A stretch of DNA of 40,197 bases from Roseburia sp. Lineage in GTDB: Bacteria > Bacillota > Clostridia > Lachnospirales > Lachnospiraceae. The translations under genes were made by a program, and so were the position numbers. The notes under the pieces are model-generated. The model ran no database searches. It saw only the letters and a list, made by a program, of their open reading frames with translations, and was not told the origin of the DNA. Each line of letters starts with the position of its first letter. Position 1 is the first letter of the stretch. The DNA is taken from positions 1 through 40,197 of the forward strand of contig JAMOZS010000022.1 in assembly GCA_023667765.1 (NCBI GenBank), in the 5' to 3' direction. Shown piece by piece: positions 1-40,197 of the stretch.

Positions 1-8
1 TACCACAC

Positions 9-55
9 TTTGGGACATTTTCATTTGTGGTCTACTGAGACATTATCATAAATGG
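9..55. repeat. Two imperfect 22-bp direct repeats, possible IS end
   Basis: Positions 9-30 and 34-55 align at 15 of 22 bases and share the core GACATT-T/A-TCAT followed by TGG. Short tandem repeats of this kind occur at the ends of some insertion sequences, for example the transposase-binding repeats of IS21-type elements. No transposase is inside the window, so the identification is inference. They lie about 35 bp upstream of the abiE promoter and may mark the left edge of an acquired segment. Confidence 0.35.
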
Positions 56-89
56 CTTATATAATACTTAGACAAATGTCTTTAGCGTG

Positions 90-118
90 TTGACAAAAAT
101 AAAAATATCAAGTATGAT
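90..118 (+). promoter_or_regulatory. Consensus sigma-A promoter of the abiEi-abiEii operon
   Basis: A perfect -35 TTGACA lies at 90-95 and TATGAT at 113-118, separated by 17 bp. The ATG of abiEi follows at 148 after an AGGAGG ribosome site. The -10 element sits inside a palindrome annotated separately, so binding there would block the polymerase. Confidence 0.85.
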
Positions 119-123
119 ATTTT
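102..123. promoter_or_regulatory. Palindromic operator over the -10 box of abiE
   Basis: The arms AAAATATCA (102-110) and TGATATTTT (115-123) are perfect 9-bp inverted repeats around AGTA. The palindrome covers the -10 hexamer. AbiEi antitoxins are known to autorepress by binding inverted repeats in their own promoter, so this is the natural AbiEi site. The assignment is inference from position and family. Confidence 0.6.
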
Positions 124-147
124 GCGAAATGTAAAGGAGGTGCTGTA

Positions 148-741
148 ATGGATTATATACACGAAATGAGAAAAATTGCCAAAGAAAACGGTGGCATTAT
201 TGATAATAAAAGTGCAGCTTCAGCAGGTATTTCTCGTGCTATGCTTTCAAAATTGTGTAAAGAAAACAAAATACAGCGCCTAATGCGAGGTCAGTATATT
301 TTTGCTGATGATATACAGGATGAACTTTTGTCGATAGAACTTCGCTCTAATCAACTAATCTTTTCGCATGAAACGTCACTTTTTCTTCACGGAATTTCTG
401 ATCGAATACCGTTTGAACATTCCGTAACAGCTCCTTCCGATAAAGTGCCGTCAAAAGTAATTCAACAGGATTGTAAAATTTATTATATCAAACCCGAATT
501 ATTTGAACTTGGAAAAATTAAACTTACTACACAATTTGGAAATGAAGTAACCGGTTACGATTTAGAACGAACAATTTGTGATGTGATTCGCAGCCGTAAT
601 AAAGTCGGAAGTGAAACTTTTCTTGCCGCACTGAAAATGTATGCGGCTGATTCAAGAAAAGATCTTAATAAGCTAAACAGCTATGCAAAAGAAATGAAAA
701 TCGCAGGTATAGTCAGGAAATATATGGAGGTGCTTTTATGA
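148..741 (+). CDS. abiEi: Type IV toxin-antitoxin antitoxin, AbiEi family
   Basis: This 197-aa protein is the antitoxin and transcriptional repressor half of an AbiE pair. Residues 1 to about 60 form the expected N-terminal winged helix (alanine-rich stretch, then ISRAMLSKLCKEN), followed by QYIFADD and the ELRSNQLIFSHETSLFLHGI segment typical of AbiEi proteins. The C-terminal half carries the YDLERTICDVIR motif of the family. The start at 148 is set by AGGAGG about 8 bp upstream. The stop overlaps the toxin start in an ATGA, which indicates translational coupling. Known members neutralise AbiEii without a stable complex and repress their own operon, which fits the palindrome over the promoter. 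Recognition is from motifs, length and the toxin neighbour. Confidence 0.9.
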   Translation: MDYIHEMRKIAKENGGIIDNKSAASAGISRAMLSKLCKENKIQRLMRGQYIFADDIQDELLSIELRSNQLIFSHETSLFLHGISDRIPFEHSVTAPSDKVPSKVIQQDCKIYYIKPELFELGKIKLTTQFGNEVTGYDLERTICDVIRSRNKVGSETFLAALKMYAADSRKDLNKLNSYAKEMKIAGIVRKYMEVLL

Positions 742-1559
742 ACAATGCAATGAGTCTAAAAGCTAAGATACGCAATATTGCCAAAGATAAAAATATCCCT
801 GCTCAAGTTATACTTCAAAATTATATGTTTGAGCGACTTCTCATCCGACTTTCAAGGTCTGAATATAAAAATAAATTTGTTTTAAAAGGCGGGATGCTTG
901 TCGCTGCAATCGTTGGGCTTGATAACCGGGCGACTATGGATTTAGATGCTACCTTGAAAAATTTGCCCCTTACACCCGAAGCTATTGAAGACGTCTTACG
1001 GAAGATTATCGCTGTCGATGGTGAAGATGATGTTGAGTTTTCGTATATTTCCATAGTACCTATCCGTGAAGATGATATTTATGGTGGATACCGTGTAATG
1101 CTAAATGCCAGATACGATACGATTGTCACACCGCTGTCCATTGATATTTCTACAGGAGATGCTATTACGCCCAATCCGGTTAAGTTTATATTTAGTGAGA
1201 TTTTCGACAGCACAAAATCTTTTGATTTATGGGCCTATAATATTGAAACTGTTATGGCGGAAAAAGTTGAGACAATTCTTCGCCGTAGCGTATTTAATAC
1301 CCGTCCAAGAGATTTTTATGATGTCTATATTCTTGCGACAACTCAGAAATTTGCTAAAAAACTATTTCTTGAAGCAATAGCTGCAACAGCAAAACACAGA
1401 GGAACAGAAGCGCAAATAGCGGATGTAAGTAACATTATCAAAAATATATCCGAAAGCAAAGAACTTCATGATATGTGGAATAAATATCGCCGGCAATTTT
1501 CCTATGCAAAAGATATTGAATTTGACGATATTGTATCAGAACTATTGAAGTTGATGTAA
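738..1559 (+). CDS. abiEii: Type IV toxin, AbiEii/AbiGii nucleotidyltransferase
   Basis: This 273-aa protein is a DNA polymerase beta-type nucleotidyltransferase toxin, a family that causes growth arrest or abortive infection and includes members that modify tRNA 3' ends. The catalytic parts are present: GG at residues 51-52, then the metal-binding pair in MDLD (Asp68 and Asp70), Lys176 in AEKVET and Asp192 in RPRDFYDVY, which match the four conserved family motifs. The toxin therefore looks intact. The gene overlaps abiEi by 4 bp (ATGA) and has GGAGG upstream of its ATG. The AT-rich composition and the TnpV stub just downstream suggest horizontal acquisition. Confidence 0.9.
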   Translation: MNNAMSLKAKIRNIAKDKNIPAQVILQNYMFERLLIRLSRSEYKNKFVLKGGMLVAAIVGLDNRATMDLDATLKNLPLTPEAIEDVLRKIIAVDGEDDVEFSYISIVPIREDDIYGGYRVMLNARYDTIVTPLSIDISTGDAITPNPVKFIFSEIFDSTKSFDLWAYNIETVMAEKVETILRRSVFNTRPRDFYDVYILATTQKFAKKLFLEAIAATAKHRGTEAQIADVSNIIKNISESKELHDMWNKYRRQFSYAKDIEFDDIVSELLKLM

Positions 1560-1603
1560 CTGTCAGGAGGAAACGAGAACTATTCTCCCTGCCGCCGCTG
1601 GTT

Positions 1604-1750
1604 CTATGCAAAAATTAACTCACCATTTATGATTTCATTTGCTCTGCTTTGGATACGATTCATCCTCCCTATCCATTTAATTGGATTTTCCACTTTGAGT
1701 TTTTCAGTTATGCATTCTCTTTCGGCAAGCTGTTTTACCAGTCGAGAAAA
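1604..1750 (-). pseudogene. tnpV: C-terminal remnant of TnpV transposon protein
   Basis: The minus strand encodes 48 codons that begin directly after an in-frame stop (1751-1753) and end at the natural stop 1604-1606. The residues, with FSRLVKQLAERE, ITEKLKVENPIKWIG and ANEIINGELIFA, resemble from memory the C-terminus of TnpV, a small protein carried by Tn4451-like and other clostridial mobilisable elements. The N-terminal half is missing and there is no start codon, so it is debris. It supports the view that the abiE pair was delivered by a mobile element. The family call comes from pattern memory and was not searched. Confidence 0.65.
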
Positions 1751-1790
1751 TTAAGGGGAACCGGAATACATTGTTTGGTTTCCTCCAGAA

Positions 1791-2792
1791 TCAATTCGTA
1801 AGAGCTTTTTGAAAATGTTGGTAGTCTTTAGAGGAGTTCCAGTTACCGCCCCAAGTAAACCCATGTTCCTTAAACAGCTTATAGCACAGGTCATTTTCGT
1901 CAATTTTATAGGGAAAGGAGGCGGAGCGGTCGGCATAGTTGATAGCCGCTACGGGGGATATTTTTTCGCTTCCGTCCGCTTCATAGGTTACATAAGGGTT
2001 ATAGAAGGGATTGATGTCAATGGCCAGTCCATAGGCATGTTTGGAGAGGCGGGTGCTGTTATCCACATTGCGGTAGTTAAAGCAGGAGGTGTTGTTGTCC
2101 TCCATGGAGGCGGTGTCATCCCCGTCATATTCGTCAATCAGCCGTACCTTTTCCAACTGATATTCGTTTGCATACAGCTCGTAAAAAATTTCTGTTAAAT
2201 CCTGTGCAATGGCTCGATTGCAGATAAGCTCTCCTTCTGCCGGATTTCCTTCAAAATCATAATGCAGAATATGCACATAAGAAAGCTCATCAAGGGAAAT
2301 CACCGGTTCTTCGGCGGCCTCACCGGTATTCGGATAAGAAACACCTGTAATATATCGTCTTAAATTGTCAGAAAGGGGCTCATAGTAAAAGGAGGGCTGA
2401 CAGGTAACGCGGTTTTCCTCCTGGCTTGCGCCGTTTAAGGAGGCGCCGATAAGCCCGGAAGCCTCGGTTTCGCCGTCCGAAGGCTGCAAGTTTTCCGTCG
2501 TTTTGTCGGCGTCTATCGTTTCATCCGAGATAGTCCCCTCTGAAAAATCTTCTTCCGGTCCGCCGTCGTTCTCCGGATTTATTGGAATAGTATCCGCCTC
2601 CGAATCATTACCCTCCGGAGGAAGCTCCTGAAGCTGTGTATCCAGCGGCTTATTGAGTTCCGGGTTTTGAGCGGCATATTCAGACAGGCTCAGGGAATTC
2701 CTCTGGGTAAAGAAGCGAAAGGCAATGACAAACAGCAATATGCCCAGCAGCGTTAATCCCATTTTTATTATTTTTTCTTTATCTATATTCAT
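1791..2792 (-). CDS. Membrane-anchored M15 family D,D-carboxypeptidase/endopeptidase
   Basis: This 333-aa protein has a short cytoplasmic N-terminus, a single hydrophobic anchor (MGLTLLGILLFVIAFRF, about residues 10-27), a low-complexity acidic linker to about residue 120, and a C-terminal peptidase domain. The zinc site of family M15 (VanY/CwlK type) is visible: the SxHxxGxAxD pattern in SKHAYGLAIDINPF and the distal His in DYQHFQ near the C-terminus. It should cleave peptide stems of peptidoglycan outside the membrane. I place the start at 2792 because AGGAG lies 4 bp upstream. An upstream in-frame ATG at 2813 has no ribosome site. The leader is tandemly duplicated (separate entry). The exact bond cleaved cannot be read from sequence. 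Confidence 0.85.
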   Translation of the reverse strand: MNIDKEKIIKMGLTLLGILLFVIAFRFFTQRNSLSLSEYAAQNPELNKPLDTQLQELPPEGNDSEADTIPINPENDGGPEEDFSEGTISDETIDADKTTENLQPSDGETEASGLIGASLNGASQEENRVTCQPSFYYEPLSDNLRRYITGVSYPNTGEAAEEPVISLDELSYVHILHYDFEGNPAEGELICNRAIAQDLTEIFYELYANEYQLEKVRLIDEYDGDDTASMEDNNTSCFNYRNVDNSTRLSKHAYGLAIDINPFYNPYVTYEADGSEKISPVAAINYADRSASFPYKIDENDLCYKLFKEHGFTWGGNWNSSKDYQHFQKALTN

Positions 2793-2917
2793 TGTGCTCC
2801 TATCTGTGCGCAACGGCGCACATAAAAATCAGGGAGGTTGAAAATTTTTTCAACATGTGCTCCTATCTGTGCGCAACGGCGCACATAAAAATCAGGGAGG
2901 TTGAAAATTTTTTCAAC
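2793..2917. repeat. 62-bp tandem duplication in the M15 gene leader
   Basis: Two identical copies occupy 2793-2854 and 2856-2917, with one base between them (period 63). Each copy contains two perfect inverted repeats: TGTGCGC-AACG-GCGCACA and GTTGAAAA-TT-TTTTCAAC. Read on the minus strand, each copy also ends in an AGGAG ribosome site. The duplication therefore doubles two hairpins and the ribosome site ahead of the peptidase gene. Perfect identity suggests a recent event. Confidence 0.9.
2800..2856 (-). CDS. Possible 18-codon upstream ORF created by the duplication
   Basis: On the minus strand the upstream repeat copy supplies AGGAG and, 3 bp later, an ATG that opens an 18-codon frame (MLKKFSTSLIFMCAVAHR). 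It ends in a TAG that directly abuts the AGGAG of the peptidase gene. Ribosomes finishing this mini-ORF would be placed on the peptidase start. It may be an accident of the duplication. No homology supports it, so it is listed as a possible leader cistron only. Confidence 0.3.
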   Translation of the reverse strand: MLKKFSTSLIFMCAVAHR

Positions 2918-2951
2918 TATAGAATAGCATGGAAACTCTTATTTGAAAAGG

Positions 2952-2980
2952 TTGTAATTCCCTGTTTAATTTAGTACAAT
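2952..2980 (+). promoter_or_regulatory. Probable promoter of the ecfA1-ecfA2-ecfT-truA operon
   Basis: TTGTAA at 2952-2957 and TACAAT at 2975-2980 are separated by 17 bp, about 50 bp upstream of the preferred ecfA1 start. There is no T-box or other riboswitch-like leader in the short 5' region. Confidence 0.65.
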
Positions 2981-3031
2981 AGAAAACATGCAGGAAAATG
3001 TAAGGTTTGTATGCAAAGGAAGCGTGGCGTT

Positions 3032-3895
3032 ATGAGTATTATCAAAGTAAAGGAACTTGTATATGATTATATCAGACGGGACGAGGATGGTAATGTGGAA
3101 GGTCTTACCACTGCGGTGGACAAGGTCTCTCTGAAAATCAGGGAGGGTGATTTTATTGCCATTTTAGGTCATAACGGTTCCGGTAAGTCCACGCTTGCAA
3201 AGCATATGAATGCGATTTTGAGCCCTACGGAGGGAACGGTCTGGGTAGACGGTATGGATACGCTGGACGAGGACAAGGTCTGGCAGATTCGTCAGACGGC
3301 CGGCATGGTATTTCAGAATCCTGATAATCAGATTATTGGTCAGGTGGTGGAGGAGGACGTTGGATTCGGGCCGGAAAATATGGGGATTCCCACGAAGGAA
3401 ATCTGGGAGCGCGTAGAAGAGAGTTTGAGGGCGGTAGGAATGTACGAGTTCCGGAAGGCCTCGCCGAACAGGCTGTCGGGAGGGCAGAAGCAGAGAGTAT
3501 CCATAGCCGGGGTTCTGGCCATGCATCCCAAATGCATCGTGTTGGACGAGCCTACCGCTATGTTGGATCCAAACGGACGTAAGGAGGTCATTCGGGCTGT
3601 AAGGGGCTTGAATCAGGTTGAGGGCGTGACCGTTATACTGATTACGCATTATATGGAGGAAATCATTCACGCGGATAAGGTGTTTGTTATGGACCAGGGG
3701 AAAATTGCCATGGAGGGTACGCCCCGGGAGATTTTCTCCCAGGTGGAGCGTTTAAAGGAGCTTCGGCTGGATGTGCCCCAGGTGACAATGCTTGCCTATG
3801 AGCTGCAAAAAAGGGGGCTTGCGCTTCCTGACGGGATACTGACACAGGAGGAGCTGATAGAGGCGCTGCCCGGCTGTCAGGGGCAGTATCGGTAA
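3032..3895 (+). CDS. ecfA1: ECF transporter ATPase A1
   Basis: This is the first of two ATPases that energise energy-coupling-factor importers of vitamins and micronutrients, acting at the cytoplasmic face of the membrane. It is 287 aa from the ATG at 3032. That start is preferred over the in-frame ATG at 3011 because AAGGAAG lies about 9 bp upstream and family members begin with MSIIKV. Visible motifs are Walker [10 protein letters not shown] (residues 46-54), the Q-loop in MVFQNPDNQ, the signature LSGGQ (148-152), Walker B CIVLDEP (168-174) and the H-loop in LITHYMEE. It sits 32 bp before ecfA2 and is co-directional with ecfT and truA. No S component is nearby, so the module probably serves scattered S proteins (group II ECF). 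Confidence 0.96.
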
Positions 3896-3927
3896 GGCTC
3901 GATGAAATTATAGGAAGGATGATAAGG

Positions 3928-4779
3928 ATGTCCATCATATTAAATCATATTAGCTATCAGTATACGGATAACAGTGCGGTATCCCGTAAAGCGCTGTCGG
4001 ATATCAGTTTCACGATACCGGATGGGCAGTTTATAGGGATTATCGGACATACAGGCTCCGGGAAATCCACTTTGATGCAGCATTTAAACGGGCTGCTTCG
4101 GGCTACCGAGGGTGAGATTTATTTTAATGGCGAGGATATTTACGCCAGAGATTTTGATATGAAAAAGCTGCGGAGTAAAGTGGGACTGGTGTTCCAGTAC
4201 CCTGAGCATCAGCTCTTTGAGATAGATGTCTTTACGGATGTGTGCTTTGGGCCTAAGAATCTGGGCCTGAGTAAAAAGGAAACGGAGCTGCGGGCCTATG
4301 AGGCGCTTCGAAATGTGGGACTGCCAAAGGAGCTTTTTTACCAGTCGCCCTTTGAGCTTTCGGGAGGGCAAAAGCGCCGGGTGGCTATAGCCGGAGTACT
4401 GGCTATGAAGCCGGAGGTTCTTATACTGGATGAGCCTACGGCCGGTCTGGACCCTAAGGGAAGAGATGAGCTTTTACAGCAGGTGAAGCGTCTGCAGCAG
4501 GAGACAGGGCTTACGATTTTGCTGGTCTCTCACAGCATGGAGGATGTGGCGGAATATGTGGAGCGCATTATTGTGATGAAGGAAGGCAGTATTCTGTATG
4601 ATGATGTTCCCAAAGAGGTATTTAAGCATTATAAGGAGCTGGAGGAAGTGGGGTTGGCGGCGCCGCAGGTCACTTATATTATGCAGGCGCTGAAGGGTAA
4701 GGGGCTCCCGGTAAATACGGATGTGACAACAATTGAAGAGGCGGCAGAGGAAATCCTGCGGGTTTATCCCCGGGGATAG
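3928..4779 (+). CDS. ecfA2: ECF transporter ATPase A2
   Basis: This 283-aa protein is the second ATPase of the ECF module and forms a heterodimer with EcfA1. It carries Walker A GHTGSGKST, the Q-loop in LVFQYPEHQLFE, signature LSGGQKRR, Walker B LILDEPTAGLDP and the H-loop in VSHSMEDV. QYPEHQLFE is characteristic of EcfA2 rather than EcfA1, whose Q-loop reads QNPDNQ. The start at 3928 uses AGGAAGG (3912-3918) with 9 bp spacing. An in-frame ATG at 3919 is immediately adjacent to that site and is less likely. It lies between ecfA1 and ecfT in the usual Firmicutes order. Confidence 0.96.
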   Translation: MSIILNHISYQYTDNSAVSRKALSDISFTIPDGQFIGIIGHTGSGKSTLMQHLNGLLRATEGEIYFNGEDIYARDFDMKKLRSKVGLVFQYPEHQLFEIDVFTDVCFGPKNLGLSKKETELRAYEALRNVGLPKELFYQSPFELSGGQKRRVAIAGVLAMKPEVLILDEPTAGLDPKGRDELLQQVKRLQQETGLTILLVSHSMEDVAEYVERIIVMKEGSILYDDVPKEVFKHYKELEEVGLAAPQVTYIMQALKGKGLPVNTDVTTIEEAAEEILRVYPRG

Positions 4780-4832
4780 TCTGGCCTGTGCGCAGGGCCC
4801 CGGTCAGGCTGAACCGTCAGGGCAGCGCGGGA

Positions 4833-5657
4833 ATGGTGAAGAGAATGATTAGAGATATTACATTGGGTCAATATTATCAGACGGAATCGGTGATACATAA
4901 GCTGGATCCCAGGGTAAAGCTGGGAGGGACACTTTTGTTTATTATATCCCTGTTTTGTTACAAAAATTTCCTGGGGTATGGGGTGGCAATCTTGTTTTTG
5001 GCAGCTGTGATAAAGCTGTCCCGGGTGCCTTTTCGGTTTATGGTGAGGGGAATGAAGGCGATTTTGTTTCTGCTGATTATAACGGTTATTTTCAATCTTT
5101 TCCTGATACCGGGTACGGCGGTGGTATCCTTTTGGAAACTGACCATTACGCTGGAGGGTATTCGGACGGCTTTTTCCATGGCTTTGCGTCTGACGCTCCT
5201 GATTATCGGCTCTTCACTGATGACATTGACCACTACGCCCAACAACCTGACAGACGGCATGGAAAAGATGCTTCGCTTTCTGCGCGTCTTTAAGGTGCCG
5301 GTACATGAGGTGGCGATGATGATGTCCATTGCGCTGCGCTTTATTCCTATTTTGCTGGAGGAGACGGATAAGATTATGAAGGCTCAGATTGCCAGAGGCG
5401 CGGACTTTGAGAGCGGAAATCTGTTAAAGCGGGCGAAGGCGCTGGTGCCCTTGCTGGTGCCGCTGTTTATATCTGCCTTCCGCAGGGCGAATGACTTGGC
5501 CATGGCTATGGAGGCGCGCTGCTACAGAGGCGGAGAAGGGCGGACGAAAATGAAGCCCCTGATATACCGGCCCAGGGATTATATTGCCTATTTATGTCTG
5601 GCGCTTTATCTGGTAATCAGTATTGTGGTGGGGCGGTTAAACTGGTTTGTGATTTAG
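4833..5657 (+). CDS. ecfT: ECF transporter transmembrane component T
   Basis: EcfT is the membrane scaffold linking the two ATPases to interchangeable substrate-binding S components. The protein has several hydrophobic segments between about residues 30 and 130 and a last one at the C-terminus (YIAYLCLALYLVISIVVG). The two short coupling motifs that grip the ATPases are present: ARG in QIARGADFESG and the related RCYRG in AMEARCYRGGEG. The frame opens at a GTG at 4788, but the family begins at MIRDITLGQYY, so the start is 4833 or 4845. Neither has a strong ribosome site, and coupling to ecfA2 is likely. Length and position are typical. Confidence 0.93.
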   Translation: MVKRMIRDITLGQYYQTESVIHKLDPRVKLGGTLLFIISLFCYKNFLGYGVAILFLAAVIKLSRVPFRFMVRGMKAILFLLIITVIFNLFLIPGTAVVSFWKLTITLEGIRTAFSMALRLTLLIIGSSLMTLTTTPNNLTDGMEKMLRFLRVFKVPVHEVAMMMSIALRFIPILLEETDKIMKAQIARGADFESGNLLKRAKALVPLLVPLFISAFRRANDLAMAMEARCYRGGEGRTKMKPLIYRPRDYIAYLCLALYLVISIVVGRLNWFVI

Positions 5658-5727
5658 CGGTCTGCGACGGGAAACGCTTTGTGATATTATTTCGGGGGAT
5701 ATGTTTGCAACATGCAGGGAGGCTGCG

Positions 5728-6531
5728 ATGGAAAACAGAGAAGGAAAGCGGGTGTGTCTGACGGTAGCTTATGACGGCACCAATTATCATGGCTGGCAGA
5801 TACAGAATAACGCTGTTACCATAGAGGGTGAACTGAACAGATGTCTCTGTGGACTGCTGGGAGAGGAGATTGCGGTTATCGGCGCAAGCCGTACAGATGC
5901 GGGAGTGCATGCGTTGTGTAATATGGCGGTTTTTGATACGACAAGCCCCATGCCGGCGGATAAAATCTCCTATGCGTTGAATCAGAGGCTTCCGGAGGAT
6001 ATCCGCATCCAAAAATCGCAACAGGTGGCTTCGGATTGGCATCCCCGGCACTGTGAGAGTAGAAAGACTTATGAATATCGCATTTATCGGGGAAGCTTCC
6101 CGATGCCCGTAAGGCGTTTATATACATTGTTTACTTATGCCGCTCTGGATGTGGAGCGTATGAGGCAGGCCGCCGGATATCTGGTGGGGGAGCATGATTT
6201 TAAGAGCTTTTGCCAGACAGGGGCTCAGGTGGAGAGTACCGTGCGCACTCTTTACCGGGTGCAGCTGGAGGAAGAGGGAGCGGAGCTTGTTATCCGGGTA
6301 ACCGGGAACGGTTTCCTATATAATATGGTAAGGATTATTGTGGGGACGCTGATAGAGGTAGGCTGCGGCAGGAGAGCGCCTCAGGATATGCCAAAGATAC
6401 TTGAGGCCAGGGATAGAGCCGCCGCAGGCCCTACAGCGCCGGCCCATGGCCTTATGCTGGTAAAATATGAAGTCCTGTCGGACGGGATGGAAACGGATGT
6501 GGATTTTGACAGAGTAAAGGAGGAGAAGTGA
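5728..6531 (+). CDS. truA: tRNA pseudouridine(38-40) synthase TruA
   Basis: TruA converts uridines 38, 39 and 40 of the tRNA anticodon stem to pseudouridine. The 267-aa product shows the family opening TVAYDGTNYHGWQ, the catalytic motif ASRTDAGVHA with nucleophile Asp57, and the C-terminal GNGFLYNMVRIIVGTL. The start at 5728 is set by AGGGAGG 5 bp upstream, not the in-frame ATG at 5701. It follows ecfT by 70 bp and its TGA overlaps the next ATG (TGATG), so it is cotranscribed with the oxidase-like gene downstream. In many Firmicutes truA is followed directly by rplM-rpsI. Here four genes intervene. Confidence 0.96.
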   Translation: MENREGKRVCLTVAYDGTNYHGWQIQNNAVTIEGELNRCLCGLLGEEIAVIGASRTDAGVHALCNMAVFDTTSPMPADKISYALNQRLPEDIRIQKSQQVASDWHPRHCESRKTYEYRIYRGSFPMPVRRLYTLFTYAALDVERMRQAAGYLVGEHDFKSFCQTGAQVESTVRTLYRVQLEEEGAELVIRVTGNGFLYNMVRIIVGTLIEVGCGRRAPQDMPKILEARDRAAAGPTAPAHGLMLVKYEVLSDGMETDVDFDRVKEEK

Positions 6532-7412
6532 TGGCAAAGGATTCGAATCAGATAACAAGAGACTACTTTGAAAGCCTTCTGGTGGAGATGCGTCATATTG
6601 ACGCGGTTAAGCCGGATAGCGCTGTAACCCTGTTTGGCGAAACATTCCAAATGCCTGTTGCCACGGCGGCCCTGTCTCATTTGAACAATACCTGTGAGGA
6701 AGGGATGGCAAAGATGGCGGAGGGAGCCCGGCTTGCGGGGGCTCTGTGTTTTTCGGGCATGGGCGAGCGGCAGGAGCTGGCGGATATGTGTGCCACTGGT
6801 GCGAGAGTTATCAAGATTATCAAGCCCCATGCAGACAATGCCCTGGTGTTTGCCAAAATCAGAGAGGCAGAGGAAGCAGGAGCCTTTGGGATTGGCATGG
6901 ATATCGACCATGCCTTTAACGGGCAGGGGGAATATGATTGTGTCTGCGGCCTGCCTATGGAGCCAAAGTCTTTAGAGGAGCTGAGAAGCTTTATACAGGC
7001 TTCAAAGCTGCCCTTTATCATCAAGGGAGTGCTGAGTGTGTCGGACGCCGCAAAAGCGTTGGAGGCGGGAGCCGCCGGCATTATCGTATCGCATCATCAC
7101 GGCATACTGGATTATGCAGTACCGCCGCTGCTGGCGCTGCCGGAGATTGTCAGGGAAGTGAAGGGGAGAATTCCCATATTTGTGGACTGTTGTGTGGAAA
7201 GCGGAATGGATGTCTTTAAGGCATTGGCATTAGGGGCAGATGCCGTCTGCGTGGGAAGGGCCATCATGGGGCCTCTTAAGGAGCAGGGGGCTTTGGGAGT
7301 CTGTGATAAGCTTGTACAGATGGCGCAGGAGCTTCGCGGAGTGATGGCCAGAACCGGTTTTGCCTCACCTGGACAGATAGAAAGCTCTGTGCTTTGGAAG
7401 CGAAATTTTTAA
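6531..7412 (+). CDS. FMN-dependent alpha-hydroxy-acid oxidase/dehydrogenase homologue (atypical)
   Basis: This 293-aa TIM-barrel protein belongs to the lactate/glycolate oxidase superfamily. It shows FIIKGVLSVSDAAKALEAGA, IIVSHHHGILD (185-194), a DVFKALALGADAVCVGRAIM tail and the LPEIV motif. It is shorter than usual (about 350 aa) and departs from the canonical active site. The SNHGGRQLD segment reads SHHHG-ILD, without the substrate-carboxylate arginine, and the FMN-phosphate motif DGGVRRG reads DCCVESG (219-225). The substrate is therefore unclear, and it may be a distinct oxidoreductase. GGAGG precedes the ATG, which overlaps the truA stop. The next gene starts 12 bp later, so the two probably act together. 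Confidence 0.75.
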   Translation: MAKDSNQITRDYFESLLVEMRHIDAVKPDSAVTLFGETFQMPVATAALSHLNNTCEEGMAKMAEGARLAGALCFSGMGERQELADMCATGARVIKIIKPHADNALVFAKIREAEEAGAFGIGMDIDHAFNGQGEYDCVCGLPMEPKSLEELRSFIQASKLPFIIKGVLSVSDAAKALEAGAAGIIVSHHHGILDYAVPPLLALPEIVREVKGRIPIFVDCCVESGMDVFKALALGADAVCVGRAIMGPLKEQGALGVCDKLVQMAQELRGVMARTGFASPGQIESSVLWKRNF

Positions 7413-7424
7413 GGAGGATATGGG

Positions 7425-8264
7425 ATGAGACTTGGCGGAGCGATAGAAAAACCCTATGGTAATCCGGAGGAATGGGTGGCGCTGGTAAAGCGGCTGGGTT
7501 ACAGTGCAGTATTGGCTCCTGTGAGCTGTGAGGCGGATAGCGCAGTAAGACAGGCTTATCTGGCGGCCGCAAGGGAGAACGATTTGGTTATCGGAGAGGT
7601 GGGCGTCTGGAAGAACTGCCTGTCAAAGGATGAGGGGGAGAGGAAGGCGGCAATGGATTATGCGAAGGCACAGCTGGAACTGGCAGAGGAGCTGGGGGCA
7701 AATTGCTGTGTAAACATTATGGGAAGCAGAAGTGAAATCTGGGACGGTTTTGCAGTCGAAAACTATGATGAGGATGTGTATGCTATGGGGGTGGAAAGCA
7801 TCCGGGAAATCATTGACGCAGTAAAGCCGAAGCATACCAGTTATTCCATTGAATCCATGCCCTGGATAACGCCGGATTCACCGGAGCAGTATTTGAAGCT
7901 GTTAAAGGATGTGGATAGAGGAGAGGCCTTTGGGGTACATCTGGATTTTGTAAATATGATTAACTGTCCCGAGCGGTATGTGAGGAGTACAGAGTTTATC
8001 CGGCATTGCTTTTCTCTGTTGGGCCCATATATTAAGAGTATACATGGCAAGGATGTGCTGATGGAAAGAGCTTATACAACTCTGATTCATGAGACAATGC
8101 CGGGCCGGGGAACTCTGGATTATACCAAAATACTGCCTATGGTGGAGAATCTGGGCCCGGATACGACATTTTTCATTGAGCATTTACCGGACTTTGACGC
8201 CTATCAGCAGGCGGCGGCTTATATCAGAAATCAGGCGGCGCTGGCAGGGGTGGAAGTAAAGTAG
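7425..8264 (+). CDS. Sugar phosphate isomerase/epimerase-like TIM-barrel protein
   Basis: This 279-aa protein of the xylose-isomerase-like (AP endonuclease 2) fold has metal-binding acidic and His residues spaced as in the family: IGEVGVW, CCVNIMGS, YSIESMPW (Glu), GVHLDFVNM (His and Asp), IKSIHGKDV (His) and a late TFFIEHLPD (Glu). It probably catalyses a metal-dependent isomerisation or epimerisation of a small sugar or cyclitol, but the substrate cannot be told. AAGGAGG sits about 8 bp before the ATG, and the gene lies 12 bp after the oxidase-like gene, so they are likely one operon. No sugar transporter is nearby. Confidence 0.8.
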   Translation: MRLGGAIEKPYGNPEEWVALVKRLGYSAVLAPVSCEADSAVRQAYLAAARENDLVIGEVGVWKNCLSKDEGERKAAMDYAKAQLELAEELGANCCVNIMGSRSEIWDGFAVENYDEDVYAMGVESIREIIDAVKPKHTSYSIESMPWITPDSPEQYLKLLKDVDRGEAFGVHLDFVNMINCPERYVRSTEFIRHCFSLLGPYIKSIHGKDVLMERAYTTLIHETMPGRGTLDYTKILPMVENLGPDTTFFIEHLPDFDAYQQAAAYIRNQAALAGVEVK

Positions 8265-8318
8265 GGGAAAGAGGAACGGAAGGTAATAGAGCAGGATATT
8301 GAGAAACAGGAGTGCATC

Positions 8319-9602
8319 GTGAGACATAGATTTGTGAGTACGGCTTCTCTTGTGGTTATGTTGGCAGCAGTATATTTCGGCAGCAGACAGCAGTCCCAGG
8401 TGATGGCAGTTAACGGTATGACAGATAACCATATAGAAGATGGCTATATAGAAAATAACCATATAGAAGATAATCCCATGGGAGATATTCCTATGGAAAA
8501 GCCCCGGCATGGGGTGCAGCCGGCTTTAAGCGCCGGCGTATTCGGGCTGCCTGTACAGGAGGGGGAATTACCGCCGCCGGTATCGGAAACCGGGCCGGGG
8601 GGAGAACCGGGGGAGCAGCCGCAGACGTCATCGGAAGAACAGGAGGATACCGACGAAAACGAGTATGCGAATCTGGCGATTGCGGATGTGACGGATTATG
8701 TGAATGTGCGAAGCCTTCCCGGTACGGACGGAGAGATTGTAGGAAAAATCTATGACGGCGCGGTAGCTCAGATTATAGAAACAGCCGGAGAAAAAAAGGA
8801 TTGGTTTCATGTAACCTCAGGTAGTGTGGAAGGATATATTAAGGCCGAGTACTTTATCTACGGACAGGCGGCTTTAGAAGTGATGGACGATTATGTGACA
8901 AGATATGTGCGGGTACAGGCGGACAGGCTGAATGTGCGAAAGGACGCCGATAGGGAGGCAAAGCGTATTGGCTACCTGGACCAGGGGGAGAAGGCTTTGC
9001 TTTTGGAGAACTGCGGCGAGTGGATGAAGGTGCAGTACAGCCATGGCGAGGAGGGCTATGTATCCTCCCAATATGTGATGGTGCAGGAGGAGTTTACATA
9101 TGCTCGTTCCATGGAGGAGGAAAGACAGGAAAAGGAGAGGCTGAAGGCTTTGCAGGAGAGGCAGAGCGCTTCGGAGGAAAGCGCTCCCGAAAGCGTCGCT
9201 AACGTAACGCCGCCCAATACGGATTATGGCTCAAATGCCGAGCTGAGAGAAGAACTGATAGCCTATGCCATGCAGTTTCTGGGGGTTCAGTATGTCCATG
9301 GGGGCAGCAGCCTCACGGAGGGAACCGATTGTTCCGGTTTTACCAGCCTGATTTATGCGGACTTTGGCTATTCTATTGGTAGAACCCCCTCCAGCCAATT
9401 ATCCTCTGCAGGCAGAGGCATTGATTACAGCGAGATTCAGAAGGGGGATATTATCTGTTATGGCAAGAATGGGAAATGTACGCATGTGGCGATTTATATC
9501 GGGGACGGGCAGATTATACATGAGGCTAACGCCAGAAAAGGCGTGGTGATTTATCAGGCAGACTACGATACCATTCTGGGAGTCAGAAATGTGATTGATT
9601 AG
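8319..9602 (+). CDS. SH3-domain NlpC/P60 cell-wall hydrolase (C40 peptidase)
   Basis: This is an exported peptidoglycan hydrolase of 427 aa. Its parts are: a hydrophobic N-terminal signal (FVSTASLVVMLAAVYFG, residues 4-20); a variable linker with short imperfect repeats (NHIEDGYIENNHIED); a first bacterial SH3 domain around ADVTDYVNVRSLPGTDGE; a second around VQADRLNVRKDADREAKRIG; a Glu-rich spacer (EEERQEKERLKALQE); and a C-terminal NlpC/P60 domain. The catalytic Cys is in TDCSGF, the His in CTHVAIYIG and the third polar residue in IIHEA. The start is a GTG with CAGGAG upstream. The 3' end overlaps the convergent CapA-like gene by 20 bp. It should cut gamma-D-Glu-diamino acid bonds in the stem peptide. 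Confidence 0.92.
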   Translation: MRHRFVSTASLVVMLAAVYFGSRQQSQVMAVNGMTDNHIEDGYIENNHIEDNPMGDIPMEKPRHGVQPALSAGVFGLPVQEGELPPPVSETGPGGEPGEQPQTSSEEQEDTDENEYANLAIADVTDYVNVRSLPGTDGEIVGKIYDGAVAQIIETAGEKKDWFHVTSGSVEGYIKAEYFIYGQAALEVMDDYVTRYVRVQADRLNVRKDADREAKRIGYLDQGEKALLLENCGEWMKVQYSHGEEGYVSSQYVMVQEEFTYARSMEEERQEKERLKALQERQSASEESAPESVANVTPPNTDYGSNAELREELIAYAMQFLGVQYVHGGSSLTEGTDCSGFTSLIYADFGYSIGRTPSSQLSSAGRGIDYSEIQKGDIICYGKNGKCTHVAIYIGDGQIIHEANARKGVVIYQADYDTILGVRNVID

Positions 9603-10950
9603 TGTCGGAGGCGGCGTCCCCTATTTGGTCTATCGGGAGAACAGAGTCCCCCAGGATTTCGTTCTCCCATTTTTTTAAATCCTCCCATTCTAACGCAGTA
9701 CCTCCATAATTGCGTATACCGTGGGCGGCGCTTTGCTCCTTGGTATACTCTTCCAGAAAATAGATATTCTCCACGCGCACAGGGTTGCTGGTATATTGAC
9801 AAACCAGAGGAATGGCGCCGGATTTTTCGGCGTCAATGGCAAGTCCTGTCTCCGTACTTTGGAAAGTGACCCAGGCCATGGCCTCCAGCATACAAAGCGG
9901 CTCCTTCTGGGTGGAGACATAATTACCCAGAGAATAAAAGCACAGAGCCGTATTGCCGTTTTCGGCGGTAATCCATTCCACCGGCTGTACGACATGGGGA
10001 TGGGTTCCGATAATTAAATCCGCACCGGCAGCAGTCATCTGTCGGGCAAACTCCTCCTGGTAGCGGGAAGGGACAGTGGCATATTCCGTGCCCCAGTGGG
10101 GACATACTATCACGGCGTCCGCCAGCCTGTCCGCAACGGCGATATCCTCTAACACCTGTGGATGAAGCGTTGTAAAGTCAATCGTTCCGTTATTCTCATT
10201 CCAGTCGCAGAGCATGTCCAAATGTCCCTGAAAGGAGGAGGGAAGCACCTCCATATTGGGGCCGTAGGTGTAATTTAAGACGGCAAAGGTATAATCGTCT
10301 ACGGTGAGCAGCGGAATCCTTTCCTCGGGAGCAACCTCACGGGTATCTGTATCGTGTATGCCTACCATTAAGACTTCCGGGTGCTGCTTCCAGAAATCCA
10401 CACAGTTCATAAGTCCGGAAATCTGCTGGTCTGCGGCGTGATTGCTGGCGTGGAGCACAACATTGAATCCGGCAGCGGCGATGCTGTCGCCGACTTCCGT
10501 AGGGGAATTAAAGTGGGGATAGCCGGAGAAGCCCAGTTGATTGCCGCCCAGAATAGTTTCCTGATTGATGATGCGGATATCCGCCCGTTCCAGAAAAGGA
10601 GAGATATTTTCATAGAGAAAGCGATAGTCCAGGCTGTTATCCTCCTGATAGCCGGAGTATATGACTCCCATGTGCATCAGATTGTCGCCGACAGCCATCA
10701 GTGTGACAGTGGGCGAAAGCACGGGTTCTTCGGTTTTTTCCGATTCTTCATATTTGCCAAAATTGTCGGGTTTAAAGCCCTGAGAGGAATCGGTATCTGT
10801 CAGGGCCTCTGCCGTTGGCAGAGAAATGCTCGCATTTACAGGGCTGGTGTCATCCATCCATAAAACGGCCTCCCGGCAGAGAAAGAAAATTCCGCACAGG
10901 AGCAATAATGTAACGGGTATGGAAATTAAAAATCTGGTACCTTTTTTCAT
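9583..10950 (-). CDS. CapA family metallophosphatase-like protein, membrane-anchored
   Basis: This 455-aa protein has an N-terminal membrane segment (FLISIPVTLLLLCGIFFLC, about residues 6-24), a short linker, then the CapA/PGA_cap domain named from poly-gamma-glutamate capsule synthesis. Motifs are LMAVGDNLMHMGVIYSG, NQETILGG, HASNHAADQ and GTHPHVVQPVEW, which supply the Asp, Asn and His ligands of this calcineurin-like fold. No capsule synthesis genes (capB, capC) are nearby, and many Clostridia carry stand-alone CapA paralogues of unknown role. I choose the Met at 10950 directly before the Lys-rich signal. The in-frame extension to 11025 lacks a leader-like start. The ribosome site is weak. 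Confidence 0.85.
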   Translation of the reverse strand: MKKGTRFLISIPVTLLLLCGIFFLCREAVLWMDDTSPVNASISLPTAEALTDTDSSQGFKPDNFGKYEESEKTEEPVLSPTVTLMAVGDNLMHMGVIYSGYQEDNSLDYRFLYENISPFLERADIRIINQETILGGNQLGFSGYPHFNSPTEVGDSIAAAGFNVVLHASNHAADQQISGLMNCVDFWKQHPEVLMVGIHDTDTREVAPEERIPLLTVDDYTFAVLNYTYGPNMEVLPSSFQGHLDMLCDWNENNGTIDFTTLHPQVLEDIAVADRLADAVIVCPHWGTEYATVPSRYQEEFARQMTAAGADLIIGTHPHVVQPVEWITAENGNTALCFYSLGNYVSTQKEPLCMLEAMAWVTFQSTETGLAIDAEKSGAIPLVCQYTSNPVRVENIYFLEEYTKEQSAAHGIRNYGGTALEWEDLKKWENEILGDSVLPIDQIGDAASDTNQSHF

Positions 10951-11214
10951 AGATTCACATTCTTTCTTCTTTGAAAAATTTATCGGATTGTTTTTTAAAC
11001 AGCCTGAAGGTTTTTTTGCGGCCATTTGACCGAAAATGAATGGTACAATACATTAGGCTCATTGTAGCACGATTCGTTAAAAAAATATACTTTTTTTGTA
11101 AAGCACCTTCAAATGTATCCTCAAATGAAAGATATGAAAGATTCAGGGAAAAATTAAGGGAGGGGTGAGGGGATGCAGGACACGGAAAGTTTAGAAAATA
11201 TAGCGGAAAATCTA

Positions 11215-11243
11215 TTGACAGAGAGCCATTCCTATCATATAAT
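11215..11243 (+). promoter_or_regulatory. Consensus promoter of the rplM-rpsI operon
   Basis: Perfect TTGACA (11215-11220) and perfect TATAAT (11238-11243) are separated by 17 bp. This is the strongest promoter match in the window, as expected for ribosomal proteins. The rplM start follows at 11398, leaving a leader of about 145 nt. Confidence 0.92.
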
Positions 11244-11249
11244 ATACAA

Positions 11250-11397
11250 CTGTGACAAGTTTTTTCAATGCTTAGCCAAAGCCCCGGCGAGGCATTTGAG
11301 AGATAGAAACTGTTCCGGAGCGTTTACATTTGTAGCCGGACATCTGCAAAGTATTACGAAGAAGGAACAAAGGACAAAGTAAGACGGAGGAAGCATC
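11250..11397 (+). promoter_or_regulatory. 5' leader of the L13-S9 operon, possible L13 autoregulatory leader
   Basis: The transcribed leader between the promoter and rplM can form a stem with AATGCTT pairing to GAGGCATT around 11268-11300, and a 5-bp stem TCCGG/CCGGA around 11313-11341. L13 leaders are known in Firmicutes, but I could not verify a match to that motif. The rest of 10951-11214, between the divergent CapA-like gene and this promoter, shows no gene that I accept. Confidence 0.35.
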
Positions 11398-11826
11398 ATG
11401 AAAACATTTATGGCTAGTCCAGCTACAATCGATAGAAAATGGTATGTAGTAGACGCTACAGATATGACCTTGGGACGTTTGGCTTCTGAGGTGGCAAAGG
11501 TATTGAGAGGAAAGAATAAGCCTATCTTTACTCCTCATATTGATACCGGCGATTATGTAATCGTTGTGAATGCAGAGAAGGTCAAGGTTACCGGTAAGAA
11601 ATTGGATCAGAAAATTTACTATCGTCATTCCGATTATGTGGGCGGTATGAAGGAGACAACCTTAAAAGAGAAGCTGAATAAGAAACCGGAAGAGGTTGTA
11701 GAGCTTGCAGTGAAGGGTATGCTGCCCAAGGGACCTTTAGGCAGACAGATGTACACTAAGCTGTATGTATATGCAGGCCCGGAGCACAAGCATATGGCTC
11801 AGAAGCCTGAAGCGCTGACATTCTAA
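11398..11826 (+). CDS. rplM: Ribosomal protein uL13
   Basis: This is the 142-aa large-subunit protein L13, an early assembly protein. Clear family motifs are [49 protein letters not shown] and the C-terminal [28 protein letters not shown]. The start has GGAGG about 7 bp upstream. It lies 21 bp before rpsI, the near-universal pairing in bacteria. Confidence 0.99.
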
Positions 11827-11847
11827 GGGATAGGAGGAAAATAAATC

Positions 11848-12243
11848 ATGGCTAAAACGGATAAGTACTATGGAACCGGCAGAAGAAAGAAATCCATCGC
11901 AAGAGTATATTTAGTACCTGGTAAGGGCGATGTGGTGATTAATAAAAGAAGTATGGATGATTATTTTGGTCTTGAGACTTTAAAGGTAATTGTTCGCCAG
12001 CCTCTGGCAGCTACCGAGAATGTGGATAAGTTTGACGTTCTGGTAAATGTAAAGGGCGGCGGTTATACCGGTCAGGCAGGAGCTATCAGACATGGCATTG
12101 CAAGAGCTTTGCTCCAGGTGGATGCTGATTACAGACCTGTTTTAAAGAAGGCAGGTTACCTGACCAGAGACCCTCGTATGAAGGAAAGAAAGAAGTATGG
12201 CTTGAAGGCTGCAAGACGTGCGCCTCAGTTCTCAAAGAGATAA
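11848..12243 (+). CDS. rpsI: Ribosomal protein uS9
   Basis: This is the 131-aa small-subunit protein S9. It opens with [16 protein letters not shown], contains [19 protein letters not shown] and ends with the conserved [17 protein letters not shown] tail, whose last Arg reaches the P-site tRNA. The tail is intact even though the AT-rich island begins immediately after the stop codon, as when an element integrates at the end of a conserved gene and restores it. AGGAGG lies upstream of the ATG. Confidence 0.99.
12228..12237. other. Candidate attL core at the 3' end of rpsI
   Basis: GTTCTCAAAG, covering the last codons of rpsI, recurs exactly at 21744-21753, just past the island's right-end terminator. 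Ten bases is short for proof. The placement, at the end of a conserved ribosomal gene with an integrase stub next to it, is what an attachment site would look like. Confidence 0.35.
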
Positions 12244-12363
12244 TCAGCGGTTATCGCGAGAATACAGAAAAGCCCGATTTTACAAGGATTACAGAGGTTG
12301 TGGAGAGCTGTCAGATGTGCTGTATTTCAAACGGTATGGAACACGAATATCAATGATATGTAT

Positions 12364-12400
12364 AGGACATTTTCAGAGAAATCTGGGAATGTCCTTTTTT
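12364..12400 (+). terminator. Intrinsic terminator downstream of rpsI
   Basis: AGGACATT (12364-12371) pairs with AATGTCCT (12388-12395). Between them CAGA-GAAA-TCTG closes a GAAA tetraloop through two T-G wobbles, giving a continuous 14-bp hairpin followed by six Ts to 12400. It terminates the rplM-rpsI transcript. The rest of 12244-12542 shows no gene I can support. Confidence 0.9.
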
Positions 12401-12542
12401 GCGAGTTCCTACAAGCGGTGCATTGGCAGTTGAATATTGGATGGGAGTGCTTGCACTTACAGATATATGTTTTGATGTCAATACAGCGCGCCAGCACGAC
12501 ATGAGCAAGATTGTAACGCAATCTGCGAATGGCCGCTTGGAA

Positions 12543-12701
12543 CTAAATTCGATTAATTGTATTTATAAGTTCCTTAACATCAAAGTGGGTATATACTTTC
12601 TCGGTTAAAGTCATCGCACCAGAGTGTCCCGCAATCTTCTTAATAATCATTTGATTGACACGGCTTCCACTAACATGGAAATACATGTGTGCCTGCAATA
12701 A
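12543..12701 (-). pseudogene. C-terminal stub of a tyrosine recombinase (integrase)
   Basis: The minus strand encodes 52 residues ending at 12543-12545 and preceded by an in-frame stop at 12702-12704. The segment IIKKIAGHSGAMTLTEKVYTHFD contains the last two catalytic elements of a phage-type integrase, the His of GHSG and the Tyr nucleophile in KVYTH. Everything upstream (core Arg, Lys, Arg and the arm-binding domain) is missing. The gene pointed toward rpsI, the usual orientation next to an attachment site. It marks the left end of the restriction-modification island and shows that the element can no longer move by itself. Confidence 0.8.
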
Positions 12702-12707
12702 TTATCT

Positions 12708-13076
12708 ATGCGGGTAGCAGCTAAGCAGATGGATTATGAGGAAGCCGATGAATGGGTAAAAGAGGCAAATGAGCGAGCTGACAGAATCGAGGCTGATATC
12801 AAAACTCAAAGCGATACTCTGGTAGATTTGCAGGAGAAGGCAACGAAGCTGGAGAGAAAAGCAGAGATTGCGGAGATGGTTTACAATATGGCTAGAGGTT
12901 CTGGCGGCAATGAAACCTTAAGGGATAAGCTCATAGATGTTATGTACGAGAATCAACAACTGAAAGCGGAAAACTCTAAACTTCGGGAAACTCTGAATAA
13001 GGCTTACGATTTCATAAAACAGTTTGTGGTGGATGGAAAGAATCTGCGCGAGCGGTTTCTGGCGAGTATTGGGTAG
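12708..13076 (+). pseudogene. C-terminal fragment of a MobV (Pre/Mob) relaxase
   Basis: The 122 residues are mostly heptad-rich coiled coil (NERADRIEADIKTQSDTLVDLQEKATKLERKAEI), followed by MVYNMARGSGGNETLRDKLIDVMYENQQL and a FIKQFVVDGKNL tail, the signature end of clostridial MobV plasmid-mobilisation proteins (from memory). The N-terminal relaxase domain with its His motifs is absent. The fragment begins only 6 bp after the stop that bounds the integrase stub, so a deletion has fused the ends of two mobile-element genes. It has no ribosome site and is followed by its own terminator. Confidence 0.75.
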
Positions 13077-13118
13077 GTGGTTGAGAAGGTTAGAAGTGGT
13101 TTTGGAAGGTAGTTATGG

Positions 13119-13144
13119 GGAGCATCGGAGACGATGCTCCTTTT
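13119..13144 (+). terminator. Intrinsic terminator after the mobV fragment
   Basis: GGAGCATCG (13119-13127) and CGATGCTCC (13132-13140) form a perfect 9-bp stem with a GAGA loop, followed by four Ts then As. It separates the relaxase remnant from the downstream operon, whose promoter starts about 45 bp later. Confidence 0.8.
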
Positions 13145-13189
13145 AAAAAAATAGAACTAAGAAATACTACGAAATACCACAAAAAGAGA

Positions 13190-13218
13190 TTGAAAACACA
13201 GAACATATGTGCTATGCT
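13190..13218 (+). promoter_or_regulatory. Promoter of the restriction-modification operon
   Basis: TTGAAA (13190-13195) and TATGCT (13213-13218) have 17-bp spacing. The palindrome ACATATGT lies in the spacer, and a short direct repeat (GAAATACTAC/GAAATACCAC) lies just upstream. The small HTH protein encoded first in the operon could bind here. That is inference. Confidence 0.6.
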
Positions 13219-13254
13219 AGTGGTAGTGTTTCAAAGAATAGGAGAACTTATGCT

Positions 13255-13443
13255 ATGGATAATTATATGGAAGATTGGATTGGAATTGAAGCAGCGGCTA
13301 GTTATTTGGACGTGACAAAAGACACTATTAGAAATTGGATTAAAAAGACTGATATTCCGGCACATAAAATAGGAAAATTATGGAAATTTAAAAGAGTTGA
13401 ATTAGATGCATGGGTTAAAAGTGGGCGTAGTGCAATAGATTAG
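13255..13443 (+). CDS. Small helix-turn-helix (excisionase-family) DNA-binding protein
   Basis: This 62-aa protein is essentially one MerR/excisionase-type HTH domain: WIGIEAAASYLDVTKDTIRNWIKK, then DIPAHKIGKLWKFKRVELDAWVKSG. The fold (HTH_17) is used by excisionases and by small regulators placed in front of restriction-modification genes. It is the first gene after the island promoter and ends 52 bp before the Eco57I-like gene. A role as control protein of the operon fits better than excision, because the integrase is dead. The start at 13255 has AGGAG 10 bp upstream. A longer reading from 13207 would overlap the promoter. Confidence 0.8.
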   Translation: MDNYMEDWIGIEAAASYLDVTKDTIRNWIKKTDIPAHKIGKLWKFKRVELDAWVKSGRSAID

Positions 13444-13495
13444 TACGGTTGTGTGTTTGGAAATTAATTGTTAAGAGCAAGGGGGAGGCTATTAT

Positions 13496-16400
13496 ATGAG
13501 CATTGAAAGATTAAAGCAGTTGATAATGCAGTATAAAGAGAGTGTGAGTTATTATCATGATGCTAAAAATGCATATAATGAGACAGAATGTCGAGATGAA
13601 TACATTAGTCCGTTGTTGGAGTGTTTTGGTTGGGATGTACATAATAAAAGGGGTAAATTGCCTCAATACAAAGAGGTTGTAGTAGAAAAGTTTTCTAATA
13701 GCTCAGAAAGACCGGATTATACATTGACTTTAAATGGGGTGTCTAAGCTTTTTGTTGAAGCAAAGAAACCAAGTGTTGATATAACTATTGAGTTTGAGCC
13801 TGCAATGCAGACCAGAAAATATGGATGGAATGCTAATCATGCATTAGCAATATTGACCAACTTTGAAAATCTCCTGATTTATGATACAACGAACAAGCCA
13901 GAAGAAGGAGATAGTGCAAGTACTTCGTTGTATAGGAAATATAACTATGAAGACTATGTGGAAAAATATCAAGAAATTGCAGACTTGATTTCCAGAGATA
14001 ATGTGTATTCTGGACAATACGATGAATTCATTAAATCAAATTTTCAGAGTGATACCAGATATAGTACGGAGATTGATGAAATTTTTCTTAAACAAATTAA
14101 TAAATGGAGACTTGAAATTGGTAGTTATCTGTATGAAAATAAAGAAGACTATAGAAATATTAGTGTACTTAACGATACAGTACAAGATTTTATCAATCAA
14201 ATTATTTTTTTGAGAATCAGTGAAGATAGAAAATTGCCTTTATACATGAAATTATACGAAACTGTGGAAGATAGGGCATCCTTGCAGAAGGTATTAACTA
14301 TGGTTTTTAAGGAGGCAGATAAGCGATACAATTCAGGATTGTTCAAAAATGATAGACCGCTTTTTGATTTGAGTTGTGATATTATTTATGAGATGATAGA
14401 GTCATTGTATTATCCGAAGACACCATATATGTTTACGATTATTGAACCAAGTATCTTGGGAAAAATATACGAATCCTTTTTGGCTGAAAGTCTTGTGTTG
14501 CAAGATGGAAAAATTGCACTAGCGCAAAAGAAGGAATATTTGTATAAGTCAGTAGTAAGTACGCCGGTGGAAATAGTGAGATATATGGTGAAAAATACAC
14601 TAGAGCCATTATGTAAGGGAAGGACTCCTCAGGAAATTTTGAGTTTGAGAATTGCTGATATTGCATGTGGATCGGGTATCTTTCTAGAGGAAGCATATCA
14701 ATATCTGGTTGATTGCTGTACTGAGTGGTATAAGTTAAATGATAAAGAACATCTATTGGTGGTGGAAGATGGTATGGAGAAACTGCCTTTAGTTGACAAG
14801 AAAGAGATTTTGACAAATTGTATTTATGGTGTAGATATTGATATCCATGCAGTAGAAGTTAGTAAGTTTTCCTTATTATTGAAGTTAATTGAAAATGAAA
14901 CGGAACCATCTGTTATGAGCAGCAAACCTATATTACCAGAGTTGGAAGATAATATTAAATGCGGCAATTCTTTAGTGTCGGATGAAGATATTGAGGGATT
15001 AAATATTACATCGGAGGATTTAATAAATATAGACCCGTTTGATTGGCAGGAAATCAATGGTGGAGATAAGTTTGATGTAATTATTGGTAATCCGCCTTAT
15101 GTTAAGACGGAAGATATTAAAAAACTTCATACCAACGCAGAGGTCAAAATTTATAAGAAGTATGGAAGTTCTCATAAACAGTTTGATAAATATTATTTGT
15201 TTATTGAAAAGGCATTGGAATTGATTAATGAAAATGGTTTGATGTGTTATATTGTGCCAAATAAATTTCTACACACAGAATCTGCAGAGAAACTTCGACT
15301 TATGATTAAGGATAAGATTGTTAAACTTGACGATTTTGGCGCTGTTCAGTTATTTAAAGATAAGACAATATATAGTTCGATTCTTACAGTGGGTACAACC
15401 AATGCGGAAAAATTAGCATATAGGACAGTAGATAAGGTAGCACATTTGTGGAATGACGAGGTTGAACAATATAGTCTTATTCCTAAGAAAAGCTTGAATT
15501 GTATGCCATGGACTGAAAACTCGAATATTAATGATGATTCACCATGGCTAGTGTCAGATGACGATGTGTATTTGAGTATGATGAAAAATGCTAGAGTAAA
15601 AATAGTTTTTTTGGCTGATATTGTAGAGATATATAATGGAATTCAAACAAGTGCAGAGAAAGTATATAAGATTGAAGGTAAGACAATTGTATCAGAGGAT
15701 GAAAATTATGTGAAGTTCAGAGTTCAGGATAGGGAATATATGATTGAAAGGGGAGTTTTGAGATTATATTTTAAACCTACCAGAGCGGAACAAGGTGCAT
15801 TGGATACTTATAGTGATATTAATCAAGTTAAGGTTAATTACAATATTTTTCCATATGATGAAAATGGCAATTTTATCACTAAGGATATAATGGAAACACA
15901 ATATCCCCATGCGTGGGAATATTTATTAGAACATAAAGATATATTGTTGCCAAAATCATTAGGTGGAAATAGAGATGTGCAACCTATTGTTTCTGATAAA
16001 GACGAATGGTATCGATATGGAAGAAGTCAAGCGATTACAAGTCTTAATAATAGAGATAAAATAATTGTTGGAGTTAATCGTAAAAAGGATAATCCGTTGT
16101 ATCTTATGGATAAAACCCATTACTTAATTGCTTCCGGTGGAACAGCTGGTTATGTGGGAATATCTTTGAAAGAAGACAGTGAATATCAGCTAGAGTACAT
16201 ACATGCATGGTTATCACATCCATGGACAGACTGGTATTTACAATCAATTGGTAGTGATTTTGAAGGTGGCTTTATAGCAAGGGGAACATATACATTGCCA
16301 ATGGTTCCTTTTATCAAGCTGGATTTTGAGGATAAAAAGCAAAAGGAATTATACAACCAAGTCGTAGCTAATACAATACGAATTGGTGAATTAAACGAAG

Positions 16401-16513
16401 AATTGTTAAGTAAGAAGGATAGAGCGACACAGAATGTGTTAGAAAAGGAAAAGAGTAGGCTGATAAAGAAGAATGAGGAAATGATAACTAAAGTTTATCA
16501 GCAGAATTTTTAG
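13496..16513 (+). CDS. Eco57I-like type IIG restriction enzyme with fused N6-adenine methyltransferase
   Basis: This 1005-aa bifunctional enzyme should cleave and methylate DNA at one recognition site. Residues 1 to about 160 form a PD-(D/E)xK nuclease: ECRDEYISPLLECFGWD, then RPDY (72-75) and VEAKK with Glu88 and Lys90. A helical connector runs to about 370. The methyltransferase core has motif I IADIACGSGIF (386-396) and motif IV NPPY (532-535). Residues from about 700 form the TaqI-like target-recognition region. From memory, the classic Eco57I system has a 997-aa restriction-methylase and a 544-aa second methylase, which matches this gene and the next closely. The start has GGGGGAGG upstream. 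The gene is much more AT-rich than the core genome. The recognition sequence cannot be predicted by eye. Confidence 0.9.
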   Translation: MSIERLKQLIMQYKESVSYYHDAKNAYNETECRDEYISPLLECFGWDVHNKRGKLPQYKEVVVEKFSNSSERPDYTLTLNGVSKLFVEAKKPSVDITIEFEPAMQTRKYGWNANHALAILTNFENLLIYDTTNKPEEGDSASTSLYRKYNYEDYVEKYQEIADLISRDNVYSGQYDEFIKSNFQSDTRYSTEIDEIFLKQINKWRLEIGSYLYENKEDYRNISVLNDTVQDFINQIIFLRISEDRKLPLYMKLYETVEDRASLQKVLTMVFKEADKRYNSGLFKNDRPLFDLSCDIIYEMIESLYYPKTPYMFTIIEPSILGKIYESFLAESLVLQDGKIALAQKKEYLYKSVVSTPVEIVRYMVKNTLEPLCKGRTPQEILSLRIADIACGSGIFLEEAYQYLVDCCTEWYKLNDKEHLLVVEDGMEKLPLVDKKEILTNCIYGVDIDIHAVEVSKFSLLLKLIENETEPSVMSSKPILPELEDNIKCGNSLVSDEDIEGLNITSEDLINIDPFDWQEINGGDKFDVIIGNPPYVKTEDIKKLHTNAEVKIYKKYGSSHKQFDKYYLFIEKALELINENGLMCYIVPNKFLHTESAEKLRLMIKDKIVKLDDFGAVQLFKDKTIYSSILTVGTTNAEKLAYRTVDKVAHLWNDEVEQYSLIPKKSLNCMPWTENSNINDDSPWLVSDDDVYLSMMKNARVKIVFLADIVEIYNGIQTSAEKVYKIEGKTIVSEDENYVKFRVQDREYMIERGVLRLYFKPTRAEQGALDTYSDINQVKVNYNIFPYDENGNFITKDIMETQYPHAWEYLLEHKDILLPKSLGGNRDVQPIVSDKDEWYRYGRSQAITSLNNRDKIIVGVNRKKDNPLYLMDKTHYLIASGGTAGYVGISLKEDSEYQLEYIHAWLSHPWTDWYLQSIGSDFEGGFIARGTYTLPMVPFIKLDFEDKKQKELYNQVVANTIRIGELNEELLSKKDRATQNVLEKEKSRLIKKNEEMITKVYQQNF

Positions 16514-16521
16514 GTGATTAT

Positions 16522-18150
16522 ATGAAGTTAAAAGAAGATAGTTCAGTACAGAAGCTTAGAGGTGCTTATTATACCCCATTGCCATTAGCAGAGATGATGG
16601 TTAAGCTGTTTGCAAACAGAACAGATTGTAAGAATCTTCTGGAACCAAGCTGTGGAGATGGGGTGTTTTTTGATGCATTAATTAAAGCTGATTGTATTAA
16701 ACAGTATGTAAGTATAGATGCTGTTGAAATTGACGGAGTAGAGGCAAAAAAAGTAGAAGGAAGAATGAAATCCTATAAGAATATTAAAGTGATAAATGAG
16801 GATTTTTTCGACTTTTATAAAGCTAATCAGGAGTCTGTTCAATACGATTTGATATTAGGAAACCCTCCATATATCAGGTATCAATATTTGGAAGAACATC
16901 AGAGAGAGTTAATGTCTGATATATTGACATCTCAAGGAATGAAGGCAAATAAGCTCGTAAATACATGGGTTGGTTTTATTGTTTCTTGTGTAAATATGTT
17001 GAGCAACAATGGTAAAATAGCGTTTGTAATTCCGGCTGAAATCATGCAGGTTGCATATGCAGAAGATTTAAGACTTTTTTTGTCCAATAATCTTTCTAAA
17101 ATTACGCTTATTACATTTGAGGAACTTGTTTTTCCTGATATAGAACAGGAAATTGTCGTTTTTATTGGTGAAAAAGGTGATGAAAAAAAAGGTATTCGTA
17201 TTGTAGAATTGAATAACTTAGAGGATTTAAAGTCATTTGATATTAATGCTAATGGATTTCAAAAGTTACAACATGTATATGAAAAATGGACAAAGTACTT
17301 TACCAATGTTGAAGAAAATACCTTGGTTAAACAAATAAGAGAAGATAAGCGTTTTCAAAAGTTGTCGGATATTGCATTAATCAATGTTGGAATTACAACA
17401 GGTAATAATAAGTATTTTTCTGTGGAACGAAAAACTGTAGAAAAATATCAGATGCAAGATGTTGTAAGACCGTTAATTGGGAGAAGTTCTCATGCAAACA
17501 GCGTATATTTTAAACACGAGGACTGGATGCAGAATGTAATTAAAAATAAAGCGGCTTATTTAATTGATTTTCCGGATATTGAATATAAGCATTATCCTAA
17601 AAAACACAAGGAATATATTAAGATGGGTGAAAAGAATGGTGAGAATAAGGGCTATAAATGTTCTATCAGAGACAGATGGTATCGCATTCCGTCTATATGG
17701 GTGCCTGATGCATTCTTTTTACGCAGAAACAATTTGTATCCTAAATTTGTTTTGAATCAGTGTGAGGCAGTATCTACTGACACGATGCATAGAATCAAAT
17801 TTAATGAAGGTATTGAACCGGAGCGAGCTATTTTATCTTACTATAACAGTATTTCTTTTGCGTTTACTGAACTTTGTGGAAGAAGCTATGGTGGAGGCGT
17901 GTTAGAAATTCTCCCGGGTGAGGTGGGAAATATTTATGTACCTAAGTTAGATGTGGTTCCTCTTGAAGAAATACGAGGCCTGTTGGAGCAAATTGATTCA
18001 ATTGTAAGGAACAACCAAAATATTGAAGATGCACTGGATATAGTGGACAAGAAGATATTAGTAGATATTCTTGGCTTCGAGCAGAAAGTATGTGCAGATG
18101 CAAGGAGTATTTGGAAGAAGCTGCAGCGAAGACGATTGAATCGTGGATGA
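16522..18150 (+). CDS. Second Eco57I-type N6-adenine DNA methyltransferase
   Basis: This 542-aa stand-alone methyltransferase starts 8 bp after the restriction enzyme. Motif X-like RGAYYTPLPLAEMMV is followed by motif I LLEPSCGDGVF (residues 39-49) and the adenine motif GNPPY with Asn114 to Tyr117. The C-terminal half (about 270-520) is a target-recognition region, including RDRWYRIPSIWVPDAF and CGRSYGGGVLEILPGEV. There is no nuclease domain. In Eco57I the separate methylase protects both strands while the fused enzyme modifies one, so this is probably the protective partner. AGGTGA precedes the ATG. Confidence 0.9.
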   Translation: MKLKEDSSVQKLRGAYYTPLPLAEMMVKLFANRTDCKNLLEPSCGDGVFFDALIKADCIKQYVSIDAVEIDGVEAKKVEGRMKSYKNIKVINEDFFDFYKANQESVQYDLILGNPPYIRYQYLEEHQRELMSDILTSQGMKANKLVNTWVGFIVSCVNMLSNNGKIAFVIPAEIMQVAYAEDLRLFLSNNLSKITLITFEELVFPDIEQEIVVFIGEKGDEKKGIRIVELNNLEDLKSFDINANGFQKLQHVYEKWTKYFTNVEENTLVKQIREDKRFQKLSDIALINVGITTGNNKYFSVERKTVEKYQMQDVVRPLIGRSSHANSVYFKHEDWMQNVIKNKAAYLIDFPDIEYKHYPKKHKEYIKMGEKNGENKGYKCSIRDRWYRIPSIWVPDAFFLRRNNLYPKFVLNQCEAVSTDTMHRIKFNEGIEPERAILSYYNSISFAFTELCGRSYGGGVLEILPGEVGNIYVPKLDVVPLEEIRGLLEQIDSIVRNNQNIEDALDIVDKKILVDILGFEQKVCADARSIWKKLQRRRLNRG

Positions 18151-18229
18151 AATCAGGAAAAAGGAAACATTTGTCAGACTAGTATTGTAACTTAAGTGGA
18201 CTTTGAAACGAAACAAGATGGGAGGTAAC

Positions 18230-18781
18230 ATGCAAGAAATTATAAATGAATTAGATGCGGGCGATTATATATCTTTAGGTGCATGTTTAGTTTCTGTAAT
18301 TGCAGCAATAGCATCTATTGTCGCATGTGTAATTGCAAAGAAACAATTGGAATTGCAGGAAAAACAGTATGAAGATGGTGAACCGAATTTTAATATCAAG
18401 GTGCTAGATGCGATAATAAAGAAAGATAAAAAGATTAGTACTGTACAAGTATGGTTAAATATTCGTGTTGGTAATATATCCGACAAAGCCACTTCGATAA
18501 ATAATATTGCGTTGCGGCTTTTTTGCCTAGAAGATATTATATATAGACCATCTTTAAATAAAGATGTCCAAACAGATACAGGAATAACATATTTTTCGAT
18601 TGCACAGAATATAGGGGCACATTCCTCAGAAATGGGCTGGTGTATTTTTGATATACCAATTGATACCTATAACGATTTGCAAATAGAATATTCAGAATTG
18701 AATGTTGAAGATATTCATGGGCAAAAATGTGTTGAAAAAATTATATATATACAGGAAGAGTTGATAGATTATGGCATTTAA
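18230..18781 (+). CDS. Single-pass membrane protein of unknown function in the island operon
   Basis: I do not recognise this 183-aa protein. Residues 14-36 form one clear membrane helix (ISLGACLVSVIAAIASIVACV). A short charged helix follows (KKQLELQEKQYEDGEP), then a soluble domain that looks beta-rich (VQVWLNIRVGNISDKATSINNIALRLF). The topology is therefore an anchor with one soluble domain. The start at 18230 follows GGGAGG; the frame stays open to a TTG at 18203. It lies 79 bp after the methyltransferase and its stop overlaps the next start by 11 bp. It might be a membrane effector or receptor for the ATPase module. That is inference. Confidence 0.6.
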   Translation: MQEIINELDAGDYISLGACLVSVIAAIASIVACVIAKKQLELQEKQYEDGEPNFNIKVLDAIIKKDKKISTVQVWLNIRVGNISDKATSINNIALRLFCLEDIIYRPSLNKDVQTDTGITYFSIAQNIGAHSSEMGWCIFDIPIDTYNDLQIEYSELNVEDIHGQKCVEKIIYIQEELIDYGI

Positions 18782-19331
18782 TAGAAAGATGATTACTGTA
18801 AGTGAAAATGTTGTGAATATTGTTAATGATGCACTGGTATTACAACATGATTTTTGTGATGGGAAACCTATTCCGGCAATTGTAATTGACACATCAAATC
18901 ATAACAAGATAGAGAATATGTTAAAGTTGCATATGAATGTTAATGAGGGTGAGATGAAGTTTTCGTGGGGAATGACAACTGATAAGAGAAACATAATCCT
19001 ATTAGTTGAATCTATTTCGCCAATAGAATTAACATTTTCGATACTGTTTGAAATCGAAAAATATTATGCAGTTATAGATGAGATTTTGCGGTCACAGATG
19101 CTTATTATTCAAGGCGGAAAACCGGATGACAGGTTTTCATATAGTCTTAACTCAAATAAAATTGTTGTTGAGGTGCCTTTAACAGGATTTGAAGAAAAAT
19201 GGTATGATATTAGAAAGAAATATCAAAGGAAGCGTCTAAAGAAGATGGGCGTAAAGAATAAGGACATTAATAATGTTATGAACGATATTGACAAGGAGTG
19301 GGATGCTGTGATAAGAACCCATCTTAAATAG
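18771..19331 (+). CDS. Hypothetical protein, island operon
   Basis: This 186-aa soluble protein is not recognised. It looks alpha/beta, with alternating strands such as PIPAIVIDTSNHNKIENML and KRNIILLVESISPIELTFSILFEIEKYY, a later KIVVEVPLTGFEEKWYDIR, and a basic C-terminal helix (RKKYQRKRLKKMGVKNKD). No membrane segment or catalytic motif is evident. It overlaps the membrane-protein gene by 11 bp and is 36 bp ahead of the next gene, which implies coupled expression and perhaps a complex. Confidence 0.55.
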   Translation: MAFNRKMITVSENVVNIVNDALVLQHDFCDGKPIPAIVIDTSNHNKIENMLKLHMNVNEGEMKFSWGMTTDKRNIILLVESISPIELTFSILFEIEKYYAVIDEILRSQMLIIQGGKPDDRFSYSLNSNKIVVEVPLTGFEEKWYDIRKKYQRKRLKKMGVKNKDINNVMNDIDKEWDAVIRTHLK

Positions 19332-19367
19332 CAAAATTATTTGGAATAATAGGAGAGAAGTGGTTTT

Positions 19368-20129
19368 ATGGCAAAGAAAAAAGAGAAAGCTCCTCTATTT
19401 TTAAAAGTAATCTATTTTGATGAATCTACTGCACAAGATTATATTGATATTGTTAACGGCGGTAGGTTAGATTGGAGCAAAGAAGAAAATAAAGAGAAGA
19501 TTGCAAAAATATTAGCTGAGATAGAAGCAGAAGCGCAAGCTGGTTTTAATGTAATCAGTTTTATTAAGGCGATGATGTCAAGCAATGTGAATGCGAGTGC
19601 GTCAAATGATATATCTAGAGCGTTTGAAACGACGTTAAAGAACACGCTTTTGACTGATTATATTTCAGTTGCTTCAAAGGATAACAATGTTAAGAAATTT
19701 GTGAATAGTGGAGTATATGCTCCGGATAATTCTATTTCGTTGTATAGAATGTACAGTTCATATTTAACAATTGTTCCAGCAGAACAAATGCCTATTAACA
19801 TGGAAAAGCTTAATGAAGCATTGTTAGGAGAGAGAGGATACTACGAAATGCTTCTTACAAGTGAGACTGAACCTACATGCGTATTGCGTTTTAATGTAAA
19901 AGCATTTAAAAATAATTATAATTTGGCGGACTTATCGAAAATGCAGCTTACTTATTATGGAGTTAAGGTGGGAAGATGCACTAGAGAACAATTAAACATT
20001 GAAAAAGAATTTGAACACAAACCTAAAAAAGTTGTAATGTCAGCAGACAATATCATTGATGGAACGGTTTCAGAACAGAAGGATTTGGATGTATATGATA
20101 TAGTATTGGCAGGTGTAATGTGTGAATAA
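19368..20129 (+). CDS. Possibly DUF6414-like protein, island operon
   Basis: This 253-aa protein begins with a Lys-rich tail and VIYFDESTAQDYIDIVNGG, a pattern that reminds me of DUF6414-type proteins. A weakly hydrophobic, Ala/Gly/Asn-rich middle follows (AGFNVISFIKAMMSSNVNASASNDISRAFETTLKNTLL, about 63-100), which might insert into or lie on a membrane. The C-terminal half is a compact domain ending DVYDIVLAGVMCE. The family name is from memory and uncertain. Its TAA lies inside the first codons of the ATPase gene (8-bp overlap), so the two are translationally coupled and probably work as a pair. Confidence 0.5.
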   Translation: MAKKKEKAPLFLKVIYFDESTAQDYIDIVNGGRLDWSKEENKEKIAKILAEIEAEAQAGFNVISFIKAMMSSNVNASASNDISRAFETTLKNTLLTDYISVASKDNNVKKFVNSGVYAPDNSISLYRMYSSYLTIVPAEQMPINMEKLNEALLGERGYYEMLLTSETEPTCVLRFNVKAFKNNYNLADLSKMQLTYYGVKVGRCTREQLNIEKEFEHKPKKVVMSADNIIDGTVSEQKDLDVYDIVLAGVMCE

Positions 20130-21267
20130 GGTGGTTATTTTTTATGGCTCAAATCGGGCATTTATGGAAGTATTGCCTAAATCATATCGTAATCTGACAG
20201 ATGTTGTAATGGAGTTAGATAAAGAGAGCAAAAACATGATTTTGCATATACCTGAACTGAATGGACAAAAAAGTGAGCCTGTAGATAAAGAAGATAAGAA
20301 ACTGCAAGTAGAAAATTTTGTGATTAATTCTGATGAATATTGTGGAGTACGGGAACATGTGATAATTAATTTTGCTAATTTTATTGCAAAAATGGACATC
20401 ACTAATATGTATATACAGAACCCACCAAAGAGTATAAGCGAGCAACTGCATAGGATTTATGATACAAGTATATTGCAGATAATACAACAGAAATATAATT
20501 GTATTGATGAAGCCATAATAAGAAAATTCAACAAAGAATATGATGAAAGAATTATAGGGCAAACAAAAGTAAAAATAGAGGTTTTGCAAGCAATATATCC
20601 ATTGATTGATGGTAAGCAGAAAAAGCCAGTAATTATACTGTTTTATGGGGATTCGGGTTTGGGGAAAACCGAAACGGCACAGTATTTATCAGAATTGTTA
20701 AGTGGTAATTTATTTCGCAAGCAATTTTCTATGTATCAAAATAATGAATTTGCAACATATTTGTTTGGGGGAAATTATTATGAAGGCAGTTTTGCAAAAG
20801 ATCTTTTAGACAGAGATTCAAATATAATTTTGCTTGATGAGTTCGATAAGTCGAACCCTGTTTTTCGTAGTGCGTTTTATCAGCTATTTGATGAAGGAAT
20901 TTATGAGGAAAAAAATTACAAAGTAAATTTGGACAATGCGATAATTATATGTACATCAAATTATAAGGATGAAAGAGAAATTAAGGAAAATCTGGGTAAT
21001 GCAATATATAACCGATTTGACTCAATAATTCGCTTTGACGAATTGTCCGATGAATCGAAGGAGATTATAGCGAAAAATAATTTAGAAGATTTGGCAACAG
21101 ATTACCAAGAAGTACTAGACGGTATGGATGAAGAAATACGGTCGAGATTAATGAGTGCAGTAAAAGGATGTAGTAATGCTAGAGAGATAAGACGAATTAT
21201 TAAAGAAGTACTTAATTTGTTGGCTATTAGAAAAATGTGTGGAGATGAAGAGGTAGGAGGAGCCTAA
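20122..21267 (+). CDS. ClpB-D2-like AAA+ ATPase, island operon
   Basis: This 381-aa protein has a unique N-terminal region of about 160 aa and one AAA+ domain of the Clp/Hsp100 second-domain type. Walker A is GDSGLGKT (176-183), Walker B ILLDEFD (236-242) and sensor 1 TSN (278-280). The arginine finger is in NRFDSIIRF and sensor 2 in SNAREIRRIIKE. It lacks Clp N-domains, a middle domain and an obvious peptidase-docking loop, so it is not a housekeeping Clp. It starts at GTG with AGGTG 6 bp upstream and overlaps the previous gene by 8 bp. It could remodel or load the upstream proteins in response to phage. That function is inference. Confidence 0.8.
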   Translation: MNKVVIFYGSNRAFMEVLPKSYRNLTDVVMELDKESKNMILHIPELNGQKSEPVDKEDKKLQVENFVINSDEYCGVREHVIINFANFIAKMDITNMYIQNPPKSISEQLHRIYDTSILQIIQQKYNCIDEAIIRKFNKEYDERIIGQTKVKIEVLQAIYPLIDGKQKKPVIILFYGDSGLGKTETAQYLSELLSGNLFRKQFSMYQNNEFATYLFGGNYYEGSFAKDLLDRDSNIILLDEFDKSNPVFRSAFYQLFDEGIYEEKNYKVNLDNAIIICTSNYKDEREIKENLGNAIYNRFDSIIRFDELSDESKEIIAKNNLEDLATDYQEVLDGMDEEIRSRLMSAVKGCSNAREIRRIIKEVLNLLAIRKMCGDEEVGGA

Positions 21268-21504
21268 CTAACTCCCCCATAGCCTCTACATACCCTTGTA
21301 ACCCACCTTCTATGGAAGCCAATTTGGCATAAAGTACCGGTTTCTCTCTAGCAAGCCTTGTAAGATACGCAATATCAGAAGGTTCCTCCAGACGATTGGA
21401 AGCATTGCATTTTGGCAGTCAAAAGAGACATGGAATTCATCGTTGAGGTTGACCTCGACACAATCGGTTTCAGAATTATACATTGCTAAAATTATCTTAA
21501 TCAT
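21227..21504 (-). pseudogene. Frameshifted small mobile-element protein (DUF6061-like)
   Basis: A minus-strand gene starts at 21504 with a good AAGGAG site and reads MIKIILAMYNSETDCVEVNL, then FDCQNA. Near 21400-21412 the frame breaks. The plausible continuation, NRLEEPSDIAYLTRLAR then LYAKLASIEGGLQGYVEA, is in another frame and runs to a stop at 21227, overlapping the 3' end of the ATPase gene. The joined product resembles small DUF6061-type proteins of clostridial mobile elements (from memory). It is convergent with the operon and marks the right side of the island. Confidence 0.55.
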
Positions 21505-21692
21505 AAGTGGCTCCTTTCGAGAGGTGATATAAGTTTAAGTGTAAGAGCATAGTTGTCGTGGGATGTCCTGAGCAGCTCTCCGAATAAAACACATATGCAA
21601 CACTTGATGTAAGGAATCCCTTATATTCGGGCTTTTCAAGCTCTCGAAACATTAACGAAGAGATAATTTTACAACCATTTCAAAAAGAGTTC

Positions 21693-21739
21693 AAAGCCCC
21701 CGAAAGTCCGGCGGAAACCCACTTGTTTTCGGGGGCTTT
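21693..21739. terminator. Strong hairpin at the right end of the island
   Basis: AAAGCCCCCGAAA (21693-21705) and TTTCGGGGGCTTT (21727-21739) form a perfect 13-bp stem. Runs of A and T on either side could let it act in both directions. It lies just inside the candidate right attachment site. The remaining sequence 21505-21692 contains a CCGAATA...TATTCGG inverted repeat near 21577-21637 and no gene I can support. Confidence 0.75.
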
Positions 21740-21743
21740 CTTT

Positions 21744-21753
21744 GTTCTCAAAG
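21744..21753. other. Candidate attR core
   Basis: GTTCTCAAAG is identical to the 10 bp at the end of rpsI (12228-12237). Together they bound a 9.5-kb AT-rich segment with integrase and relaxase stubs at one end and a broken transposon gene at the other. The match is short and needs an empty-site comparison. Confidence 0.35.
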
Positions 21754-21936
21754 TGTGCAATCATTTTACATTTGTGTATTTTTGATATAAAAATTCATAT
21801 CCCCATGTGACATATGCGAGCTGCCGGGAAAAAAGATATACTTCAACCGGAAGTTGAATTTGGTGCATAAACTCTCTTGCGCGGTTATTGCATAGCAGGC
21901 GGCAGGCAGGTTATGATAAAAGCGGAGGTGGCGGAC

Positions 21937-23190
21937 ATGCTTGATGGTATTAAGGTTGGAAGTTTTATAATGAATAAACGTAAAGAACTGGGAATGACGC
22001 AGCAGCAGCTGGCCGACAAACTGAAGGTTTCTTTTCAGGCAGTTTCAAAGTGGGAAACAGGAACGACATATCCCAATATTGAAATTCTGAGGGATTTGGC
22101 CGTTGCGCTGGATGTAACGGCGGATGAGATTTTGGCAGGCAGCGAAAGGGATGCCGAAGAACTGTCCTACAGTAAAGCCGGGATTGATATAGCATACACG
22201 GATAATATAAAAAAGGAAATATCGAAGCATATCGAAACAGGTGATAAACGTGTTTTAAACGGATTAGGGCCGTTTGCGTCCCTGTATGACATAGATTTCC
22301 CAGAGCTTAAGGAGCCGGTGCTGGTCTTGAAGGCAGAGGAGCCGGGCTCGAAGCAGAAGCTTGCGATGGAATACGGCTATACGGAATCCATTTGTCATGA
22401 CATGATTAATCATTTGGTGAATGATATAGCGGTTATGGGAGCAAAGCCGCTGGCGGTATTGGATACTATTGTATGCGGAAGCGCGGAGAAGGATACGATT
22501 AAAAGTCTGGTGAAAGGCGCGGCGGAAGCCTGCAGGGAAAATGACTGCTCCCTGGTTGGCGGCGAAACCTCTATTCAGCCTTTGGTGGTTGAGCCGGGCG
22601 TATATGTGTTGACCTCCAGCATTGCGGGTATTGTAGAAAAGAGCAAGGTAATTGACGGTTCCGCAGTAGAAGAGGGAGACGCCGTTCTGGCCATAGCCTC
22701 AAATGGCCTGCATACAAACGGTTATTCCCTGATACGCCTGTTAATGGACAGAATGCCTCAGATAAAATTAGATAAAATAGACGGTCTTACTTTTATTGAA
22801 CAGATTATGAAACCCCATGCTCCCTATTACAAAGCTATTAAGGACTTGTTCGGAAAAGAGGTAATACATGGAATGGCACATATTACCGGGGGCGGAATAG
22901 AGGGGAATCTATGCAGAGTGATACCGGACGGATACTGTGCGAAGATTGATTTATCAAAGCTGCGGGTGTTAAAGCTTTTCAAATATATTCGTGATTGCGG
23001 AAATATCAGCGATGAAGAAATGCTACACACATTTAATTGCGGCGTGGGCTTTAATCTTATTGTTCCGCAGAAGCACAAAGATATGGTGATAAAGCATGTT
23101 CAGAGGTATTATGACTGTTATGAGATAGGCTTCATAGAAAAAGGCAATCATAAGGTAGCGTTTGAAAAGGGAATCAACTGGTTGCTGTAG
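21937..23190 (+). CDS. XRE-type HTH domain fused to a PurM-like AIR synthase
   Basis: This 417-aa two-part protein has an N-terminal lambda-repressor-type HTH at residues 7-68 (MNKRKELGMTQQQLADKL, VSFQAVSKWETGTTYPN), joined to a full-length PurM-like domain. The latter opens with SYSKAGIDI and includes ICHDMINHLVNDIAVMGAKP, the GGET motif in SLVGGETSIQP, SNGLHTNGYSLIR, HGMAHITGGGIEGN and HTFNCGVGFNLIVP. PurM closes the imidazole ring of FGAM to AIR in purine synthesis. Here it may be a ligand-sensing domain of a regulator or a catalytic paralogue. GGAGG 8 bp upstream sets the start at 21937, although the frame opens earlier. No purine genes are adjacent. Confidence 0.85.
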   Translation: MLDGIKVGSFIMNKRKELGMTQQQLADKLKVSFQAVSKWETGTTYPNIEILRDLAVALDVTADEILAGSERDAEELSYSKAGIDIAYTDNIKKEISKHIETGDKRVLNGLGPFASLYDIDFPELKEPVLVLKAEEPGSKQKLAMEYGYTESICHDMINHLVNDIAVMGAKPLAVLDTIVCGSAEKDTIKSLVKGAAEACRENDCSLVGGETSIQPLVVEPGVYVLTSSIAGIVEKSKVIDGSAVEEGDAVLAIASNGLHTNGYSLIRLLMDRMPQIKLDKIDGLTFIEQIMKPHAPYYKAIKDLFGKEVIHGMAHITGGGIEGNLCRVIPDGYCAKIDLSKLRVLKLFKYIRDCGNISDEEMLHTFNCGVGFNLIVPQKHKDMVIKHVQRYYDCYEIGFIEKGNHKVAFEKGINWLL

Positions 23191-23247
23191 CCGGATGGAG
23201 ATATCTGTGTTAAAATGATTGAAAAGTTTTAACAGGGAGGGCTATGT

Positions 23248-23910
23248 ATGAAGCATATTCTGATAATTGATGATGATGTATATATTGGCAATGTGCTTGA
23301 AGAAACACTTCGTAAAGAGGGCTATCAAGTATCACGGGCTTATTCGGGGACAGAAGCATTATATGTGCTGTCTGCGTCAAAGCCCGACCTTATTTTGCTG
23401 GATTTAATGCTTCCTGGTCTTTCCGGTGAAGAAGTGCTGCCGCAAATAAAGGGCATACCCGTTATTGTTGTCAGTGCAAAGCTTGATGTGAATGATAAGG
23501 TGGACCTTTTGCTTGGTGGTGCAGCGGACTATATTACAAAACCTTTTGAAATGAAAGAATTGCTTGCAAGAATTACCGTTGCGCTTCGCAATGGTTTAGC
23601 TTTGGTTCATTCTATTTTGTCTTTTGATAATCTGCGGCTGGACATCATGACACATGAAGTCTTTGTAGGACAGCAAGGAGTAAATCTAACAAGGACGGAG
23701 TTTGCAATCTTAAAGCTTCTCATGCAAAACCCGTCGCAAGTAATAGCAAAGTCTATATTGCTTGAACGCATTAGCGAGGATACTCCCGATTGTACGGACA
23801 GCTCATTAAAAACGCATATCAGTCATTTACGAAAAAAACTGCGGGATATTGGGGGAAAAGAATATATAGACGCAGTATGGGGTATTGGATTCAAATTGAA
23901 GTCGGAATAA
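23248..23910 (+). CDS. OmpR-family response regulator
   Basis: This 220-aa regulator has a receiver domain with phospho-acceptor Asp52 (LILLDLMLPGLSGEE), switch residues in VIVVSAKLD and the conserved Lys in ITKPFEMKELLARI. A C-terminal winged helix follows (NLTRTEFAILKLLMQNPSQVIAKS, then SSLKTHISHLRKKL). It opens a module encoding an ABC transporter and a histidine kinase, the layout of bacteriocin- or antibiotic-responsive resistance systems. It probably binds the three 12-bp repeats just past its own stop. GGGAGGG lies upstream of the start. Confidence 0.93.
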   Translation: MKHILIIDDDVYIGNVLEETLRKEGYQVSRAYSGTEALYVLSASKPDLILLDLMLPGLSGEEVLPQIKGIPVIVVSAKLDVNDKVDLLLGGAADYITKPFEMKELLARITVALRNGLALVHSILSFDNLRLDIMTHEVFVGQQGVNLTRTEFAILKLLMQNPSQVIAKSILLERISEDTPDCTDSSLKTHISHLRKKLRDIGGKEYIDAVWGIGFKLKSE

Positions 23911-23922
23911 ATCTTAATGAAA

Positions 23923-23969
23923 TCTCAACTATTTTCTTAACCGTTTTCTCAACTATTTCCTGCTATAAT
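23923..23969 (+). promoter_or_regulatory. Three tandem 12-bp repeats plus extended -10: response-regulator site
   Basis: TCTCAACTATTT (23923-23934), TCTTAACCGTTT (23935-23946) and TCTCAACTATTT (23947-23958) are exact tandem units. They end 5 bp before an extended -10 (TGC-TATAAT, 23964-23969), with no consensus -35. OmpR-type activators commonly bind direct repeats replacing the -35 box. The site lies between the regulator gene and the transporter-kinase genes, so phosphorylated regulator would switch on the latter. That is inference. Confidence 0.75.
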
Positions 23970-24028
23970 GCCAGCATCAGGCATGAAATACCTGTGCAAA
24001 AAAGCTTAATTTGTTGGAGGTGAAAAAC

Positions 24029-24868
24029 ATGGTTAAACTTTTAAGAGCTAATTTAGCAAGGCTTTGGAAAAGCAAAGTGTTTTGGTTGGGATTTTTTGTG
24101 CTGACTGCTTTTGGTATATTACAAAAAATCACCATAATCCAAGATTCGATAGAAGTACATTATTTAGAGGAAGCATTTTGGATACAGGCATTAGTGATTG
24201 GCATGATTCTTTCTGTGTTTATCAGCCTTTTTGTGGGGTCTGAATATGAGTATGGTACCATCAGAAATAAAATTATTTCAGGTCATGCCCGTTCAAATAT
24301 TTATTTCGTAAATGTATTAGTTTGTATCCTTGCAGGATGGATGATGTGCCTGGGGTGTCTGATTTCTTCGCTTTTGACAGGGGTTCCTTTTTTGGGATTT
24401 TTTCACAGGGAGCTTTCAGAGGTTCTTTTACAAGGAATTTGCGTATTTGCTTTGAGCGCAGCTTATACAGCAATTTACTGTTTTTTTGCTATGTTAATTC
24501 CTAATCGCACGATTACAGCGATTGTCTGTATCTTACTTTCCTTTTTGCTGTTGTTTGCCGGTACGGTTGTTTCGAATCGGCTGGATGAATCAGAGTATTA
24601 TTATATTCCGGATGCGACCTTGGGGATAGGTGAGATTGATGATGGAAGCCATTCTGAATGGATTCGTAATCCCGATTATTTAGAGGGAACCAAACGGCGG
24701 ATTTATGAAATAGTTTTCGAAGTTATTCCGGGAGGACAATCGTTACAGCTTAGTGGAATGTTAAATGAACATACCCGTTATATAGAGATGTTTTCGGCCT
24801 CGTTAGCCTGGATTGTTTTATCGTGCGGTTGTGGGCTGCTACTGTTTTGCAGGAAAGATTTGAACTAG
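24029..24868 (+). CDS. ABC-2 type permease subunit
   Basis: This 279-aa integral membrane protein of the ABC-2/lantibiotic-immunity permease type has an N-terminal cytoplasmic helix (LLRANLARLWKSKVFWLGFF) leading into the first membrane span. Further spans fall around LVIGMILSVFISLFVG, NVLVCILAGWMMCLGCLISSL, ICVFALSAAYTAIYCFFAML, ITAIVCILLSFLLLFAGTVV and a C-terminal ASLAWIVLSCGCGLLLF. GGAGGTG precedes the ATG at 24029. The ATPase gene follows after 32 bp. Substrate unknown; peptide antibiotic export or immunity is likely from the two-component neighbours. Confidence 0.85.
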   Translation: MVKLLRANLARLWKSKVFWLGFFVLTAFGILQKITIIQDSIEVHYLEEAFWIQALVIGMILSVFISLFVGSEYEYGTIRNKIISGHARSNIYFVNVLVCILAGWMMCLGCLISSLLTGVPFLGFFHRELSEVLLQGICVFALSAAYTAIYCFFAMLIPNRTITAIVCILLSFLLLFAGTVVSNRLDESEYYYIPDATLGIGEIDDGSHSEWIRNPDYLEGTKRRIYEIVFEVIPGGQSLQLSGMLNEHTRYIEMFSASLAWIVLSCGCGLLLFCRKDLN

Positions 24869-24900
24869 TGGGAAGGTATATCATAAAGGAGGTAATTTTT

Positions 24901-25818
24901 ATGGACTATGTTTTGAAAGCGACGGCTTTGAGTAAGAGCTACAAAGACTTCAAAGCGTTGAACGGACTATCTATGAATGTTCCCAAAGGGGCGATTTATG
25001 GCTTTGTGGGAAAAAATGGAGCCGGCAAGACAACACTGATTCGTCTGATATGCGGACTGCAGGAACCGACGTCCGGCAGCTATACGCTGTATGGCAGAAA
25101 AAATACAGATAAGGAAATCGTAAAATCACGCAGAAGAATGGGCGGAGTAGTGGAGACGCCGTCTATTTATCTCGATATGACGGCGGAGGATAATCTAAAG
25201 CAGCAATATCGTATTCTGGGACTTCCGTCGTTTGACGGTCTGACGGACATTCTGAAGTTAGTGGGACTTGAAAGTACCGGGAAAAAGAAGGCAAAAAACT
25301 TTTCTCTGGGTATGCGCCAAAGATTGGGCATTGCCATAGCGCTTGTGGGAGACCCTGATTTTCTGGTATTGGATGAACCTGCAAACGGACTTGACCCACA
25401 GGGCATTATTGAAATACGGGAATTGATATTGAAGCTCAATTGGGAGCAGCAAATTACAGTTTTGATTTCGAGCCATATTCTCGACGAGCTCTCAAAGCTT
25501 GCGACACATTATGGTTTTATTGATAAGGGACGTATTGTAAAGGAGATGAGCGCCGTTGAATTGGATGCGGCCTGTAAAAAGTGCATCCGTATGGATGTGA
25601 GTGATACAAAGGCTCTTGCCCGTGTGCTTGAGGATATGAAGATTTCTTACAAAATTCTTTCCGATACAACTGCGGATGTATATGCCAGGGTAAACATCAC
25701 GCAGTTGACTACGGCGTTGGCAAAGGAGAATTGTGAGGTAACTTCCCTGCATGAACGAGATGAAAGTCTGGAGAGTTATTATATCAGTCTGGTAGGAGGC
25801 GGCAAGTATGGAAAGTAA
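24901..25818 (+). CDS. ABC transporter ATPase (immunity/resistance type)
   Basis: This 305-aa ATP-binding subunit has Walker A GKNGAGKTT, the variant signature FSLGMRQRL typical of bacitracin/lantibiotic ATPases (BcrA group), Walker B FLVLDEP and the H-loop in LISSHILDEL. The C-terminal extension of about 90 aa (ARVLEDMKISYKILSD onward) is also usual for this group. AAAGGAGG lies upstream of the ATG. It should power the upstream permease. The second permease normally expected after it survives only as a fragment overlapping its 3' end. Confidence 0.92.
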   Translation: MDYVLKATALSKSYKDFKALNGLSMNVPKGAIYGFVGKNGAGKTTLIRLICGLQEPTSGSYTLYGRKNTDKEIVKSRRRMGGVVETPSIYLDMTAEDNLKQQYRILGLPSFDGLTDILKLVGLESTGKKKAKNFSLGMRQRLGIAIALVGDPDFLVLDEPANGLDPQGIIEIRELILKLNWEQQITVLISSHILDELSKLATHYGFIDKGRIVKEMSAVELDAACKKCIRMDVSDTKALARVLEDMKISYKILSDTTADVYARVNITQLTTALAKENCEVTSLHERDESLESYYISLVGGGKYGK

Positions 25819-26028
25819 ACTTTCAAATATTCAGCTCAATGGATTGAGTTTGGTATGCGTGCTGAAGCTTATCAATTTTTTCTGGATACCCTCCCGACGG
25901 GACAGAGCATCCAGCTTTCGGCAGGGGAGGTTTTACATCCGCCTTTGATGATGGTATATGCAACGGTAGTAAGCATGATAACAACGGTTTTTGGCATTTT
26001 TGCCTTTAAGAAAAGAAATTTGAGGTAA
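25808..26028 (+). pseudogene. Remnant of a second ABC-2 permease (internal deletion)
   Basis: An ATG at 25808, overlapping the ATPase stop, begins a short frame. From about 25855 a different frame reads FFLDTLPTGQSIQLSAGEVL, then one membrane span (MVYATVVSMITTVFGIFAF) and KKRNLR. This aligns with the end of the upstream permease (FEVIPGGQSLQLSG ... CRKDLN), so it is the C-terminal 50 residues of a paralogous permease that lost most of its length, presumably about 600 bp. The kinase gene follows 10 bp later and is intact. Confidence 0.75.
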
Positions 26029-26038
26029 GGGGTTTGTT

Positions 26039-26938
26039 ATGGAGATAGGGTTATGGGTTCTCATCGGTATCATGGCTGTGATGATGATTGCATTGTCTGT
26101 AAAGATTCATCTTTTGCAGAAAGCCGCAAAGGAAATCGAAACCGCCTTTGTCGACAGGCTCATAACCGAAACAAACACTCTGATTGATATTTCGTCAAAT
26201 GATAAATATATGCGCCATCTGGCAGGCACGGTTAATAGTCAGCTCCGAAAACTTCGTACACAACGCCATCGTTTTCAACAGGGTGACAGAGAACTTAAAA
26301 ATGCCATTACGAATATCTCTCATGATTTAAGGACGCCCTTGACGGCAATTTGCGGATACTTAGATTTAATGGAACAGGAAGAAAAGTCGGAAACAGTAGA
26401 CCGGTATCTTGAGGTAATCAAAAATCGGGTGGAAATACTGAAACTGTTGACAGAGGAGTTATTTCGGTATTCGGTGATTCTTTCCTGTGAAAATAGTGCA
26501 AGCAAAGAGCCGGTAGTAATCAATAGCATATTGGAGGAAAGCATAGCGGCATGTTATACCGCGCTTAACGAAAGGGGTATTACGCCTCATATTCAGATGC
26601 CTGAAGAGAAAATCATCCGAATGCTTGACCGTTTTGCTTTGATTCGCGTATTTTCCAATCTTCTGAATAACGCCATCAAATATAGTGACGGTGATTTGGA
26701 TATTACGCTGTCTGAAGCCGGCGAAATTATTTTTACCAATAGGGCGTCCGGATTAAATGAGGTACAGGTTGGCAAACTGTTTGACCGTTTTTACACGGTT
26801 GAATCTGCGGGAAAGTCAACGGGCCTGGGACTGGCGATAGCAAGAACGCTGGTGGAACAGATGGGCGGAAAGGTATCCGCCGTATATCAGAAAGACAGCT
26901 TAAGTATTCGCATTTTCTTTCCGGACGCCAATTGTTAA
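26039..26938 (+). CDS. Sensor histidine kinase with minimal sensing region
   Basis: This 299-aa kinase has one N-terminal membrane span (LWVLIGIMAVMMIALSVKI, about 5-23) and no extracellular domain. A short linker leads to the dimerisation domain with phospho-acceptor His95 in ISHDLRTPLTAICGYLDLM. The ATPase domain has an N-box (FSNLLNNAIKYSDG) and the G-box in STGLGLAIARTL. The absence of an external sensor suggests that it senses through the membrane or through the neighbouring transporter, as in Bce-type systems. It pairs with the response regulator upstream. The last gene of its module is followed by a terminator. Confidence 0.92.
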   Translation: MEIGLWVLIGIMAVMMIALSVKIHLLQKAAKEIETAFVDRLITETNTLIDISSNDKYMRHLAGTVNSQLRKLRTQRHRFQQGDRELKNAITNISHDLRTPLTAICGYLDLMEQEEKSETVDRYLEVIKNRVEILKLLTEELFRYSVILSCENSASKEPVVINSILEESIAACYTALNERGITPHIQMPEEKIIRMLDRFALIRVFSNLLNNAIKYSDGDLDITLSEAGEIIFTNRASGLNEVQVGKLFDRFYTVESAGKSTGLGLAIARTLVEQMGGKVSAVYQKDSLSIRIFFPDANC

Positions 26939-26965
26939 AAGTACCCTTTGACAGGGTATTTTTTT
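26937..26965 (+). terminator. Terminator after the histidine kinase
   Basis: TACCCT (26942-26947) and AGGGTA (26953-26958) form a stem with a 5-nt loop, extended outward by a G-T wobble and A-T pairs, and are followed by seven Ts. It ends the transporter/two-component transcript ahead of the fab promoter. Confidence 0.8.
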
Positions 26966-27046
26966 GTATTATAGGAAATACTGTGTTACTGTGAAGGACT
27001 AAAGTATATGAATTTCCTATGGCATGTATTTTTATAATAAAATATC

Positions 27047-27075
27047 TTGACATTCAAAATAATATCCTGTATATT
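27047..27075 (+). promoter_or_regulatory. Promoter of the fatty acid synthesis operon
   Basis: A perfect TTGACA (27047-27052) and TATATT (27070-27075) are 17 bp apart, about 85 bp before acpP. A long palindrome covers the predicted transcription start immediately downstream. Confidence 0.85.
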
Positions 27076-27078
27076 TGT

Positions 27079-27107
27079 TTTGTGATTAAAATAGTTTTAA
27101 TTTCAAA
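27079..27107. promoter_or_regulatory. Symmetric operator at the fab operon start site
   Basis: The pattern TTTG-N2-ATTAAAA-TAG-TTTTAAT-N2-CAAA is perfectly symmetric over 29 bp. It begins 3 bp after the -10 box and so covers the expected transcription start, the right place for a repressor. FapR and FabT (MarR family) control fab operons in other Firmicutes by binding palindromes near the promoter, and the TTTG/CAAA outer arms recall FabT sites. Neither regulator is encoded in this operon, so the protein is unknown. Confidence 0.7.
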
Positions 27108-27158
27108 CAAAAAACAAGGTAGATAACAAATAGGATGTGTGAAGAAAGGAGCATTAAA

Positions 27159-27392
27159 ATGTTGGAAAAGGTAAAGGACATTATTGAGGAGCAGTTGAAT
27201 CTGGAGGGCGTGGAGATTAGCGACGCGTCCCGATTCAAGGAGGATTTGAATGCGGACTCTCTGGATTTGTTTGAGCTGGTTATGGCCTTTGAGGAAGAGT
27301 ATGGTGTGGAGATTCCCACAGAGGAGCTTGCCGGACTGGAAACAGTGGGGGATGTTATCCGCTATTTACAGGAGCATGGGGTAGCGGCATAA
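27159..27392 (+). CDS. acpP: Acyl carrier protein
   Basis: This 77-aa acidic carrier of growing acyl chains has the phosphopantetheine attachment site at Ser34 in NADSLDLFELVMAFEEEYG. Helix 4 reads TVGDVIRYLQEH. The start at 27159 is set by AAAGGAG 8 bp upstream, although the frame opens earlier. It is the first gene of the fab operon, and all following enzymes act on its thioester-bound intermediates. Confidence 0.96.
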   Translation: MLEKVKDIIEEQLNLEGVEISDASRFKEDLNADSLDLFELVMAFEEEYGVEIPTEELAGLETVGDVIRYLQEHGVAA

Positions 27393-27506
27393 GCAGCGGT
27401 GCATTGCGTTATAAAGTGTTTCAGACTTGACGTATTGCTGCAGACGGCAGAATTTTATGGATAAGAAACATTAAAATATGCGCCTGGGAGCGCAGATGGG
27501 AGCAGC

Positions 27507-28439
27507 ATGCAGAAGCATACGAGAATTACAAAAATACTGGGAATCGAGTATCCTGTTTTGCAGGGTGGAATGGCATGGGTGGCGGAATATCATCTGGCAG
27601 CCGCTGTGTCGGAGGCTGGAGGGCTGGGGCTGTTGGGAGCGGCCAGCGCTCCGGTGGAAGTAGTCAGGGAGCAGATACATAAGGTAAGAGAGCTGACGGA
27701 TAAGCCTTTTGGGGTGAATATTATGTTGCTTAATCCCAATGCAAAGGATGTGGCCAGGCTTGTCATAGAGGAGAAAATCCCCGTTGTCACCACAGGGGCG
27801 GGAAGTCCCGCAGAATTTATGAAGGAATGGAAGCAGGCGGGAATAAAGGTTATTCCCGTGGTCTCCAGCGTAGCCATGGCGAAGCTGATGGAGAAGGTGG
27901 GAGCAGACGCCGTTGTGGCGGAGGGAATGGAGTCGGGCGGCCATATTGGCAGTCTGACGACAATGGCTCTGGTGCCTCAGGTAGTGGACGGCGTTTCTAT
28001 TCCTGTTGTTGCTGCCGGCGGTATTGCGGACGGCAGAGGCTTCGTAGCAGCCCGTGCGCTTGGGGCGGAGGCTGTACAAATCGGAACCCGCTTTGTTTTG
28101 TCCCGGGAATCCATTGTACATGAGAAGTATAAGGAGAGGCTGATAAAAGCGAAGGATATTGACTCTGTCATTACGGGAGCATCCACGGGCCATCCGGTCA
28201 GATGCATTCGTAATCAGATGACAAGGGAATACCTGCGTCTGGAAAAGGAAGGCGTTCCCTTTGAGGAACTGGAATATCTGACATTGGGAACTCTCAGGAA
28301 GGCGGTTATGGAAGGGGATGTGACCAATGGTACCGTCATGGCGGGACAAATTGCGGGTCTGTTGAAGGAAGAGCTGACTTGCAGAGAGATTATCGAGGGA
28401 ATGATGCGGCAGGCCGAAGAGTGCAGCGCCGCTATTTAA
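27507..28439 (+). CDS. fabK: Enoyl-ACP reductase II (FMN-dependent FabK)
   Basis: FabK reduces enoyl-ACP to acyl-ACP, the last step of each elongation cycle, using FMN and NAD(P)H. The 310-aa product opens with ITKILGIEYPVLQGGMAWVAE and contains GLGLLGAAS, VVTTGAGSP, the signature AEGMESGGHIGSLTTMALVPQ and IPVVAAGGIADGRG. FabK replaces FabI in many Clostridia and streptococci. It lies 114 bp after acpP and 13 bp before fabD. GGGAG lies just upstream of the start. Confidence 0.95.
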   Translation: MQKHTRITKILGIEYPVLQGGMAWVAEYHLAAAVSEAGGLGLLGAASAPVEVVREQIHKVRELTDKPFGVNIMLLNPNAKDVARLVIEEKIPVVTTGAGSPAEFMKEWKQAGIKVIPVVSSVAMAKLMEKVGADAVVAEGMESGGHIGSLTTMALVPQVVDGVSIPVVAAGGIADGRGFVAARALGAEAVQIGTRFVLSRESIVHEKYKERLIKAKDIDSVITGASTGHPVRCIRNQMTREYLRLEKEGVPFEELEYLTLGTLRKAVMEGDVTNGTVMAGQIAGLLKEELTCREIIEGMMRQAEECSAAI

Positions 28440-28452
28440 CAGGAGTGCAATT

Positions 28453-29382
28453 ATGGGAAAAACAGCGTTTTTATTTCCGGGGCAGGGAGCACAGTATATA
28501 GGAATGGGAGAGGATTTATACAGGAATTCTGAGACTGCCCGCAGGGTGTTTGGTCTGGCAAAGCAGGTAACGGGTTTATCCCTTGAAGAGCTTTGCTTTC
28601 GGGACGAAGAGAGAATCAATGAGACAAAGTATACGCAGCTTGCCATACTTACGGTGGAATTAGCGTTCCTTTCCTGTCTGCAGGAGGCGGGTATTACCGC
28701 TGACGCCTATGCAGGCTTAAGTTTGGGAGAATATGCTGCGGTGGTGGCCAGCGGCGCTATGGCGGCCGAGGATGCCTTTGCGCTGGTGCAAAAGAGAGGC
28801 CTGTGGATGCAGGAGGCCTATCCTCAGGGAGGAGCTATGAGCGCGGTTCTTGGTTTGGAGGCCGATATTATCGAAGGGATTTTAAAGGATGTTCTGGGAA
28901 CGGTGTCCATTGCCAACTATAATTGTCCCGGACAGATTGTGATTACCGGTGAAAAGGGCGCTGTGGAGCTGGCCTCAACCAGGCTGGCGGAGGCGGGCGC
29001 AAAAAGATGCGTTCCGTTGAAGGTGAGCGGCCCTTTTCATTCCGTCTTTATGGAGGGAGTGGGAAGCAGTCTGTTGGCGGAATGCGAAAAGCTTCACTGG
29101 AATCAGATACAAACGCCGTATTTCAGCAATGTCACGGCCAAGATGGTTACAGATGAGAAACAGATTCCGAATCTTCTGGCCGCACAGGTGTCCTCTCCAG
29201 TGCGCTTTGAGCAGAGCATCAGGGGGATGATAGACCAGGGAATCGATACCTTTGTAGAGGTAGGCCCGGGGAAAACGCTGTCCTCTTTTTTGAGGAAAAT
29301 TGACAGGAAGGTAAGCTCCTGTTGCGTAGGCACGCAGCAGGAGCTGGAAGCTTTCAGGCAGAAGCTGAAGGAAGGAGTATAG
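28453..29382 (+). CDS. fabD: Malonyl-CoA:ACP transacylase
   Basis: FabD transfers malonyl from CoA to ACP. The 309-aa protein begins TAFLFPGQGAQYIGMG and has nucleophile Ser90 in GLSLGEYAA, catalytic His196 in GPFHSVFM and the conserved Arg in ALVQKRGLWMQEA. GFH-like segments and the terminal VEVGPGKTLSSFLRK are typical. It is 13 bp after fabK and is followed by fabG with almost no gap. Confidence 0.96.
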   Translation: MGKTAFLFPGQGAQYIGMGEDLYRNSETARRVFGLAKQVTGLSLEELCFRDEERINETKYTQLAILTVELAFLSCLQEAGITADAYAGLSLGEYAAVVASGAMAAEDAFALVQKRGLWMQEAYPQGGAMSAVLGLEADIIEGILKDVLGTVSIANYNCPGQIVITGEKGAVELASTRLAEAGAKRCVPLKVSGPFHSVFMEGVGSSLLAECEKLHWNQIQTPYFSNVTAKMVTDEKQIPNLLAAQVSSPVRFEQSIRGMIDQGIDTFVEVGPGKTLSSFLRKIDRKVSSCCVGTQQELEAFRQKLKEGV

Positions 29383-29383
29383 G

Positions 29384-30124
29384 ATGTTGACTGGTAAGAT
29401 AGCTCTGGTGACGGGCGCATCAAGGGGAATCGGATGTGAAATCGCATTGTCGTTTGCCAGGGCGGGCGCCTTTGTAGCAGTTAATTATAACAGCAACGCA
29501 AAGGCTGCCCGGGATGTGGTGAGCCAAATTAAAAGCGAGGGCGGAGCGGCAGCGGAGTACTGCTGTGATGTTTCTGATTTTGAAGCCTGTAAGGATATGA
29601 CGGCAGCTGTGGTCAGGGATTATGGTAGGCTGGATATTCTGGTGAATAATGCGGGAATCACGAGGGATGGATTGCTTTCCGGCATGAAGGAGGAGGACTT
29701 TGATGCAGTTCTGGAGACGAATTTAAAGGGCTGCTTTAATATGCTCAGGCATGCCTCCCGATATATGATAAAGCAGCGGGGAGGGAAAATTATTAATATT
29801 TCCTCCGTATCGGGGGTTCTGGGAAATGCAGGTCAGGCTAATTACAGTGCGGCGAAGGCCGGCATAATCGGTCTGACGAAAAGCGCCGCCCGGGAGCTGG
29901 CTGCACGTAACATTCTGGTAAATGCGGTTGCACCGGGTTTTGTGTATACGGATATGACAAGACAGATGCCGGAGAAAACGCTGGAGGCGGCTCTGGCGCA
30001 AATTCCCCTGCATAGGATGGGAACACCGGAGGATGTGGCCAAAGTGGTTTTGTTCCTGGCGGGAGAAGGCGGAGATTATATGACAGGTCAGGTTCTCTGC
30101 GTGGACGGGGGCATGGCAATCTAA
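29384..30124 (+). CDS. fabG: 3-oxoacyl-ACP reductase
   Basis: This 246-aa short-chain dehydrogenase reduces beta-ketoacyl-ACP with NADPH. It has the nucleotide motif TGASRGIG, the NNAG motif in ILVNNAGITRDGLL and the catalytic Ser141, Tyr154 and Lys158 (ISSVSG, NYSAAKAG). Its start at 29384 is 1 bp after the fabD stop. The stop codon TAA forms the first bases of a hairpin repeat (30122 onward) that recurs at the end of fabZ. Confidence 0.96.
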   Translation: MLTGKIALVTGASRGIGCEIALSFARAGAFVAVNYNSNAKAARDVVSQIKSEGGAAAEYCCDVSDFEACKDMTAAVVRDYGRLDILVNNAGITRDGLLSGMKEEDFDAVLETNLKGCFNMLRHASRYMIKQRGGKIINISSVSGVLGNAGQANYSAAKAGIIGLTKSAARELAARNILVNAVAPGFVYTDMTRQMPEKTLEAALAQIPLHRMGTPEDVAKVVLFLAGEGGDYMTGQVLCVDGGMAI

Positions 30125-30258
30125 GGAAGAGCTGATTCAATCAGCCCTTCCTTAGAGCCTCCGGCGGTGTACACGGATTTGCAGGGGAATTAAGGAATCG
30201 CTGCTTCAATCTGACCTTCCTTAGGCTTCTGCAGTATACACGGATTTGCAGGAAAAAA
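30122..30258. repeat. Tandem imperfect 68-bp repeat between fabG and fabF
   Basis: Copy 1 (30122-30190) and copy 2 (30191-about 30258) align throughout. Both start TAAGGAA, share TTCAATC, CTTCCTTA and TACACGGATTTGCAGG. Copy 1 folds strongly: TAAGGAAG pairs with CTTCCTTA and GCTGAT with ATCAGC. There is no T-run, so it is not a normal terminator. The first 16-17 bp occur again at the end of fabZ. Confidence 0.8.
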
Positions 30259-30289
30259 AGCGGCGTAGCGCTTTGGAATGGAGAGAAGA

Positions 30290-31525
30290 ATGAAAAAAAG
30301 GGTTGTTGTTACGGGGATGGGTATTATTTCGCCTATCGGCCTGGATATAGATGCGTATTGGGAGAGCATAAAAGCGGGAAGAACCGGATTTGGTTATATA
30401 GACACCTTTGACGCCAGCGAGTACAAATGTCATGTGGCGGCTCAGGTGAAAGGGTTTAACGCCGGAAATTATATGGATACCAAGTCCGCCAGACGTATGG
30501 AGTTATTTTGCCAGTATGCGGTGGCGGCTGCCGGGGAGGCTTTGGCGGACAGCGGTCTGGAGCTGGAGAAGGAGGACGCCTATCGTGTGGGCTGCTGCAT
30601 TGGCAGCGGCATCGGAAGCCTTCAGGCAATGGAGCGGGAGCATAAAAGGCTTCTGGAAAAAGGCCCGTCCCGAATCAGCCCGTTGATGGTGCCTATGATG
30701 ATATCTAATATGGCTTCGGGGAATGTATCCATCCAGTTTGGCCTGAAGGGTAAGAATCTGAATGTGGTAACTGCCTGCGCCACCGGTACGCATTCCATAG
30801 GAGAGGCATTTCGTACTATTCAATATGGGGATGCGGATGTCATGCTGGCAGGAGGCTCGGAAAGCTCTATTACCCCTATTGGAGTAGCGGGCTTTAGCGC
30901 GCTTACCGCTCTGTCTGAAAAGGATGATTTGACCCGATGCTCCCTCCCCTTTGACAAGGACAGGAGCGGCTTTGTGATGGGCGAGGGTGCAGGGGTGCTG
31001 GTACTGGAGGAGCTGGAGCATGCACAGGAAAGAAACGCTTTGATTTATGCGGAGGTCATTGGATATGGCTGCAGCGCGGACGCCTACCATATCACCTCTC
31101 CCATGGAGAGCGGAGAGGGAGCGGCGAAGGCTATGGAGTTTGCCATTTCGGACGGTGGGCTTACGCCTTCTGATATTACTTATATCAATGCTCATGGCAC
31201 GGGTACGCATCACAATGATTTGTATGAGACGAGGGCCATCAAGCGTTTATTTGGGGAGCATGCCTTCCATATGAAGGTGAATTCCACGAAATCCATGATA
31301 GGGCATCTGCTGGGAGCGGCAGGTGCGGTGGAGTGCATTACCTGCGTAAAGGAGCTGCAGGAGGGTTATATTCACAAGACCGTAGGCTTTCAGGAGGCGG
31401 AAGAGGAAATGAATCTGGATTACTGTAGGGAGGCCTGGGAGGGGCATGTACCTTATGCACTGACCAATTCACTGGGCTTTGGAGGACATAATGCCAGCCT
31501 GCTTTTGAAGAGATGGGAGGATTGA
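30290..31525 (+). CDS. fabF: 3-oxoacyl-ACP synthase II
   Basis: FabF carries out elongating Claisen condensations of malonyl-ACP with acyl-ACP. The 411-aa protein begins KRVVVTGMGIISPIG and has the Cys-His-His triad: Cys163 in VVTACATGTHSIGEAF, His302 in NAHGTGTHHND and His339 in KSMIGHLLGAAGAVE. The start at 30290 follows GGAGAG; an in-frame ATG at 30278 is possible. It is separated from fabG by the repeat pair and lies 3 bp before fabZ. Confidence 0.96.
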   Translation: MKKRVVVTGMGIISPIGLDIDAYWESIKAGRTGFGYIDTFDASEYKCHVAAQVKGFNAGNYMDTKSARRMELFCQYAVAAAGEALADSGLELEKEDAYRVGCCIGSGIGSLQAMEREHKRLLEKGPSRISPLMVPMMISNMASGNVSIQFGLKGKNLNVVTACATGTHSIGEAFRTIQYGDADVMLAGGSESSITPIGVAGFSALTALSEKDDLTRCSLPFDKDRSGFVMGEGAGVLVLEELEHAQERNALIYAEVIGYGCSADAYHITSPMESGEGAAKAMEFAISDGGLTPSDITYINAHGTGTHHNDLYETRAIKRLFGEHAFHMKVNSTKSMIGHLLGAAGAVECITCVKELQEGYIHKTVGFQEAEEEMNLDYCREAWEGHVPYALTNSLGFGGHNASLLLKRWED

Positions 31526-31528
31526 GAA

Positions 31529-31954
31529 ATGTCTGTTTATAGTGCGAAAGAGATTATGGAAATCATACCTCACAGACAGCCCTTTATGTTGTTGGATACG
31601 ATAGAGGAGCTGGAACCCGGGAAGCGGGCGCTGGCAAAGAAATGCGTCAGCTATAACGAGCCTTTTTTTGCCGGTCATTTTCCGGTGGAGCCGGTAATGC
31701 CGGGGGTACTTATCATAGAAGCGATGGCTCAGACAGGAGCGGTTGCGTTGATGACCTGTGAGGCCTATCGGGGCAAGGTAGGTTATCTTGTGGGCATCAA
31801 CAAGGCGAAGCTTCGGCACAAGGTAGTGCCCGGCGACGTCTTGATGCTGGAGACGCAGATGGTTAAGGTCAAGGGCCCCGTGGGGGTGGCAGACTGCAAA
31901 GCCATGGTGGACGGCAGGGTCGTTGCCTCTGCGGAGCTGATGTTTGCAATCTAA
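31529..31954 (+). CDS. fabZ: 3-hydroxyacyl-ACP dehydratase
   Basis: FabZ dehydrates 3-hydroxyacyl-ACP to trans-2-enoyl-ACP. The 141-aa hot-dog fold protein has IIPHRQPFMLLDTI, the catalytic His50 in AGHFPVEPVMPGV and Glu64 in IIEAMAQTG. It starts 3 bp after fabF. accB, which sits next to fabZ in many fab clusters, is absent. The stop codon region repeats the fabG 3' sequence. Confidence 0.97.
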   Translation: MSVYSAKEIMEIIPHRQPFMLLDTIEELEPGKRALAKKCVSYNEPFFAGHFPVEPVMPGVLIIEAMAQTGAVALMTCEAYRGKVGYLVGINKAKLRHKVVPGDVLMLETQMVKVKGPVGVADCKAMVDGRVVASAELMFAI

Positions 31955-32013
31955 GGAAGGGCTGATTGGACTAAGAGGGATTGAATCGGACTTGTCTGCT
32001 TTGTTTTGATTGG
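31949..32013. repeat. Third copy of the fab intergenic repeat, at the fabZ end
   Basis: AATCTAAGGAAGGGCTGATT at the fabZ stop matches the fabG stop region (AATCTAAGGAAGAGCTGATT) at 19 of 20 bases. A second block, GATTGAATCGGACTTGTC then GCTTTGTT (from about 31979), recurs at 39434-39477 before the thioredoxin reductase gene. The elements look like members of a dispersed intergenic repeat family. Confidence 0.65.
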
Positions 32014-32024
32014 AAAATTGGGAG

Positions 32025-32255
32025 CCGGCAGCTTGCCTGTCATATTACAAGCTGTCACATGCGCAGGCAAATAAGATTTTCTTAATGTTCCGTATGTTTC
32101 CGGCAATTCCGGGACATGGATGTCCCGGAAAGCCCGACTTGAGCCACGATGGCGAATGTCGGGCGGTTGCATGGACATCCGGGAAGCTTATCGGAACATT
32201 TAGAAAATCCATTTGTCGGAGCAGACAGCGAGTGATATGACAGGTAAGCTGCCGG
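32025..32255. repeat. 231-bp foldback (long imperfect palindrome) between fabZ and accDA
   Basis: The outer arms CCGGCAGCTTGCCTGTCATAT (32025-32045) and its complement at 32235-32255 differ at one base. Pairing continues inward through GCTGTC, CAAAT, GATTTTCT and AATGTTCCG (ending 32092) against 32192-32234. The centre has its own perfect hairpin CCGGGACAT-GG-ATGTCCCGG and a 7-bp GCCCGAC/GTCGGGC stem. No protein is encoded. It could be a MITE-like element or an RNA structure controlling accDA. Confidence 0.8.
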
Positions 32256-32351
32256 AGTACACCCGGAGCTATGGAATTTTGAGCGTCTGTGGGGACAGAC
32301 AGCCGGGAAGATGGATTGGTATGCGTGCCAAAGCACGCAAGAGGTATAAAA

Positions 32352-33995
32352 ATGAAAGAGAATGACCAGGTAAAATGCCCTAAATGCGGCAAAATGTTGG
32401 ATAAGAATCGGGTAGTCAAACGGAAGTACATTTGTTATGAATGCGGCGGCTATTTCAGGGTAAATACCTATAACAGACTTCGGATGGCGGCAGACAGAGG
32501 CTCCTTTGAGCCATGGTTCGAGGATATGCCGGTGAGCAATCCCTTGGAGGATGGAGAATATGAGGAAAAGCTGCGCGCCGCACAGGAAAAGACAGGCTTA
32601 AGGGAAGCTGTTACAATCGGCCTGGCCAAAGTGTTCGAGGAGCCGGTGGTGATGGGCGTCTGTGACGCCAGATTTCTAATGAGCAGCATGGGCTATGTGG
32701 TAGGCGAGAAAATTACGAGGGCTTTTGAACGGGCTACAGAGCTGAAGCTGCCGGTATTTCTGTTCTGCTGCTCCGGAGGCGCCAGAATGCAGGAGGGAAT
32801 TATTTCGCTGATGCAGATGGCCAAGACCTCGGCAGCCATTAAAAAACATGGGGAAGCGGGGCTTTTATATGCACCCATATTGACGGACCCGACTACAGGC
32901 GGCGTGACAGCCAGCTTTGCCATGCTGGGTGATATTATTATGGCGGAGCCGGGAGCATTAATCGGTTTTGCGGGTCCCCGGGTAATTCAACAGACTATCG
33001 GACAAAAGCTCCCGGAGGGCTTTCAGACGGCGGAGTTTCTGGTGGAGCATGGTATTATAGATGGTATTGTGAGACGGGAAAATCTGAAAAAGACCATTTA
33101 TTTCCTGATACATTGTCATAAGCAGCGGCAGGGGTATGCAAATTTTCAAAATGAGAAGGATGAGCGCTTTGAACTCAATGAGATTCTCAAAGAGAGAAGC
33201 GTGCGGACGCTGCCCAAAACTCCCTGGCAGAAAATCAGAGCGGTTCGCAGTATTACCAGACCCAACGCCAGAGATTATATTGACCGGATTTTTGAGGTGT
33301 TTGTGGAGGCGCATGGAGACAGGGCATTCAGGGATGACAAGGCTATGGTCTGCGGCATTGCTCTGCTGGAGGGCCAGCCGGTAACGGTCATTGCGGAATG
33401 TAACGGAAAGACGCTGGAGGAATGTAAGGAGCGCAACTTTGGCATGCCTATGCCGGAAGGTTATCGGAAAGCCTTGCGTCTGATGCGTCAGGCGGAGAAG
33501 TTTAACCGTCCGATTATCAGCTTTGTAAACACTCCCGGCGCTTATTGCGGCATCGAGGCCGAGGAGAGAGGACAGGGCGAAGCTATCGCCAGGAATCTCT
33601 GTGAACTCAGCGCGTTTACCGTGCCGGTGCTGTGTATTCTGATTGGTGAGGGAGGAAGCGGCGGCGCACTGGCCACGGCGGTGGGAAACGAGGTATGGAT
33701 GATGGAGGACGCCACCTATTCCATCCTTTCGCCGGAGGGCTATGCGTCTATTCTGTGGAAGGACAGCGGCAGGGCAAAGGAGGCGTCTGAGCGTATGCGG
33801 ATTACCGCGGAGGATTTAAAACGTCTTGGGGTTATAGAGAAAATTATACCGGAATATGGCGGCGCAGACGCCAGTTCGGTGGACGCCATCGCCGGTTTTA
33901 TGAAAGAAAGTATTCGTGGATTTTTAAAGCGTTTTGATGGGGTGAGCAGACAGGAGATTGCGGCGCAGCGCTATGCGAGGCTGCGGGAAATGTAG
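32352..33995 (+). CDS. accDA: Fused acetyl-CoA carboxylase carboxyltransferase (AccD-AccA)
   Basis: The 547-aa single chain joins the beta and alpha carboxyltransferase subunits that move carboxyl from biotin to acetyl-CoA, making malonyl-CoA. Residues 1 to about 285 are AccD with the zinc finger Cys9, Cys12, Cys28 and Cys31 and [12 protein letters not shown]. From about 288 it is AccA ([61 protein letters not shown]). The start at 32352 has AGAGGT 7 bp upstream; the frame extends back to 32289 without support. Biotin carrier (accB) and biotin carboxylase (accC) are not in the window. Confidence 0.95.
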
Positions 33996-34027
33996 GAGTG
34001 CGGGGACGCTTTGGCAGGGAGGTTAAA

Positions 34028-35092
34028 ATGAGCTTGCTGAAAATCGGTGAACGGGAAAATAAGGTGGATGTCGTACAGGGCGGCATGGGTGTGGGCATCA
34101 GTCTGTCCGGCCTGGCCGGAGAGGTGGCCAGAGAAGGCGGCATCGGAATTTTGTCGGCGGCTCAGATTGGATATCGGGAGCCGGATTATGAGACGGACGC
34201 ACTTAAGGCCAATTTGCGGGCGGTGAAGAGCGAGCTTCATAAAGCAAAAGAATATGCTCCCGAAGGCATTATCGGTATGAATATCATGGTGGCTACCAGT
34301 GACTATGAGCAATACGTCCGGGCAGCCGTGGAGGCGAAGGCGGATTTGATTGTGTCCGGTGCGGGGCTTCCCATGGAGCTGCCAAAGCTGGTGAAGGACA
34401 GCGGTGTAAAGATTGCGCCTATTGTATCATCCCTTCGGAGCGTCCGTGTCATCACAGACTATTGGTGGAAAAAGTACCGAACTTTGCCTGATATGGTGGT
34501 CATAGAAGGGCCTGAGGCGGGAGGACATCTGGGCTTTCACCGGGAGGAGCTGCAAAAGCTGTTGACGGGAAATCCCAGGGAGAATTATGATGCCTTCGTA
34601 CAGGAAATCATTGGGTATATCCGGGAACTGGAGCAGAAGCGCCAAAAGAAAATTCCTGTGGTAGTGGGCGGCGGCATTTATCACCGGGAGGAGGGTGAGC
34701 ATTACCGTAAGATGGGAGCAGATGGCGTGCAGCTTGGCACCCGATTCGTGACCACTTATGAATGTGACGCTTCCATGGCATACAAAAAAGCTTATATAGA
34801 TGCCCGCAAAGAGGATATAGTCATTGTGGATTCGCCGGTGGGGCTGCCGGGGAGAGCGATTCGGAATGCCTTCCTGGAGCGGGTTTCAAACGGAGAGAGG
34901 TTCTTTGGAAGCTGCAGGAAATGTATCAGGATGTGTAATCCGGCCACCAGCCCGTATTGCATTGCCCAGGCGCTTATCCGGGCAGTGGAGGGTGATGTTT
35001 CCGAAGGATTGCTGTTTTGCGGAGCCGGTGCTTATCAAGCGGACCATTTGGAGCATGTATCGGACATACTGCGGGAATTTGGTGAAAAGTAA
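34028..35092 (+). CDS. Nitronate monooxygenase/FabK-like flavoprotein in the fab operon
   Basis: This 354-aa FMN TIM-barrel protein is related to FabK and nitronate monooxygenase, with VVQGGMGVGISLSGLAGEVA, LIVSGAGLPMELP, VIEGPEAGGHLGFH, IPVVVGGGIYHREEGE and GADGVQLGTRFVTTYEC. It differs from the true FabK at 27507 by an insertion with a Cys cluster near the C-terminus (Cys296, Cys299, Cys303, Cys311, in CRKCIRMCNP and SPYCIA), which might bind metal or an Fe-S centre. GGGAGG sets the start at 34028. Between accDA and fabH, it probably acts in or protects fatty acid synthesis, but the substrate is unknown. Confidence 0.85.
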   Translation: MSLLKIGERENKVDVVQGGMGVGISLSGLAGEVAREGGIGILSAAQIGYREPDYETDALKANLRAVKSELHKAKEYAPEGIIGMNIMVATSDYEQYVRAAVEAKADLIVSGAGLPMELPKLVKDSGVKIAPIVSSLRSVRVITDYWWKKYRTLPDMVVIEGPEAGGHLGFHREELQKLLTGNPRENYDAFVQEIIGYIRELEQKRQKKIPVVVGGGIYHREEGEHYRKMGADGVQLGTRFVTTYECDASMAYKKAYIDARKEDIVIVDSPVGLPGRAIRNAFLERVSNGERFFGSCRKCIRMCNPATSPYCIAQALIRAVEGDVSEGLLFCGAGAYQADHLEHVSDILREFGEK

Positions 35093-35113
35093 GTTGCGGA
35101 AAGGATGAAAGAG

Positions 35114-36070
35114 ATGATTATCAGGGGAACAGGAAGCTCTGTACCGGATTATGAACTGACGAACAGGGAGCTGGAAAATATTGTGGATACCTCAGACCAG
35201 TGGATTGCGGAGAGAACTGGTATTCGCAGCAGACATATCGCCACCGTGCAGACGACCACGCAGCTTGCGGTGCAGGCCTGTGAGCGGGCGCTTTCGGATG
35301 CGGGGAAAACTGCCTCCGAGGTGGAGTTGATTATTGTGGCAACGGTGTCCGATGAGGAAAAGCTCCCCTGTACGGCCTGTCGGGTGCAGGCAGCTATCGG
35401 CGCCGAGCAGGCTGTGGCCTATAATGTGAATGCGGCCTGTGCGGGCTTCCTCTTTGCACTGAGTATTGCGGAGGCTTATTTCCTCTCCGGTATGTACCGT
35501 AATGCATTAATCATAGGAGCGGAGGTACTCTCCAAGCTGGTGGATTGGTCGGACCGCTCTACCTGCGTACTGTTTGGAGACGGTGCGGGGGCGGTATTTG
35601 CCCAGGCAGGAGGAAAGCCGGCCCTTTTTGTGCAGGGCAGCGACGGACTAAGAGGCGATGCCCTCCGCTGCAGCCTGCCGGCGAACCGTTCTCCCTTTGT
35701 CAGGGAAATAGAAGAGGAGTCTCCCTATGTCACCATGGACGGAAAGGCGGTCTATCAGTTTGCCGTCTCCACGGTGCCGAAATGTGTGGAGCAGGTGCTG
35801 GAAAAGGCAGGGACGCAGGCGGATGAGGTCAGCTGCTTTGTGCTGCATCAGGCCAACGAGAGAATTATTCGTTCTGTGGCCCGCAGGCTTTCACAGCCGT
35901 TGGAAAAGTTTCCCATGAATGTGCAGAGCAAGGGGAACCTTTCGGCGGCAAGTATTCCTGTGCTGTTGGATGAGCTTCACCGGGAAGGGATGTTGAAGAG
36001 AGGGGAAAAGGTGGTGCTGTCGGGCTTTGGCGCAGGATTGACCTACGGGGCTATGCTGCTTGTCTGGTAG
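35114..36070 (+). CDS. fabH: 3-oxoacyl-ACP synthase III
   Basis: FabH starts fatty acid synthesis by condensing acyl-CoA with malonyl-ACP. The 318-aa protein has the triad Cys109 (NAACAGFLFAL), His245 (FVLHQANERII) and Asn275 (KGNLSAASIPVLL), plus TSDQWIAERTGIRSR near the N-terminus. Two ATGs, at 35105 and 35114, are possible. GGAAAGG is 9 bp from the second and directly adjacent to the first, so I prefer 35114. It is the last gene of the fab operon, an unusual place because fabH often leads such operons. Confidence 0.95.
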   Translation: MIIRGTGSSVPDYELTNRELENIVDTSDQWIAERTGIRSRHIATVQTTTQLAVQACERALSDAGKTASEVELIIVATVSDEEKLPCTACRVQAAIGAEQAVAYNVNAACAGFLFALSIAEAYFLSGMYRNALIIGAEVLSKLVDWSDRSTCVLFGDGAGAVFAQAGGKPALFVQGSDGLRGDALRCSLPANRSPFVREIEEESPYVTMDGKAVYQFAVSTVPKCVEQVLEKAGTQADEVSCFVLHQANERIIRSVARRLSQPLEKFPMNVQSKGNLSAASIPVLLDELHREGMLKRGEKVVLSGFGAGLTYGAMLLVW

Positions 36071-36087
36071 AGGCTTATGAAAAATCC

Positions 36088-36116
36088 TTTGCTTTGCCCT
36101 TGGGAAATGGTATAAT
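36088..36116 (+). promoter_or_regulatory. Probable promoter of the TPR-DUF4037-DUF4125 gene
   Basis: A perfect TATAAT (36111-36116) preceded directly by TGG forms an extended -10. A poor -35 (TTTGCT, 36088-36093) is 17 bp upstream. The gene start follows at 36162. Confidence 0.6.
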
Positions 36117-36161
36117 AATCCGTAGAAATACAGGCTCTGATGGTCGGCGGAGGTATGGAGT

Positions 36162-38477
36162 ATGGATATAGATTCCATTATACAACAGGTAGATTCCTAT
36201 TTTGAACAGAATAAGGGAGAGGAGGCGGAGAAGCTGATGCGGGAGAGTATCGTCCAGGCGGTAGCCGAGGCGGACGACGGGAGCCTGCTGAAGCTCCTCA
36301 ATGAGCTGCTGGGATACTATCGGGAGACCGGCAGGGCGGAAGAATCCTATGTGATAGCTGACCGGGCTGTGGCTCAGGCTAAGAGCATGGGGTTGGAAGA
36401 TACGCTGCCCTATGCCACCACGCTCTTAAACGTGGCGAATGCTTATCGGGCCGGGGGACGTCTGGAGGAATCACTGGCACATTACCGAAAGGTATATGAG
36501 ATTTACCGGAAGGTATTACCTCCCGACGATATGCTGATGGCAAGCTTTGAAAATAATCTGAGCCTGCTCTGTCAGGAAACGGGGGATTTTAAGGCGGCGA
36601 AGGAGGCGCTGTTAAAGGCGCTTGCCATTGTGGAGAAAAGAGAGGCGGGCTATGAAATTGCCGTTACCTATGCCAATCTGGCCAATACCTGCGTGCAGCT
36701 GGGGGAGAGCGGGGAGGCTTACCAATATGCCCAGGAGGCTATTCGCCGCTTTGAAAAGGCGGGCAGTCAGGATTCGCATTATGGGGCGGCCCTGTCTGCT
36801 CTGGGACTTTATTATTACCAGAGGCAGGAATATGCGGAGGCGGCAGATTATTTTAGACGGGCCATGGAAACGGTGGAACAGAGTTTGGGCAGAAATGCTT
36901 TCTGGTATAGGCTGAAGGAGAATTATGAGGCCTGTGGCGCAAGGCTTAACCGTCGCGGTCTGGAATTATGCCGGGCCTATTATGAGACCTATGGCCGTTC
37001 TATGATAAAAGAGCAGTTCCCGGAGTATGAGGACAAGATTGCGGTGGGCCTTGTGGGTGAGGGAAGTGATTGCTTCGGCTATGATGATGCGCTTTCCAGA
37101 GACCATGACTGGGGGCCGGATTTTTGTATGTGGGTTACCGGCGACACCTATGAGAAGATAGGGACCAGGCTGCAGCAGGCCTATGAGAAGCTTCCCGGCA
37201 GTTTTCAGGGTTTTTCGCGTACTACTTCCAAAGCGGGAGTCGGCAGAAGGGGTGTACAGGTAATCGAGGCATTTTATGAAAGACTTACGGGAGCCGGGAG
37301 AGCGGATGAGATTGACTGGCGCCAGGCGAGCGACGCAGGGCTTGCCGCAGCGGTGAATGGTGAGGTTTTCCGGGATAAGGAGGGCATTTTTACCGAAAAC
37401 AGAGAGGAATTGCGCAAGGGGTATCCCCCGGAGCTTCTGTATTTAAAGCTGGCGGAGGCGGCAGCAGGCTTTTCTCAGGCAGGTCAGTATAATTTTGAAA
37501 GAATGTGTAATCGGCAGGACGTTGTGACGGCGCAGCTTTTGCTGGCCGATTGTATCAGGCAGGCTATGAAATTAAAGCATTATCTGGAGGGGAAGTATCC
37601 TCCTCATGATAAATGGCTGTATCGGAGTTTAAAGGAGCTGCCGGGCGGGGAAGCTCTGGCGGATATGCTGCAAAGAATGCAGACGTTAAGCGGCGGGGAA
37701 ACGCTGTTTGCGAGACAGGAGGAGATTCGGGCGTTGGTGGAGGAAGCAGGCGGCTGTCTGGCGGAGGAATTATATCGGAAAAATTATATCAGTGATACGG
37801 ACCGTTATCTGGACGCCCATACGGAGGAGCTTTTGAAAAAATCCGTCTATGCGGCCAGGACGAAGGAGGAACTTGTAGAGCAGATAACCGCATTGGAGTT
37901 TGAGGCCTTTGACAAGGTGCAAAACGAAGGCGGCAGAGCGGAGTGTCAGAATAACTGGGCGACCTTTTCCATTATGCGAAAGAGCCAGTATCTGGCCTGG
38001 GATAAGCCCATGCTCATCCAGTACCTCTATGACTTTGACAGGGAGTATCGCAGAGGGCACAATCTGATTACCGAAAAATACGGACGTATGATGGAGAGTA
38101 CGGCGCCTATGGAGTATGAGCGGCTGAAGGCTCATTTCCCTGCGCTGTCTCAGGAGAAGAAAGCGATTATAGAGCAGATTGCAGGGGTACAGGTGGGATG
38201 GATGGAGGAATTTGCCGCGAAATACCCTCATCTGGCAGACCATGCCAGAAGCATTCGCGCGGAGCAGGACAATGCCGCAAACACTTCCTATGAGACTTAT
38301 CTTAAGGGAGAGCTTGGAACGTATTCCGATAAGATGCTGGAGCTGTATGGCAGATTTATCGTGTCCTGTGCCAGGGAGGGCAGAAATCTGGCCGGGGATA
38401 TTATGAACAACAGCGTTCATTTGTATGGCTATAAGGATTTGGAGGCGGCGGAGAATTTCTATCGTACCTTTTCGTGA
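36162..38477 (+). CDS. TPR protein with DUF4037 nucleotidyltransferase-like and DUF4125 domains
   Basis: This 771-aa cytoplasmic protein has three parts. Residues 1 to about 280 are tetratricopeptide repeats (LNVANAYRAGGRLEESLAHY, ANLANTCVQLGESGEAYQYA, ALGLYYYQRQEYAEAADYF). The middle contains GEGSDCFGYDDALSRDHDWG, a GS-x-D/DHDW pattern of nucleotidyltransferase-like DUF4037. The last about 200 residues resemble DUF4125 (NNWATFSIMRKSQYLAWDK, YGRMMESTAPMEYERL, FYRTFS end). DUF names are from memory. The acidic DHD retains possible metal ligands, so it may modify a nucleotide, RNA or protein. It follows the fab operon by 91 bp with its own promoter. Confidence 0.8.
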   Translation: MDIDSIIQQVDSYFEQNKGEEAEKLMRESIVQAVAEADDGSLLKLLNELLGYYRETGRAEESYVIADRAVAQAKSMGLEDTLPYATTLLNVANAYRAGGRLEESLAHYRKVYEIYRKVLPPDDMLMASFENNLSLLCQETGDFKAAKEALLKALAIVEKREAGYEIAVTYANLANTCVQLGESGEAYQYAQEAIRRFEKAGSQDSHYGAALSALGLYYYQRQEYAEAADYFRRAMETVEQSLGRNAFWYRLKENYEACGARLNRRGLELCRAYYETYGRSMIKEQFPEYEDKIAVGLVGEGSDCFGYDDALSRDHDWGPDFCMWVTGDTYEKIGTRLQQAYEKLPGSFQGFSRTTSKAGVGRRGVQVIEAFYERLTGAGRADEIDWRQASDAGLAAAVNGEVFRDKEGIFTENREELRKGYPPELLYLKLAEAAAGFSQAGQYNFERMCNRQDVVTAQLLLADCIRQAMKLKHYLEGKYPPHDKWLYRSLKELPGGEALADMLQRMQTLSGGETLFARQEEIRALVEEAGGCLAEELYRKNYISDTDRYLDAHTEELLKKSVYAARTKEELVEQITALEFEAFDKVQNEGGRAECQNNWATFSIMRKSQYLAWDKPMLIQYLYDFDREYRRGHNLITEKYGRMMESTAPMEYERLKAHFPALSQEKKAIIEQIAGVQVGWMEEFAAKYPHLADHARSIRAEQDNAANTSYETYLKGELGTYSDKMLELYGRFIVSCAREGRNLAGDIMNNSVHLYGYKDLEAAENFYRTFS

Positions 38478-38487
38478 AAACAGAGGC

Positions 38488-38516
38488 AAAAAGGCGGCCG
38501 GTTAATACCAGCCGCC
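38488..38516 (-). terminator. Terminator of the minus-strand SDR gene
   Basis: On the minus strand GGCGGC pairs with GCCGCC, and GGT with ACC, around a 4-nt loop, followed by five Ts (As at 38488-38492 on the plus strand). The hairpin includes the SDR stop codon. It lies between the convergent ends of two genes. Confidence 0.75.
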
Positions 38517-39230
38517 GTCTATTGTGATAATCTGACCGGTCATATAAGCGGGAGCCTGCACGGTCTGCCATACCAGTTTGGCCACTTCCTCCGGTGTGCC
38601 GATACGGTCGGCAGGGATTTCTGCCCTCAGAGCCTCCTTTTCTTCGGGAGACAGACAGGCGTTCATAGCCGTGTCGATGACACCGCAGGCGATAGCGTTT
38701 ACTTGAATATTGCTGGGAGCCAGCTCCTTGGCCAATGCCCTGGTGAAGGCGTTGATTCCGCCCTTTGAGGCGGAATAGGCGGTTTCCATGGAAGCCCCCA
38801 CATTTCCCCAGACGGAGGAAATGTTGACAATTTTGCCTGCATGATTCCGAAGCATCAGTGGGATACTGTGCTTACAGGTATAAAAGCAGGCGTCTAAATT
38901 CACGGAGATAACCCGGTGCCAGTCCTCTGCGGACATCTCGGACAAAAGTCCCACATAGGATATGCCGGCATTGTTTATCAGCACATCCAGCGATTCGGGA
39001 GCGGCTGCCCGGAAGAGCCGGGCCACCTGCTTCGCATCGCCCATATCTGTCTGAAAGGCCTGGCAGCGCACGGCGTAATGCTCGGACAGCGTACGGGCCA
39101 GCTGCTCCAGCTGAGGATAGGAATGCTGACAGGTTATTATCAGGCTGTAGCCTGCTTCGGCAAAGGTTTGGGCAATGGCCCTTCCTATGCCCCGGGAGGC
39201 TCCGGTAATCATAGCGGTTTGTGTTTTCAT
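38502..39230 (-). CDS. Short-chain dehydrogenase, FabG-like
   Basis: This 242-aa NAD(P)-dependent oxidoreductase has TGASRGIGRA, VLINNAGISYVGLL, the Ser in NISSVWGNVGA and the catalytic Tyr-Lys in AYSASKGGINAF, ending with MTGQIITIDGGW. It resembles FabG but is on the opposite strand, outside the operon, and is a second reductase besides the operon fabG. It may serve as a 3-oxoacyl-ACP reductase paralogue or act on another ketone. AAAGGAG 8 bp upstream sets the start at 39230; the frame extends to 39263. Confidence 0.9.
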   Translation of the reverse strand: MKTQTAMITGASRGIGRAIAQTFAEAGYSLIITCQHSYPQLEQLARTLSEHYAVRCQAFQTDMGDAKQVARLFRAAAPESLDVLINNAGISYVGLLSEMSAEDWHRVISVNLDACFYTCKHSIPLMLRNHAGKIVNISSVWGNVGASMETAYSASKGGINAFTRALAKELAPSNIQVNAIACGVIDTAMNACLSPEEKEALRAEIPADRIGTPEEVAKLVWQTVQAPAYMTGQIITIDGGWY

Positions 39231-39502
39231 GGCGGCTTCTCCTTTACCGGATAAGTATAACATGAGCCGCCTTGCTTTTCCATATTAAAACTGTTACACT
39301 TAGGGAAACGCTGAGGAAGGCATTTCCTGTACCGGAGTATCACTGTTATTTTTCTTCGGCTGTTTGTGTTGGAGCGTCACAGACAGGCCTTGGTGCAGCA
39401 AAGCAGCCAAGTCCCTCAAGATGGAGGGATACAGGGAGTTGAAGCGGACTTGTCGGCTTTGTTCTGTGGTCTGATTGTTTAATGTTTCAGAAGGGAGGCT
39501 TT
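39231..39502. other. Divergent intergenic region with repeat-family sequence
   Basis: This 272-bp spacer between divergent genes carries no ORF I accept. TTAGGGAAACGCTGAGGAAGG (from about 39300, first 20 bases cited in part) recalls the fab repeat head. Positions 39434-39477 (GAGTTGAAGCGGACTTGTC, then GGCTTTGTTCTG) match the block after fabZ. A minus-strand -10 (TTATACT) near 39254 may serve the SDR gene. Confidence 0.5.
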
Positions 39503-40197
39503 ATGTACGAACTTATTATCGTGGGCTCAGGCCCGGCCGGTCTGTCGGCGGCAGTATATGCAAAAAGGGCAGGGTTAAATCTGCTGGTGCTGGAGCGCAA
39601 TCCTCTAAGCGGAGGGCAGGTGCTCAACACCTATGAGGTGGACAATTATCTGGGGATGCCCGGCATGAATGGTTTTGATATGGGAATGGCCTTCAGGAAG
39701 CATGCCGACGGGCTGGGAGCGTCATTTCAGGAGGGCGAGGTGTCCGCGCTTACATGCGGGGACGGCTGTCTGCGGGTATGCACGGATAAGGAGGAGCTGG
39801 AGGCAAGAGCTGTGATTTTTGCCACCGGTGCAGAGCATGCCCATTTAAATGTGCCCGGGGAGGAGGAATTGTCCGGCATGGGAGTTTCCTATTGCGCGAC
39901 CTGTGACGGAGCTTTCTTTAAGGGAAAGACGGTAGCAGTGGTAGGAGGAGGCGATGTGGCATTGGAGGATGCCATATATCTGTCGGCAATCTGCGAGAAG
40001 GTTTATCTGATTCACAGAAGGGACGAGCTTCGGGGAGCGCATATTCTTCAGGAGGAATTAAAAGCGCTTTCTAATGTGGAAATTCTGTACAGTCATGTGG
40101 TAAAGGAAATATACGGAGAGGATGCGGTGGAAGCTTTGTGCCTGCAGGAGGTAAAGAGCGGACAGGAGCGGAGGCTGCCTGTGAGTGGGGTGTTCGT
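39503..40197 (+). CDS. trxB: Thioredoxin reductase-like flavoprotein (partial, runs off the window)
   Basis: The first 231 codons of a pyridine nucleotide-disulfide oxidoreductase are present. The FAD motif is IIVGSGPAGLSAAVYAKRAG, followed by GGQVLNTYEVDNYLGMPG and the redox pair Cys131-Ala-Thr-Cys134 (YCATCDGAFFKGKTV). The NAD(P)H motif is VVGGGDVALEDAIYL and HRRDELRGAHILQEEL follows. This is the TrxB layout. The C-terminus lies beyond 40197. GGGAGG precedes the ATG. No thioredoxin gene is visible, so an alternative FAD-disulfide reductase partner cannot be excluded. Confidence 0.93.
   Translation, partial: MYELIIVGSGPAGLSAAVYAKRAGLNLLVLERNPLSGGQVLNTYEVDNYLGMPGMNGFDMGMAFRKHADGLGASFQEGEVSALTCGDGCLRVCTDKEELEARAVIFATGAEHAHLNVPGEEELSGMGVSYCATCDGAFFKGKTVAVVGGGDVALEDAIYLSAICEKVYLIHRRDELRGAHILQEELKALSNVEILYSHVVKEIYGEDAVEALCLQEVKSGQERRLPVSGVF

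Follow-up and report, generated by a model that had tools for sequence, protein, structure and literature searches.

A predicted Dodola system and a neighboring uncatalogued gene pair in the probable cargo of a decayed Roseburia element

Dodola is a catalogued two-gene defense system composed of DolA and DolB. Table 1 of a 2025 article (PMC12322248) lists its mechanism as unknown, and passages of the same article attribute broad protection to Dodola relatives; a passage in another study (PMC11514479) counts Dodola among systems that barely affected the phages it tested. A second point of comparison is offered by the moron cassettes of P2-like prophages, such as old/tin or the TIR and membrane protein cassette of phage AC1, which are described in sections of PMC9122126 as small defense cassettes carried in prophages, several of them with membrane proteins, and with a hotspot between gpA and gpQ.

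The window analyzed here, a 40,197-nucleotide stretch of Roseburia sp. DNA, contains four same-strand open reading frames (18203 or 18230-18781, 18771-19331, 19368-20129 and 20122-21267 in the ORF list), which we call g1, g2, dolA and dolB. The g1 and g2 frames overlap by 11 nt, a gap of 36 nt separates g2 from dolA, and dolA and dolB overlap by 8 nt. The original prediction, which gave exactly these genes, coordinates and spacings, read them as a single four-gene module of unrecognized composition coupled to a restriction-modification (RM) system. We favor, with somewhat better than even confidence, a reading in which two independent tandem defense units (18230-19331 and 19368-21267) are joined with the RM genes as cargo, g1-g2 would exclude phages, and DolB would act as a switch.

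DolA, DolB and the separation of two units

The 253-aa protein encoded at 19368..20129 on the plus strand matches the PADLOC DolA model PDLC03837 (6.7e-74, 247.2 bits) as well as DUF6414 (PF19952, 3.8e-34, with 119.2 bits where the cut-off is 25). The 381-aa Clp-like AAA+ ATPase that follows (20122..21267, plus strand) matches the DolB model PDLC03838 at 1.8e-127 (423.7 bits) with residues 1-373 aligned, and both models are matched over nearly their full length. By these profile matches, the two proteins are DolA and DolB of the Dodola system. The N-terminal 160 aa of the ATPase, formerly described as unfamiliar, falls within the known DolB model. The genes stand in the usual order, with their 8-nt overlap, and no difference is seen in dolAB itself; what distinguishes the window copy is that a type IIG-like RM system and a gene pair unrelated to Dodola precede it. 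Hydropathy maxima of DolA and DolB are at most 1.06 on the Kyte-Doolittle scale. A sequence search of solved structures (E limit 0.1) returned no relative of DolA, for which the alignment holds 78 sequences, and a search of the open-licence literature for DUF6414 gave no match.

Among the best 80 of 103 DolB relatives in genomes, dolA, whole or partial, adjoins dolB at 78 loci; at the other two, dolB opens at contig base 28 (L032) or is matched only from residue 93 (L036). The g1 and g2 genes adjoin dolB at none of these 80 loci, and a profile search of 83 dolB loci (L012-L094) recovered neither, the one g1 match, at E 0.043, being noise. Likewise, dolA and dolB are absent from the eight contig stretches that carry g1-g2 and from the Rhizobium stretch, and DUF6414 occurs in none of five whole g1-g2-bearing records. 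Because dolB loci are found without g1-g2, and g1-g2 stretches and records without dolA or dolB, the four genes are, as judged from gene content, two side-by-side units, Dodola and a separate uncatalogued pair. The single four-gene module was dropped on these counts. The two observations that the original prediction had named as contrary to it, a match to a catalogued system and the lack of the four genes together elsewhere (here, in the loci, stretches and records searched), have both been made. Its description of the composition as unrecognized still holds for g1-g2, though not for the last two genes, and its suggestion of a membrane effector, g1, being loaded by the ATPase is unsupported, since g1 and dolB occur separately. 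The locus does look like a phage-defense locus with an AAA+ ATPase next to RM genes, as had been proposed.

The upstream side of dolA is occupied by varied genes. At any distance, 71 of the 78 dolA loci have an upstream ORF of at least 180 aa; among the 65 nearest neighbors of this size within 1500 nt, restriction models of type IIG are matched by 7, of type I by 5 and of type III by 4, as counted in the 25 families listed out of 164 and with families that may share members.

Motifs and pore loop of DolB

DolB matches the second AAA+ domain of ClpA (TIGR02639, 1.9e-19); it also scores 29.3 bits with Torsin (PF06309, cut-off 27), and AAA_2 scores higher, at 51.2 bits. E. coli ClpA and ClpB can be aligned with it. 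Our alignment holds 82 of 84 DolB sequences, L036 and L094 being left out as shorter than 300 aa. Residues G176/K182/T183, D239/E240, N280 and R298 are kept in 82/82 sequences, and R354 in all 81 with a residue at that place; as in the second AAA+ domain of the HSP100 proteins ClpA and ClpB, the Walker A and B motifs, sensor 1, Arg finger and sensor 2 are retained (81-82 of 82).

Unlike in ClpA and ClpB, however, the GYVG substrate-threading pore loop is found in none of the 82 sequences. The segment between the flanking columns spans 9 residues in 80 sequences and 7 in two, compared with 15 in ClpA and ClpB, and DolB is without the six residues that span GYVG of pore loop 1. The ClpP-docking motif [IL]G[FLI] is also absent between sensor 1 and the Arg finger in all 82; the corresponding segment, 13 residues from N280 to G292 in every sequence, is shorter than in ClpA. 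The N-terminal domain is DolB's own, in contrast to those of ClpA and ClpB.

The absence of GYVG from every aligned sequence is the reason that we read DolB as non-threading, and this loss argues against a threading unfoldase. Counting against that reading, a residual loop of 7-9 residues remains at the Clp pore-loop place, with His or Tyr at its fourth position in 78 of 80 sequences. DolB may instead work as a switch powered by ATP, remodeling or holding DolA, which in turn would sense or execute. The label "ClpB-like" should accordingly not be taken to mean "unfoldase", and the pore-loop loss in all 82 aligned sequences makes the mechanism of Dodola directly testable.

A cargo slot beside rpsI

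Upstream of g1 lie RM1, a type IIG-like restriction enzyme-methyltransferase of 1005 aa (13496..16513, plus strand; PDLC03604 at 5.5e-250, Eco57I PF07669 at 9e-39, HSDR_N at 2.7e-9), and RM2, an Eco57I-type DNA methyltransferase of 542 aa (16522..18150, plus strand; PDLC03267, type II methyltransferase, at 5e-181, and M_Eco57I_C PF22837 at 4.4e-38). These matches agree with the adjacent Eco57I-like RM pair of the original prediction. The six genes from RM1 to dolB lie on one strand, with gaps of 8 nt between RM1 and RM2 and 79 nt between RM2 and g1. No terminator-like site was found between g2 and dolA. Promoter-like sites number 42, compared with a mean of 43.6 in shuffled sequence, and a promoter claim was dropped for want of any excess. 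GC content in 2-kb windows is 0.32-0.34 inside the cargo block and 0.37-0.55 outside.

The edges of the block were recognized by comparison with a genome of the same genus (G1511). Just past rpsI (11848-12243) lies a 3'-end remnant of a tyrosine integrase gene (12553..12697, minus strand), with 88% DNA identity to the end of a G1511 integrase ORF that is also downstream of rpsI (end at 3471-3616 of L152) and matches Phage_integrase at 7.2e-22. The left edge is the C-terminal remnant of a Mob_Pre mobilization gene (12702..13099, plus strand), with 85% DNA identity to a 400-aa G1511 ORF that matches Mob_Pre (PF01076) at 2.1e-15; the window's own remnant ORF (12708-13076, 122 aa) shows weak coiled-coil matches only. 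At 21270..21709 lies the right edge, which is 79% identical at the DNA level to its counterpart at a different cargo in G1511 and bears a short DUF6061-like ORF on the minus strand (21310-21504; 0.0022, below the DUF6061 cut-off). In this one genome, the same rpsI site and the same edges enclose a different restriction-type cargo. The slot beside rpsI is exchangeable, with RM-like cargo of another kind in one relative, and such variable cargo is a place to seek further defense systems in the genus. A search for copies of the rpsI 3' end from 12.4 to 22.5 kb yielded a single 11-nt match and nothing more, and the block repeats, among those listed, are short and chance-like. As part of the favored explanation, which taken whole we consider somewhat more probable than not, the RM genes, g1-g2 and dolAB would together be a single block of cargo (about 13.1-21.27 kb) in a mobilizable element of the Mob_Pre type that has since decayed.

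The g1-g2 pair and the readings of the locus

The product of g1 (18230..18781, plus strand) is likely 183 aa long, because GGAGG precedes the ATG at 18230. Its one strongly hydrophobic segment lies in the N-terminal part, spans 19 residues with a mean Kyte-Doolittle value of 2.78, and is followed within two residues by Lys or Arg in six of seven sequences. The protein is predicted to be a one-span membrane protein with a cytosolic C-terminal domain. The 186-aa product of g2 (18771..19331, plus strand), which has 30-33% identical relatives beside g1, is probably soluble; its middle stretch reaches a hydropathy of 1.88 in the window copy versus maxima of 1.19-1.48 in homologues, a value that may count against the soluble-partner view in the favored explanation. 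The single span and the weakly hydrophobic middle had both been noted correctly from the window alone.

Neither protein has a PADLOC 2.0 family at E up to 1 (window and Rhizobium copies; systems up to 2023) or a model in NCBIfam or PHROGs, g2 has no Pfam family, and sequence searches of solved structures (E limit 1 each) returned no relatives. Window g1 scores 27.5 bits against PF11611 (DUF4352; cut-off 25.9), a reading we regard as doubtful given that the score is barely over the cut-off and that none of five homologues scanned (L098, L103, L104, L108 and L110) matches. DUF4352 together with phage defense gave no match in the open-licence literature. A CDI-toxin nuclease-like match of one prophage g2 (PF21111, E 0.085) and a match of one prophage g1 to the short unknown phrog_8682 (E 0.0048, 34 residues) are weak and were not used; by eye, no PD-(D/E)XK pattern stands out among the invariant g2 columns.

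The two genes occur together on two Rhizobium plasmids and eight IMG/VR contigs, and separate IMG/VR scans by g1 and by g2 return the same eight contigs (L109, L112-L114 and L131-L137 are further cuts of these; for L105, L111 and L115 the reading covered the ORF lists). Since the contigs recovered had themselves supplied the sequences for the scan profiles, the scans better exclude orphan relatives than prove linkage. Window g1 directly matches only L104 (E 5e-9) and L098 (5e-5), through which the other IMG/VR copies were reached. Within P2-type phage DNA, the pair lies between baseplate and tail-completion genes (L103, L105, L107) or between the late tail/ogr end and the integrase (L104, L110); in L108 it comes after a gpA-like C-terminus and adjoins a gene whose resemblance to TIR is weak and below cut-off (E 0.031). 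The pair thus resembles the P2-like moron cassettes in being small, prophage-borne and provided with a membrane protein, but it sits outside the gpA-gpQ hotspot in 7 of the 8 contigs and is without a PHROGs or PADLOC model in the copies scanned.

Besides the window genome, g2 was found in 0 of 396 family genomes, 0 of 390 class genomes and, as a broken copy, 1 of 397 phylum genomes, these sets partly overlapping. Three queries found it in none of 50,697 records of a phage collection, and DNA searches with two prophage copies found g1-g2 in none of 5,426 E. coli genomes. The pair is rare, which we count against the favored explanation, and the evidence for its co-occurrence comes from a single Bacillota genome, a single lineage of Rhizobium plasmids and one group of related prophages. 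Its company is of the defense type: in the window it stands between RM and Dodola genes; in G822 a g2 remnant adjoins a methylase and a restriction gene of the ResIII type; and ∼5 kb from the pair on a Rhizobium plasmid lie genes annotated as an ABC-three component system, a class linked to conflict.

The likeliest role for g1-g2 is that of an uncatalogued, membrane-associated pair for phage exclusion or abortive infection. The g1 protein would be held in the membrane by its single N-terminal helix and act there, with its cytosolic domain, while g2, probably its soluble partner, may sense infection or carry an enzymatic step. Lysogens and hosts would express the pair to keep out infecting phages, with DolA and DolB as a second unit providing a separate Dodola defense. 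The broader proposal, in which g1 and g2 would make up a new anti-phage system that works on its own and spans Bacillota, Alphaproteobacteria and P2-like prophages, and in which Dodola would be driven by a Clp relative that has lost protein threading and serves as an ATP-gated switch, we regard as evenly poised.

Morons can serve non-defense ends, and g1-g2 could serve lysogenic conversion or maintenance, in a surface, stress or toxin-antitoxin-like role, with its closeness to RM and Dodola being no more than common cargo. Many functions are found at prophage moron positions, no defense model matches either gene, and two small overlapping genes would fit a toxin-antitoxin pair too. We nevertheless consider this unlikely: the window copy stands between the RM pair and Dodola, the L108 copy by the weakly TIR-like gene and the G822 remnant by restriction-type genes, and such neighbors, being the usual company of defense genes, count against a non-defense reading.

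Two further readings would join what we separate. An extended Dodola, with g1-g2 as accessory effectors of DolAB, draws on the shared strand, the short g2-dolA gap and the failure to find a terminator-like site in it; it is made very improbable by the mutual absence of the two pairs from each other's loci, stretches and records, and by the RM and other genes that take the upstream position at other dolAB loci. A BREX-like composite of the RM and all downstream genes, for which the one-strand layout with its small gaps and the replacement of all six genes by another cargo in a relative could be cited, seems to us barely credible, as the 65 neighbors upstream of dolA include matches to restriction models of several types, type IIG in 7 cases, and the g1-g2 stretches searched contain nothing related to RM1 or RM2 below E 0.05. 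The g1-g2 pair is small, prophage-borne and, bar the doubtful DUF4352 match, outside the searched profile libraries, which makes it a cheap candidate for cloning.

On the Rhizobium plasmid, a PIN-domain gene lies 3' of g2; it was seen at no other place read and was left out of the g1-g2 unit. Among the prophage copies, purifying selection on g1 and g2 is shown; dN/dS is 0.09-0.14 for g1 (computable in 5 of 21 pairs) and 0-0.29 for g2 (10 of 21).

Four genes downstream of a restriction-modification pair

ORF calling on the window returns the four genes as originally predicted, with overlaps of 11 and 8 bp around a 36-bp gap: g1 (18230–18781, 183 aa, a one-span membrane protein) and g2 (18771–19331, 186 aa), an unnamed pair, followed by dolA (19368–20129, 253 aa) and dolB (20122–21267, 381 aa, a Clp-like AAA+ ATPase). 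A good ribosome-binding sequence precedes the first ATG of g1, at 18230. The restriction-modification (RM) pair directly upstream is confirmed by PADLOC model matches to a type IIG restriction-methyltransferase (13496–16513) and a type II methyltransferase (16522–18150). The cargo block is AT-rich, with a GC content of 0.32–0.34 inside and 0.37–0.55 outside.

Profile searches place the last two genes, which had been taken as part of an unrecognised composition, in a catalogued defence system. The 253-aa protein is identified as DolA (PADLOC 6.7e-74; Pfam DUF6414 3.8e-34) and its neighbour, the ATPase, as DolB (PADLOC 1.8e-127, covering residues 1–373), so that dolAB is almost certainly Dodola, a catalogued two-gene anti-phage system. 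Dodola was reportedly first described by Millman et al. in 2022. Interest remains in g1–g2, which is an unlisted pair, in the loss of the DolB pore loop, and in the other cargo found beside rpsI in a relative. It is fairly probable that DolB activity does not involve protein threading. In PMC11514479, Dodola is said to be active against SPP1 in Bacillus subtilis and is also counted as one of the systems that had minimal effect on the phages of that study. PMC12322248 describes broad protection against the tested streptococcal phages, failure to protect from one plasmid vector, and slowed growth with chromosomal Dodola, and lists the mechanism as unknown.

RM genes beside Dodola recur, but they are one option among many: the nearest upstream neighbours of dolA at 65 other loci include matches to type IIG (7), type I (5), and type III (4) restriction models and to a BrxL model (3/65), counts that have no control set for neighbour rates. 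At five dolAB loci (L039, L041, L046, L055, and L072), an ORF of 866–872 aa overlaps the end of dolB by starting 4 nt within it, and at four others (L042, L047, L050, and L063) one of 603–620 aa does so, which by eye looks like an OLD-type ATPase. Three loci (L028, L031, and L037; from Marinilactibacillus, Atopostipes, and Jeotgalibaca) share a conserved hydrophobic ORF of 73 aa that lies 54 nt ahead of dolA. The window's own genome encodes a second DUF6414 protein on contig C54 (6791–7657 of stretch L101). Close to it lie a reverse transcriptase gene (RVT_1 8.5e-14), a small gene of helix-turn-helix-like type, and a short ORF whose beginning is AAA-type; the ORF list showed no recognisable dolB.

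Separate distributions of g1–g2 and dolAB

The original prediction treated the four genes as one module. Of 103 relatives in the DolB alignment search, the best 80 gave the genome loci examined; dolA, complete or partial, adjoins dolB at 78 of these 80 and at three of six viral loci, three of the six being weak AAA+ matches. Neither g1 nor g2 occurs at any of these 80 genome and six viral loci. The g1 and g2 profiles were also scanned against 83 dolB loci plus eight others, in all 14,425 stop-to-stop ORFs; the matches were the profile-source loci, the sister contig L115, and one g2 remnant; a single g1 match at E 0.043 was read as noise. Searches with g2 led to two Rhizobium plasmids, on which g2 and a g1 homologue share a 20-nt overlap. 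IMG/VR scans with g2 profiles, as the alignment improved stepwise, gave 0, 3, 5, 8, and 8 contigs, and g1 alone returned the same eight; in the contigs read, the two genes overlap or lie 0–1 nt apart. Profiles of dolA and dolB found no match in the Rhizobium stretch or in the stretches examined of these eight contigs, each 4.3 to 16.6 kb long, and DUF6414 is found in none of five whole g1–g2-bearing records, including a 512-kb plasmid.

Because each pair occurs without the other, we regard g1–g2 and dolAB as two units that are neighbours by chance here, and we are confident that g1–g2 is a unit separate from dolAB. The single module is thus not sustained: the genes are real, but the set splits in two, and the dolAB half was already catalogued. 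Beyond the window genome, g2 is rare in Bacillota (0 of 396 family, 1 of 397 phylum, and 0 of 390 class genomes). In the single phylum match, g2 is truncated and interrupted by an internal stop, and its neighbours are genes for a DNA methylase and a ResIII-type restriction protein.

Phage positions and protein features of g1–g2

From matches and gene order on the five contigs with scanned flanks, our reading is that the carrier contigs are P2-like. The pair lies between baseplate-assembly and tail-completion genes of P2-type phage DNA in L103, L105, and L107, and between a late tail gene (PHROG 52) and an integrase in L104, L110, and L111, with an Ogr-type gene also on the tail side in L110; L115 has the integrase side in common with these three. 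In L108, g1–g2 follows a gpA-like C-terminus, beside a gene that is weakly TIR-like and another for a small protein. These last two genes (L108 986–2220) overlap in P2-type DNA, both fall in PHROGs of unknown function, and they call to mind phage AC1 and its TIR plus membrane-protein system. Rousset et al. (PMC9122126) describe a hotspot for defence genes in the gpA–gpQ region of P2-like phages, in which old/tin and a TIR plus membrane-protein system sit. The L108 copy may be inside this region, although the next phage gene there is an integrase and not gpQ.

No PADLOC, NCBIfam, or PHROGs model matches g1 or g2 at a meaningful score; the window g1 is just above the DUF4352 cut-off, and none of five homologues matches that family. 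A single hydrophobic N-terminal segment is present in g1 (2.0–2.8; weaker in L104, 1.37), and since Lys/Arg residues follow shortly after it, the positive-inside rule suggests that the remainder is probably cytosolic. The hydrophobic middle of g2 scores 1.88 in the window copy; because the most hydrophobic stretch reaches 1.19–1.48 in six homologues and an invariant P and E lie inside the middle, we tentatively read g2 as soluble rather than membrane-spanning, its middle not being a second span. Invariant g2 residues across seven rows (L110 numbering) include D18, G29, I32-P33, G58, W64, E85, and K96, as well as a Q-x-G-x-P-x-D loop, K129, V132-E133, P135, and W143. The dN/dS values are 0.09–0.14 for g1 and 0–0.29 for g2, computable in 5 and 10 of 21 prophage-copy pairs, respectively, with a ratio given only where synonymous sites are unsaturated and the remaining pairs left without one. 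These values show purifying selection on both genes among prophage copies at the unsaturated pairs. The neighbouring genes and moron positions make a phage-defence or exclusion role for g1–g2 reasonably likely; a division in which g1 would act as the effector at the membrane, with g2 as sensor or enzyme, is a tentative analogy.

A carrier element beside rpsI

Downstream of rplM–rpsI in the same-genus genome G1511 come, in order, genes for an integrase (7.2e-22), a helix-turn-helix protein, and Mob_Pre (2.1e-15). The cargo that follows encodes an N6/N4 methyltransferase, an Eco57I-like protein, and two further products that match no Pfam family; beyond it are an edge of DUF6061-like type and another integrase. 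The cargo spans 6423–13532 of stretch L140; its Eco57I-like protein has 923 aa, and the two products that lack a Pfam match at E 0.01 have 618 and 533 aa. The window has in common with G1511 the rpsI side (12553–12697, 88%), the Mob C-terminus (12702–13099, 85%), and the right edge (21270–21709, 79%), and between these edges carries RM, g1–g2, and dolAB in place of the G1511 cargo. The window lacks ∼2.8 kb that G1511 has, with the regulator, the N-terminal part of Mob, and the greater part of the integrase, so that on its own the window copy is probably immobile. The cargo slot rests on one comparison, since left-edge matches among 101 genus genomes, besides G1511 and the window genome, are of at most 113 bases. 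Just beyond the island, an ORF at 21877–23190 encodes a fusion of a helix-turn-helix domain (HTH_3 3.3e-16) and an AIR-synthase-type enzyme (AIRS 1.8e-16; AIRS_C 8.7e-20); several genomes of the genus have DNA relatives at 70–73%, aligned over the greater part of the sequence searched.
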